Part shown: in pieces, positions 1-64,000 of the stretch
Position numbering within the stretch: position 1 is the stretch's first letter
Layout: each line of letters begins with the position of its first letter
Origin: Acanthopleura granulata
Taxonomy: Eukaryota; Mollusca; Polyplacophora; Chitonida; Chitonidae
DNA length: 64,000 bases
Direction: 5' to 3'
Assembly: GCA_016165875.1 (NCBI GenBank)
Contig: JABBOT010000080.1
Coordinates: 30,499,326 to 30,563,325, forward strand
Program-made: the position numbers and the translations under genes
The notes under the pieces: generated by a model
What the model was told of the DNA's origin: nothing
Databases searched by the model: none
The model's input: the letters and a program-made list of their open reading frames with translations, nothing else

Positions 1-514
1 TTCTGGAGAGTTTGATCGTAAACATGTTTACAACATTGGTACATCTTTCCAGAATGTACGCTCTATGTACAATGGCACAAAACTCATAAACACAGAAGCC
101 TCGAGAATACGCGTCTGAAATGCAGTGCGGGCTATAACGTACACAAAAGAAAAGAACGTATGTCAGGAACTGTCCGGCTTAGCATGAAAACAAATAAAAC
201 AAATATAGTACAATATCTTGAGGACGGGGTTCGTAACAAGCAGGTTGGAGATTCTAACTTCTGTTGAAGACAACCTGTGTTTCACAGATATGACGTGCAT
301 ATCTGTACGTCACATGTGGGGAAGCTCATCAGTATCTTGCCAAAGATCGGTGTTTTACAACGAGAACTCTGGTTTTCTCCATTAGTGATGCTGATTGCCA
401 GGGTTTAAGTGAAAAATCCATGACTAGCCCATTTAAGCAACAATGAAATGAACCAATATTGTGTTGAAGAGTTGGCATGTGGAACAGTTTTTATAATACT
501 CACATATTACCTTT

Positions 515-775
515 GTGATACTCTCTGTGCTTTCAAACATCAAAGCACAATGAGTGATCAATTCATAATTTAGACACATATCTGGAACACATACTTCATA
601 CCGAAACGTCATTGACACATTCCTAGAGAAACTCGAGGTTTCCACTCTAGGTGTCTTGGGAAGAGACCTCCGAATAAACTCTGTACTTTCAAAGAAGAAA
701 AGCACAATGAGTGACCAGTTTTATAATTTAGGCACACATCTAGAACAAATTCTTCATACTGAAACGTCATCCACT
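515..775. repeat. Diverged direct repeat, spacing about 157 bp
   Basis: aaagcacaatgagtgatcaa at 542 and aaagcacaatgagtgaccag at 699 start two similar stretches (both continue through cttcatac-gaaacgtcat). Two minus-strand open frames (433-705, 807-1040) overlap this area but match no family I know. Confidence 0.7.
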
Positions 776-1028
776 CAAAGGCTGATGTGTAGAGTTATGG
801 ATAGTCTTACCTTATAAGCTCTTTGTTTAAAAAACAGATGTTACCAACTGTCTCAGATGTAGTTTTCTGAGAAGACAAGGGAATCGTGAAGAAAACAAAA
901 GCACTTGGTATGCATGATTTTCCTTTCTCTTTCAACTCTGTCAAGGAATCTAGGCGCCGCAACAGATATACCAAGCCGTCAAGCAAATTAGGCTTTCCAA
1001 GGTGATTAATCACAAGACCAGTTTCCAA

Positions 1029-1172
1029 TACAATGTTCATTTAGCACAAACCATTACAGAGCTAACAATTTATACAAAGTAAGAAATCAGGATGGATTCA
1101 TACAATGTTCATTTAGCACAAACCATTACAGAGCTAACAATTTATACAAAGTAAGAAATCAGGATGGATTCA
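1029..1172. repeat. 72-bp exact tandem duplication
   Basis: Units 1029-1100 and 1101-1172 (starting tacaatgttcatttagcac) are identical as read, so the duplication is very recent or homogenised. Confidence 0.95.
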
Positions 1173-1228
1173 TACAAAGAGAACCAATCAACAGTTTTCA
1201 GAGATGAGGGAAAGACTATGCTAATTAT

Positions 1229-1340
1229 TTATTTTACTTCATTGGTGTTTTAGGCCGTTCTCAAGAATATTTCACTTATATGACGGCGTAGTATTTAACA
1301 GCATATACTTCGCCGAATCTGATGGCGGCCTATCGTTTTT
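1229..1340 (-). mobile_element. SINE family 1 tail fragment
   Basis: ttcattggtgttttaggccg and tcaagaatatttcacttata are the conserved 3' domain in reverse; the remainder is lost. Confidence 0.6.
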
Positions 1341-1356
1341 GTTTTATATTATAAGC

Positions 1357-1413
1357 TTAATATATAATATATATATAATAATAATAATAATATATATATA
1401 TATATATATATAT
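1357..1413. repeat. AT/AAT microsatellite
   Basis: Runs of tata and aat, followed at 1450-1480 by further TATAAT-type repeats. Confidence 0.95.
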
Positions 1414-3192
1414 TCTGAGTTATGTTAGAATGGGCTACGCTATTGCATATAATATTATAATATATTATATAATATTATGTTTCTGGCAACACTATATACC
1501 GTAACATTAACAAAGGGTGCGGTTGGAATGTCCCAAGCAAAGTTTGTCTTTATGTAACACAGTATTTTGTAGCAGTAACATATTCTAGTCTGCCATCACT
1601 TAGAAACAAATACGAGCATTCTGTCACTGCGGCAAATTAGTGCAGAGTAATAACACAGCCTGGCCTGTCTCGAAAAATGTAATACTTTAATTTTTTTAAA
1701 AAGGGATAGCTTTTCATCAGATTGCTTTAAACAGTTGAATACCCTTGTTGCACACATATACAAATTCGCATAGCGGATCATCAAAATATGGAAAGTTATC
1801 TAATTTCCCCCTTTTGGGGCTTATATTATCTAATTTCTCTCTTTTGGGGCTTATTTTTGTTGAAACATATCACAAATTTTCTATATTTCAAGCAAATTTT
1901 TGGGTAAGAAATGAATTAGCATAACAGATATCCTGAGTGTTAGAGTTTTCAGGAAACCCTATTTCAGGAACCCCGTGCGCATTTATTATTTGCATTAAGC
2001 ATACCTATGTAGGCAGAGTATTGTATGTGCAACTATGAGATGTCTGAGATAATCAACATATGCTGTCGTGATAGTGCACCTTGGGCCCGTTATATAGCAA
2101 AGCATACAAGGCGTACGCCTCGCATACAACGTTCGTGGTAATGGATAATGAAGAGGCTAGCCATGATGCTAAATGCTTCACTGCTTCATAAAATGGGGCT
2201 CTGCTTTGTAAAACGGGGCTCAACTGGGTAACACGTGATGTTGAAGTGTTTTGCATAAGAATACTTTTATTGGCTGCGTTTTAGTTTTAAACATGTGTTA
2301 AACACATCGTTTACATTTATTATTTGCAGTGTGTAAGACCATACCGTAGGCTAACGGTAACTTCATCGTCACCATGATATGTTCCCGGATCAGTGCCGGA
2401 ATATATTGTGCGACCCTAGATTCAACACACCTTACCTGTGTCAGGTACCGGTAGCTAGTCTTTTAATGTGGGTTAGCATGTTTTTGCTTTTCGCACTGAC
2501 CTAGAATGCAGATTTTACCCGACAGATACTCTATGCCCGTAACCTGATCAGGTTTGTCTGAGCTAACGACATCCGTTTAAATTAGCTAACATTCAGTGGC
2601 TGTGGCCGTGATATTCACGAAACACCTTTTCTTTGTCACAACATGATATATTTATTATATAGTCTTTGGCAAACATGCCGATAGCGCAGTCGAACGCAAC
2701 GGTTTACAAGAGAAAAAACCTTGAGTTGAAGTTAAATATTTGATATTATATATGACATATAATATATAAAGAGTATACAAAGCAGTGCAACTCCGAGTTA
2801 AAGAGAATCCATTCCACCACCTCACTATGAAAGAAATACATACGACTGGTGTTTACTCTGTGTTCTCTTTTATAGGAATGTACCCAACGCAAAAAGAAAG
2901 CTGGGTCAAGTTTGGCAAACATACCGTGTCGTCCATGTATTAATAGAATGTACCTGTAGTTTAAGGTGGCTCATAGATATATACAACTGGTTATAGTTTA
3001 AATAGTCTAATGTTGTTGGACCACTACCCAGTGATATCGTGACACAAGAATATCCACGTCTTTGCCACTGGTAGCTCACCCAAAGTTGAATGTGTATGTT
3101 TTTGGTACACTCGTCTCCTGCCAACATTTAACAACCGTCCAAGGCAGGGATTGAAATACGTGTGGAAGACGAAAGGTCAAGTTGAACCGAAC

Positions 3193-3238
3193 ATGGCGGC
3201 GAGGGAGCTTTTCCTAATTCTACTGATCACATTTGCAG
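3193..3238 (+). CDS. Gene A exon 1: signal peptide
   Basis: The ATG at 3193 opens MAARELFLILLITFA, a short basic n-region followed by a hydrophobic core, then one base (g) before the donor gtaacg: 46 nt, phase 1. The trailing g joins aa at 5326 to make a Glu codon. Genes B and C have signal exons of exactly the same length and phase, which supports this start. An upstream in-frame ATG at 3151 would only add residues before the hydrophobic core. Confidence 0.75.
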
Positions 3239-6200
3239 GTAACGTTGCTCCATTTTCTAGTATGCTACATATATCTTGTCGTTTCTTTTTTTTGTTTGTT
3301 TGTTTGTTTGTTTGCAGTCACCTCAACCACACATAGTTATATCCTCACAGTTTTCTGCAGTTTTTTATACAACAGCTTTCTTTATTCCACGATACCGCTG
3401 AAATACTTTCTTTTTTACGATATGGCTGAAATACTGCCGATGTGATGTTAGGCCATAATCAGTCATTCATTCTTTATATCGAGTTTAAGTTTTAGATTGC
3501 TGAAGACTTTACAGTGGAATACATCTTTGTGCATAAATCGCACTGATGCATCATGATATGTTAAGTTGGTATGGAGAATAAGCTCCTGTCAGTTATTGTC
3601 TGTTGATAGCATTCGAAATTTATACATGTATATCCCAGGCACAGTATATATCATGATGAATTTGAGCACTGTAGGGGCCTCCTTGGCTCAGTTGGTTTGT
3701 ACGTTATGGCAGCGCAAAGACCCAGGAGTCTTCAACCAATGCGGTCGCTGTGAGTTCAAGTCCAGTTCTTGCTGGCTTCCTCTCTTCCCGTATGTGGAAA
3801 GGTCTGTCAGAAGGTGGCGGATGGTTGTAGATTTCCCTCAGGGTCTGCCCGGTTTTCCCCCACCACAATGCTCACCGCTGCTGTATAAGCGAAGTATTCT
3901 TGAGTACGGCGTAAAACACCAATCAAATAAGTAAATAAATAAATATAACACTGTAAGTTCATCCTTTATTGGTCATCCGAAATGTGGATTCATAATTATT
4001 CCTGGCTTCTTCTCTGGCCGAATGCCGTAAGGTCTGCCAGAAACCTGCGGTTGGTCGCGATTTTCCCCGGCATCTTTCTGTCTTCTTCCCACCATAATGC
4101 TGGTCGCCGTCGTATCAACGAAATATTCTTGAGTACGACATTACGCACCAGATAAATTAAATAAATAAAGCAATACTATTCCCGTAAGGGATTTATCCCA
4201 TTTCTTTTGCTTCAGAGACCAATTTCCTTCCACTGGTTTACAACGAGCACTTCTGTTTCCCCCACTCATAACACACTGAAGACCATCGCACAATAGTATA
4301 TTCTTCAGCATTTAAAAAATAGCAAAGAAAATAAAAAGTACCGGTAAGGAACAAAAATCGGTATTACGGGTGTTTCTAAAGGCCGGCGAGTTCCGAGATG
4401 TTGACAACTATTACAGCTGGTTGTCATTGTTTTGGAATGTAATAGGCATGTAAAACGTTTTCAGGATTTAATGTATGTCCGAGGTGCTATAAAACAATGT
4501 TGTTGATTGTTACAATCGATACGATATCTTCTTTGAATTGTAAGAAAGTTGTTTCGCTTAAATCATCGACAAGCCACCCGTTTTCTTCATCATCCATCTT
4601 GTCGTTACTTTTGGAACACATAATGGGAACAGTGTCAGTAACAATGGCACGTGTTTTTTTGATTTCTCCAAAAACTTTACTATGTCCTGTTTCAGAGTGC
4701 AGCGTACTGTTTGAAAACAGAGAGTGGACAAAAGGTACAAGTATAGCATGTAATACATATCCTCTATCTATCTTATTCTCTATTTTCAACATTGTCAAGT
4801 TGCAACGTACTTGGTAAGGGATTGGTAATTATCATTCCCCAGATCACCCGACCTCGGGGAGGGCGCTCTAACCACCAGGCCACCGTGGTGGTCTTGGTAG
4901 TAATGAGCGGTAAACAAAGCTTACTCATTCGTTGAGGATCGTTTGTCTTTCTCAAAGCTGGTGTTCATAACTGCGCATCACATGTGGGAAAGTTCGTCAG
5001 TAACTTGCCAAAGGCCTGTAGATTATCTCGAACATCCTAGTTTCCTCAATGTATGAAACAGACCGCCGTCGCATAAGTGAACATTCTTAAGAATGTAATG
5101 GCGATAAGTCAAAGATTAAATAATCTGTGTTTAAAGCCTTACTGGCAATACATCACCCTCCACCTACGCATCGTGGCAAAAAACCGAAAACGGGAAAAAA
5201 GAAAAGGTCAGAAGCATGTTGTATACGACATGACTTCGTCCGCAATCAGCGGAAGTTGATATATAGTCGAGATGACGATAACTGAAAGGATGATCTTCAT
5301 TCAGAAACTTTCATTAATTCTGCAGAATGCCTTGACTTGGCCATTGTTGGAGGTGGGATAGGGGGTACTTACACAGGGTGGAGACTCAAAGATCGAGGTT
5401 TGAAAATCGGCATCTTCGAAAGCACTGATAGAATCGGGGGCCGGATGCACAGCGTGTTTCTTCCCTCTATTCCGAATGTCCCAGCTGAGCTCGGAGCTAT
5501 GAGATTCTTAGAGGGTGTACATACCACGCTGGAAGGTTTATTACCGAGGCTTGGCCTGCGGTCAGAAGCGTTTGCGCTGGATCGACACAGTAAGCTGTTC
5601 TACACGCGAGGAAAGCGGATGGGAGTGATGGACTTTGTGGGTGGGGATAGTCCCTACAGGTTGGCTCCCACGGAGAACAGAAGTCCTTTAATACTCGCAT
5701 GGTAATATTATTTGTATATCCGACTATCCCGGCAGTAATTGTAACAGCTGTTGTTTCGTATACAGACATGTTAAATTTTTAGACCATCCAAGATATTAAG
5801 ATATGGATGCCCATAGAGGATATCTCGCTACCTGGCTACCTCGACCTTCCCAACAGAGGGAGAGGTAGAGAGGTAGTGCGGCCGCGAGGCAGCGAAGCCA
5901 GATAGCCAGGTAGTGATGCGAGGCAGGAAGGTAGCGAGATTAACATAGTATGGCGACTTCATTACCTAGCATCGCTACCTCGCTATAACCATGCACTTTG
6001 CCCACGGTTCGTGCAATTTTGAGAAAACTGGGCACTGTATTTCTATGGGTCCCTAGCAATACGGTACACAATTGTGAAAACGACTTGATGAACCTTACAT
6101 GCACTCACACACACACACACGTACACATACCCACATGTCCTGTGTATAAATGGATGAACAGAATGGAGGACATTGGCCAGCCAAAACAAATCGGTCCAAG

Positions 6201-9200
6201 CGGTACATGTACGGGGTTGCTTTTTCTCCTCTACTACGTCATTGTGTCTGTATTGCTTTGCTCGTTATAGGAGATAATACAATTTACAAACATTCCAGGG
6301 TAACAACAAAACATGAAGTGCTGTTACGCAGCTTGGAACCGGCATGCCATGTATCCGGGACAAGTAATCACGCCCATTCACCGTGTTCTGGCTGACAAAG
6401 CCACTCCACCAGACTTTTGCTATATGATTGTGATAAGCTTAATAAAATAAGCGTTGATACCTTATGAAAGCGAACGTATGAATAACGATCTGAAAAAATT
6501 GGCGTATTTTCAGTATTTATTGCATATTCATTTAACATTGAGATGAAGAAATGTATTATTTTCCACGCAGGAATTCCTCTCAGCAACTACTGAATACCAG
6601 TGAACCAGACAAGATCGCTGACATCGAGGACGCTGTGACGATGGATGGTGTCCCCGTGTATCAACAAGGGTATGACACTGTCATATTCCACCTGGCATTT
6701 CCCTGTGCTATTATTCTTCTAGGACTGTATATAAGACACATAACGCTGATCGATCTCTACCATCAAGCTGCACGGCTAACACAGGATCAAACTGATCTTG
6801 AGTATAAGTTTTAATAAAGCACAGAACTGTAAGCACCAGTTCTCTGTACTTACTCTGTACCGATATACAGCCTGTGGAATTATCAAAGCGTGCATTTCGT
6901 CAAATACTACACAAAACAGAGCGCCACGACTGCAAGATATACAGTACAAAGTGTGACCCTGCTACACTGTGTTATATAATAATGCACGAGTAATGCAATG
7001 CTCACCGTGTAATGTAATAATAATTTACGTGTTATGTAATATCGTCGCATAATGGGCAGGCAGATTGACAAATCAAAGGCGGTGTTAACTGAAACCAGGA
7101 AACTAATGGGGGTAAGACTAAAGTAATGTTGAAATCGAGCGTTTGTGATGCCCACACCCTTACCTTTCAATGCTAATAAGCAACTTAACGAAGGCCTAAG
7201 GCTTCCATCGGGCACTGTCGCGTGTCCTATTTGAAGTAACTGAAAGACACACACAGGTTTCTTGACGTACTTCAATAAGCACAGAATGACACATATACTT
7301 GCTGTTGTGCATGTTATTACATTACACCGATTTTTATTACAATACCCAGGGATTGTTTTTATTACATCACTCGACAAATTCAATTACATTACGCAGTGAT
7401 ATTACTTAAAACTGAATTTTTTATCACATTACACGGTGAGTGTTAATTTACTCGTGTATTATTATATAACACGGTGTAACAGATCCCAAATTTTCATTGG
7501 AATACAGAAATTTCTAAACGTAAATTTGGATTTGTTTATATATAGGTATCTGAACGCCCTAAACAAAGTTTGGACCAATGAAGCTAAAGAATACATCAAT
7601 ATGTTCGTCCCGTTCGAAACGCTTTTCGATGCGAATATCAACGCCGTTCATAGGATTGTGGTACGCAATCCGAGTCTGCCTCCCCAGTACACAAGAACCG
7701 TGGTGGGCGGGCTCGAGCAAGTCCCGCGGAAATTAGCGGAACAGTTTCTCTCTGCCAATGACAGGTAAGGATTGCATGCTCAACTCATTCACACTTTTAT
7801 TCCACGTTCCAGCAAAAACCTGCCTAAGTTTGTGAAGTTTTCAACATTCTTATTCATGTTGCTAGTTGATTAACTGTGTCAAATGTCGGTCCCTTCTGAT
7901 AAAGTTTGGTGTGACAGTTCATTCTGAGGACTCTCAGACCTAGTTTGAAAGCAATCTTGCCATACGTAGGTTTTGTACATTTAACGTGGGATATGCTCTG
8001 ACTTTCCCTATTTACTTTCCCATTTTTGTATTTTCAACTTTTAATTATTTCCTTTTTCATTATCTCATGGTACATAATTGCTACAAAGATGCTTTCACTA
8101 CTCACACTCTCTTTGCTTTAATAGACAGTAAGACACATATTCTGGTAAATTTTTTTTGTTTTGATGACAGAATTGGAAGGGGATAGGGGATGTGGGGTCA
8201 CCCTGATTAAGTCCATCGTTCTTGTTAGTGTAAAGATTGTTTCTTGCATGGTTTTTATCCCACATTTCTTGCCTACACCATTATCTAGGGTTTCAAAATG
8301 CACAAATTGCATTTATAAGTGTTTTCACCTGATTTCATTTACACAGGCACGGAATTCAGCTCAACCGAAGAATAAATACCATTCGAAAAGTTTGGTTAAA
8401 TGACAGATTTGTATATCAGCTGACAGCGTTTGAAACAGAAACCGTAGACGGCCATACAACGGACAAATGGGTAAGCAATGACATCGTTATTGTGAAAAAA
8501 AAATTTTTTTGCTCAACAGTGCTTCCGTGCTAAGAGATTTATTCTTGCAAAGTGTAATAGATACAGTTCCTATGCCATTACCGTGCTAAAATGAGCAAAT
8601 AATAACAACACTTACCATTCTAGTTTTAAAGCTGTGAGCGATTTTCATACAAAGGAAATACCTCGTGCCCCGTGAAACAATATTGAGTGCTGTGGTGCTT
8701 CTCCACATAAGAGTGAAGGAGAAGGCCAGATGAGTCTTTGCCATTAGCAATAAGCCTAGTATGAAAACCTGGTGACTTTGTACAGCGCGCAGCATTCCTT
8801 CTTAAATCGCAACTTCATTCACCAGCATTCATACAGCGTATGACGCGAAATAGAAAGCGGCATGTAAGTGAGCGAGTAAGGTGTGCCACTTCCAACCAAG
8901 AAAAAATTAACTATTCGGGAGCGTCTCACCGGCACCGTCGTGTGGCCGTTTGTGCAGTCTAACGTTCGTTAAAGAGCAGTTGTGTCTTCCATCAATACTG
9001 CATTTATGTTGCTACGTCACACGGGGGAAAGTTTGTCGGTCACTACATAGATTGTCCCTCCGGCTTCTACCACCTTTAGAGCTGACCGTGATCGTGTAAC
9101 TGAAAAATGAATGAATTCATAGGTGTTTGATCACAGCATACAGTCAGTTAAATTCACAATAAATTCGGAATTTCTAGTTAAACTTGGATAATTTTCTAAA

Positions 9201-9961
9201 TCATTTATGAGTATTAAAATGGTAAGCGTGTGTTGGTTTTCTCTTCCCTTCATCTCTAGGTGAATCCTCACACGATTTGTGCGAATCAGGTGATTCTGGC
9301 TCTTCCTCCCAAGGCCCTGCAAAACATCCAGTGGTATCCCATGCAGCAGTACCCAGCCATGCAAACGGCATTTAAGGCCGTTACGGAACACAGTGCTATG
9401 AAACTGTTTCTGGTCTACCCAAATGCCTGGTGGAGTAATCTTAACATCAGCGAGAAGGCCTTCACCACGGACCTCCCTCTTCGCCAAGGCGGAGAGGTTG
9501 GACGTTTCTGGAATTCCTCGGGGCACGAAATCGCCATGTTCATGGCTTCGTATGCCGATGGTGAAAACAACAACAATTATTGGCACACTTTGCGCAACTC
9601 CGAGGGTACTCTTTCGTCTTCCGCCGTCCCGAAAGCACTGTCCGTCAGCACGAGGGTCGCGAAACAAGTGCAGCACCACCTGGCCGACGTGTATGGTATA
9701 AGTCCCGATGACATCCCTGAGCCGCTAGATGGCGTGATGCACATATGGGACAGTGAACAAACTGGCGGCGCCTGGCACTCGTGCAAACCTGGCTATAAGC
9801 CTAAAGTCGTTTCAAAAATGGTCAGACAACCGTCTCCTTCCGATCGAGTGTTTATTATAACGAATGCCTTCTCGAGAACTTTGTCCACATGGTCTGAAGG
9901 CGTTTTAGAAGCCGCCGATGATATTCTGGCCGAGTTTTTCAACCTTCAAGGACTTATTTGA
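3193..9961 (+). CDS. Secreted LAAO-type flavin amine oxidase, gene A (six coding exons)
   Basis: Coding exons by splice-site and frame continuity: 3193-3238, 5326-5701, 6571-6669, 7546-7764, 8347-8470 and 9260-9961, giving 1566 nt and about 521 residues, normal for the family. All junctions are GT-AG and every joined frame is open. Features: signal peptide 1-15; FAD dinucleotide fold with GGGIGG at 24-29 and acidic residue E47; DRIGGR ending at R55; ELGAMRF with R75, the position that in LAAO relatives contacts the substrate carboxylate; VVGG in exon 4; VILALPP near 299-305; a C-terminal FAD motif region near 488-502. Family knowledge: flavin amine/amino-acid oxidases deaminate amino acids oxidatively and release hydrogen peroxide; secreted molluscan members are antibacterial. 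Substrate here is inferred only. First member of a same-strand array with genes B and C. Oddities: no mini-exon between signal peptide and FAD domain, and the usual Gly-Glu of the C-terminal FAD motif reads Thr-Asn. Confidence 0.85.
3674..3948 (+). mobile_element. SINE family 1, near full length
   Basis: The tRNA-like head has box A-like tggctcagttgg and box B-like gagttcaagtcc, followed by a body with gtctgcccggttttcccccac and ending attcttgagtacggcgtaaaacaccaatcaaataagtaaataaa. It sits in gene A intron 1. This family is the commonest repeat here. Confidence 0.85.
3999..4170 (+). mobile_element. SINE family 1, 5'-truncated
   Basis: Begins in the body (cctggcttcttctctggccg) and ends with attcttgagtacgac and an aataaataaa tail. 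Lies about 50 bp after a fuller copy in the same orientation. Confidence 0.8.
4843..4890 (-). mobile_element. SINE head remnant
   Basis: ggcgctctaaccaccaggcc is the complement of a tRNA-like box A region as in family 2; the rest is not evident. Confidence 0.45.
4970..5120 (+). mobile_element. Short repeat family 4 (SINE 3'-domain type)
   Basis: Begins catcacatgtgggaaagttc, then cagtaacttgccaaaggcct and gccgtcgcataagtgaacat. Related diverged copies: 290-400, 4220-4330, 9008-9120, 29210-29330, 32930-33135 and 60385-60540. The shared end resembles family 1. Confidence 0.6.
5326..5701 (+). CDS. Gene A exon 2: N-terminal FAD-binding domain
   Basis: Acceptor attctgcag ends at 5325 and donor tg|gtaata is at 5701/5702; the exon is 376 nt, phase 1 to phase 2. 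It encodes E-C-L-D-LAIVGGGIGG, the Rossmann dinucleotide motif, then an acidic residue about 20 positions on (IFEST), DRIGGRMHS and ELGAMRF. These are the diagnostic N-terminal motifs of flavin amine oxidases. The equivalent gene B exon (31854-32229) has the same length. Confidence 0.88.
5822..5940. mobile_element. Short inverted-repeat element in gene A intron 2
   Basis: atctcgctacct at 5822 is mirrored by aggtagcgagat ending at 5940. The inside is rich in gaggtag and gaggcag motifs, also mirrored in part. It is MITE-like in size, but no target duplication was identified. Confidence 0.6.
6101..6120. repeat. CA dinucleotide microsatellite
   Basis: A cactcacacacac run inside gene A intron 2. 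Confidence 0.9.
6571..6669 (+). CDS. Gene A exon 3
   Basis: Acceptor ttccacgcag ends at 6570; donor gg|gtatga follows 6669. The exon is 99 nt, phase 2 to phase 2. It encodes NSSQQLLNTSEPDKIADIED and onward to DGVPVYQQ. The gene B exon at 33448-33546 is also 99 nt and shares LNTS-PD-IADIE and DGVPVY, so the boundaries are well supported. Confidence 0.8.
7546..7764 (+). CDS. Gene A exon 4: central domain with VVGG motif
   Basis: Acceptor tatatatag ends at 7545; donor ag|gtaagg follows 7764; 219 nt, phase 2 to 2, identical in length to gene B exon 5 (34193-34411). Shared residues with gene B include YLN, NEAK-Y, NINAV and the run VVGG(L/M)-(Q/N)V(P) before the Leu-Ala-(Glu/Gln)-Gln-Phe helix. 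In flavin amine oxidases a GG segment followed by a Pro and a helix marks the start of the second FAD/substrate region. Confidence 0.85.
8347..8470 (+). CDS. Gene A exon 5
   Basis: Acceptor catttacacag ends at 8346; donor tgg|gtaagc follows 8470; 124 nt, phase 2 to phase 0. It encodes HGIQLNRRINTIRK and ends HTTDKW. It pairs with the 124-nt gene B exon at 37047-37170 (H-I-LN-RV-SIRK), so it is real despite its modest length. Confidence 0.8.
9260..9961 (+). CDS. Gene A exon 6: C-terminal oxidase domain and stop
   Basis: Acceptor tcatctctag ends at 9259; the frame runs 233 residues to TGA at 9959-9961. Opens VNPHTICANQVILALPP, the conserved strand-turn before the substrate domain; continues with NAWW, TTDLPLRQGG, ASYADG, DGVMHIWD and CKPGYKPK; ends with ITNAFSR then TWSEGVLEAADDIL. 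N-glycosylation sequons NIS and NSS fit a secreted enzyme. The usual C-terminal Gly-Glu is replaced by Thr-Asn and the usual Gly before Trp is Thr. Confidence 0.9.
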   Translation: MNPHTICANQVILALPPKALQNIQWYPMQQYPAMQTAFKAVTEHSAMKLFLVYPNAWWSNLNISEKAFTTDLPLRQGGEVGRFWNSSGHEIAMFMASYADGENNNNYWHTLRNSEGTLSSSAVPKALSVSTRVAKQVQHHLADVYGISPDDIPEPLDGVMHIWDSEQTGGAWHSCKPGYKPKVVSKMVRQPSPSDRVFIITNAFSRTLSTWSEGVLEAADDILAEFFNLQGLI

Positions 9962-10221
9962 ACAAGTTTCGTGGATTAAGGCTAGCCTATGTCCCTGATA
10001 AATTAGGCAAACGATTTTCGTGCTTTGAAAAGAAAAACCGGTATATATACAGGTATCAGTATGTTTAATCGCTATGATAAGATTGTTAAGGGTATCGAAT
10101 AGCCTACACCGGTATATCGTTTAACAATCTTGTTCCAGTTGGCGATTTAGAAATATTGTTTAGAGAGCCTTTCCCAAAATCTGTAAAATAGAGTTTTACA
10201 TCTGCATTAAGTATGTTTATA

Positions 10222-10227
10222 AATAAA
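10222..10227 (+). promoter_or_regulatory. Candidate polyadenylation signal of gene A
   Basis: AATAAA lies about 260 bp after the gene A stop, in AT-rich sequence. No closer canonical signal was noticed. Such hexamers are frequent in AT-rich DNA, so this is a candidate only. Confidence 0.4.
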
Positions 10228-10229
10228 CC

Positions 10230-13200
10230 ACCACTTTCTTGTAGTTTGTGTTATCTACGTACATGTCAAATCTCAAACTATCTGGAATACATTAAATTGG
10301 CGATCTAGAAATAAACATATAAACCAGTGTTCTTGTAGTGCTTAAAGTGAGCATTAAGTGAGCCACCAAACTTGAATTTATTCCGAAACTATTTAAAAAA
10401 GTACACAACACTTTTCAGCAGAACAAATCACTACTTATCTCTCATTAGGTGACACCATTTTGCCATGTTAGTCATCTGAAGTGTCATTGCCTCGGAGCTC
10501 CTCTGCACCATCGATAGGAAAAGACAAAACTATTCTAAAATTTCACCTTTGTTTTGTTTTCAAACGGTCGAGTTTGGAAGTTTGTCAGGGCAAACGTCGT
10601 AGGCAGCGCGCCGTGCGTCTTTCAGCGGGTGGCTTTTCCTTCGTCTGCACGTATGGGTGTCAGCATTTAGGTGGCTGTGGTCCTCAGGAACTATTCCGAA
10701 CACAGTTGGAAAAGATTCCTTTATACTGATATTGGGAAGACACGTCATTTAAAAATATGGCTTCACTACCGGGTAGGGCGAAATTGTGCCACGAAATCGT
10801 ATTTGCACGCAATGTTTTCTTGCTAACTCACCCTGACAAATCACAGTAGCCTCCTGCCCAACAGGTAAAAATTGTCGACAGAGAGCCGCTTTCAATTCCA
10901 CTTAAATCTATGATTGGGTTATTGCATGTGAACGCAAGAAGCAGGCTCAAGCTCCCGATACATTAAAGGACCTGAATTTGAAGTACAATTACTTCATATA
11001 TCTATGAAAACTTGGAGAGGTGGGATTCATACCTTTTCTTTTGTCAGAAGGCAAAGGTACGCTCAAAAGCAGATCTAGCTATCTTAGGACATTTTGCTGA
11101 AAGAATTCCCATCATAATAAATATATGATTTCGTGAACCAAAAGCATTTGTGCCTCTCTCAAGCTGGACAGTTCTAATCTAGCGCAAAGTATCATGATTG
11201 GTTCACGCAATCAAATTTTTGCAAATCGAAAGAAATATTTTCTAAGGCAACTGGAAATGCATATTCACTATAATAATTCATGGCTTGTATTTTGTTTTTC
11301 CCCATAGTACAGGGCTAACTCGCGCTGCTATGTATAAAGCTGGCTATAGAGTTCAAGAGTTCGATCCCTATTTGTGTGTACATATTTTTTGTAACATGAG
11401 ATAAGGGGAAAATGATAAAACCAGGCAAGAGAGAAGTCTTATTTGTCTACATTTTGCAAAGCTACATATTAGATATGTTTCCAGCTATAATGAATTTGCA
11501 TGGGGATATATGTTACATCCTTCCAATGAGTGCTCAGTGCGGCCAAAAAGTCTTCTCCATGTTTTCAGTCAGTTTCAAAGCGCAACCTGTATAAGTGTCA
11601 GCATATCGACTAGTTACATTTCGAGAAAAGCAACAACGTCAGTTCACTTTAAGAAATATCCAGCAAAGTCCGAGAAAAAACTTATTTTAAATCCAACTTC
11701 TTATACAGCTGGCTGTAAGAGAGTTTAACGGACAAAGTATTGTGTAAAAAGACAGCGTGGACGCTCATGATTAGTGGCAAATATTTTTTATCGTTGGCGT
11801 ATTGTAGAGCGAGACTTGTTGTGCAACAGCTTCAAACGCATACCAGTCAAGCCCTTGCGTCATTCTGCAGCAGATTGTCACTGTGACCAGGTTGGAAATC
11901 GGCCTGAGCCACGGGGACGATTTCCCATCTGTGTTCAAGGGGTGCTTTTCATAAGCGACTATTGTGTGTATCTTGGCCAACCACTGGGGTGAAAACAATT
12001 ATAAACATTTTGAGAGGGTTGGCCTTCTGAATTTGGACCTATGTCAGCAGCTTCCACATTGTAAATACATTGGTCTGTTGTACATAGCTGCTTAGGTCTG
12101 TACTTTTATGCCAGCATAGCCATCTTACTATCAGAACTTTGCTTACAGTAAAGAACAAGTAAGGTGGATCACCAATTCAAACCACCATCCCTCACCCCAA
12201 AATGCACATAAATGTGCATCTGTAATTATGTATCTCTTTTTTGTTCAAACACACAATTACGTGTACATTCAGTGTGAATCCATCTACAAGTATTTGGGTA
12301 TGCCTGTATATAAATAGCGTTATCAGGTTTCCTCTGATCTTAAGTACTGCAACCATTCTGCTCAAATATAAATTGAACTTTGTGCGTTAAATTGCATACA
12401 TTATCTTTCAGACTGACTTGAACATCGAAAGACAGTGAATGTGTAAGAAAAGTGAACTTTATAAATGTATGTTTTGCATTCCAAATGACTGCCATTTTAG
12501 GGCGCCTCGTTCTGGCTGAGAATGTGACTCTATCTCACTCTACTTTAATGGGGCCTGCGGCTAGGTTATTCGTTCCAAAATCGCCACGACGAAATCCCGT
12601 TACCAGAAAGCGTGCAAATCCTCTCAACCTGCAGTGAGTGTACTTGTCTGGGGAAGTTCTTTCTCAATTGAAAGTAGTTTTTACAAATGGTCCAAGGAAT
12701 GTGATATATAGCATTAACTTCGAATGACGCGAGATGAATTTGGACTCTAGATGCATTATCAAAAGGTGGATATTAGTGCATATCTCACTAATTACGCTGG
12801 TACAAAGTTTTTTTTATTGCCGAACATCTTTGTTAGTTGATTTCCAGGTTTGTTTTCCTCCAAATATAACTGAAATATTGCAAATGTGGGGCTAGTAGTA
12901 GATAGAGTGGTCTAGGAACCCGGTGGGATATTCTTGACGGAAAAGGGGAGCAGCTCCCCTCTTTATAATAAAGAAGGGCTCCTTCCTATTATGTAGAGGA
13001 GAGCAGCTCCGTAGTACATAATAAGTAAGGGTTTATGCGTTGTGTCTGATGGGGCGTGTGTGGAAAGTTCTGTAACATTCATGGAAAATTCCCCTTAGTC
13101 CGTGGTGGGAATAAATCGAACTTGAATGTATGGGTATGGAAAGAGTTCTAGAATAGTCGATATAGAATAGGTATATAAGCGTTTACCCTGCCAGCAATCA

Positions 13201-13470
13201 CAAATAGGCTTAACGATGGTATTAATTGGGCTGCTAACTGGGGCCTAACTGGGCTACCGAGCTGGGACTTGTTTCGTTTTGGCCACAGGTTCCAGTTGGG
13301 TCCAAAGTGGTCTGCCCACTGAATCAAACATGGGATTTGGGTGGGCTGGCACCGGTTTGTGTGTGGGCTTTCAATGGGTCCCAGGTGGGCTACACACGGA
13401 CATACACAATTCCTCCCACACACGTCCTACCATACAAAAATATTCTCCTTCACACTAGCCAGGGCACCTT
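10230..13470. other. Gene-free spacer after gene A
   Basis: Contains the 11.23-11.96 kb block shared with 52.7 kb and a small palindrome-rich patch near 12945-13020 (ggggagcagctcccct). Otherwise nothing recognised. Confidence 0.5.
11230..11960. repeat. Block homologous to 52715-53240
   Basis: Shares attttctaaggcaactggaa/attttctagggccactggaa, tgcatattcac-ataata, gcaaagctacat, tgtttccagct/ggtttccaactctgatgaat, agttta-acggacaaagtattgtgt, and gatttcccatct. Its position relative to other matched blocks is out of order. Confidence 0.65.
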
Positions 13471-13473
13471 AGT

Positions 13474-13715
13474 ACTTGATTATTGGACGATGGTGATTTA
13501 TGACGTACAATGATATTTCACTTAAATGACGGCTTTCAAATTTATGGTTGGAGAAAACCAAACATTGCCCAGACAAATCATCATACCTTGCCCTTCAGCT
13601 GTCAAAAGGAATGAAGTAAAATCGGAACAGATCCAGCGAGAGCCGGATTCGAACACCGGACCCCATGGGTCAAGGGCCAGCGGTCTGCAGTGAGCTAGGG
13701 AGGTTTCTCTACATT
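13474..13715 (-). mobile_element. SINE family 3, reverse, with tRNA-like head
   Basis: Reverse orientation: tail gattattggacgatggtgat and acaatgatatttcacttaaa; body atttatggttggagaaaacc; head complement gccggattcgaacaccggac with cccatgggtcaagggccagc. The head carries a tRNA-like box B (ggttcgaatcc type) but is a SINE part, not a free tRNA gene. Confidence 0.7.
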
Positions 13716-13719
13716 GACT

Positions 13720-15260
13720 GTCGAAAGACAAATTGGTCCAATAACTCCACCATGCGAAATGCAGTTTAGAGACTATAACTGAACAAATGAAGTTCTAAAA
13801 GCTTCTGTTAAGTAGAGAAAGGCCTTTCATTAATTCTAATTTCAATCTTTTACTGTTGCACTTAAGACAACAAAGTTAGATGTTCCTTTCGAAGATGAGG
13901 CTTTATTAACTCAGGTTTAGCAAGATGCATCAAATGTTGTGAACATAACGTTTCCCTCCAGTGGTCAAGATCCGTTAAACGTAAACAACAGAAATGTATC
14001 AGTTAACTGTAGTTTTAGTATCCTTCATCATGGTGGGTGCAAATAGGAAGTCGCTGGATCTTCTTGCCCTCCTTACATCCCTGTGTCGGATCCACAAACC
14101 ACATAGACACAGCGTGCTCAAGGTTTTGTCAGTGCATGTTTCAGAATCTTTTTCTAACTGGTAATGTAAAACAGAAATGTTAATATTTGTTTTTTACTTT
14201 TGTCAACATGTATCCATTTAAACTTCTATTTCAGAGTTAATTACACAATAATCCTCAGCTGTGAATAGTCCAAATATGGGACTGATGAAAATTGCACTAC
14301 TACTGACAGAAGATATATCTATTTTCATGCTAAATTTTAGTGATTTCTTTCCACATGCAGTTGTCATCAGTACTGTAAACAATATTACGATTGTAACACG
14401 TAGATTTGCTGCGAGTCAGGCGTTGGTGGCTCGCCATAACACTGAGTTCCAAACACCTACATGTAAATAAACAGGAAGGGGCCGATAACTCCGGCCCGAG
14501 TGTTTGCAGCTTACATTGTTTACAACAATAACAATAAAGCCTAACAAACTATTACTCGTAGCCCTTTAGACGAGTTCTCTTAGACTGAACGTAGTGCAAC
14601 ACTTGACATTACTGGCTTTTAACTACTAAGATTTCACCAGGCTTTCTAAAGCTGAGGCATCAAATCATTCGCTGGATAACCTCTCGCAGCACGTGAGCAG
14701 TTGTAGTTTGGCGAGTCTGCGACTATCGAGTGCGCATGCTCATACGAAATATTGTCATCAAATTTTATTTGGGGGGCATATTTTTTGTATTGAATACATT
14801 ATTTCTGGGTACAATTACAATCACGAAGACTACATACATACTGCCAACAAAAACAGAGAGAAAATTACTTACCGGTACTTAAAAACGGGGTCCCGGCTAG
14901 CAAGGGTGGAAATCATCCCCAAATGGATTAAGCATGGTTTAATACATATCCAGTTTGCGATTTCCACCCCGATCTTTGATAGGTTAGTCGAACGCTAAAT
15001 GGGAAAGACAACCTGGGCCCCGCTTGCAACCGGTGTCCTTGCCCACAGAGAACCGAAGCCCATGTCACGGCCCAGAAAGAACTCAAGTAGAACATTCTCG
15101 ACCATGTGTGTGAGGTTGTGAGTGACTTGATGAATGAACGGGGGCGAGGCTCAGCGTGGTTTCGCCTGACGGGAAACCCCCTGTCCTCTGCTGGCTGACT
15201 GTCAACATGCATGCATACTCACGTATACTCACTAACACACATAGACAAAAAGACATGGCC
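13720..15260. other. Gene-free spacer
   Basis: No gene recognised. A short hairpin (gggtggaaatc at 14904, gatttccaccc at 14959) is the only structure noticed. Confidence 0.45.
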
Positions 15261-15262
15261 GT

Positions 15263-15798
15263 TCACAATGGACAATAATAAAAAAAATATATACATAAAG
15301 AGAGATTGTGCTCAGATTGAAAGTACGCAATCGGGAGGAATGGGATGCCCCTGTAAAGGGCCGTTGGAGAAGATGATGACGATGGTGTTGTTCTTTCACC
15401 AGGCCTGTCTGAGCGAGGTTTATAACTGGTTTTTAAGTAAATGCCCTCCTTGGCGAGAGCGGGCTTTGTCTCGGCAAAGTTCTTCGGTGGTGGCCTTTCG
15501 TTGCGCCATTCTTCCTGTTTGGCTCTCGCCATAGCGAGCTGAAACCCGCCTCATCTCACCTGTCTTGTGCTCTCAGCAGCATACGTTCTCTGTCTGGGCG
15601 ATCGGGATAATGTAGGACAATGACTTGATACTGCCGACAGGCCTGGTTGAAGGTTCTCTCTAATTCTTCCACTCGTCTCCAAATGAGGTGATAACGGGAT
15701 AGTGGCTCACCATCATACTCACGGTCCTCTAGGAACACCGCTATTCTATTAACATCGAAGAGAGTTAATATATACCAGGTGAAAACCATCTGGTACAA
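15263..15798 (-). other. Unassigned minus-strand reading frames beside the polymerase relic
   Basis: Two adjoining minus-strand frames, 15798-15556 (80 residues, charged, with YHLIWRRVEELERTFNQACR) and 15532-15263 (begins MARAKQEEWRNERPPPK), have coding-like composition rich in Arg, Glu and Pro. They abut the polymerase relic and could belong to the same decayed element. I recognise no domain. Confidence 0.25.
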
Positions 15799-15799
15799 T

Positions 15800-16334
15800 T
15801 TACAGATCGAATTTGCAGATCGAATGCATGGTCTACCAGTATGCCAAACCCCGCGTGCTGGAGTTTTGTTTCGATTTCTTCGCCACTGATTGTGCCGACT
15901 GGCAGTACTGTGAAATGGACACCGATCGGCTCACATGGCATGGCCTGATCCCGGCTGCGAGAGCTCACGAAGCGGCGCGTGACCGCTGGTTACCCCGGTT
16001 AGAGTGCTATCACCACGACGGACCTCTTTAAAGTCGAGAGGCCTGGGGATGCCATTGTCGGTCTATGCTCCAAGACATATTATTGCTATGTCGGGGAGAA
16101 AGGGAGTGGGGACAAATTTTCGTGCAAAGGGGTGAGCCGACGGCAAGTCCAAAAGAGCTGTATCTGTCTGTACTCCTTGAACAACAAAGTGCAACCGGCG
16201 TGAACCGAGGTATGCGTGTGCGAGCACCCCAGATGTGTTCGTATGTACAAGACAAAGATGCCTTCACCCATTTTTATGGCAAACGGAAAGTGTTGGAGGA
16301 TGGAGTGAGCGCCACGTACCTAGACGCCATTTAG
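15800..16334 (+). pseudogene. Relic of a B-family (protein-primed type) DNA polymerase C-terminus from a large mobile or virus-like element
   Basis: Three overlapping plus-strand frames, broken by at least two frameshifts, carry motifs in the right order. At 15813-16030: VYQYAKPRVLEF followed by EMDTDR, matching the DTD metal-binding motif C of B-family polymerases. Near 16030-16200 in another frame: GDAIVGLCSKTYYC and DKFSCKGVS. At about 16150-16334 in a third frame: NRGMRV and FYGKRKVLEDG. This block order is seen in polymerases of Polinton/Maverick-type and related elements. Only the C-terminal part remains; no capsid, integrase or terminal repeats were recognised nearby. Confidence 0.6.
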
Positions 16335-16339
16335 ACGCC

Positions 16340-16500
16340 ACGGACCATCCTGCTTGCCTGCCAGTCTGCCAGCTGATGAGCCAACCTCCCTGCCTGCCTG
16401 GAGATCAGCTAGCCAGCCAATCAGCCAGTCCGTCTGCCCTCTCTTCCAGCCGGCGAGCCTCCCTGTCTGCCAGCCATCCTCCCTCCCTGTGGGATCTACT
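16340..16500. repeat. CTGCC/CCAGC-rich simple repeat
   Basis: Degenerate cctgcctgcc, cagccagcc and cctccctg runs form a low-complexity tract that keeps several frames open. It lies where the minus-strand LINE relic ends, just after its H-K-H-I-G segment. Confidence 0.7.
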
Positions 16501-16519
16501 TCGGATCTGATATGTTCAT

Positions 16520-17390
16520 TCCAATTGCCATCGTGCTGCAGGACAGTTCCGATGTGTTTATGGGACTGAGTGCTCATCAGTTCTACGCCATCAAAATACA
16601 ATTTTGGATGTGACGGGTCAGACATATCAGAAGATAGAAAGTTTTCGCCTCATTAAATGTCGCAAGCCACTTGCTAGCCCAATTTGACAATCGGACAAGA
16701 TCACAATTAATTTTAGTCTCGTAACTTGATAAATTAACCATTTCTTCAGATAAAGATGTATAATCTGCGAATATGTTAATATCACATTCAATATTCGTAT
16801 TAATATCATTGACAAAAATTAAAAACAGAAGAGGGCCCAACAGAGAGCATGAATTGGGTAAGGTTCATATTCAACACCGTTAAGACACACTTTAAATTTC
16901 CTGTCACATAAGTAATCTTTGTAATCAAGTAAACAGTGGATCCTCAGTACCTATTTGCTGTAACTTCAACAGAAGACCGTCATGTTAAACTTTATCAAAG
17001 GCCTTACTGACATCTAGAAATATTAAGCATTTATCATTTCCACTGTCAAGACATTTGTGTATGTCATGTTCTATTTTCGTTAACTATCGAATAGTTCGAA
17101 TCGCCATGTTTAAATCCAAAGTTATTTGGTGTAAGAATCTTACTCGTCATACAATACAAATTCTTTTTTTAAAAATGGTGCTTTTAAACGACCTCCTTCA
17201 ACACTTTAGAGAGAAAGTGTTGAAGGGACACTAGTTGATAATTATATATATCATGTCTATCTCCTTTTATAAACACAGGACAGATGGCTTCCATGCTGTT
17301 GGAAACACAACTGATTGTAATGAATAATTTAACAGACTTGTTACAGAGGATGCAATACAATAAACAGTATTTTTTAGCATGAAATTGTTT
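16520..17390 (-). pseudogene. Degenerate LINE reverse transcriptase relic (CR1/L2-like family, copy 1)
   Basis: Minus-strand fragments in order: a D-SKAFDKV-H type segment near 16960-17060; LLFLIFVNDI then NIFAD near 16760-16840 (catalytic second Asp altered to Tyr); WASKWLATFNEAKT near 16640-16690; and SHKHIGTVLQHDGNW at 16530-16600. Frameshifts and stops break it up. The same family occurs at 35700-36660. It has no visible 5' end. Confidence 0.7.
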
Positions 17391-17889
17391 ATACCATCAG
17401 TACCTGAGGCCTATATTTAGAGTTTTGAGGAAATGTCTAATTTCATTTTCAGAAGTCTGAATACAAGCTCGACGTAAATCCGAAAGGTATGTTAAAGGCT
17501 GCCTGTCTCTTGAACGGCAGAATGAGAAGCGAAAAGAATTCATTCTCATTCTCCTTTTCGGCGGGGTTGGGATGAATTCACACCAGGCGAAAGTGATGGG
17601 GGTGGTGATGAAGGTGGTTAGAGCCGTAGAGGCTGTGAAGTAGGTGTCCTGCGTTCTGCCTATGGGGTGGTCGGTTGGGCGCATGTTAATGTAGTGGTAG
17701 GGGTGATGTCGTATCCGAGTGATGTCGTCCGTCGTGGGTGATGATGAGGACGGAGAGCAAAACCTGGTACGAAAGTGTCATGGTTGGCACATGATCATGC
17801 GTAACTGATGAAATCCAATCTCATGGTAATTTTACCTCAGTTACGGTTTTACACGAACTGTTCCTGTAAATGCTTAAATAGTAGCAACT

Positions 17890-17965
17890 TACAGGACAAC
17901 CCCACCCTGAACCTCTCCACCCCTACCACTACCCTGAACTTCTCCACCCCTACCACTGTCGTTAT
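17890..17965. repeat. Short C-rich direct repeat
   Basis: cctgaacctctccaccccta and cctgaacttctccaccccta, about 25 bp apart, each followed by ccact. Confidence 0.75.
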
Positions 17966-18019
17966 TTTACCAGAACTGGTAATATCAGTTCTCAAGACTT
18001 CACTCCTTTAGAGGGAATG

Positions 18020-18180
18020 AGTGTTTCGGCTTTAACGTCGTACTTAGCAATGTGTCAGTTATATTACACGAGGAATACTTCTGGTGTGTGCATATAGTGT
18101 GTCTTGTGGCAGGGCTAGTCCATGCCGCCAAAGTACTGTCGCCACTGGAACATCATGCCGAAGACACCAGACATGTCCCT
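18020..18180 (-). mobile_element. SINE family 2 fragment
   Basis: ggctttaacgtcgtacttag, then catatagtgtgtcttgtggc, agggctagtccatgccgcc. Other copies at 45395, 59596, 60635 and 63405 define the family. Confidence 0.65.
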
Positions 18181-18677
18181 ATAATGACTGTATGGGGCAG
18201 CAACTTAACCATGTTTACCATTTAACCAAGGCCCGCTTCTCTAACGCTGAAGAACACATATGAGCACACTGATTGCACAATTCTATGCCAATGTGAGCCA
18301 AAGTGTGTGACATTTTTCATAGGAAATACCAACTACACGGGCATGATGAATGCGTGTTTGTGTAACATTTGAGTTATTCCATTGTTACTTCTGCCAGTTA
18401 CCAGTCTGCTCACAGCCACAGAAATCTTCTGAGTGATGCAAGGGCCTCTCCGGTATACAGTTATAGTTGTTATATAAAAGGCGTAGCCGAAGAAATATGC
18501 CAGTTAAAAATGTTTTCATTACCATGAATGGGCCTACAGCGTCTTGTTTGAAATACCTGGGTTGGTTTCCCTTCCCGTATAAATAAGGTGAAAGGGATCT
18601 TTCGCTATTCCAATAAAAGTTAACGTGTGTGTGGCTACATGTAACTTTCAGAAAAGTCACTCGATTTTGATATGGAT

Positions 18678-18910
18678 TGATGTTTTTACGCCGTACTCAA
18701 GAATGTTTCACTTATACGATGTGGGAGGAAACTGGGCAGAGAACGGGGAAAACCGACAACCATTCTCAGATTGTTGGCAGACCTTCCCTCATACGTTCGG
18801 AAGAGGAAGCCAGAATAAGTCGGACTTAAACTCACAGCATCCACATTTGTGAGAGGATCTTGGGTGATTGCGCTGCGGAGACGCGCTACCCCCTCGGCAA
18901 CAGTGCTTCC
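18678..18910 (-). mobile_element. SINE family 1, reverse
   Basis: tttttacgccgtactcaaga and ggaggaaactgggcagagaa are the reverse body; cttaaactcacagc and the tRNA-like head complement follow. Confidence 0.8.
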
Positions 18911-19059
18911 CAAAAGGTATTCACTATAACTATACAGCTCTCATATCTCGCAAGTGAGGAAACTTACATGTACCATTTTCTAGTTCGCTTTTCATTTATT
19001 CATTCATTCATCCATTATCTTTATTTATTTATTTCCTTATTTATTTCTTTATTTATTTA

Positions 19060-19235
19060 TTACGCTGTTTTCAAGAGTATTTCACTTATACCACGGACCG
19101 ACAGCAGTAGAGTATAAGGAAAGTAAGCAGAACCCGGAGGAAATCGCGCGACAATCAGCATTTTTCTGGCAGACAATATGACTGCACTTAAGATACTAGA
19201 GGACAACCGTACGACTGGATTGAAACTCAGAGAGA
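19060..19235 (-). mobile_element. SINE family 1, diverged reverse fragment
   Basis: A (ttta)n tract at 18985-19062 leads into ttacgctgttttcaagagta and cccggaggaaatcgcgcg. More diverged than other copies. Confidence 0.6.
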
Positions 19236-19428
19236 TACCATTGGTGGTATGGGTCGTTGTGTTTATTGGTTAAATGAACTTTAGAATTAAAACCAAAAGA
19301 AAAAATCAGATATTTTAAATGGATGGATGAATGATTGCTTATTAAAGATGTGTTAACAAGATTTCAAACCAATCATGTTTGCACAGTAACATTTGCTCCA
19401 TATCCTTTGTACTACAACATGCTTTTGA

Positions 19429-20930
19429 TTGCACTATGCCAAATCAGTGCCCGTGGAGAATGGAGTGCCCCAGGGCAGTGTCTTGTCCCCAACTCTATTT
19501 AATATTGCTGTCAATGACCTACTTAGTGTCCTATCAGCTAAACATAAATGTACTCTATTTGCAGATGACAAAGTCATGTGGTGTATTTCGAGAAATGTTA
19601 AATTGAGTACCAAATATATCCAGCAAGGTTTGGGTGACATTGCTTGGTGGAGTCTTAAATGGGGGATTAACTTCTCGTCTATAAAAACCGAAGCAGATAT
19701 ATTTACCAGGAAGACCATACAGTATGTTGTGATTACCTTAAATAATTCTCCGGTCATACATTTTTCCTCTTTCAGATATTTCGAGGAGGTACCCTAAGCA
19801 TATTGACTACATCGAAATTAAATACAAGAAAGCCATCACTTTGATGAGGTATGTCTCTCTTAAGAATGGGGTGCTGACAGGCACTGTCCTCAGTTATTGC
19901 AACGTTCCCTCATTCGTTCAAGGCTAGATGACTGCTGTCAGGCTTACAACACGGCCTGTGTCAGGCCTGACTCTAAGCTTGATACCATTCAGTGTGTGGT
20001 GCTGTGGATTTGCACAGGGGCAATTCACAAGTCTGATAACTCAGCTTTCTCCTTATTATGCGCTAAAGACCATATCCAATCTAAGTGGTATGAGTGCCTG
20101 CAATTTTACACAGACGCATCTAAATGTCTGGACACCAGTGTGGTGGGAGTGTCATTTTGTGAGCCAGAAATTAAATACAGCAACCGCGCTAAGTTATGTT
20201 CACTGCCGAACTCCCTTTAATTATTAGTGCCTTCCAGTTTTTGACGGAACTAAGGTCAACACGGGCTGTTATTTTTACTGGCTGTCTTTCTTCTTTACAG
20301 ACCCTGTTGAATTTTTCTTGGAACAAGTCCTCTACACTTATTTGAAATACCCTATCTATGCATCACACTTGATTGCCGTGGCGTCTCTGTATCGTTTGAT
20401 TGGGTGCCGGCTCATATCGGTATTCCTGGTAATGAACAGGCGGATCAATTGGCTTAACAGTCTCATGTTTCCTGACATAACGCTCACTGTTCCCTTATTG
20501 CTAAGAGAAGCAATTAACTCAGCAAAGCAGAAGTTCATAGATATCTGGCAGGACGAATGAGATAACTCCGACAAAGGGAGGTTTTTCGTTGAACACGAGT
20601 TACCTTACGCTATGATCTGTCGTATAGTCGTCGTCAGGACGAAGTACTAGTATTTCGACTAATATCCCGTCACTTATCAACCAGTCTATACTTGTCCAGA
20701 TTCGGTTTCCAGGACTGCGTGGGATGTTTCGTGGAGGAGAGTATCAAACACCATATACGTTTGTTTCCTTGTCTTCGCCATGCATATCCCCGGCACATTA
20801 TATTCGCAGAACTACTCCCCCTCGGCATCCGTGGTTTTATCGAAGTTACAGTACTGAGCCCAACGAAGCATCATAATATTATATTTCAACCTATGGCTAT
20901 TTTCCTAACTCCATGCCATAGATTCTAGAC
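19429..20930 (+). pseudogene. Degenerate non-LTR retrotransposon with RT and RNase H
   Basis: The first frame (19429-19797) has VPQGSVLSPTLFNIAVNDL and then FADDK, the reverse transcriptase active-site YADD-equivalent, followed by W-LKWGI-FS--KT. After frameshifts, 19897-20220 continues SRLDDCC-AY. At 20401 in another frame WVPAHIGIPGNEQADQLA is the RNase H domain signature of RNH-bearing LINEs. Near 20700-20800 a Cys/His-rich C-terminal knuckle-like segment appears. Multiple frame breaks mean it is dead. No poly-A tail or target duplication was identified. Confidence 0.75.
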
Positions 20931-20934
20931 ATCC

Positions 20935-23340
20935 CACTAAATAGTTACTCCTTTGTAATATAGTGAATAAGCCTTAGTACAGTATATATATATTATTACA
21001 TATATAAATGTTTCTTTAGTTAATAAGTATCATTTATAGAGTGCGAACAACCGCAAGTTCTCTCTGCGTGCATCACGCCTTGGGACGGAAAATGCCATTA
21101 CGGTTATAAAACCATATCAGTGTATATAGTAGATAAAAGTCTGCATAGAAACAGGGACAGGTGAACTGTCCACAAGGCTTGTTCGTGTGATATGAAACAA
21201 TTTTGAAGTCAGTGCGCAGGTTAATGAACAAAATACCATAAGTCAAAAGCTATGAGAAGATGAGGTTATGAAATTTTAATAAGTAGGTCAGTATAAAGCC
21301 TGCACTTATATGGCTGAAGCCGATGATAAAAATGCTAGTTGTTTTCTGGCCTTGAGATGTAATCACAAATTTTAGCTGAATCCAGTTCAGTACATCAGAG
21401 ATTGATCTAATTCATTTTTTTTCGATTTATCCATTTCAGTAAACTATATTTTTAGAATAAATTCATGTAAGCTATTAATTTTATTAGGCAAGCTACTAAT
21501 TCCCTTTACATAGCCGGTCTTGAACCCATACCTCGACAATTGCATGTGATTGAAAGGCAAGGGCAGTAACCCACATTCCTTTTTCATAACAGTGAAATAA
21601 TGATTCATGTCATTAAGAGCAGAAAATTCAAGTATGAATAACTGATTCCGTTATATTTTTTTTAATTTGTTAACGTGGATGCAGTGTGTGATGGGTGCGA
21701 ATATTGCACATCATGAGAACAAATGCAGGAGAGAAAACGACGTCACTGATGCAAATAGTCAGTACAAAAGTGTAACCATTGCAATTTTTGCCCGAAGTTC
21801 GGTGGGATAATTTGTATTTGGCAGCGATTCATGATGAAACAAAGGAATTAAATCCGCATTCCAAAACAACCAACTTAGGATGCGGCATACAGATTCGTAA
21901 CTGATTGTCCCGGTCTAAATTTTCAATGCATCTTTTAGGAAGACATTTATGCAAAAATATGCATAACTTTATTTTTACTTAAACTGCGACCCATCAGCTT
22001 TTACATCCTGTCAGATAATGACATGGATTACAGGAGGCAGAACTGTTAACATTTTCAAATGAATGACCGTATCCAATGACACAAATTAAGCCTTGTGTAT
22101 CTTAGCTCTAGGATAGCTCCCTGTCCACAGGGAGAACTGCTGTGTCAAAGTAATCATTCAAAATTTATTGTTTGTGTCACATTTATTTGGCTGTTTAGTG
22201 ATATAAAATATCACATTTCCAAAATGAAAAGTTGGAGCGTCCTATATGGACTCATATAAGGACTGCTTTACCTGGTAAATTATAAATGTTGGGCATGTTT
22301 ACTGTTTGATAGGGATTAGTTTCAGCCTTTCACCGTTGTACGGCGTGAAACCCATGCACTCACTCACTTGGTGCTGGTCGAAAACAAAGAAAGTGGGGCG
22401 GTAAGACGGAAATATGGCCCATAACCAAAATAATGTTTTCCTACATTTTTTATTTTTGCAGTTTTAAAACATATAATACAGGAGCATATTTGTTTATACG
22501 TGTCAATTTTGGTATCGTTGTACGTGTTTAAGCCATCTGGAAATTCCCCAATGCTCCTTTCGCTCAGTTTGGTGCAGTTTTGTACCAGTTCAAGTATTGA
22601 CTTAGGGAAGAAGGAAGTTGTGCACCAGTCCGAAATTTGCACAGGACTTGTATCTCGGTACTTCCAGCCTTTGTGCAAAATATGTTGTGAGGGAGTCACT
22701 TTCTTCATAGATAAAACCATGACATTTTTTTTTTACGAGAACACCTTGATCCATTTATGTCGAAGAAACAGATGCTAGTCAGGCAAGTGTCGCAGTTGTG
22801 TATACATATACGCCTTAGTATGTTCTGTTTATTAAATAAGATAATGATTTAAATCATATATCGGATAAAGTATTTCAATTTTTGTATTGAACTCAAAAAT
22901 ACATATGGCGACAATGCAAACGCGCCAAAGAAGACAGCGAGTTGTCAATTTCCTGTCCGTTTGACATGACGATACACTTAAACTGTAGGTCCTATTATAT
23001 GAGGTTTGAAAACATAGGTTGGCTAATTTTTTGCTCAGTGGCAAATGCCAATTTAAATTTTATGTCCAATGTGTACACATTGAAAAACTGATGGTGGCGA
23101 AAGATAAACGACAGCACCGATGCAATTAGTGATACCTATGAAAAATATTATTTATATCTTTCTTTTTCTCCCCCGCCCCCTAAGGGAATGCGTTGCTTTG
23201 ACATATATTTGCAAGTAATGGTGAATTAATGCAACTGCATCTGCCTTCCAATTTAACACTGGTGTTATAAATAGAACACACCACACAAAAAAAAAACACA
23301 TAATAAAATCAGGTACACACAGATGTGTAACATGCAGCCC
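20935..23340. other. Gene-free spacer
   Basis: AT-rich, no coding signal. A diverged stretch near 21700-21900 resembles 23080-23280 (gatgcaa-tagt), suggesting old repeats. Confidence 0.45.
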
Positions 23341-24390
23341 TTCTTCGTCAGATATGGTTCATCTGCCTGAGCAACCAATCTAAGGATTTGCTTGGACGTC
23401 CAAATTGTGAAGAAAAGAAGCAAAGCAAAACAACTGAATTTAACAACAGATTCTACTCAAGGCCTGCAGGTGAGACATTTTATAGCATTCAATGAAAGGA
23501 TAGAGTTATCCCACATAAATGAGCCACTAATATGAATTTATTCAATATCTGTAATAATACACTCTAAAAAGTCATCTGTAACAGTTAACGAACATGAAAT
23601 GTTCTGTTTTCAGAGTAATGTTAGAACAGATAGAACAGATGTCACTACAACGTAGTTACAGAGGACATAAAATCCTGTTAACCAACAAAAATACTCTCGT
23701 GGAATAACAGATATCATTTTTATTTCTCTTCGTTTTTTAAGCAATGTTTTATCCAAATAAATGAATAGAAGCGACAAACAGACAAAGCCTACAGAGATGT
23801 CTTCAAATGTCTGTACTTAAACATTTTGTGATGGAAACTATATATGCGGGAAGATTTTTGTGGTAATGTAATTCGCTAAAGAGAGGGAACCCGACCAACA
23901 AACTCGCTGTAGACTTATAAATATTTACCGTGACCTTACAAACGGCTTTATTTATTTATTTATTTATTTATTTGTTTAGTTGGTGTTTTACGCCACACCC
24001 AAGAATATTTCACTTGCACGGCGGCCGTCAGCATTATGGAGGGGGGGGGGGGACCAGGTAGAGTCCTGGGAAAACCCACGACTGTCCACTGGTCGCTGAC
24101 GGACCTTCTCCAGACAAAAACAAGAGAGGAAGCTGGGCTTGAACTCACACCTATAACCGGCTTTATGTCGTAGTACGTGTTACAGTTATAACTTATAAAT
24201 ATACCGTTCCATTGTGAAATACTGGTGAAACACTGTTCAGGAGTGTTTCGTTTATACAATGGCGGTCGTCCAAATTCGTAGATTTGAAAAGAACTGGATT
24301 GACTGAATTCGGTATGATCGCTGTTACTCTGTCTTGTTTAAGGCATGTTAGTGTTTATTAAAGTTTGCAGTTATTTGCATCATTTCACTG
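23340..24390. repeat. Spacer block homologous to 51545-52250
   Basis: Two stretches match by eye: 23349-23600 with 51551-51800 (shared ggatttgcttgg, ccaaattgtgaagaaa, gattctactcaag, caggtgagaca, attcaatgaaagga) and 24250-24390 with 52105-52250 (shared cttatacaatggcggtc, tactgaattcggta). The order is the same in both places. A SINE at 23942 interrupts the first copy only. Confidence 0.7.
23942..24170 (-). mobile_element. SINE family 1, reverse, with poly-G run
   Basis: An (attt)n tail at 23947-23972, then gttttacgccacacccaaga, a run of ten or more G near 24040, and cttgaactcacac at the head side. Confidence 0.8.
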
Positions 24391-25385
24391 ACAGCTTTTT
24401 TCACTTATAACTTTCTTTTCTAAATAGTTAGACGAATCTTGATGTTTTGTAATTTCTTCAAGAAACCAGTGAGCTGAACAAACTGACCGGTTTCGTGTAT
24501 ATACTGGGTCAAAAAAGTAACTGTTCATTGATATTTCCGCCAGATTATTTCGTTCCTGGTTAAGAATTAACCCGCTCCTGTAAACGAATTAATCTGTTAT
24601 CGGTAATGGTTAATTGGTTAGATGGTTAGATTGATGAAAATGAAATCCGTTATACCTGAAAAAAAAACACCAGATTTAACGAAAGATTTTTGAGGGTGCC
24701 GGTTGTCCGCGCCAAAGGTGATCACAAACGGTTTTAGTCTTGCTAGGGCAGTTATTGACTGTCACTACATCAGTCACGAAATCAACAACCATTTGTGGTC
24801 AAACATGGTTAAAAATAAGTTGTTCTTTTGCCTGGAGCGAATTAGTTCCAGTGGATGCACATGAGTGTAGGGAAAAAAAGACAATAATATTCATGCAGAG
24901 TTTCTTTCCTTTAGGCTTATGTTCAATTCTTTTGATCCAGCTTATACATCGATCTTATTTCTGTATCGTGTGGCATTGCAAGTACGTGTAGTCGCAATAC
25001 AACCTCCAGTGTATTAAAGTACTATGAACATGCATGCCAACAAAAATCTCGTTATTTTTAGTTATTTAAATCGCACGTTCATTCATGCGGAAGTAGTGGG
25101 GTTTTTTTGTCCATAAATAAACGGCATGATTGCCGCCTGTATATTGGCACATGTGTGTGTACCTCAACAATTCCAGCTATATATAATATAGAGAACACTG
25201 GAGTCACGAATGAATAACGGACTTTCTGCCTTTGCTGTGTGTATTTGCAGTTGACCACTGGTATTGTATGCCGAAATCCATTTTTATCATCCAAGTACCC
25301 TAGGTAAGTTTAACCTATGTAGACTGAGGTGTAGTTGGCAAACTTCTACACAAACGAATACCATTAAGACGTTCACTCTAATTTC

Positions 25386-25490
25386 GTGTTTTAGTCTTAC
25401 TACGACGTTACAGTCTCATTTTATGTTTCAGCCTTTCTACGAAATTACAGTCTCAATTCATGTTTTATTATAACTACGACGTTGCTTGGG
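25386..25490. repeat. Diverged 38-40-bp tandem repeat
   Basis: Two and a half units with ttttagtcttactacgacgt, tttcagcctttctacgaaat and ttttattataactacgacgt; the first two are followed by tacagtctca. Confidence 0.6.
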
Positions 25491-25781
25491 TTAGCATCCT
25501 GAAACACACCTGTCCTTAGTCTTCGTTAGATAGACCTCAAGTGGCAGGCCACAGCTTTAATGAGCCTGACTAAGCTTAGTTATGAGGAAGGGGCCGATTC
25601 CACAGAGCAGATTATGACTTACGTCAAAACCTTTGAGCTCAATTTTACAGCCGAGCTCATTTCAGACTTATCTGTTTTGAAATGTGTGTCACTTGCGCTT
25701 CGGCATGATAAACAGGCCCCAGGCAAGGCTTTATTTTAATATTTTAAGAACGTTAAGTAAGTTTAAATAAGATTTTAAAAG

Positions 25782-26346
25782 TTGCTGAGGAGGCAATGCT
25801 ATGTAACAATATGAACCTTATCTTGCATACCTGTATGAACCTGACTTCGCATGTCTATGAACCGTAACTGACATATCTGTAAGAACCTGAACTGGAATAT
25901 TTGTAAGAGCCTCAACTGGCATATATGTAAGAGGCTAAAGTGCCATATGTGTAAGAACCTTATCTGGCATGTGTGTGAACTCATGCTGACCCATTTAGGC
26001 TGTCGCCATTAACACTTTGGACAGCTGGCATTCCAATAAAACAATGCTATATATTTAAAAAATCCATCAGAAACGCACGACCATGGTAATACGTTACAGC
26101 TGTACATCATTCTGATGAAGGTAGTAAACAACTGTTGTGAACTGTCAAAATGACAATGAAAAATGGGAAACTCTAGAAAGGCTATTAAACACGCGTTCCT
26201 GTTTTTCTCGGGCAAGTTAGTGACTTCACATACGCGAGTAGCAAAGTATCTGGAATGTGAAGCTCTGTATCACGCATGACCTCCATTTGGTTCAGTCACG
26301 GTCATGCATTGTCGAAACAATGACCCTCCTCATGAAACCTTGATCG
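25782..26346. repeat. Spacer block homologous to 55213-55690
   Basis: Shares ggcaatgctatg/agcaatgctatg, the 24-bp minisatellite, the gccattaacac/gccactaaaac stretch, ctgataaagacagtaaacga/ctgatgaaggtagtaaacaa, and gaccctcctcat. It ends inside the Tc1-like relic, so part of the match could reflect transposon copies. Confidence 0.65.
25805..25985. repeat. 24-bp degenerate minisatellite
   Basis: About seven units built on tgtaagaacctgaactggca with small changes, period 24 bp. A shorter version (about four units) lies in the homologous block at 55240-55335. Confidence 0.75.
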
Positions 26347-26760
26347 AAACAATCGATGCCACCACTCAAGGAATCTGCACTCATCAGTGCACAGGGCACT
26401 TTCCCATCGTGGAAAAATCCAGCGTCAATGGGTCCTGTACCACTGAGTGACGTTGCTGTCGGTTTCGATGTAGTTCACGTGCCCTTCCTCTCCAAAGAAC
26501 AGACATTTTCGGCAATCTTGTTAAGACGTTGGGTAAGCTCTCAGCGTGTAAGAAAAGCGTCACATTGCAAACTTCCCATAGGGTATTTGTGGATCAAGGG
26601 CATTAGTCTGATGCGTTTCCACTTGATAACGATGTTAGTATCTACACTGAAACGTCGTGATAATAAACCAAGAAGTTGTATATCCATAAGAAAGACATGT
26701 ACCAGTGTACTTCCATCCCAACTTCTAAATGCCACTTAAACACGTTTCCAATGAATTTCG
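26250..26760 (-). pseudogene. Tc1-like transposase relic, copy 1
   Basis: Minus strand, in several frames. RIRLMPLIHKYPMG near 26580-26640 resembles the N-terminal DNA-binding region; RHSVVQDP near 26430-26450 and RRWIFPRW-like then TDECRF near 26370-26410 resemble the segment around the first catalytic Asp (W--V-FTDESRF). The VMVWGG region that should follow is missing, while the next segment (RFHEEGHC) is present, so there is an internal deletion. Assignment is from short motifs only. Confidence 0.45.
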
Positions 26761-27603
26761 ATAAACACACAGGAATATATTACCGCAATGAAGCCTTAGT
26801 TCTCATTAGTTCTCATTATGCTGAGGCAGCATAATCTTTAGTACGTAAGTGCGCTATGAATGCCTCAAAATAAGAGCCTGAAACTGGAAATAGGCGTGTA
26901 CAGAGACCCGAGCAAACAGTTAGGAAATTTGTTGCCAAGTTCGGCGATGTGTTAATCGGGAGCTTTCTAGAGAAGAAGCTACATGTAACAACGGATGCAA
27001 CGTCGATGTTCATCAGGTTTGGGGTCATTAGAAATGGGGTTAGGCTTAACGATGGTGCAGCCTTTCTTGCCTCCTAAAAATGAAATTCATGCAAATTATC
27101 GGCAATCACGTTCTCCTTACCTGAAATGTATTTAAGTCGTCTGAATATCGTATGACGTGTGCGGTAGGTTGTGACGAGACCACCTACCAGTTTCATGACT
27201 GAAATATCTTCGGACAAGTGTTTGTTGATTATATGTCCACATGTGTCTGGTCGTCACGGAGGGAAAACGCCCGATGGTTACTAATCTAGTTTTGAGCACC
27301 AGATTTCCCCACCATCTGCAATTGGAAACAGTCCCTTTAAAGTCACGTCATTATCAACTGAACGGCGATGCCTTGCAGGTTCGAGTAAACCATTCACATC
27401 CTAAACAAGCTGCAATAGATGTGTAATAAATGCCTGTAACATCAGGGCAGATTTTAATTGGGTCAGGAGATATCCAGTTGTGATGGAGGAAAGTCAAATT
27501 TACCATTAAAGTCGTTGATGAATATGAAGTGTGTATAGATGTCAGCACGTTATTAATAAGAGGAAAGGTTGAGAAGGCCACTTCAGGACTGGAGTTCGAT
27601 AAG

Positions 27604-27700
27604 TTTTTTATTTATTTATTTGCTTAGCATTTTACGCCATAGTGAAGAATATTTCACTCATACGACGGCGGCCAGCACTATCCGCAGATTGAAGCTCAAT
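27604..27700 (-). mobile_element. SINE family 1 tail fragment
   Basis: tttatttatttatttgctta, then gaagaatatttcactcatac and ggcggccagcactat. Confidence 0.7.
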
Positions 27701-28369
27701 CAATGTAGCTTGATTTGTCTTTCTGGGTGTTATGCTTTCACAGACAAAGAGCCAAATTTAGTAACACAAATAGTTCTCTTTATAGTTGACCACATATTGT
27801 TTTCCTAAGCTATATTAGCCTAGCCGAATGAATTGACCCAATAATTTTCCATAACTATGGGGATTCGGCGATCCGTCGAAAAAAAAAAGGAATAGAAAAA
27901 ATGTGACACTGTGATATTGTATCTCTATCAGCCACTGTAAACACATGCTTAGATATTAAAACACACCATAACATGTCTACATCCCCTTCGCAAATTTTAT
28001 CGTAATCAAATGCACGCTCTCATTTAAAACCAAGCAGTAATGTACTGATGTACTGAAATACCCTCGGCATGCAAAAGGTCACGGAACAATAGAAAAGATT
28101 CTAGAGTTTTTTTTGGTTTTTTTAGTCAGTTAAGTGGATACTCCACCAGTTAATTGATTAAGTCGTGTCATATTTAGGCAGGAAATAGTTTAAATGGACA
28201 ATGTAAAAAGGTTTTAGTTGATTTTAGTTAAACAGATGTAAGCACGGAATTTGTTCAAAGATGAGTCCGGCAGTTAATAGGATGTATGTTAAAGGCAACA
28301 TGAAAAGATGTGCAATTCAGCTGTGACCCGATGCCATTTATCCTTTCGTTTACAAGTACATAAAGATGT

Positions 28370-28560
28370 GTCTACGACGAAGGAGGATGTATATTTTTAT
28401 GTCAGTGTCACATTCCTTGTCAACAAAACTGCTAATGCTGGCTTCGACTAAATACTTTACGTCAGTGTTTGTTTCATGGTTGGCACATCGAATCACTTCA
28501 CTAAAATGTTGTATGACATCATACACATGAAATAGGTGAGTGAAAAACATTGCATTTCAG
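28370..28560. repeat. Spacer block homologous to 57765-57990
   Basis: Shares gaaggaggat-tat, ttccttgtc, gctaatgctggc(t/c)tcgacta, tttacgt(c/t)agtgtt, gagtga-aa-cattgca. It lies about 230 bp before gene B's leader acceptor but about 2.1 kb before gene C's, because SINE and unique sequence have entered the latter. Confidence 0.7.
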
Positions 28561-28789
28561 GTTTAAAAGTTTTAAATGAAAAAGTTAGTTACAACCAGTT
28601 TTAATGCCGCAAAAAGCAATACACCACAAAAAGGGGAGTGGCAGTACAAACTCTTTGGGAGTGTCATTAATTATTCAAACAATCAACAAAATGATTTCTT
28701 GTAAACAGATACCCTACAAGCATCTTATTACTGCAGTGGTCATCTTGTATATCTTTCTTCATTGTTTTTATTCTTTCCCCTTTCTGCAG

Positions 28790-28975
28790 ACAAAACCAGT
28801 TGGTAGACAGACCGATCTTGGTTGGATTGAATAGAGATAAGGACATTAGGACTACATTAAGTAGAGATAACAGCATTAGGACTGGATTAAGAGGAGATAA
28901 CAGCATTAAAGTTGGATTAAGTGAAGATAACGGCATTAGAGTTGGATAAATGACCTGGACCAGGACGTTTTAGTC
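28790..28975 (+). other. Gene B 5' leader exon (untranslated part)
   Basis: A strong polypyrimidine tract and acceptor (tttctgcag) end at 28789, followed by acaaaaccag, four 30-bp repeats, then the gene B ATG at 28976. Gene C has the same arrangement at 60148 (gcaaaaccag). This implies an upstream non-coding first exon removed by splicing. The leader holds an upstream ATG at 28949 opening a 7-codon uORF (MTWTRTF) that stops just before the main ATG and could reduce translation. Confidence 0.55.
28824..28943 (+). repeat. 30-bp tandem repeat, four copies, in gene B leader
   Basis: Four consecutive 30-bp units start at 28824, 28854, 28884 and 28914. Each begins ggatt(g/a)a(a/g) or a close variant, holds gagataa and ends in cattagg/cattaaag/cattagag-like sequence. 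Gene C's leader holds only one full unit (60182-60211) and a partial second. Copy number has therefore changed between paralogues. Confidence 0.85.
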
Positions 28976-29021
28976 ATGCAGACCAGACCCATCGTCCTGA
29001 TTTTGTTTATAGTCACGTTAG
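28976..29021 (+). CDS. Gene B exon 1: signal peptide
   Basis: Encodes MQTRPIVLILFIVTL plus one base before donor gtaagt: 46 nt, phase 1. Gene C's exon 1 is near-identical at the protein level (MQKTHIALIVLIVTL) and also 46 nt from its corresponding ATG. The following intron starts are also alike (gtaagttt and gtaagttc, then gatgaaatgttta). Confidence 0.8.
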
Positions 29022-32000
29022 GTAAGTTTGCCGATGAAATGTTTATTAAAAATATCGGTTGCGTGAACTCCTATTAATGAATCACTTGGGGGTGGGGGTG
29101 GGGCGTGGCAGAATAGTAAGGTGATAGATAACTCTGACCAGGGAGCATACGACGTCTGGGTTTCTTTATCAGTGTCCGTGCATGAGGACCCCTTACCTTC
29201 CACGACTCTTTTGTATTCATCAGCGCATCCAACATGGGAAAGTTCGTTAGTGACATGCCTAAGTTTGAAGGTTTATCCCATTCATTTGGGTTACCTCCAC
29301 TCATAAAACTCACTGTCATCGTATCTGATTGATGGTTTACTCCGCAATCAGGAATGTTTCACGTCGTAGAAACAGGGGAGAGCTTAGGGGATTCGCAGGC
29401 TGCTGGTATACCTTCGCACATACGGTCGTAGAGCAGGGCCCACTTGCACGAAACCCTAGCTACCTGCACGAAGGTAGCCACGTGGTCGTAACGGTAAGAA
29501 GGCTTCGTGCACGTGGGCCCAGGACTTAAACTCACAGCGATGGCGTTGGTGAAATCGTGGCTTGTTGGTCATTGTAATGCACTGGCACGCTTATCCACTC
29601 GGCAACGGAGGCCCCATAAATAGATGGCGATTCAGCCGTAAGTCAACACATCAAAATTTTTTATACAGATAAAAATGACTAAACCTGCTAAAGTTTATGA
29701 GTTTTACGATAGAAATACACCCCAGTTGGTTGCTGTAGTACGTAAATGTAAACCAGTGAGCAATGGGCCATAAACTCAACCTCATCAACCTTTGAGCCCA
29801 TCAGAATTTTCATTTTCGGTTTGCTGCAGTGCCAAGCAAAATGGCATCAACGCATGTACCCTATGGGAAACGGAAACCGACAAGAACTGTCTTGGGAGTC
29901 CATTGATATAAAGCTCATCTTGAATGATCGCAATTAAAGATTCTGGCTTAACAGGGTGAAGTGCTTCTGCTTGTCATCTTGACACTTTATAAACAGCTAT
30001 TTATACCTGTCCTGTAACATTGTAGGTCTCTTGGGAAGAAATGGATACGGCCTATACACATCGGGTAAAACCATTTTATTTTCTCTTTTCTTTTGCTTAC
30101 TAATGTTTTTCACGCCATGGCTAATGTGTTTGTGGGTTCCTGTAGTGATTTTATTGTCCCCATAATGAAAAAGTATAAAAATTTGCATAGGTACTTTTTG
30201 GACATAAAGTGATACCCTTCGTACCATTTTAGTTTTATTTTCAGGTTCCAGGTGGAGCTATCGATACACACCACCTCCAGGTAATGGATTAACCAGTTAT
30301 TTCTTTACAAGGTCTGTCTTTTTCTGTCCATATGCGCCTATTGTAGCAGTGGTTAAGTATAGTGAAGGTGGTATCGTTTACAAGATCCACTGCCATGCAG
30401 GTTGTATGAAGTCACGCGAAGCGGGAAACAGAACGTCGCCAGAGCTTCTGATGTTTGCCGCTACAGTAAACATTTGCTCATCATCTGTCATGATGTCTTA
30501 TCTGTCCTAAATTCATTAGAAAGAAAAACTCCTCTATTACACAGATTTTGATTCAAATAATTTTGGGGCCTCCGGGGCTCAGTCGGTTAGTGCGCTAGCT
30601 CAGCCCAATAACCCGAAGCCTCCCACCAGTGCTGTTGCTGTGAGTTCAAGCCGTACGTGGGAAGGTCTGCCAGCAACCTGTAGATGGTCGTGGGTTCCCC
30701 CCGGGCTCTGCCCGGTTTGTTCCCACCGTAAGGTTGGCCACCGTCGTACAAATGAAATATTCCTGAGTACGGCGTAAAACACCAATCAAATAAATAAATA
30801 AATCAAATAATTTTTTTTTCAAGTGACCTTTCAGTCATTAACGGTTGAAGGAGTGTATGTATGCATGTTGGCTGCCAGTTTTCAATTTACATGATAGTTA
30901 GTGGACATTTCCGAGCTGTCAGTCAAGAATGCGCATTTGACCAATGATAATCAGTATTGTTGCAAGCATGTCAACTAGAAGGCCTACACATTGGCTACAA
31001 ATGTTAAATCTGTTAAGTCATGACGTCACAATTACTTTCATTGGGAATAAAATGATAAGTAACGTTGTCACGCGAAGGGATGGTGGGACATCGGATGTGA
31101 TGGATCGATCCAATCTGTCAACAAGGCGTCTTATAAACTAGTTACACATATTCAGTCCTTCTGTGGCGTCACGACGTCACAATTGCTTTCACCGCTATTG
31201 GAATGAAAAGTAACGTTGTCACGAAAAGGGGTGGTGGGACATCGCATTTGGTGGATCTGCCCGATGCATTAAACTGATACCTTTTCACGCCATAGTTGAT
31301 GTAAAGACATATTGACGGTGGATAAGACAGCTTGTTGTGTAGGTGAGTTGCGAGTGGTTTCCTTTTATTTCTCTGCTTGAGGCACCTCTCAGATATGGGA
31401 TCGCTGGACAATTTGTGAGCTATTCTGTGATCTCATTCTCAGCCTCGGACAGTATATAGGTGAACAATTCTTGGGTACGGCTTAAAACTTCAATCAAATA
31501 AATGAATAAATGAATTGAACAACACGTATGCATAAGACCCAGAAAGTCCTTGGGAAAATTAACGCCAGCTTTAAGTAACTCTTAAAAAAAGTTCCCGAGG
31601 TTGCTTTAGAATACCCATCGGATTCCATTATACCCTGCACAATGATTTGTAGCAGTTCACAGTTTTTCTCCCTAAAATGCCGTCAACTGAATGCAATAAG
31701 TACTAAGATAGCATATATTCAAGACTAAAGTCACCGTGTGCATTACGATTCTTGTGTTCTCAGTTTATTTCTGGATAATATACTGCGTCCGTTGTGAATG
31801 TGAACTTTACTGGGCAAGGGTCACTCTTCATGCTTGGTTAACCTTTTCTACAGAATGCCTGGACGTTGCCATTGTTGGAGGGGGTATAGGTGGCATGTAT
31901 ACCGCTTGGCGACTCCGAGAACGAGGCTTGAAAATCGCAGTCTTTGAAAACACGGATCGAATCGGAGGTCGGATGTTCAGTGTGTTTTTGCCTTCCGTGC

Positions 32001-35000
32001 CGAATGTTCCTGCCGATTTGGGGGCAATGCGATTCCAACGGGGTATACATACCACGTTCGAAAGTTTATTGCCACAACTGGGTCTGCGCTCAGAAATCTT
32101 CCAACCAGACCAGTTCCAGAAGATGTACTATTTTCGAGGAACACGGCTGACTGAAAAGGAACTGAAAGGCTCGAAGATGCCATACCATCTGTCACCGAAT
32201 GAGAGTAAAAATCCAGCGGAGTTGAAGTGGTACTGCTGTTTGTCCAAGCTTCTTGTTATATGAACCCTTGCTGATGTGCAGATTCTTCATAATCTGAAGA
32301 GAAAGCTTGCTATGCGTGTCTTTCAACCGCCGGAACGATTGAGGTGCTGGTTCAAAACCAGTTCAGGATAGGGAATTTGTAGATTTGTCTATTCTCACTG
32401 TTTCTGGGGCCTTAGTTACAATACACACTTAGAAAAGAAGGTGCAGCCATTGAAACATTAAGGATTCTTTGTCTTGCCCCTGTGGTGTCACCTGTAAAGC
32501 TCCATAGAGAACCTTGTCAGTAGGGTTCCCTTTAGCACCCCATACGAGGCCTAAATGGAATTCACGATCGCTGCCTTTTCCAGGGCACTGGCAACCCGAT
32601 ACAAGAAATCGCGCGATGGTATTATCTTTGTACATGAAATATTCATTGCTTGTGAAATCAGTTTCTTACTTCTTTTGGAGTTTAAGTGTGGAAAATTTTA
32701 TTTCTCTTCCCTTATGTCCACAGCCCTGAATTTATATCACTTGTTTGATGGTTTAGGGTTCGACAGTAGAACCCAACCCTCGATCATTGAACCTTCGCAC
32801 TGAGGGGAAAGCAAGTTTACAGAGGATAGCACCCTGGGGTTCGGAAAAGAATGATAAGGTTCTTTATAACACGCTTTCTGAGCCCACCTTTTTGAGCGTG
32901 TAAATGGTGGGCGACGCTCCTGAAATCATTTGCGCAGCCTAGCGTTCCATGAAGACCTCTTGCCTTCCACCAATATGGTGGAAGGTCACGTAGGGAATAG
33001 GCCGTCAGTCACTTACCAAGGTCAATGGTTTTATCCCGAATCATTCCAGTTTTCTCCAAAAGCGCAAATGGCGGCCGTGGCATATAAGTGGCATATTTTT
33101 GAATATGCCGTTAAACTGCAATCAACAGATAAATCTTGGAAAGGTCTGCCAGCAAACTACAGGTGGTGGTGGGCTTCCACCGGTCTTCCTGCCTAAACAA
33201 TGGTGGTGCCAGTTTTACGAAGACGGTGTAAGGCTTCGTCAAAGGTAACTACAATGGCAAAGTATCTCTACAGTATGTGTCGTTGTGGCAATTACGTTTG
33301 ACATAACTTACACCCTTTTTGTAAAACGGGCCCAAGGATTGCGTTCTATAAAGGGGAAATATTCATGAGTACGGCGTAGAACACTAATAAATAAATCAAC
33401 GGCTAGAGCATCTAATGATATGGAAGCATTATGCTCTTCAATTTCAGGAGATTGTCACAGCAGGCGCTGAATACCAGCCGACCAGATCAAATCGCTGACA
33501 TAGAAGAGGCTACAACACCAGACGGAGTCCCGGTATATAAACAAAGGTATTGATAATAGGCAAATTTTTTGAAGTCTGGCCGCATATAGGCAGGTACGAT
33601 CTTATTTTAATTTTAATTTTAATGACCTTGAAGAAGCTAATCATATTTGTCCATCAGTAAGTTCTGTCTTGAGAGACAATAACCACTGCGCAATTAGGCA
33701 ATAAACACTTAGCCACAGTCCACAATGATTTTTCACTGTCTAACAGGTTAACGCTTGGTCTCACGACACTGTTTCCTAATTCTCGGAGCCCCGAACATTC
33801 CGGGCCTGATAATCCTCTAGCACTAAAACAACGCCACTCAATTTCCTGATAATGATTGACCAACGAATTTTTTCCTGACATTTAACAAACAGTTGGTCCG
33901 TGTAAAAAAACAACACTATGAGAGGCCAGTTAACCCTGATTTATCTCTACATTTGACGGGCGTGCCAAACTTCCAGTTTCTGAAAAAGACACACCAGATT
34001 ATCGGAAATGAAACTTTGAACATCTCTACTACAAAATGAAACCATCCAGCGAGAAGAATAAACTAAAAAAAAGCACCCCCAAAAGGCAAAAGATAAAATG
34101 CAACTAGAATTAGCAGGGATTAGCACAACCTTAGTCTAAGCATTACAGCATTTTTCAGAATTCTTTGACTTCTGCTTTCCTTTATCCTGTAGCTATCTGA
34201 ATTTGATGGACAAATTCTGCAGTAATGAGGCTAAGAATTACCTGAGGGATCTGGGGCCTTTCTACTCGCTGTATGACACCAACATCAACGCAGTATATAG
34301 TGCTCTAGGGGCCAGTCCAGGGGCTTCCAAAACCCAGATATGGTCTGTTGTCGGGGGAATGAACGTCATCCCACAACGACTGGCGCAACAGTTCATCGCC
34401 GAAAGTAACAGGTGTCTGTTCTTTGTGTATTTGCTCTTGATTCTGGGTTGTTATTTAAAGGGGCACTCACGAATATTTGTATCGTTATCGCCACGATCTG
34501 GCTACAATATATTGTCACTTTTTCATTAAGTCATATAATCGTTCGATTATTCTTTGTCTGTAGATCGAAATATGAAAGATCCGTTCAGCCAGGCGACTCC
34601 AATATCGTGTGATGTGTCTGTATTCAAAAAATCTGGCCACTTTTTCGAATATAGGCTACATGTAGTATCTGCATGCAGGGATGAATTTAATTAACAAATA
34701 GACTGTAAGCATCTCTGTGGCTTGAATCTGTACTTAACTATTAGGCACAGAGTAATTGCTTGGTTAACTCTCATAAAGCCTTCCTTTTCGCGCGATTTCA
34801 TACCATTTTCTTCCCATCTTCAAACGTAACAAACATAACACGTCTGCATTGCATGATGCATGTCTCGTCTACATTGTCATCCGTATGGAGAATAGAGCCA
34901 AAAGCAGTAACGCCAGTGGTGTAATGTTTTACGTTCCATTCGTTACGTTCCCAGAATTCACCGTTCTGTTACAGGGGAGGCTTCGCCAGTGAAGTCCTTA

Positions 35001-38000
35001 CTGAGATGATGGCGGATGCAGCATAATAATTTATCGCTGGCGTTACTGTTTTGGGCTCGATTCTCTGTACTTAGGACTGTCAGGACCGTGTGATTGCGTC
35101 TGAGTTTAGACGAGATATGCATCAATTTAATTTAACGCTTAATATATTTAGTGAGGATTGCCCACAACCAGTGGTTAATTACATTTAATCACAATAATAT
35201 CTACAAATATATTTCTTCACAAAATGTCACTTTATAAAATAACCTTCGGTTGAAATAGGTAAGAACTGTCTGTAGAGATGTATGTACCTGTACATACACG
35301 CATACATGCGTATTATGTATTATGTAATACCAAATACGAGCATTGTCTTTAATAATGACCGACTCTGTTAGAGGCCAGGAGGTAATTATGAACAGTTTGA
35401 AATTATTTAATATTATCTGAGAGTTCTATATTTTCAGATCCAAAACGTAGGTATGTAGGTATTTAAAACTGAGAAAATGAGCTAAAAGTAAAGACTGGTG
35501 AACTCATGAACACATTGATAGGCGCAGTGTACTCCATGTTAAGAAATGATGTTTCGCTTAGAGATAAATAGTTACAGGATTGATCTCGGATCATATTATA
35601 TTTAAAACACATCGGCGTGAAAATCGCGCAGTCACATCCTCAATCGACCATGCCAAGTACATATGTAGTTATTAAAAACACTAAAATGAATATTCAGCTG
35701 GTTTGACAGGTCTGTCAGTCGTTGAGAAGATCTCTACTGATCATAAGTTCAGAAAGAATAACATTATTCTTAGGTTGAGCAAGATACTTATCGTCAGCAA
35801 ATACATTTATTTTGCACTCTATATCATTGTTTATATTTGTTATTTACAAATATTAGATACAATAGAGAGTTAAAACAGAACCTTGTCGTACCCCAGAATG
35901 GGTGTATTCATGACGCTCCATTTACACATACACTAATATGATCTATCATACAACTCAAATTCCTCTCTTATTTCGACCGCTATATATTATGAACAATCTG
36001 AATTGGCTAGCTCAATGCTAAATGAGGTGGGTGTTTGGCCAGGGCAGTTATTTGGGGTTTGGATTCCAATAAGTCTTAGCGTCTACACTGGGATCGAGCA
36101 GTTTCAGTTTTACAGAGGGTTTGTAACTCCTAATCTTATTTTGCCGCACTGGCTAGCCAAAAAGAAATGGAAGTTGTCGTGATCGGACTTGGTACAATTA
36201 AACTTTTTCAACCATCTGTCTTTAATTCGAAATTTTTGTCGGACGTCATTAGCCACCCAAGGTTTATCACTTGGTCTTGATAACTGTTTTATTTGGGCTA
36301 GTCTGAGCACAACACGAAAGAAATAATTTCGTCCACGCGGTCCACTTTTCGTCAATAAAATAGGAAATGTCTATAGTTAGGTCAAGCGGTGCAATTTTTA
36401 TACAATACAGTTGTGTGGAATTTGTTACGTTTGTAGATGGAAAGAAAATACTATGGGCTTCAAGCGAAGAAGTATGCTTGATCTGAGTTGACCAAGCAGT
36501 GTCTCTGTGGCTAATAGTGAAGTATAGGTCGAGCCAAAGAGAGACACATGGTTTACGCGATAAAACTTTGCTACTTCCATTATAGACGAGACTGATGTGT
36601 AAAATGAAAGCATCGTAAAGCAAGAACCTCAAACATTATTTGTTATTAACTGGTAAATCAGTTTAAAATTAACCACCTGGGGCTAAACTCCGTGTTTATA
36701 ACAACATATAACTTCGATTATGGTGTGAGAAAATACATTACTGGAATAGGCACCACAAAATCCGTCTTAAGCTGAGCATGAAATGATTCTTAACTTGTGA
36801 CCTTTTTCCGGATTTTATATCTGATTGGAAGCAAGATTTTTTATCATTGTCAAAACAGTAATTACACCAAGTATTTGTGTTAAAGTTGCGATGGTTGCTC
36901 ACGAATTTAGCAATTCAAACTTTTCTGACCGGAAACCTTGGTCATTTCTCATGATCCTGGTATTTGGTCAGTTTACATCTGAAAATATACCATTTTGCAT
37001 CGAATATTATCAATGCTATTTTTAGACTCTTTTCTCTGCTTTACAGGCATGTTATTTATCTGAACAAAAGAGTCCATTCAATAAGAAAAATATGGCCAGG
37101 AGGACGACCGGTGTACGAACTGTTGATATTTGATACTGGAACCCTGGGGGGATACACGAGGGATAAAAGGGTATGGGATAATATGCTTACGGTCTGTACG
37201 AAAAGAACCTAGTATGGTGAGACAGAGATTCAGCCTCAAGGACCTACGATAACAAAGAGCAAATTTCCCGATAAAAGGGTAAATATGGGATAATGTGCTT
37301 TAAGGGCTGAAAGAAAAGGTATATGATGAGGCAGAGAATCGGCTCATAAAATAGGCCTGCCATCAGAAAGAGCAAATTTCAAAATCCCAGCAGTAAAAAG
37401 TACAATAAATTCCAAGTGAAGTATAAAAGCCAGTACCGTTTCCTTGTCATGAAAGATGTGGTGGACAAGGTATGCATGTGATCCGCGAAAAGGCATTTAC
37501 GGTCGGAAATACGCATTTCTGGTTCGCAACAAGGCACTGTTTTTATTTTTTGATTATTGAAGATCGACTTTAGCCATAAATATGTTTATTGCTGCAAGTC
37601 TTTGTGTGTTATCAGAGATTTGGTTTGCTTCACGATTATCTTCATGCGTAAAACATAAACTTTATAGTGAGGGTTTCAGGCAAAGTTGGGAATCCTTCAC
37701 AGAATAGCGAATTAACGAAGTAGAACAGGTATATCTCTTTCAGAGAGACTGAGTGTCCTGGTAGTATTTTCTATTTTAATGAAAACATACTTTTGCGTGG
37801 GTAAAGACATGTCCTTGTTATGTCCTACTTGTATTTAATGTTTCCATTAGTGGATAATTGTGAAGGTGTGCCAGCATGTAACATTCGATAACTACGCAGA
37901 AATCATCCGAAGACAAAAGATATTCCAGCGTTACTAGAAAAACCTTTATCTGATTTTATGACTTATGTAGCGCCAATACGGGAACAAAAATCTAGCTACA

Positions 38001-40483
38001 TTACCTGTTTGGTGCTTTAGCACAATCGCCATAGAAGAACGGAGTAGGGGTAGGCCGCGGGGTGAAGGAGTAAAACCTAACAGTAAAAACAAGTGGTTTT
38101 ACCAGCAGTTTTGTGCACCGTTCCTTGCAATTTGACCGGTTTCCCGCCTTATCATATCAAGTTCTTTAAGTGGACACGAATGAAAAATAGGTTTGGAATG
38201 TAAAAATAGTGCAATAGGCTCACCTAAAATACCGCTGGGCTAAAGGGGCAGTTATTTCCAAAAGATTAGGAATTTGACAACGGAAAGGGGGCACAGGCCA
38301 AACAACCATGAAAACTCATGTCAAGGTCAATGAAAAACAAGATGGCTCTTCTACAAGACTACACGAAGGTCAATCAAAAAAGAGGTTACTGTCATGGACA
38401 GTTGTGTTCATATTAGCTTACGCTACAAAAACTTGTTGACTGCCCGCTCTTTGCAGGCATTTGCCATTCAGAAATGGGTGGCGTATTCTACTAGTGACAA
38501 CCTGTCTTTGAGCTATATTATCAACGAATTATTAACACATGCATTTTGTCCCGGCCTTCGACTAAATCAGTGGTGAAACTAATTACCTGTAAAAGGATAC
38601 CCTGCAAAAAAGAATGCAATTTTACAGCGCAAAGGGGTGTAAAATGGAACAGTGAATTCAAGGGTAAAAATAATGTTGCATTTCTTGGCAGTAGTGAACA
38701 CTTTATTCCTGTAGGATTTTAAGACATGACGCAATGTTCATCAACCTGTAAATTTACAAATGTATTGCCCGTAAGTCCAATAACCAGTGTCATTCTTCAC
38801 GTTAAAGAGATGTTACTGAGAGGTGAACTTGTTGTAAAAATGCAGTTAGCTTTGTCTCAACAGCAACGGGTAAATATTCACCAAAAATTACTGGTTACGA
38901 AATTTCCAGCACTTTTCTTTGTAAAACTACATTTTTTCTTTTGCAGTGTACCCTTATGACTTATTCCTCATTGTAACAGTGCGAAGTTTAAAAACCTTCT
39001 CATATTTCCCCTTAGACTACAAGAACAGGTGTCTGTCAAAGTGGCAAATTGTTGAATTGATAATGCATAAAAGTGGCATTTTTCTGCTTTCTAACTGGAC
39101 CTTGAGAGGGGAGCTCCGGAAGGCAGTTTCATAAAAGTGACTTGCTCCCAAAGCTACTTCTCGACTCTCTGTCATCTGACTGGTGGTTATCTTTTATTTA
39201 TTCATTTGATTGGAGTTTTACGCGGTGCTTTATTAAACATTTCACTCATGAGACGGCGGTCAGCATTATACTGTGGGAGGAGACCGGAAGAAGCAGGATG
39301 TTGAGGTTGATGGCAGACTTTTCCACGCACGACAGAATAAAGTTGTCAGCACTGTCGGATAGTCTGTTATGTTATTAGGTGCAGAGTTCGTTTTTATCCC
39401 TGTGTGAGCTACCTCATGAACACATGTACGTCGGAAGGTTAAGGGTTGTATCCGAACGGAAGTGGTGCACAAAAATGTGATACCGTGAAAACGAAAGTGT
39501 AAATATGAATCGAACGAATTCCATCGCATTTGTCAACATTTTTACATAACTATTGCGTTGAAAGAATATTATAAATAACAGAAATTCCGAACAGTGAAAA
39601 ACATGGAATATGAAAATAAAGGTTGTGGAATGAAACAAATGTTTAGAGATCAGTTAAACATACATATGTATCATTTTTTACAGTTACATGAATTTTCCTT
39701 GATTACTGCATACTGCGTAGTCACGAGTAATTACTTGAGCCTGTCTGCTTCTCCTCAGCATTCGCCTTGTTTAACACAACACTCTCGTTCCAGATAAAAC
39801 CAAGGCGGATTTGCGCTTATCAGGTGATTCTCGCTCTTCCTCCGGGGGCTCTGAAGAAAATCCAATGGGGTCCGCTGCAAGACCTACCTGTACAGAGGGC
39901 ACTGAAATCCGTGAATGATTTCAGTGCCATGAAAATATTTTTGGCCTATCCAAATGCCTGGTGGGATAAATTGCCTTTAAACTACAAAGCCTTCGTCACA
40001 GATCTTCCACTCCGACAGGGTGGAGAGTTCGGTCGTTTTCGAAACTCGTCGGGTCACGAGACAGCATTATTACTAGCCTCTTACGCTGATACAGAGGAAA
40101 ACAATGACTTCTGGAAGCATCTTCGCAATCCCTCGACCAGCATTTCGTCGCCCATCGTCCCGGCTGCGTTTTCGGTCAGTACAAAAGTTGTAGAGCACGT
40201 GCATCATCACTTGGCAACGATGTATAACGTCAGTGCAAGCTCCATTCCACAGCCGATAGATGGCGTAATGCATATTTGGGATGATCCGCAAAACGGAAGA
40301 GCTTGGCAGATACTCAAACCTGGTTACAAGCCAAAGGCCGCGGAAAATTTTATTCAGCGACCCTCTGCATCTGATAAAGTGTTCGTCGTCACCAATGCTT
40401 TCTCCAGACGATTCTTTGGTTGGGGTGAAGGTTGTCTCCGGGTAGCTGATGATATTCTTCGACAATTCTTCAATAACATATAA
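28976..40483 (+). CDS. Secreted LAAO-type flavin amine oxidase, gene B (seven coding exons)
   Basis: Coding exons: 28976-29021, 30245-30280, 31854-32229, 33448-33546, 34193-34411, 37047-37170 and 39794-40483; 1590 nt, about 529 residues. All splice sites are GT-AG and the frame stays open. Five exons match gene A exactly in length and phase; the extra one is a 36-nt mini-exon. Features: signal peptide 1-15; GGGIGG at 36-41; DRIGGR ending at R67; DLGAMRF with R87; VVGG in exon 5; VILALPP in exon 7; C-terminal VTNAFSR and FGWGEG. The GW-EG part of the FAD motif is better kept than in gene A, but Thr-Asn again replaces Gly-Glu. Likely role, by family: secreted oxidase producing hydrogen peroxide; substrate unknown. 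Introns carry SINEs, a LINE relic and small inverted-repeat elements, none of which breaks the coding frame. Confidence 0.87.
29328..29620 (-). mobile_element. SINE family 1, reverse, interrupted by a small inverted-repeat element
   Basis: Degraded 3' domain (ggaatgtttcacgtcg) and reverse body up to about 29435; after an 85-bp insertion the head continues with cttaaactcacagcg and ends cggcaacggaggcccc. In gene B intron 1. Confidence 0.65.
29436..29520. mobile_element. 85-bp MITE-like element nested in a SINE
   Basis: Termini gggcccacttgcacgaa and ttcgtgcacgtgggccc are inverted repeats of 17 bp with one mismatch. It interrupts an older SINE, giving relative age. No coding capacity. Confidence 0.7.
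30245..30280 (+). CDS. Gene B mini-exon (36 nt, phase 1-1)
   Basis: Acceptor ttattttcag ends at 30244; donor gtaatg starts at 30281. With the split Gly codon it reads GSRWSYRYTPPP, then a g that joins aa of the FAD exon as Glu. It is symmetric (phase 1-1), so it can be skipped or duplicated without a frameshift. It resembles gene C mini-exons in its WSY core and in the shared donor gtaatg. Confidence 0.72.
30565..30808 (+). mobile_element. SINE family 1, near full length, in gene B intron 2
   Basis: Head ggggcctccggggctcagtc and gagttcaag, body gtctgccagcaacctgtaga, tail attcctgagtacggcgtaaa and caaataaataaataaat. Not present at the matching point of gene C as far as can be seen. Confidence 0.85.
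31019..31265 (+). repeat. Direct repeat of about 150 bp in gene B intron 2
   Basis: tgacgtcacaattactttca at 31020 recurs as cgacgtcacaattgctttca at 31172; both continue agtaacgttgtcacg and ggtggtgggacatcg. Confidence 0.75.
31445..31516 (+). mobile_element. SINE family 1 3' end fragment
   Basis: gaacaattcttgggtacggc, then ttcaatcaaataaatgaata. In gene B intron 2. Confidence 0.65.
31854..32229 (+). CDS. Gene B exon 3: N-terminal FAD-binding domain
   Basis: Acceptor tttctacag ends at 31853; donor tg|gtactg follows 32229; 376 nt. Encodes ECLDVAIVGGGIGGMYTAW, VFENTDRIGGRMFS and ADLGAMRF. Protein and nucleotide similarity to gene A exon 2 is very strong, including the exact ends. Confidence 0.9.
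33139..33400 (+). mobile_element. SINE family 1 split by a MITE-like element
   Basis: Left half ggtctgccagcaaactacag (33139-33205) and right half gaaatattcatgagtacggc with aataaataaa (33334-33400) are consecutive parts of the same SINE, separated by an inverted-repeat insertion. Confidence 0.65.
33206..33333. mobile_element. MITE-like element, gttttac-terminated family, copy 1
   Basis: gtgccagttttacgaagacg at the left is mirrored by acaccctttttgtaaaacgg-gccc at the right, giving imperfect inverted termini. Same family at 41363-41472. Nested inside a SINE. Confidence 0.65.
33448..33546 (+). CDS. Gene B exon 4
   Basis: Acceptor caatttcag ends at 33447; donor ag|gtattg follows 33546; 99 nt, phase 2-2. 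Reads RLSQQALNTSRPDQIADIEE and onward to DGVPVYKQ. Matches gene A exon 3 in length and sequence. Confidence 0.82.
34193..34411 (+). CDS. Gene B exon 5: central domain with VVGG motif
   Basis: Acceptor tatcctgtag ends at 34192; donor ag|gtgtct follows 34411; 219 nt, phase 2-2. Carries SNEAKNYL, DTNINAVYSALG and VVGGMNVIPQRLAQQF. GG followed by a Pro and helix is typical of the family. Confidence 0.86.
35700..36660 (-). pseudogene. Degenerate LINE relic in gene B intron (CR1/L2-like family, copy 2)
   Basis: Minus strand. At 36632-36267 the tail of an endonuclease-like frame; at 36355-36110 DKPWVANDVRQKFRIKDRW, the typical linker between endonuclease and RT; then near 35770-35890 RQGSVL and an FADD motif after NDIECKINV. 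The residues around FADD closely match copy 1 at 16.8 kb (NIECDINIFAD). It lies in the intron between gene B exons 5 and 6, opposite strand. Confidence 0.6.
37047..37170 (+). CDS. Gene B exon 6
   Basis: Acceptor gctttacag ends at 37046; donor agg|gtatgg follows 37170; 124 nt, phase 2-0. Encodes HVIYLNKRVHSIRKIW and ends GGYTRDKR. The sequence around the donor is repeated about 108 bp downstream (37270 onward) with a second donor-like gtaaat; reading on from the first donor meets TAG, so the first donor must be used. Confidence 0.8.
37162..37380 (+). repeat. Tandem duplication of a gene B exon 6 donor region
   Basis: Copies 37162-37269 and 37270-37380 both start gataaaagggta and end agagcaaatttc. 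The first contains the real exon end; the second carries an extra donor-like site inside the intron. Confidence 0.75.
39188..39350 (-). mobile_element. SINE family 1, diverged reverse
   Basis: ttcatttgattggagtttta, then tttcactcatgagacggcgg and gtgggaggagaccgg. In the last intron of gene B. Confidence 0.7.
39794..40483 (+). CDS. Gene B exon 7: C-terminal oxidase domain and stop
   Basis: Acceptor ctcgttccag ends at 39793. Frame runs 229 residues from IKPRRICAYQVILALPP through NAWW, VTDLPLRQGGEFGRF, DGVMHIWDD and LKPGYKPK to VTNAFSRRFFGWGEG, then TAA at 40481-40483. Strongly conserved with gene A exon 6. Sequons NSS and NVS are present. No canonical AATAAA was seen in the next few hundred bases. 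Confidence 0.9.
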   Translation: MKPRRICAYQVILALPPGALKKIQWGPLQDLPVQRALKSVNDFSAMKIFLAYPNAWWDKLPLNYKAFVTDLPLRQGGEFGRFRNSSGHETALLLASYADTEENNDFWKHLRNPSTSISSPIVPAAFSVSTKVVEHVHHHLATMYNVSASSIPQPIDGVMHIWDDPQNGRAWQILKPGYKPKAAENFIQRPSASDKVFVVTNAFSRRFFGWGEGCLRVADDILRQFFNNI

Positions 40484-41362
40484 TCATATCAAAAAGTCAT
40501 TCTCAGGCATTTCGATACTACTAGGTTTTATGTCAAAAATATTGTTTTATAAAAAGAGACATTATTGCTGGTAAATATTTTAAAGTTGTTTCACGAGGTT
40601 AAGCCCTGTTTATATTCTCATGTGAACACCATTGTCACACTACAGCCATCCGAATCGGCTATTTTCGTTCTCCATAGCCACACTGTATTGTACATTGCGC
40701 CAGACACGCGTGTTGTTACACGCTTTAAGCTCAACTTTGTTACCGTTATTAACAGATTTTTCCCTTCGTTTCTGAGGGAGTTTTAATGCCATCTATCAAA
40801 AATACCATTGACTAAATTTAACGTTTGGTCTTTTCTGTCTTCTAATTCAAGCTGGTAATTGATCAGATAGAACTGAAGTTTTTATATTTACCATTTAGTA
40901 TATCAATGCAGAAAACCCGGAAATCACCAAGGCGAGTAAAAAATCATTTACCTGTATATATTTTTATTCAATGGAAAGTTTTAAAAGCCTTTCTCGGGAA
41001 TCTTTCATGAACATGACGGTGGTCAGGTGTATAGGCGAAGGACACCGTGACTGGCTGCAGCCTTGGGGACACCATCTACATGTATAAGAAATTCCTCGAC
41101 AATCTAGTTACAAGTTGGGTAAGAACGGGGAAATTGACTGGCCTGAACGGTGTCAATAATTAAAGCTCTACCCCCTTGAATGAACGCGATAAACTTTTCA
41201 ACATTTCAAAATGGTCATTGTTGATTTATCCAATGTTGCGATTTCACACTCTTTATCTCCCGCCCTTAAACAAATTAATTAAAAGATCGATGAATTGTCA
41301 CAATCACATGAACGGGATCTGATGTCCTTTTCTTTAACATATATCCTCTGCAGCGCCTTCCA

Positions 41363-41472
41363 GGGCCAAGTTTTACAAAGAGGCCGTAACTTACGTCAAG
41401 CGTAACACATACACATACTTAAAGATATGGTATGTTAGACGTAGCATTACACCCTATTCGTAAAACGGGCTC
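41363..41472. mobile_element. MITE-like element, gttttac-terminated family, copy 2
   Basis: Left end gggccaagttttacaaagag and right end accctattcgtaaaacgggc form imperfect inverted repeats; both ends hold a gtaacttacgtc-like subterminal block. About 110 bp, non-coding. Confidence 0.65.
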
Positions 41473-43568
41473 CAGTGTCTTAAACAGAAAGCCATTCCTA
41501 ATGTAACTCCTGTGAATGCCCTCATCTGAGTAGAACGCAGGCAATGTCCTCTGAATGTCAGTTGACTCACAACAAATTCACCATGGTAAAGCATATGTGA
41601 ACTCATGGATCTGTTGCCCCGTTGCTCTAACGACCTTGACGAAGAGTGCATCACACCAGCTTCCCCGCGGCAACATATATGTGAATTGCCAATGTCACAC
41701 TCCGACAGCAACATTTTCAAGGAATCCAACTCCGCCTTCATCCATGCCATCAGACCATGAAGTCGCATATGAACCCAAAGGAATTAGTACGATGTCTGGT
41801 GCTGGATAGTGCATAGACTACATTTGGTTGGCAGCCGCTAGTCCCGATTAACTGGAGCCTCAAATTCAGCCATGCTAGGGTAGATCCTCAGATGGTCTCC
41901 ACTAGTCCTCTGCAGTGATAGATATAACTTGAACCAACTATTGAGGAAAAATGTCAGATGAAGTCAGCAGAATTACGCGCGTGCACTGTGAAAAAAGATG
42001 ATGCAATTGTACAGTAAAAAGTGCTCGCAACTTTGAGACCAGTGGTTTTGGCTGTATATTTATAGCACTGAGTGCATGTTAACATACTGCTGGTATTTGT
42101 ATATATACGATGTAAATCCCAGTAAATAAGTACCAAACTGCCAAGTAAAAGACCTGAACCACTTGTTATCATTGCTTTTTTTACAAAGAATTTACATGTA
42201 AATACGCCCTGGTAAATGCTGCGTGAATACAGGCTTTTACATGTTCAAACTAGTAGCGTATTGTGATTTAACAGTTTTCGGCGACGTAAAGCAGCATTGC
42301 TTTAAGCTGTAAAATTAAGCTGATTAACAATGTCGACTTACAACATTCTTGGATGTAAAATAACACTACTAGTGCCGCAGATTTGCAGTCAAGTTGGATG
42401 TGAAAAAACAGTCATTGCCCCGTTTAACTACATCATCATGGTGTAAATTTACTAGGGTTAAATTACATAGTTCTGGTTTTGCTATTGCTGTGGAATATAA
42501 CAGCATTACAATTTATGTCGCAAATAACTTCACATCAAGCAGAATCTGTACCTTCCTTATTATGGGCCTTTAACATCAAAAGATATTTTTTAAGTTATGT
42601 ACACAAAGAAATTACCAAATTAAAGCATATAATACATAAACACAGAGATTTACACTGATGAGAATTTATTGACGGTTAATTGAAGATCATTTTTACATGT
42701 ACAAAGGAACAAAATCTGGGCATATACACAATGTGTTATGGGCATTACACACTCATCGCGTACCCAAACGCTTCACAGATCAACTCAGTCCACTTCACAA
42801 CTGACTAACTGATATTCAAAGTTTCCTTCCTGATGAAAGCATTGAATTACATACATTCTGATGCTTAATATGTCTTCAAACATCAAATATTTAAAGTGAA
42901 AGACAGCGCAGGTTCTAAGTTAAATTTGCCATAAAAGGTTGGACAATATTATGTTTATTTCGGTAAAATATTCTTTCTGACAGGTACTACGACAAAGGAA
43001 ACTGACATCTGTCCGCGCTCCGTCGATTACCATGAACCGTAGCCATTCTGTCTGGGCTGTGACGTAACTGTTCCTAGCGCGGAACACTTGTCACCTAAAA
43101 CTGTAGTAGGCTGCTACGGTTCTGTTTTTAACTTAAGTATATAAGTAAATTTATAACATGAGATGATCAAGAAACCTACTCTCGCCATAACACAATGGTC
43201 ATGAAATACATGTACTTTGAAGTGTTGTTCACATATGTACTTGTTATAATTAAAACATATATATGTAACATTAAAACAGTGTGCTGTTTCTTTGTTATTA
43301 AACAGCTGATATCCCCTATCTCTTTGATTGGCTAATCTCTTATAATGTGCGCTTTCAGATTCTCAGTCGGCAGTAAATTATTCCACACTTCAAATGAAGA
43401 TAATTCAGCAAAAAAATTCATACAAACTCAAACACATTTTTACACTCAAAAAAGAATTTTATAATCTTTTTTATGAACAGTGCCTCGGTCATGGGCTGCC
43501 TCTTATTTTAATACTGAATAGTAAATCAAAAGATAAACGCAAATAAATACTTTGTGGGTGGATTTTTT

Positions 43569-43720
43569 CATGTTTAAGCACCATTTAAAACGCGACGTTG
43601 AGTTTTAAATGGCACTTAAAACATGCAAAAATTTGATGCACACAATTCGACGTCGCGTTTCGTTAAAGATGTTGTACCTCTTCCAAACTCGATAGAATCA
43701 AAACGCGACGTTGAGTTTTG
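43569..43720. repeat. Hairpin and repeated 20-mer
   Basis: Arms catgtttaagcaccatttaa (43569) and ttaaatggcacttaaaacatg-type sequence (ending 43625) can pair, with cgcgacgttga in the loop. The 20-mer aaaacgcgacgttgagtttt occurs at about 43588 and again at about 43700, and cgacgtcgcgttt at 43649 is partly complementary. Confidence 0.6.
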
Positions 43721-45092
43721 GGGTTGATGCAAGTGGTATTTTAATGGCAGACACGGAACTCTTTACAAAGTAGTGTCTTTGTTAACTGGAAATTTATAAC
43801 ACGTTGCCATGACTGCTGATTGCAGAAAGCTATTTGTCAATGAGTTTCTCTGACCCTCTGTGAGTGGAAGTCGATCATAAAACAGCAGTGCCCTCTGCCT
43901 CTATGATAAACATTACCACAGAATTCAATAAAGTAACAAGTCATCATGAATAATCACAGCTGCCATTTTTAATCAAGTAGAGAGCACTGCTATTTAAGGA
44001 GTTACAAGATTTGTTTCCCTTTTTAGAGGGCCAGAAACCCGATTTACCTCAATCTGTGTTGCATTCCGCCTGTTTGAAGTAAGCTTAAAGTTAAAGGTGA
44101 ACTGTTCGAGTTTATTAATTTTTTCCCAAAAATAGGCACAGTATATCATAGAGGTATCTGAAACATGGAGCCGTAGTGATTTAACGAACAAAAATCGCAA
44201 GAAGTTTTAAAAATTTTTTGTGTTGTAATATTTCTTTGTATTGAATTTTGTAAAGCTTGGTATTTTCTACACGCTTATCTGTCTTTGATGTCACAGTAGT
44301 GCATGACGTCATAATGGCGATATGCCATTTTCCGCAACAGTGAACAGTGCTTACCACCCATCGAATTACGATGGGAGTAGCTTTGATGCCTTCCCATCGG
44401 ACCCCGCCATGCGATAAAAATGGATAATTGCCATGCAACGTGACGACTTCGAACCAAATATGTACTCTAAATTTTGTTCTAGCCATTCTGAGGAGACGTA
44501 TTTTGATCACACTAGTGTTTGGAAAACGTATTATTATATATAACACAAAAAATTCGCTCACCGCTTGTCTACCCTTGAATGGCGCTATCGCGCCAGATAT
44601 GCGTGACGTAACTGAAGTATTTCCGGTTTTGAAAAAAATATTCTCTTAAAAAAATATTCCCTTCATAAAATCTAGCAAGTTTTATTCTTTAAACCAGTTC
44701 GGCTCAGTGTTTCAGATACTTCTAGGATATACTGTGTCAATTTTGTGCGACAGAATGTGCAATCACATTTAAGCTGTCCTAAATCCTACCAGATTTCTGA
44801 TATTCTGTATGTGCCATTTCATCTGGTCGAGCCCGTTGATGAAATGCAGGGCCTTGTATGGAGCTGCCTGCCCTTTCTTGCTGGACTTGGTCCTTCTGCC
44901 CGCGTTAAGATTCACTAGGCACCTGAAAAGAGGGAGATCAGTGATTGCATTATGAAAGGAATCTACAGCTTAATTCATTTGGACTATAAAAATTTACCCA
45001 GCGTTAACTGACTGCTTAAGTGGATTTGAAAACGCTTTCGATTAGATTGCGTAAATAACGTGATATTTTGTATGAATCAAAATGATAAGAGA

Positions 45093-45232
45093 AAAGCTCT
45101 TGTGTTTTCTGACAGGGTGGTACCACCAAAGCTCTTGTGTTTTCTGACAGGGTGGTACCACCAAAGCTCTTGTGTTTTCTGACAGGGTGGTACCACCAAA
45201 GCTCTTGTGTTTTCTGACAGGGTGGTACCACC
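45093..45232. repeat. 35-bp tandem repeat, four exact or near-exact copies
   Basis: Units start at 45093, 45128, 45163 and 45198. Each reads aaagctcttgtgttttctga then cagggtggtaccacc. Each holds the 12-bp perfect palindrome ggtggtaccacc. Confidence 0.95.
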
Positions 45233-45394
45233 AAATTTCTGGTGCTGCTTCACTCCGACACCATGCCATCAGTAACCAGACAAGATCTGATCACATTTTC
45301 AAGAAATCATACCAAACAGTCCTTGATGTATCCTCTAATGTTCTGAGTACTAAGTACATGTATGTATGCATGATTGAGCTTAACTTCATACAGT

Positions 45395-45675
45395 TTTCGG
45401 TTATTTGACGACGACGAGCCTTTAGAAGGCATATATAGTGTGTCTTCTTTTAGCAGGACAAGTCCACCAAACTGCCACCACTGGAACAACAAGCGCAAGA
45501 CACCAGGCACAACACCCCACCCAGTCAATTTATACTGACCAGCCTAGTTTCCTTGTTCTAATCTCTGAGTGCTGAGCACCAAGCAAGGCAGCAGCAAGCA
45601 CCATTTTTAAAATCTGGTATGACCCGACACCGGTATGATCTCAAATTCCCTCTAACCACCAGGCCACCGAGGCCG
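45395..45675 (-). mobile_element. SINE family 2
   Basis: gacgacgacgagcctttaga, tatatagtgtgtcttctttt, cccagtcaatttatactgac, gctgagcaccaagcaaggca, and a tRNA-like head complement ctctaaccaccaggccaccg. It probably owes its head to a tRNA ancestor, like family 1. Confidence 0.7.
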
Positions 45676-46906
45676 TTCTGTGTACTCAGAAAAAAAGCAT
45701 CAAGTACCATTTTTTAAATTGTGGTACCAGTATGACGTGAATTTTGAACTGTATCACAGATCACTCGACACCAGGTCGTCATTCCACGCACTTCTCTATT
45801 ACTGTAAGATTAGAGTAATTTACAATTGTATCTTTATTGTTGATTGTGTTTTATCATTCATGGCATTGTAGCTAAATGAGGAGGAAACCAGAGATCCAGG
45901 AGTAAATTATTGACCTTTGGGAAGTAACAGACAAACTTTCGCACATATGATTTCAAATTGTCTGCTCCCATTCTTATTAAATTGGCAAATTGTGTTATAA
46001 TTGACAAAGTCAGCACTCAAAAATCTGGGGAAATTAGAAATAGCTGTTTATGCAGCTAGCCTCTAAGTAGTAGTATCTGGTCTTTGAAAATAAGCGTAGA
46101 TTGGGTATGAGATGTGGATGGGGAACAAACTAAAAGTCACAAATTTAAAGACAGCCTGACACAGTGTACCTAAATTAGTGGAATGTACAGGCCTTGGAGA
46201 ATAAAAGACATGCACATACCTGAAACATAGTTTGAATTTTTGTCTGAAGTTTGCCACACTGAATGAGAGATATCTGTAAAAATAAGGGTATGATTGTCTT
46301 TAATAAGACCTCCTTAATTATTATACTGGTGCAATTTGGGGGCAATCAATAAGCTTAAGAACAGATTTATATATTTACAACGTACTGCAATTAAATTCAG
46401 ATTACGGGGCTGGTTAAATCACAAAACAAGGATGGTACAAAACCAAAAGGAAACTTCATCAATCAGTTAAACTGATAAATAATTACAAATCCTTTTGTAA
46501 TGTTATGTCAAATTTTCAAGTCAGTGGCTATTTTTTACCTGTGAAGTAATCCTTTGACAAGTAATGTAACAAATCTGAAAAGTTCACACGTGACAATCAC
46601 AACGTCACAAACAGGTCTGTGCCCACAGGTTCCACAGGTTGTACACTGAACACAGGCAACTTCTGTTGCTATCCTAGGTTGAAAGAAAAACGGATCCAAA
46701 CTGAGATCAACAATGTCACAAACTTCATAGAAGGTCATGTCTGATACATAGCCTCCAGTGTACTGTTTCACAATGAAATGAACAGAGTCAGATGTTGTCA
46801 CAAGAACAAGGAGTATCCTTCCAAAGATTAGACTGTGATCTATTTTATGAACTAGAACTGTGCGTGGTCTATATTCTATATACCACGTACAGTTACTCGG
46901 TCAACA

Positions 46907-47509
46907 ATACAAGTGTCATTTCCAGAAATGAGGGCATTACACTTAACAAGAGGTCATTATACAATACAAGTGTCACTTCCAGGAATGAGGGCATTACACT
47001 TAACAAGAGGTCATTATACAATACAAGTGTCATCTCCAGAAATGAGGGCATTACACTCAACAAGAGGTCATTATACAATACAAGTGTCACTTCCAGGAAT
47101 GAGGGCATTACACTTAACAAGAGGTCATTATACAATACAAGTGTCATCTCCAGAAATGAGGGCATTACACTTAACAAGAGGTCATTATACAATACAAGTG
47201 TCACTTCCAGGAATGAGGGCATTACACTTAACAAGAGGTCATTATACAATACAAGTGTCATCTCCAGAAATGAGGGCATTACACTCAACAAGAGGTCATT
47301 ATACAATACAAGTGTCACTTCCAGGAATGAGGGCATTACACTTAACAAGAGGTCATTATACAATACAAGTGTCATCTCCAGAAATGAGGGCATTACACTT
47401 AACAAGAGGTCATTATACAATACAAGTGTCACTTCCAGGAATGAGGGCATTACACTTAACAAGAGGTCATTATACAATACAAGTGTCATCTCCAGAAATT
47501 AGGGGATAA
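46907..47509. repeat. 57-bp minisatellite with higher-order structure
   Basis: About ten and a half units of 57 bp (19 codons). Two unit types alternate: one with cat(t/c)tccagaaatg, the other with cacttccaggaatg. A second variation, cactcaac against cacttaac, splits the first type so that units 3-6 and 7-10 form two nearly identical 228-bp blocks. Because 57 is divisible by three, long repetitive open frames arise on both strands without implying a gene. Confidence 0.95.
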
Positions 47510-49089
47510 ATTGAGAACTTTCTACCTACCTTTCTACCAAGAGATCCACTTTTTTGTGGAAATAAAGTATGTAAAATACAATGCCAGTTCGCACTGGAGA
47601 ATCACTTCAAACAAATTATGTGTTAAGCACGGGGTAAACGTGGACTACATATATGAAAGTATTTCAGCTGGTTGAACAAATAATCAAATTTCACACTTTC
47701 AATATTGTCAAGCTGCTCATCATTTCGCACTCTGGTCAGAGCTTTTTTGTACGTATTTATATCACGCTTCTTTCCAAGAAAACAGGACTCTGACTTTTCC
47801 AACAGCTGTGGTTGCTAAACAATATCTACACTTCTAATTATGTGTACTGCTAAAGTTCTCCACAAATCCGCCAATGCAGTGACTTCCAAGGTTATCGCCT
47901 GCAATAAACACCACTGTTCCACGTAACTTATTTCTTAAACCAAGTGCCCGTATATCTGTTCCACTTTAAATTGTCTTAATATCATCTAAAAGAGTCCCAA
48001 AAACTTTCTTCTGGCCGAGGTAAAAAAAGTCTGATTTTTTGCAGGGTAAAACTAGTTGAACTGGGTCAATTTCTGACCGATAAAATGAACTAAAGTTTCC
48101 CAAAATGAAATATATGGTAAGTGTTTTATATTTCTTCATGGCACTTCCTAATGGGTTCACAACTTGAAATGCATTTTGATACAGAATAATTTTTAAAGAT
48201 GAGGATTCTTCTCTGAACAAAGAGTCATGTAAATCACCATTTTCAGGCTGGGTTTCTGGGTATAAATATTAGCAGATTTGTTGTGGAATATGGCTTGTAG
48301 AGTTTTGATAACAGAAATTAAGACAAGATACAGTTCAACGGGTGCAACAAATCGAAATTTATCTTTGAAATGCGTTCTAAGAACACTGTCTTTCCTTCCC
48401 TGACATCTTTGAAAAATGTCGGAATTGAATGTCTCCTTAACTACAGGATTGATAGTCTCTTCTGATAAACCTCTATCCAGGAATGCACTTCTCAGTGTTG
48501 ACTGAAGTATTTCCTGATTTAGTATACTTATATATTTGAGTTCATCAACCAAGTCTGAAATGAAGTAAGGCAAGATTTTTTTGAATTGCTTTTGAAAGGA
48601 TTTCACAGCTTTGATTGTCAGCTGACACACAGTTTATAGTGATGCTTACAGACTTGTTGAAAGGTCATGGATTTCTATGATTTCGAGAAATATGTGTCTT
48701 GAATGTTGCTTCCTTTATAAAATTACTTCCAAATCGCTTGTGGCGTCACTGAATTCTGTGTCCAGTGCGAATGTGCTGCCTTAAATGAGACACCAATGAT
48801 TTTACACTGTTTGTGGGAATGTCACTACATGTAGCTGCATAGACACCTTCAACTCCACTTCATCATGTCGAGTTTGTAGGCCTCTGACGTCGCGCCCCTC
48901 GTTCTGATGACACCGTGTAACATGCTGTCGGATAGCCGAAATCGAATTATAGCCAGACGACACGCAATTCCTCACACCGCAAGGAAATCGGGCATTAGGC
49001 GTGTCAGAGTGTATTCTCAAGCTATGTCCCAGGTACGCTGTCACAGAAACGCAACTAAAATTACAGAGCCTACATTCAAATAGAGACAA
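47510..49089 (-). pseudogene. Decayed C2H2 zinc-finger protein of a transposon-derived family
   Basis: Minus-strand frames in order. 49089-48802: MSLFECRLCNFSC with two C2H2-type fingers (C-x2-C-x12-H-x4-H, then C-x4-C-x12-H-x4-H). 48630-48193: SFQKQFKKILPYFISDLVDEL and onward. 48220-47966: LYQNAFQVVNPLGSAMKKYK, QLVLPCKKSDF and GTLLDDIKT. Near 47800-47920: VFIAGDNLGSHCIGGFVENFS and CRYC, then near 47580-47640 a L-PCL-HNLFE-like stretch. I recall this motif order from an uncharacterised multicopy animal protein family, probably mobile-element derived, but cannot name it. Frameshifts and stops show it is broken. The 57-bp minisatellite abuts its 3' end. Confidence 0.55.
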
Positions 49090-49299
49090 GATGTTATGTT
49101 ATAAAAAGATTTTCCAAACTTACCCGCTTAACATCCAGTGCACGCCACCAGGTTTTCACCAGCACTTGCATCTAGGGAATGGTATTAACAAAAGCCCAGT
49201 GTTCTGTGCAAAAATAGTTCATTTTATGGCAGTACTCACATCGGCAAATGCATGCAATGGAGTATGACACCATACCGTAACGTTTCTATTCATTGTAGC

Positions 49300-51540
49300 T
49301 AAAACCATGGATGTAAGGGAAATCCCAAACCGTGATCATTATTGTATTTATGCCTAGATGAGTAAATAAATAAAAAAATAAATTAGCAACCCTATGGACA
49401 ATTGCGTGCAAGATTGGGTCTGCTGCCAACAAATAATGGACACCACTTCAGCACTTGGCTGGTGTTTAAAGTCAGTTTGGACAACTGTGGGCATTATATC
49501 AGAATGCCAAGTATCTATTCATACATTAATAAGTTATCAAATAATTGTAGTGTTACATCCCAAATTATTTTTACAACGAAACGTGGAGTAATATTACCAT
49601 TGATCATTTGCAAACTTGCGTGTTTCTAGAACATAGGCTAAACCCTTGTACATTTACAGCGACATGTACACAAAATCGTCAATCTACTACATGTATATAG
49701 TCGAGTAATATTACGCACAATGACGTATATTTACACCTCAAAATAGTGTCAACACAAAACAACACAATGTGGTGTGAATATCTACAACATGTCACATCGT
49801 AAATGTAAAGACTTAACGAGGAACTACAAATATCTATAAATATACATCGAGGCTGTTTAAATATACAACAAAGGGAATGACAATAACACCTTTAAACGTT
49901 ATAAATGTTTTATAATAGCAAAGATTGTGACACTTTACAGCAGTATGTGTTGTAATTTAATACACTTTTTTCACACTGTGTGAAATGAAACAATCTAACC
50001 ATGCAACAAATTGGACAGTCTTTGATAAGTATTTGTTGACCATCTAGTAAACGTTTAATAGCATCGAAGAGCAAACACTACCCAGAGAGAGGAAATCATA
50101 CCCCTATGTTAATCAGGCGTAATAGGGTATTTGGTTACCTAGGCCCATTATGTGGCTTCAAACCCTTCAAAACTTTTGTACGGTAAAATTTTGTGTAGAG
50201 TCGGAAAACCCCTCAGATACATACTGCCAAGCAATACCCGATAAGTATATATAAGATGTCATGGTTGAAGCTGAGAATTGCCGAGGTGACAAATATTTAT
50301 TCATTTATTTCATTGGTGTTTTACTCCACCCACAAGAATATTTCAGTTATAGGACGGCTGCCAGCATAATGGTGAGGGGAAACCGGGAAGAACTCAGGGG
50401 AAACCCCAAACTACCCGCAGAATGCTGGCTGACCCACCCAGGTACGACCGGGGAGGAAGCTAGCGGAAGCTTGGCTTGAACTCACGGCGATTGCTTTGGT
50501 CAGAGGCCCTTGGGTCATTATATGTTGTACTATAACGCCCTACCTCCTTGGTAAGGCAGGCCTCGTCTGACAAATAAGCATCATACAAAACAATCCGGAT
50601 TAATGTTACTCACCACAGTCTGTCTAAAGCTTGTGCAATCCTGAAACGCCCAAAAGGCATGCGACAGCCAAATTCTAGCAGACAAAGAGTTCTACAACAA
50701 CCGGCACTCCTCCTTCATCAGATCACAAGACACTTTAACACTGGTAATTGGGTTCATTGGGCGAGCTCCATGGGTGCCACTGAGAAAGTGAAATTGCTTC
50801 ACAGATCCCCCTTTGCGTAAAAACTCCAACCTCATCAGCCCTAACTGATTCTGTTGCTCTGATAATGTTATGTAGCGCGCTTTTTGCTAATTGTAGAGTT
50901 AATTAGCTTCGCACAAAAAGCGCACTTTTGTAGGCAAAATTAAATAGACCTATCATGGATCGCAATTCTTTAAAAGTAATGTTATCTTTACTCATAACTA
51001 TCTGAAATTTCATGCTTAGTAGGTGTAATTTGTCTCTCGGAAATTGCACTATATACAAGGTCCTTTGAGTCGATCTCTAACACTAGGTAGGTTACGTTAT
51101 AACACGGGCCTTCACTTTTCTGGTTTTCTGAAATCTACTGAAAGCCTGCTTGAACTGGAGGCATTTTGCAGTGTTAGCGCGACCTGCAAAGAAAAAAGAA
51201 ATCATGTGAATGAAAGAAAACAACTCATGTGTGGATGAATGATTGTGTTGAAATGTTCAAATTTAATTTTTATGTTACATGCATACAAATTGAAGAGAGT
51301 TAATTACAAAATAAAAGACCGCAGCTGAGATGCACATAGCGATAACAAGTGACGTACACAGTTAAATGCACATTACTCCTGTCTAGCCTTAGGGTATGCG
51401 ATGACTTGACACATGACAGTGAAATAATTCAACTGAATCCGCATTCCGAATTAACAAAAACAGGTTCACTTTAAGTAAAACACACGATCACAACTAAAAA
51501 CAGCTACAATTCCGTATAAAACTTCTGACGGGCGTAACAA
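49300..51540. other. Gene-free spacer
   Basis: Contains the SINE at 50285; otherwise AT-rich sequence without recognisable genes. Confidence 0.45.
50285..50560 (-). mobile_element. SINE family 1, reverse
   Basis: Begins tattcatttatttcattggt with aagaatatttcagttatagg, then ccagcataatggtgagggga and gaactcacggcg. Confidence 0.8.
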
Positions 51541-51544
51541 TTGT

Positions 51545-52250
51545 CATACGCCAGATGTGATCCATCTGGGAAGAGAACCCAGTCACAGGGATTTGCTTGG
51601 CCTTCCAAATTGTGAAGAAAGGAAGTGAGACAATTTTAGCTGAATTTAACTACGGATTCTACTCAAGACCTACAGGTGAGACAGTATATACTATTCAATG
51701 AAAGGATGGAAATATTTCATAAACATGAATCACCAACATGACTATATTCAATATCCGTAACTGGAAAAATTGTTTATCAGAAACACACTGTAAAAAGTTT
51801 TCTGTTATAAAAAAATGCACATGTAATACTTTGCTTTCTGGGTAATGTCAATGTAGCATTATGTTACATGCAGAAAGGTGTCATGTCTGGTGTCATGTTC
51901 CAGTGACGGCAGCCCTTAAGCGCCACGAGCTTGTCTCGCCACAAGAAAACGCAGTAAATACATATGTAAGGGCTCCTCATCGTCATATGACTGAAAAATT
52001 GTTAAGACTGATTTAAAACCTGAGCATGCAAGCATACAAGCACGCAATTAACATAACATACCGTTCCTATGCTAATCACACGAGAAATCCAACTCAAGAA
52101 TATTTCACTTATACAATGGCGGTCATTTAGTATCGTAGATTCGTAAAAATTGAATTTACTGAATTCGGTATTATAGCATTTGTCATATCGTGTTAAAGAC
52201 TGGTTAGTGTTTGTTAAAGACTGCAATTATTGGAATCATTTAAATGGATC
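51545..52250. repeat. Spacer block homologous to 23340-24390
   Basis: Partner of the block before gene B; here it lies about 8-9 kb before gene C's leader, without the intervening SINE. Confidence 0.7.
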
Positions 52251-53249
52251 TCGTTATTGTGTAGTGCAATTGCAGGTTCATACGACATATAATTTTAATT
52301 GTTTTGAAAATTAACATGCCAAAAATTATACAAAAAATAGCACAAAAACGGTCATGATTTGTCGGCCATAGACAAAAGGATCCGAAACTCAGACTTGACA
52401 TGTAAGTCATCATGGGAAAGTCTGTACTAAGTTTCAGTTCAACGTACTACAGTGTTCTGAAAGAAGTCTGTAAAAGTGTTTAAGTCCAGATCTGGACAAA
52501 GACAGCCATAAGTTTGTCTAAATTGAACGCAGGTGCCCGAAACTCGACCTTATCCGCAATTACACCGGCTTATAGCTGGGCTCGGGGGAGCAGTTACTGA
52601 TGATATCAGCAATGTACGAGGAAATTTGACTCGCTTTATTGTTAGCATTCAATTTATAGTACCAACTTTTGAAAAGAAGTGAGAAAATTTCACGCCATCA
52701 TATAAGTCTAAAACAATGAAATATTTTCTAGGGCCACTGGAACTGCATATTCACCATAATAGTTCACGGTTATAAGATCGTTGTTCCACATGGTACAGCG
52801 GTGACTCGCGCAGTTATGAATACAACTTTCAATGGAGTCCGTGAGCTCCAGCCTTATCTCTGTGTACATATTAACATCAGTTACGGAGGAAACGATTAAG
52901 TCATGCAAGAGACAAGTCTTAATTGTTTACAATTTGCAAAGCTACATCTTTGATAGGTTTCCAACTCTGATGAATATGCATGGATGATATAAGGTACATA
53001 CTTCCAGTGAAAGATTTGACTGGAAGAGATTTTAATGGACAAATTATTGTGTATATTGGGTAGATCTTCGAGGTTAGTGGCTCCTTAGCAGCCCGTGCTT
53101 GCCTGTTGCAAGACAAAGATCTGTTATATAACAACTTTAACCCCATACCGTTGAATTCATTTTGCAGTAGATCTGTTACCGTCAGCAGACTGACAATTTC
53201 CTGAGCGAAATGGGGAGGATTTCCCATCTAGTTGCAACGGGTCCTTTCT

Positions 53250-55210
53250 TAGAGCCCAAAGTATCGATATCTGACAGCTTAACGAATTCAACATTGACCA
53301 ATGAGGTCATTTTGTTTTCACTGACCCGCTCCTTAGAATGAGGGAGGCATGGTTGATTGGCAGCTGTCATAAATATTCATCCTGGAATGGAAGACGTATC
53401 ATCTGGAGGAGAGCACAGGTGGATTTAATCTTTATGAGAAAGTATAATAATTGATGTAACATCTGAACATTTACTGTCAAAAACAACAAGAAAAAAAAAG
53501 ATGAAAAAAAGAGATTGCTTAAGACATTAAATTTAACAGTTCTGCAGGTAAATCCATTCTACAAAACTTTCATTCATTGACTTAGTTTTACTGAAACAAG
53601 GACTCCATTTATGTAAAGGGAGGTCAGAGAAAGACCCCTAGTTGGACCCCGAGTTTCATCGAAGTCCGCAGTATTCGCCTGCACAGAAGTGGGGAGTAAG
53701 ATTTGTAGCTAAGTCTTGCGTTGCGGATGGACTTTTGTGAATTAACATAGAAGTGTGCAAAGAGATAATGTTGTTTGAACTAAACTCTTAATTTGTACAT
53801 GTAAAGCAGGCTTGTTTTTTATTTATTTGTTTTTCGTTGTTTTGGAGTTTTTGTTTGTTTTTGCTACCAACAATGTCAGTAAAGCCATCATTATACAGCA
53901 CTTCGTCTCTCTGGTGCTGGTGGTGGTGGTGGTGGTAATAGATTATAGAGCGTTTTCCACTCCCGAGGGAATAATTTACACCAAGACTGAATGAAGAATA
54001 GTTTCAAACTGTTCGTCAAATATAAGTACCTACTACATGTAATTGTTATACCTCTTAGATGTCTTTCCCCTTATTAACACAGTGGGGCAAACTTCAAAAC
54101 AAATACCAAAACATCAGGTGGTCGGATGGGTCTCCGTTGTGATTGATGGGCCCGATAACTACGTTTGAACTTCAATGGCTGCCCATATATAGCTGTTTCA
54201 GCTGTTTCAACGCTCAGCCAGTTTCAGTTGACCTCCAGCCTAATGACCTCCCTTCCCACAAATGATTGCTATTCTTTGATCATAAAGGCCAAAACCGACA
54301 AGGTGACAAGAATATGATGGGTGTTTTTACCGCATGAAAATGGCTTTCTTTCTTACTCCAGTGAGAGCAAACCTGCAAAGTTGAGACTAATTTCGGTAAA
54401 TCGGAGCAGTCCAGTGGATTGCGTTCCGAAATGTTGCTAAAAAGGAAACAAATCCTCCGTCGGATCGAGTTTAGCGGATGGATCGGGTAGCCCACAAAAA
54501 ATATTTATTTTGATGTTCGTCTGACTGGGTCGATGGAAATGCCGACATATTGTATCATGGCGCAAAAGAGTGCCAGCTGACAGGACGCAAACCTTATCGT
54601 CAAAAAATGATTTGTGGCGTATTTCATCACTTAGTTTTGTTGTGCTATACAATGACAATGCTCTACTGGGGCTTTCTAAATAGTAGAAAACATTTGAGAG
54701 ATGCTTAAACACTCCGCGGCAGTACACTATAAAACTGGGACTTCTTCGAAAAATCGATAACAATTTTCACATTTCTCAGAAATGCCCGCATAAAAGAAGT
54801 CTCCAAACTTAGGACGCATTCGCGCAAAGAGAAGTAGGCAACAGTTTTCGATGATGTCGAAATGACACAAGGAATGAATAAAATCAGTTTCCAAATTGTG
54901 TGCCATTTTAGTATATATGGTGTCGATACTCAAATACCTCAGTTGCTCTTTGATATCCACTGTTCATATATCCAACATTGCGATGGTACTCCACACGATG
55001 AACACACGGTCCCTAGTCCCGGGTTAAGCGGAAATAGACTTAATTATGATGCAGAACCCCAGAGATTCTGAACCCTCTGTTCGTATTTACTAACAAGAGG
55101 AGCGTACTCACTGTAAAATTTAAGAAACTTGAAGTGAGGGCGTTTGATGGAATATCCTTGACACACATGAATGCTTAACTAAGTTATCAGCCTAGTCACC
55201 ACCTTCTGTG
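53250..55210. other. Gene-free spacer
   Basis: A GGT microsatellite and a minus-strand frame at 54437-54763 with no recognisable domain. Confidence 0.45.
53918..53937. repeat. GGT trinucleotide microsatellite
   Basis: A tggtggtggtggtggtggt run in gene-free sequence. Confidence 0.9.
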
Positions 55211-55239
55211 TGACTGAAGAAGCAATGCTATGGCTGAAC

Positions 55240-55335
55240 ATGAACCTTATCTAGCATCTGTGTATGAACCTCAATTGGCATGTCTGTATGAGCCTTAAAT
55301 GACATTTCTACAACAATCTACTGGCATATCTATTT
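55240..55335. repeat. 24-bp degenerate minisatellite, second locus
   Basis: About four units related to the 25.8-kb array (for example tgtatgaacctcaattggca), flanked by the same surrounding sequence, so copy number differs between duplicated blocks. Confidence 0.65.
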
Positions 55336-55589
55336 TAGAAAATTACGACAGCCCCTGCGGTATTGCCACTAAAACATCAGAAGTGGCAAGATATATACAG
55401 CGCCGACTGCAATCCAAAGATTCAAATGGATTTATACTTTGAAATTCATGCCACACTCGTTAGCATGACAGCGAGGTATATTATCCTGATAAAGACAGTA
55501 AACGACCACCGCGAACTGCTAAACAAGATGTCAGTCAAAGAGTAACCACGATAGAAAAACGGAATTTATTTCAAACCGTTACAAATAAT

Positions 55590-55840
55590 GGGACACTACC
55601 AGATACTCGTGAAATTCGTGACTTCTCCCCTCGCGTAGCAAATTAGCAAGACTGTGGGAAAGCATCGAAGACCCTCCTCATAAAATCTTGCTGTATCTGA
55701 CATGATGCTCGTCACAGAGCGTCCCTCCCAGAGACACTTATCATTCCCCAAACCATAACACAACAACCACCCAAGCGATTTACCTGCTGCATACAACATG
55801 TAGAGAAACGTTGACCTAGTCGATGCCATGTTCAAGGGAT
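55590..55840 (-). pseudogene. Tc1-like transposase relic, copy 2
   Basis: Minus strand frame near 55715-55770 reads GCCVMVWGMISVSGRDAL, the VMVWGGIS motif of Tc1 transposases. It is followed by RFYEEGLRCF, which aligns with RFHEEGHC of copy 1. It keeps the piece copy 1 lost, while the N-terminal half is absent. Confidence 0.5.
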
Positions 55841-55852
55841 TTGGACTCATCG

Positions 55853-56104
55853 GTATTTATTTATTTATTTGATTGGTATTTTACGCCGTACTCAAAAATA
55901 TTTCACCTATACGAAGGCGACCAGCATTACGGTGACAGGAAATCGGGTAGAGCACAGGGGAACCATCCACAAGTTACTTGCAGACCTTCCCACATACGAC
56001 ACGAGAGGAAGCCAGCACGAGTTGAACTTGAACTCACAGTTCCGCAATGATGGGAGGCATAACGCCGCGTTAGCGCGCTAATCAAGTGATCCACGGGGGG
56101 CCCC
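55853..56104 (-). mobile_element. SINE family 1, full length, reverse
   Basis: Reverse-oriented tail (tatttatttatttatttgat) then ttttacgccgtactcaaaaa; ends in the tRNA-like head complement gccgcgttagcgcgctaatc and ggggggcccc. Confidence 0.85.
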
Positions 56105-56109
56105 GACAA

Positions 56110-59100
56110 ATCGGTAAACCAAACATCTTCTCATTGTAAATCCATGGCAAGGGTATCAGTAATCTGAGAAAAAAGTAAACAAATGGCTTTCTCAATTCTG
56201 AGACAGAAATAAGCCATTCCCAAGATCAAACAAAGAAGCAAGAAGACACTAAGATAAATTCAATACATATAATTTCATAAACCACAATCTTAAAGGTACG
56301 ACGTAGATAAAATTTAAAATAACAATGCAAACAATAACAAAATATAGTTTCTTACTGAGATCAGAGTCGACCATAGTTCTGGTCTAAACATTAAGTCACA
56401 AATTCATCGCTACAGGATTTTAATTAATAAACTGTTCATTCGGTCATGACATGCCATAAAGTAAAAGTATGAGATATTCTAAATAATTAGGCTACAAGTA
56501 TTAATATTCAGTATGCTAATTAGGCAATCAGTTTATCCACAACACCGATATATTTGATATAGAACACGACATAAGTACACTGACACGTTTTAGCCCGGAT
56601 ATAATCACTCAGATGTAAGGAAAGTGACCGAGAAGGTTGAATGCAAATTGTTAAACTCACCTTAGCCACATTCAAACGCAAATCCTGCAAAACGCCCGCA
56701 AAGTATTGATGCAATTTTATGAGTATGGTGACATGTCGCCAACAGCTATCTGTATTCCTTATTTTATCGCATTTACACAATGGTATAGTTTGCGTAAATA
56801 AAACCAAGAACTGAAATACCACCTACAGTTTGTGCAATAGGATATACACATACAGAATATAGACTATTGAAGCATAGCGAGTAAAGGAAGGGCAGCCATG
56901 ACAGTAAGTTAGTTGACAAATGGCCACTTTTAACCCGTGAAATCCCGCCTCTTGTCAGTTTACTTCAGTTAGGGTAAAAAAATCTTCATCAATTTGTATT
57001 TCTACATGAGGTTACTCACCCTGTAAAAGCATGCAGCTTTAGTAATGAGTATACGATTCTTCCGTTGAAATCGGCCACAAATTTGCTTTGTTGAACATTC
57101 ACCGCGAGTCTGACAAATTATTAGTTTGTATGTATATTGAGTGCCATGAAAACAAGCGGTGGTTCTGGTATACACAGAACTTAAAGGGAAACTGAAATAT
57201 CGCAGTGTTATTAGCTGTAAGTTATCGATTATAACCCAGACCAACGAACAAAACAAAACCAAGACATCGCAGAAGAAAATGTGTAGGAATAATCTATATA
57301 AGATGAACTAACAAAACGATAGGTAATTAATCAAGAAAACTGAGAAGTGAAATCTAAAAACTGAAGCCTACGAAAGGAACGAAGGTATAAAAATAACTCA
57401 TCACCGATCGCGTATGGGAGAACGATGAAGCCACATCCCACGCTAATGTATCTAAAGTTTTAATGGTTTCATTTCCTCAAAGGACAAGCCTAGATTTTCT
57501 GAAAACGTTTCCATGAAGTAAATTAAAAGTAAATTGCAGAATTCTTTCTGAACAGTTTGAGTCCCACTGAAAACTATGTAAAGCAATTCAGTTACATCCA
57601 AGAAAGCAGACAAAAGTTTAAACGTAAATTGTCAAATGGTTTTATCTGAATATTAGTTAAACTGAATTTAAAGCCGATTTGTACAAGGCTGTGAGAGATA
57701 GGTGATGAGAAATGTATTACGTATTATGTATTTTTCTGACATGTACTTTTAGATTCCCGTAAGCAGAAGGAGGATATATGTTTTTCAGCCAGTAAACCAC
57801 CTGAAGACAGAAATTATTTCAAGGTAAATGCGTTCATGCATATCAATGGATTCCTTGTCCAGAAAGCTAATGCTGGCCTCGACTAAAGCCTTTACGTTAG
57901 TGTTTTGTTTCCTGACTTGTACATCGCATTGACGGAGGGAAACGTCGCATGGCAGCCATTAAATGGATGAGTGAATAACATTGCAGTGAGAATCTTGTCA
58001 TCTTAAACGTGGCGTTAAACAACAATTAAGATTTTAAAACCTCAAGACACCCATATATTCATTTCAAAACCTCAAAACACCCATACATTCATTTCAAGCT
58101 TAAAGGATTTTCAAAATGGGTTCTTCCTACACAGAAGAAATTACATTGGTGTATCAATTTGAACCTCATAGTGCACGACGTTGAAGACCCGATTTATGAC
58201 ACTGACATCTCTCGGATTCTGAGTTTCTGACGATACTTGTTGGCACTCTAGTACATGTATCCTTAAAGATACTAGAAACTCTCCTACCCAAAATTTCACA
58301 TTTGGCCGTGTGTAGCCCAAAATATTGATCAAGTGTCGTAACATATATATATATACTGAAAATAAAACAACTGTTGATTTCAAAAAAGCGTTTGAAATTT
58401 ACCTAACCTTCATACAAATAAAACTTAAGAGAAAATATCAAAACTTTCAAATTGCTAATTTTAAGTTAATAAAGCTATTTTTGCCCGCACGGACTGCCCA
58501 TTGGATGTATAAATCTCAGATTGCTCTGAGTGATCATTTAAAATAAAAAAAATCCAAAAATACAAAAGTTTTGGAAACTTTGATACTCTTTTACAAATAT
58601 TCTTAAAACCAGGAAAGGTATCAAAAAACGTTTGCAGTCATTGTTCAGCTTATGCATTTAGTTACATGTGTGTAAAGTTTCATAGCACTGTATTGAAAAA
58701 TAGGCAAGAAATAAGAAGTATTTCACCACACAGGAAGTATTTCACCACACAACCGCCTCGAAAAAAGAAATCACCCAAATGTCTGGAGGAGCATTATGTG
58801 TGACAAAATTCGTCAATAATTCGTTTGCATATAAATTTTAATCAGAAATTGTCCCGCCTCGAGTTAAAATCTTAACATATCAACCTACTTATGTTCATGT
58901 TTAAAACTTATCATGCTCCATGAAAGCGTAAATTGATGCTCTATCTTGATAACTGTGAGCAAAACCTGCTAGAATGTGTTTATAACTCGCTCCCCCAATG
59001 GCACCTTGTGGGGTGATTAAGGCTAACGTTTTAGTCAATACGTCTGCTTTGTAGTCCGCACACAGCCAGCCACAATATATAGCAGGAGGCAATACACATT

Positions 59101-59570
59101 CGCCAGAGGCATGTCTATTCACAGCAACAAAGAAAACATATCTGCCTTGACTCACATGGTATACTTTTTGTCAAATTTAAGGTATTGGCAATTTGAATTT
59201 GATTTTCATCTTTAAGTGAAATGAATGATACGAAAATGGGAAATGGAGAAGGAGCATATGAAATAAAAAAAAATTTGACCAAATTTCACCCCTGAAGGAT
59301 GCCAGTATCCTGGATTTAACACTGAACTAAAATGCCGAAGCTCTGACAGCTCGTAAAGGTTGTGCTTATATGACGTCATTCGGCGGAGACTACCGAGTGT
59401 TGGCGGCAAAAATGCATAAATTCGGCCTCATTATCTAGCGATTTTATGTGCTATATCACTCAGATTACTGTACACTTTTAAATTATATTTTTCATCTCTG
59501 TATAACAATGTATAAAGGGATAGCTAATTATCAATAAATACTAAATCTGGAGGCTAGTTTTCAAAGGCTT
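56110..59570. other. Gene-free spacer before gene C
   Basis: AT-rich; includes the block at 57765-57990 shared with the gene B upstream region, the 30-bp duplication at 58035 and a 19-bp duplication near 58715-58755 (gaagtatttcaccacac). No gene recognised. Confidence 0.45.
58035..58096. repeat. 30-bp direct duplication
   Basis: aaaacctcaagacacccata and aaaacctcaaaacacccata, each followed by (t/c)attcatttc. Confidence 0.8.
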
Positions 59571-59595
59571 ATGAAAGAATGAATGAATGAATGAA

Positions 59596-59885
59596 TGCTC
59601 ATTGTTTATCGCCCTACTCAAGAATATTTCACTTATACGAAGGCGGTGTCTCCTTGGTGCAGGACGGATTTCCACCGTATCTTTTATCTGGTGCTGCCTC
59701 ACCAAGACGACCTGCCGAAGAGACCCAACAAGCCCCCTCACCCAATCACATTATGCTGACACCGGGCCGACCAGTCCACCCTCTATCCTCTTATTGCTGA
59801 GCGTCTAGTGAGGAAGCAGGATGTACCACTTTTTAAAGTCTTTGGTATGACCCGACCCAGGTTTGAACCCAGATCTCCCCGTCCG
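59596..59885 (-). mobile_element. SINE family 2, with family-1-like 3' end
   Basis: A (gaat)n run at 59578-59597 leads to actcaagaatatttcactta as in family 1, while the body (cccaatcacattatgctgac, gctgagcgtctagtgagg, tgacccgacccagg) is family 2. The two families share their 3' domain. Confidence 0.7.
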
Positions 59886-60147
59886 AAAGTTCTACAAAGG
59901 ATTCTGAAGATAGAGTTTCAATGACATGGAAAAGAAATGCATTTATACGACATAAAGGGCATCACGCTGCAAACTTTGCCGTTGAGATGCACTTTAAAAC
60001 GCAATTAATGGCGCGGGTGTGACACATTATTTGTTAATCAGCAACATTATTGTTCTAAAGATATCTTATATACATGTAGGTAATGCTGTGCTTAATGCCC
60101 CTGTTTTCAATTTCTTCACTGGTTTACCTTTCGTCTGTTTTTTGCAG

Positions 60148-60243
60148 GCAAAACCAGCTGAAGGACGAACGGTTATAGATTGGATTAAGTTGAGATAACT
60201 GCCTGAGAGCTGGATTAAGTATCTGGATCAGGATATGTTAACC
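60148..60243 (+). other. Gene C 5' leader exon (untranslated part)
   Basis: Acceptor gttttttgcag ends at 60147; the leader gcaaaaccagctg matches gene B's acaaaaccagttg. It contains one full 30-bp unit (60182-60211) and a partial one. An in-frame ATG at 60235 precedes the ATG aligned with gene B by three codons, so the protein may start MLTMQK rather than MQK. Confidence 0.5.
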
Positions 60244-60289
60244 ATGCAGAAAACACACATTGCCCTGATTGTGTTAATAGTCACGTTAG
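60244..60289 (+). CDS. Gene C exon 1: signal peptide
   Basis: Encodes MQKTHIALIVLIVTL plus g before donor gtaagt; 46 nt, phase 1. Most residues match gene B exon 1, including the shared ending LIVTL/FIVTL-G. The alternative start at 60235 adds MLT in frame. Confidence 0.75.
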
Positions 60290-62328
60290 GTAAGTTCACT
60301 GATGAAATGTTTATAAACATGTCGGTTGTTTGAGATCACTTTGATGAATCATTTGTGAAACGGGTGTGCCTCGGTGGTAAGACAAATATGGCATGTGTAT
60401 CCGCATCTCCAGCATGGGAAAGTTCGGCATGGACTCCCAACTTAAGGTAGGAGGTTTTCCTCGTTAATCTGGGTTTCCTCCTTTCATATAAAAGTAGTGA
60501 ATTCTTCAGTATGAATTTTTTTCGTACAATTTCATAAATGTATATATACCAACCCAGGATGAAAGTTAATTCTTCGCATAACTAGGAAAATATCTGTGCA
60601 TTTATGTATGTGTGTGTTTGGTTTTATGTCGTACGTGACAATTTTTGAGTCATATGACGTCGAAGAGTCCTTAGTCTTGTCCAGCTCCGTTTCTTTGCTC
60701 TATAACCTTTCAGTGTTGAGCACCAAGCGAGGCAGCTACAAGAACCATTTTGGAAATCTTTGGCATGACCGGACCCAGGCTTAATCATGGATCTCCCCAC
60801 CTCGACACTATCATCTTTTACAAACTGGACTGATGGGATACAATGGTAACACCGGGAAGCAATGCTAGAGCTTACGCGCTTTCACGCCAAGTCAGATGTC
60901 CTTTTTGAACGACGTTTGCAGCCCAAAACAGATGTCAACTGTGCTCTTACCTCTCAGTGCGGCCGCACGCACAACATCGCATGTCTATTTGATTGGGTAA
61001 TGGCACTCCAGCCCCATACTCGCGACAGGAACAAGTATTTTCCAATTAATCGGCCATGATGTGCGTATTTGAGGCTTAACGCGCATGCGCCGTCACAGGA
61101 ACGAGAACTCGTCAACTTTGGGCTGACGTGCCATTACTGAGTGGAATATACGTGGGGTGTTGTGTGTGCGGCCGAGCTGAGAGGTAAGAGCCACAGTTGA
61201 CACCTGCTTTGGACTGCTAACTTCGTTCAGAAAGGACTTATCTGAACTGGTGTGAAAGCGCGTAAGCTCTAGCATTGCTCTTCACTGTGGCTGTGATATC
61301 CCATCAGTCCAGTGTATAAAGGACGGATTGAAATGCATGTAGCAACCTGGGGCTAGATATTAGCAATTATGAGCTCTAAACAAGTGATCATGACATGTCT
61401 CGAGCTGAGACCACCCCGCACCATGCACCATCTGTAGCCCATATTGTATATATTGTATCGTTGGAATTTTATATTCAGGTTCCGGTTTTCGGCGGAGCTA
61501 TGGACACATCAGACCCTCACATAAAGGTAATGTGTAATGAATTGTTAACCCAATTGTCTGTAAGGATCGGACTTCCGCTATAAAATCGTCGGGCAAGTGA
61601 CAAATAGAACATTAGTAATTCAAGAAACTGAAAAAATAAGCCAATCTATGAAACACCAAAATTTAGTTAAGCATAGAATTTAAAAATACTATCCGTTATT
61701 TGAGATAGAGCATGGTTATATTGTTCCAAAAATGTCTTCAAAAATCATTTAAAAATAATTTTTTTTGTGTAATTGCTTCAGGCGTTTTATCCTCCTAAAG
61801 TAATGCGATAAGAATACAAAAATATTCATATGCGACATACCAACGTTGAATTAAACTTTTGCATCCTTATTTTCAGGCTTCTGGTGGAGCTACGGGCAGA
61901 GCTATGGACACATCAGGCCCTCACAGAAAGGTAATGCGTAATGAATTGTTAACCCAGTTGTCTGTAAAGATCGGACTTCCGCTGTGAAATCGTCGGCCAA
62001 GTGACAAATAGAATCTTTCTAATTCAAGAAACTGAAAAAATAAGTCAATCTATGAAACACCAAAATTTAGCAAAGCATAGAATTTAAAAACACTATCCAT
62101 TATTTGAGATAGAGCATGGTTTTATTGTTCATTTAAAAAATGTCTTCAAAAAATCATTTAAAAATAATTTTTTTGCGTGTAATTGCTTCAGGGGTTTTAT
62201 CCTCCTAAAGTAATGCGATAAGAATACAAAAATGTTCATATGCGACATACCAACTTTGAATTAAACTTTTGCATCCTTATTTTCAGGTTTCTGGTGGAGC
62301 TACGGGCACACACGGTCCCGACAAAGAG
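60244..62328 (+). CDS. Gene C, third LAAO paralogue: 5' part only (signal exon and three mini-exons)
   Basis: Coding exons visible: 60244-60289 (signal peptide), 61479-61526, 61877-61930 and 62287-62328, all joining in phase 1 with GT-AG sites. Identity as an LAAO paralogue is inferred from the near-identical signal exon, homologous leader and first intron to gene B, mini-exons of the same type, and a block at about 63705-63795 homologous to gene B intron 2 (30352-30445). The FAD exon is not in the window; by collinearity it should be roughly 1-2 kb past the right edge. If instead the downstream exons are absent, this would be a separate secreted-peptide gene. The predicted extension, about 45 residues rich in Trp, Tyr, Arg and Lys, is far longer than in gene B. 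Confidence 0.65.
60635..60800 (-). mobile_element. SINE family 2 fragment in gene C intron 1
   Basis: cgaagagtccttagtcttgt, ttgagcaccaagcgaggcag, catgaccggacccaggctta. Lies just before the large inverted repeat. Confidence 0.6.
60824..61313. repeat. Large inverted repeat (foldback) in gene C intron 1
   Basis: The left arm begins actggactgatggga at 60824 and the right arm ends tcccatcagtccagt at 61313. Both carry agcaatgctagagcttacgc, then gcgctttcac, gtcaactgtg-ctcttacctctca and cggccgcac- in mirrored order, with a central spacer near 61010-61120. Arms are similar but not identical. No transposase is visible; a non-autonomous foldback element or inverted duplication is likely. Confidence 0.8.
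61479..61526 (+). CDS. Gene C mini-exon 1 (48 nt, phase 1-1)
   Basis: Acceptor atattcag ends at 61478; donor gtaatg starts 61527. Reads GSGFRRSYGHIRPSHK. The exon and the intron after it repeat almost unchanged at 61877-62286. The second half (SYGHIRPS-K) is shared with mini-exon 2. Confidence 0.68.
61877..61930 (+). CDS. Gene C mini-exon 2 (54 nt, phase 1-1)
   Basis: Acceptor ttattttcag ends at 61876; donor gtaatg starts 61931. Reads GFWWSYGQSYGHIRPSQK. Its first half matches mini-exon 3 (GFWWSYG) and its second half matches mini-exon 1 (SYGHIRPS-K), so it looks like a composite of the two. Confidence 0.7.
62287..62328 (+). CDS. Gene C mini-exon 3 (42 nt, phase 1-1)
   Basis: Acceptor ttattttcag ends at 62286; donor gtaatg starts 62329. 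Reads GFWWSYGHTRSRQR. The upstream intron end is almost identical to that before mini-exon 2, but the downstream intron diverges, marking the end of the duplicated unit. Confidence 0.68.
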
Positions 62329-64000
62329 GTAATGCGTGATGTATTAGTATGACTATTTACAAGATAGAACTTACTGTACAGAACCTCCTGGAGGTGGCAA
62401 ATAGATTGTTATTAACATGTACCTAAGGGTCAATATTCAGGAGGTGGACTCAGTGATTAGTACGGGCTAGCAACTGTTTCTGTGTGTCTCAGAAGGAGTC
62501 ATGAACTGCACCGTTATCCATGTATACTGGTCTTTTCAAGCAATTCAGAAAACTAAAATATACGTCATTCTATGGAAGGCAAAAATCTCAGTACAGAACT
62601 GAGTTTAAAAATTCTTTTTTTCAATTAGATTTTTCTTCATTAATAATGTGCCAGTCGTCCTTTAAAATTAATTTATTGTATAGTTTTTAAAGTGCAGAAG
62701 TTTTTTTTTTTTAATCCTATTTCATCAGATGTTATTCTGTGCTTTACATGTATATTTATTTATGCCACTTTTATCAATGTTATTTATGATTTATATGCTC
62801 AAATTGAAAATTTTGGTGCAAAGATTTCAAAAATGTTTCTGCCCAAGCGCGGCTGGTTTCATTGTCAAAATCATTCCAAAGGAATGTCAGTATTAAAATG
62901 TTTCTTGCAGAAGACATGCCTACCATCATTTTGGATATTCGGAGTAAGTTAACTATGTAAATGAGAAATAAAATGACCACAGTCATTAAACTCCTAACAC
63001 AACAAATGTACTTCATTACCTGTAACAGCATAGACAACACTGTACTTGTTTTCAGACACATGTGAGCAACGGACTGTTATCTCAAACCAAAAGTCTAAAC
63101 CTGAGATATAGTGTATAGTATTACGTGTATTTGTACCTTGAGTAGGGCGTACAACATTGAATATATAAGCTAACTTGCGTCCATATAATGACTAATGTGC
63201 TCAGTATCAACGCAGTGCGGGTCAGGGATGCGATGGGAACCAAGTCCGTCTCGTTCAAAGTGCTCGCCTGCCGCAACTGCATTTGTCCAATTGTAATGGC
63301 TTTTACGAAGAGGTTGATGGCCTTAGACCAACCACATGGACTTTTACATGTGGGTGTGACTTAACGTTCCCGCCTTGGAATCTGGATGAACTGAGTGAGT
63401 GAGTGCTTGGGGTTTAACGTCGTACTTAACAATTTTTCACACATATGACGACGAACAGTCCTTCTGGTGTTTGCATATACAGTGTGTCTTCTTGTAGCAG
63501 GGCGAGTCCATGCCGCCATTGGAACATCAACACCCCACCCAGTCACATTATACTGACATCGGGCCGACCAGTCCTGTTTCCTTGCTCTGACCTCCCAATG
63601 CTGAGCGCCAAGCGAGGGAGCAACAAGTACCATTTTTATAGTCTTTGGTGGTCGGAGGAACACAAGTTGTTCATCTTAGCCGACTGCAGCAGTTGTTTAG
63701 AATTGTGAAGGATCTTTGTGTTTACAAGATCCATTCTATGCAGGATGTATGACGTCCCGAGGGGCGCAGGAGAACATCGTCGGCGTTTTAAACTTAAGGG
63801 CAAATCTACTCTTACGTCGAGACTTTGGCCTCTAATGAATTGTGTCGCATATTTACACTTCGTCATTTTCCTGGTTTTCCTCGTGTCGAAAACCAGGCAG
63901 ATAGCGGGTAGATAAAAAAAAGTTATGAGACGGGAAACGGACTCACAATAAGAGCTGAAATGTAAGAGCTGAAATGTCACACTTGTGCCATATCCTGTTT
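62329..64000 (+). other. Gene C intron after the last recognised mini-exon
   Basis: AT-rich, with a SINE at 63405. 63705-63795 (gtttacaagatccattctat, gcaggatgtatgacgtc) matches gene B intron 2 at 30352-30445 (gtttacaagatccactgcca, gcaggttgtatgaagtc). No FAD-domain exon is inside the window. A 33-nt phase-compatible segment at 62911-62943 is noted but not called. Confidence 0.55.
63405..63660 (-). mobile_element. SINE family 2, near the right edge
   Basis: gtttaacgtcgtacttaaca, atatgacgacgaacagtcct, cagtgtgtcttcttgtagca, gtcacattatactgacatcg. Interrupts the alignment between gene B and gene C introns. Confidence 0.7.

Follow-up and report, generated by a model that had tools for sequence, protein, structure and literature searches.

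A mini-exon slot ahead of the oxidase fold in a predicted chiton L-amino-acid oxidase family, amplified to three exons in one gene

The window, a 64-kb stretch of DNA from the chiton Acanthopleura granulata analysed here as a whole, carries two complete genes, A and B, and the 5' part of a third, C. All lie on the forward strand and are predicted to encode secreted L-amino-acid oxidases (LAAOs) of the aplysianin/achacin type. Gene A opens with a signal exon (MAARELFLILLITFA; 3193-3238) that ends in phase 1, followed by a 39-nt mini-exon of phase 1-1 (ECSVLFENREWTK; 4696-4734), a FAD exon (5326-5701), exons at 6571-6669, 7546-7764 and 8347-8470, and a last coding exon at 9260-9961; it spans 535 codons, mini-exon and stop included. 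Gene B has the same layout, with a signal exon (MQTRPIVLILFIVTL; 28976-29021), a 36-nt mini-exon (GSRWSYRYTPPP; 30245-30280), a FAD exon (31854-32229), exons at 33448-33546, 34193-34411 and 37047-37170, and a last coding exon at 39794-40483, giving 530 codons with the stop. A 30-nt tandem repeat (28832-28947) occupies the presumed 5' untranslated exon immediately before its start codon.

Gene C begins with a signal exon (MQKTHIALIVLIVTL; 60244-60289) and continues with three mini-exons: X (48 nt, GSGFRRSYGHIRPSHK; 61479-61526), Y (54 nt, GFWWSYGQSYGHIRPSQK; 61877-61930) and Z (42 nt, GFWWSYGHTRSRQR; 62287-62328), the last being the closest to the mini-exon of gene B. Beyond the end of the window, at a distance of 1.4 to 16 kb, come its FAD exon (window coordinate 65377) and another four exons. 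These five enzyme exons read open and are 63-91% identical to those of B, exon by exon, so that C can be read as a complete LAAO gene, with 565 codons excluding the stop in nine coding exons, three of which are mini-exons adding up to 144 nt. Within its first intron lies an imperfect palindrome of about 510 nt (60814-61323), 73% self-complementary, that resembles a foldback or MITE insertion. Elsewhere in the window we noted a 57-nt tandem repeat at 46904-47504 (10.5 copies at 93%, three frames open) and two open frames, 19429-19797 on the forward and 16583-16864 on the reverse strand, that by eye resemble reverse transcriptase fragments.

Both complete genes match Pfam PF01593 above the curated cut-off of 19.8 bits: gene B scores 111.5 bits, and gene A, scanned as the protein without its mini-exon, 96.5 bits. 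The FAD motif combines GxGxxG with GGR, and we read it as VGGGIGG with DRIGGR in A and B and as VGGGTGG with DRIGGR in C. By a simple rule, the putative signal peptides of A, B and C have a hydrophobic core and a small-residue -3/-1 site; the same rule finds no site in P0003, one of four Liolophura sinensis models that are the closest proteins found and are labelled aplysianin-A-like or achacin-like. The single gastropod LAAO-like protein compared, Bulinus P0006, showed 26-27% identity.

A protein search of the A. granulata genome returned at least 24 exon matches, which resolve into at least five genes: U, A, B and C in tandem on contig C83, and F on contig C19. The FAD exon of F (C19:5261534, locus L021) appears to have a gc donor, ATG|gcaagt, which would make its intron of the GC-AG type if real. 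The core proteins of B and C are identical at 425 of 502 residues (dS 0.329, dN 0.084). L. sinensis P0001 is about equally close to B (350/447 identical) and to C (344/447), and this suggests, as far as sequence identity can tell, that the separation of B from C came later than the branching-off of Liolophura. Two of the L. sinensis models look mis-annotated: P0001 is without the signal, the mini-exon and part of the middle, and in P0004 a long TVTALAQ-like repeat replaces the enzyme exons.

Each of the five genes found has at least one phase 1-1 mini-exon between its signal and FAD exons. In gene A, the residues of P0002 that lie between the signal and the FAD domain (DCSILFGNRESTE) match exactly 39 nt of intron 1, with AG before and GT after. 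None of 200 shuffles scored as high anywhere, and none of 300 did so with splice borders. The simple splice scan missed this exon at both thresholds, and its donor score is weak (4.8). Gene U has a mini-exon of 42 nt (GVPFRSSAQNSRTS), found by its match to P0003, and gene F one of 45 nt (GFDIQRLLHERPESQ), found by its match to P0004; for each, 0 of 200 shuffles equalled the match, with and without splice borders, and all four swapped queries scored 3 or less. Overall, the lengths are 36, 39, 42, 42, 45, 48 and 54 nt, all multiples of three, with a single mini-exon read in A, B, U and F. A preliminary description of this DNA had given B one mini-exon and C at least three, with coordinates and borders that agree with our re-reading, but it was wrong in leaving gene A without one. 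Nor is the mini-exon a novelty of B and C, since one is present in all five genes found and peptides of equal length occur at this place in three L. sinensis orthologues. What is new is the amplification seen in C.

The splice scan, a simple score whose thresholds were set after the B and C mini-exons had already been seen, returned five candidates on the forward strand of the window, four of them the B and C mini-exons, and one on the reverse strand; looser thresholds gave 14 and 8. Among 200 shuffles of the C intron none reached three candidates, nor four under the looser thresholds, a count in which X, Y and Z are non-independent because they are duplicates of one another. Shuffles of the B intron reached one candidate in 7 of 200 and two, under looser thresholds, in 15 of 200. 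The scan alone also proposes a fourth C mini-exon of 33 nt (62911-62943, forward strand; EDMPTIILDIR), which we regard as unsupported; in the genomic regions compared, this peptide matched nothing but itself.

The arrangement of X, Y and Z records how they may have arisen. A segment running from the tail of X through the intron to the head of Y (61491-61898) is 93% identical to the next one, which runs from the tail of Y through the intron to the head of Z (61895-62308); the duplicated unit is about 408 bp and the spacing 404-410 nt. The duplication thus broke inside exons, making Y a chimera of the head of Z joined to the tail of X, and Y retains the SYG core found in both. In contrast to this close match, the 139 nt around X match those around Z at only 65%, which places the X-Z duplication earlier. 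Two duplications would therefore explain gene C, an older one giving X and Z and a younger one giving Y. In the duplicated intron 329 of 350 sites are identical and 21 differ, indels aside; on the assumption that both evolve neutrally, this divergence would amount to roughly one fifth of the dS between B and C. The mini-exon of B and exon Z are alike across introns that mostly cannot be aligned. Past the mini-exons, an intron stretch at 30325-30447 in B and 63668-63788 in C is 71% alike, with no other match in the window, and before it C has about 1.3 kb more than B.

If the C mini-exons were decayed or unspliced copies, they would be skipped in the mature mRNA, and the prediction that they are spliced does come from a simple score. 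However, X, Y and Z have all kept their frame and both splice sites despite 6% divergence of the duplicated intron, and length-matched peptides are present in L. sinensis models for other members of the family, so that we consider decay quite improbable. A different reading, put forward in the preliminary description, takes the three as cassettes, skipped or included in combinations so that one gene makes oxidases with varied tails. Because every mini-exon is of class 1-1, all combinations stay in frame, and in all five genes, as read from the sequence, the frame is open into the FAD exon whether the mini-exons are included or skipped. Against this, residues equivalent to the mini-exon peptide are present in three of the four L. 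sinensis models (the remaining one differs at its 5' end), and the good splice scores favour routine inclusion; we judge cassette use unlikely. In its fullest form, combinatorial splicing of C would yield up to eight secreted oxidases with cationic aromatic arms of differing length, while duplication inside mini-exons would keep making new arms. This is a shade more doubtful again, but were it true, a single locus would set where hydrogen peroxide is made.

Comparison with L. sinensis separates the length of the mini-exon from its content. Length is equal in all three testable orthologue pairs (39, 42 and 45 nt for A, U and F). Identical residues number 8/13, 6/14 and 6/15 in these mini-exons, 20/42 in total, versus 108/126, 105/125 and 109/126 in the FAD exons, 322/377 in total. 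P0001 was unusable here because its annotated 5' end differs. Given a slot in all five genes and a length kept between orthologues, the mini-exon is, on this comparison, an old family feature with a fast-changing peptide, and gene C with three is the exception. The preliminary description claimed that a family of predicted secreted LAAOs has a modular extension at the N-terminus, made up of symmetric mini-exons that were duplicated, and this is upheld. Its further suggestions, that such exons may be gained or lost at will and that the tails may bind microbes, matrix or mucus, gain no support here. Its description of the peptides as aromatic and strongly basic holds for B and C and fails for A and F. 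Net charge (K/R minus D/E) is -1 in A, -1 in F, +2 in U, +2 in B and +9 summed over C, and -2, +2 and +4 in the L. sinensis orthologues of A, U and F. Charge varies among genes and orthologues and is thus not a family trait. The F pair (-1 versus +4) and the negative values of both A orthologues argue, at the level of sequence, against a conserved cationic role.

These features bear on whether the peptide does anything beyond separating the signal peptide from the fold. A neutral spacer, constrained in length and free in sequence, would share the architecture and origin described above and would involve no tethering. It would account for the low identity of the mini-exons beside that of the FAD exons and for the change in the sign of charge between the F orthologues. 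It would also fit the young duplication, in which exon parts differ at about the intron rate, with two synonymous changes and one other in 17 codons; three changes in 17 codons are too few for selection to be demonstrable. By contrast, a WSY core common to B and C, a CS..LF.NRE core common to the A orthologues and the absence of any length change in the three pairs speak against complete freedom. We put the spacer reading a little short of even odds.

The predicted structure of a relative is also consistent with a spacer. An AlphaFold2 model of P0002, the orthologue of gene A (30 sequences), has a mean pLDDT of 91 with residues 1-26 below 50, and its first strand begins at residue 31, while the mini-exon residues end at 28. 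The arm is probably disordered, as judged from this model, in which low pLDDT is not proof of disorder and which represents a relative, not the C arm. Since the arm ends before the first strand, the slot would lie immediately outside the folded part, at a place where insertions cost little; the amplification in C could then have become established by drift, a symmetric insertion into a disordered terminus being harmless. Foldseek placed a bacterial arginine oxidase and an ancestral LAAO as the best matches of the P0002 model.

We conclude that the architecture, the origin and the routine inclusion of the mini-exons, taken jointly, give the best explanation, with a probability of about 0.68; architecture and origin are read from sequence, while we infer inclusion, secretion and tethering. 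The scores of the alternatives refer to what each of them claims and do not compete with the architecture. In the reading we prefer, the chiton LAAO family would have an old class 1-1 small exon between the signal-peptide and FAD exons, encoding a fast-evolving, probably disordered N-terminal arm of 12-15 residues that ends just short of the enzyme fold. In gene C, X and Z would go back to an older duplication, and the chimeric Y to a younger one in tandem, whose breakpoints fell at non-equivalent positions within X and Z. The mini-exons are most likely included as a rule, and C, if spliced as read, would make a secreted LAAO with a basic aromatic arm of 48 residues and net charge +9, as against 12-15 residues in the other four genes.

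Such an arm may tune where a peroxide-making enzyme sticks. A basic aromatic arm could hold the LAAO on anionic surfaces, and tethering, taken as a step of its own, is a tentative proposal that we think rather doubtful. The mini-peptides diverge fast and the charge of F is not conserved, and the peptide may therefore have no specific binding role; a tolerated spacer and a surface-holding arm seem to us about equally likely. The repeats might instead mark a multi-copy peptide precursor, in which proprotein convertases would cut at the basic repeat ends to release short aromatic cationic peptides along with the enzyme. The last residue is K in X and in Y and R in Z, G or E follows each time, and the repeated units resemble multi-copy precursors. 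But the unit ends lack a dibasic site and the other four genes have one mini-exon each, and we hold this to be very improbable.

Before a conserved oxidase lies a family-wide exon slot in which short peptides turn over fast, and in C an exon-making event is caught at the nucleotide level, as a chimeric exon from a duplication with both ends within sister exons. Should the arm matter, gene C would be a natural test of adding a targeting peptide to an enzyme that produces a diffusible oxidant; if not, it would be a clear example of a spacer that is simply tolerated.

We found no description of small exons, or of their amplification, in LAAO genes in the open-licence literature, and the terms exon, intron, signal peptide and chiton are all absent from one study of gastropod LAAO genes (PMC6303269). 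The chiton genes resemble those of aplysianins, achacin and escapin (PF01593) in their amine-oxidase fold with FAD motif, their predicted signal peptide and the names of their L. sinensis orthologues. Antimicrobial action is ascribed to the LAAOs aplysianin and escapin, and the molluscan LAAOs described owe it partly to peroxide (PMC2866484). Among solved structures, those of a bacterial arginine oxidase (PDB 8jt7, 8t8a) and of ancestral LAAOs come nearest to gene B in sequence. Schistosome micro-exon genes comprise 10-20 very short exons and have been associated with alternative splicing; the likeness lies in short exons placed after a signal peptide, most of them divisible by three in length, and in aromatic and basic residues that soon follow it (PMC10526429). 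The chiton genes differ in having, as read from the sequence, one to three mini-exons ahead of a conventional enzyme. With three mini-exons among nine coding exons, as against 10-20 very short exons, gene C is not a gene of the schistosome type. Tandem duplication of symmetric exons is a general mechanism, and gene C resembles it in its adjacent head-to-tail copies of class 1-1 exons with flanking intron. It differs in that the breakpoints fall inside the exons, which makes the new exon chimeric and not a plain copy.
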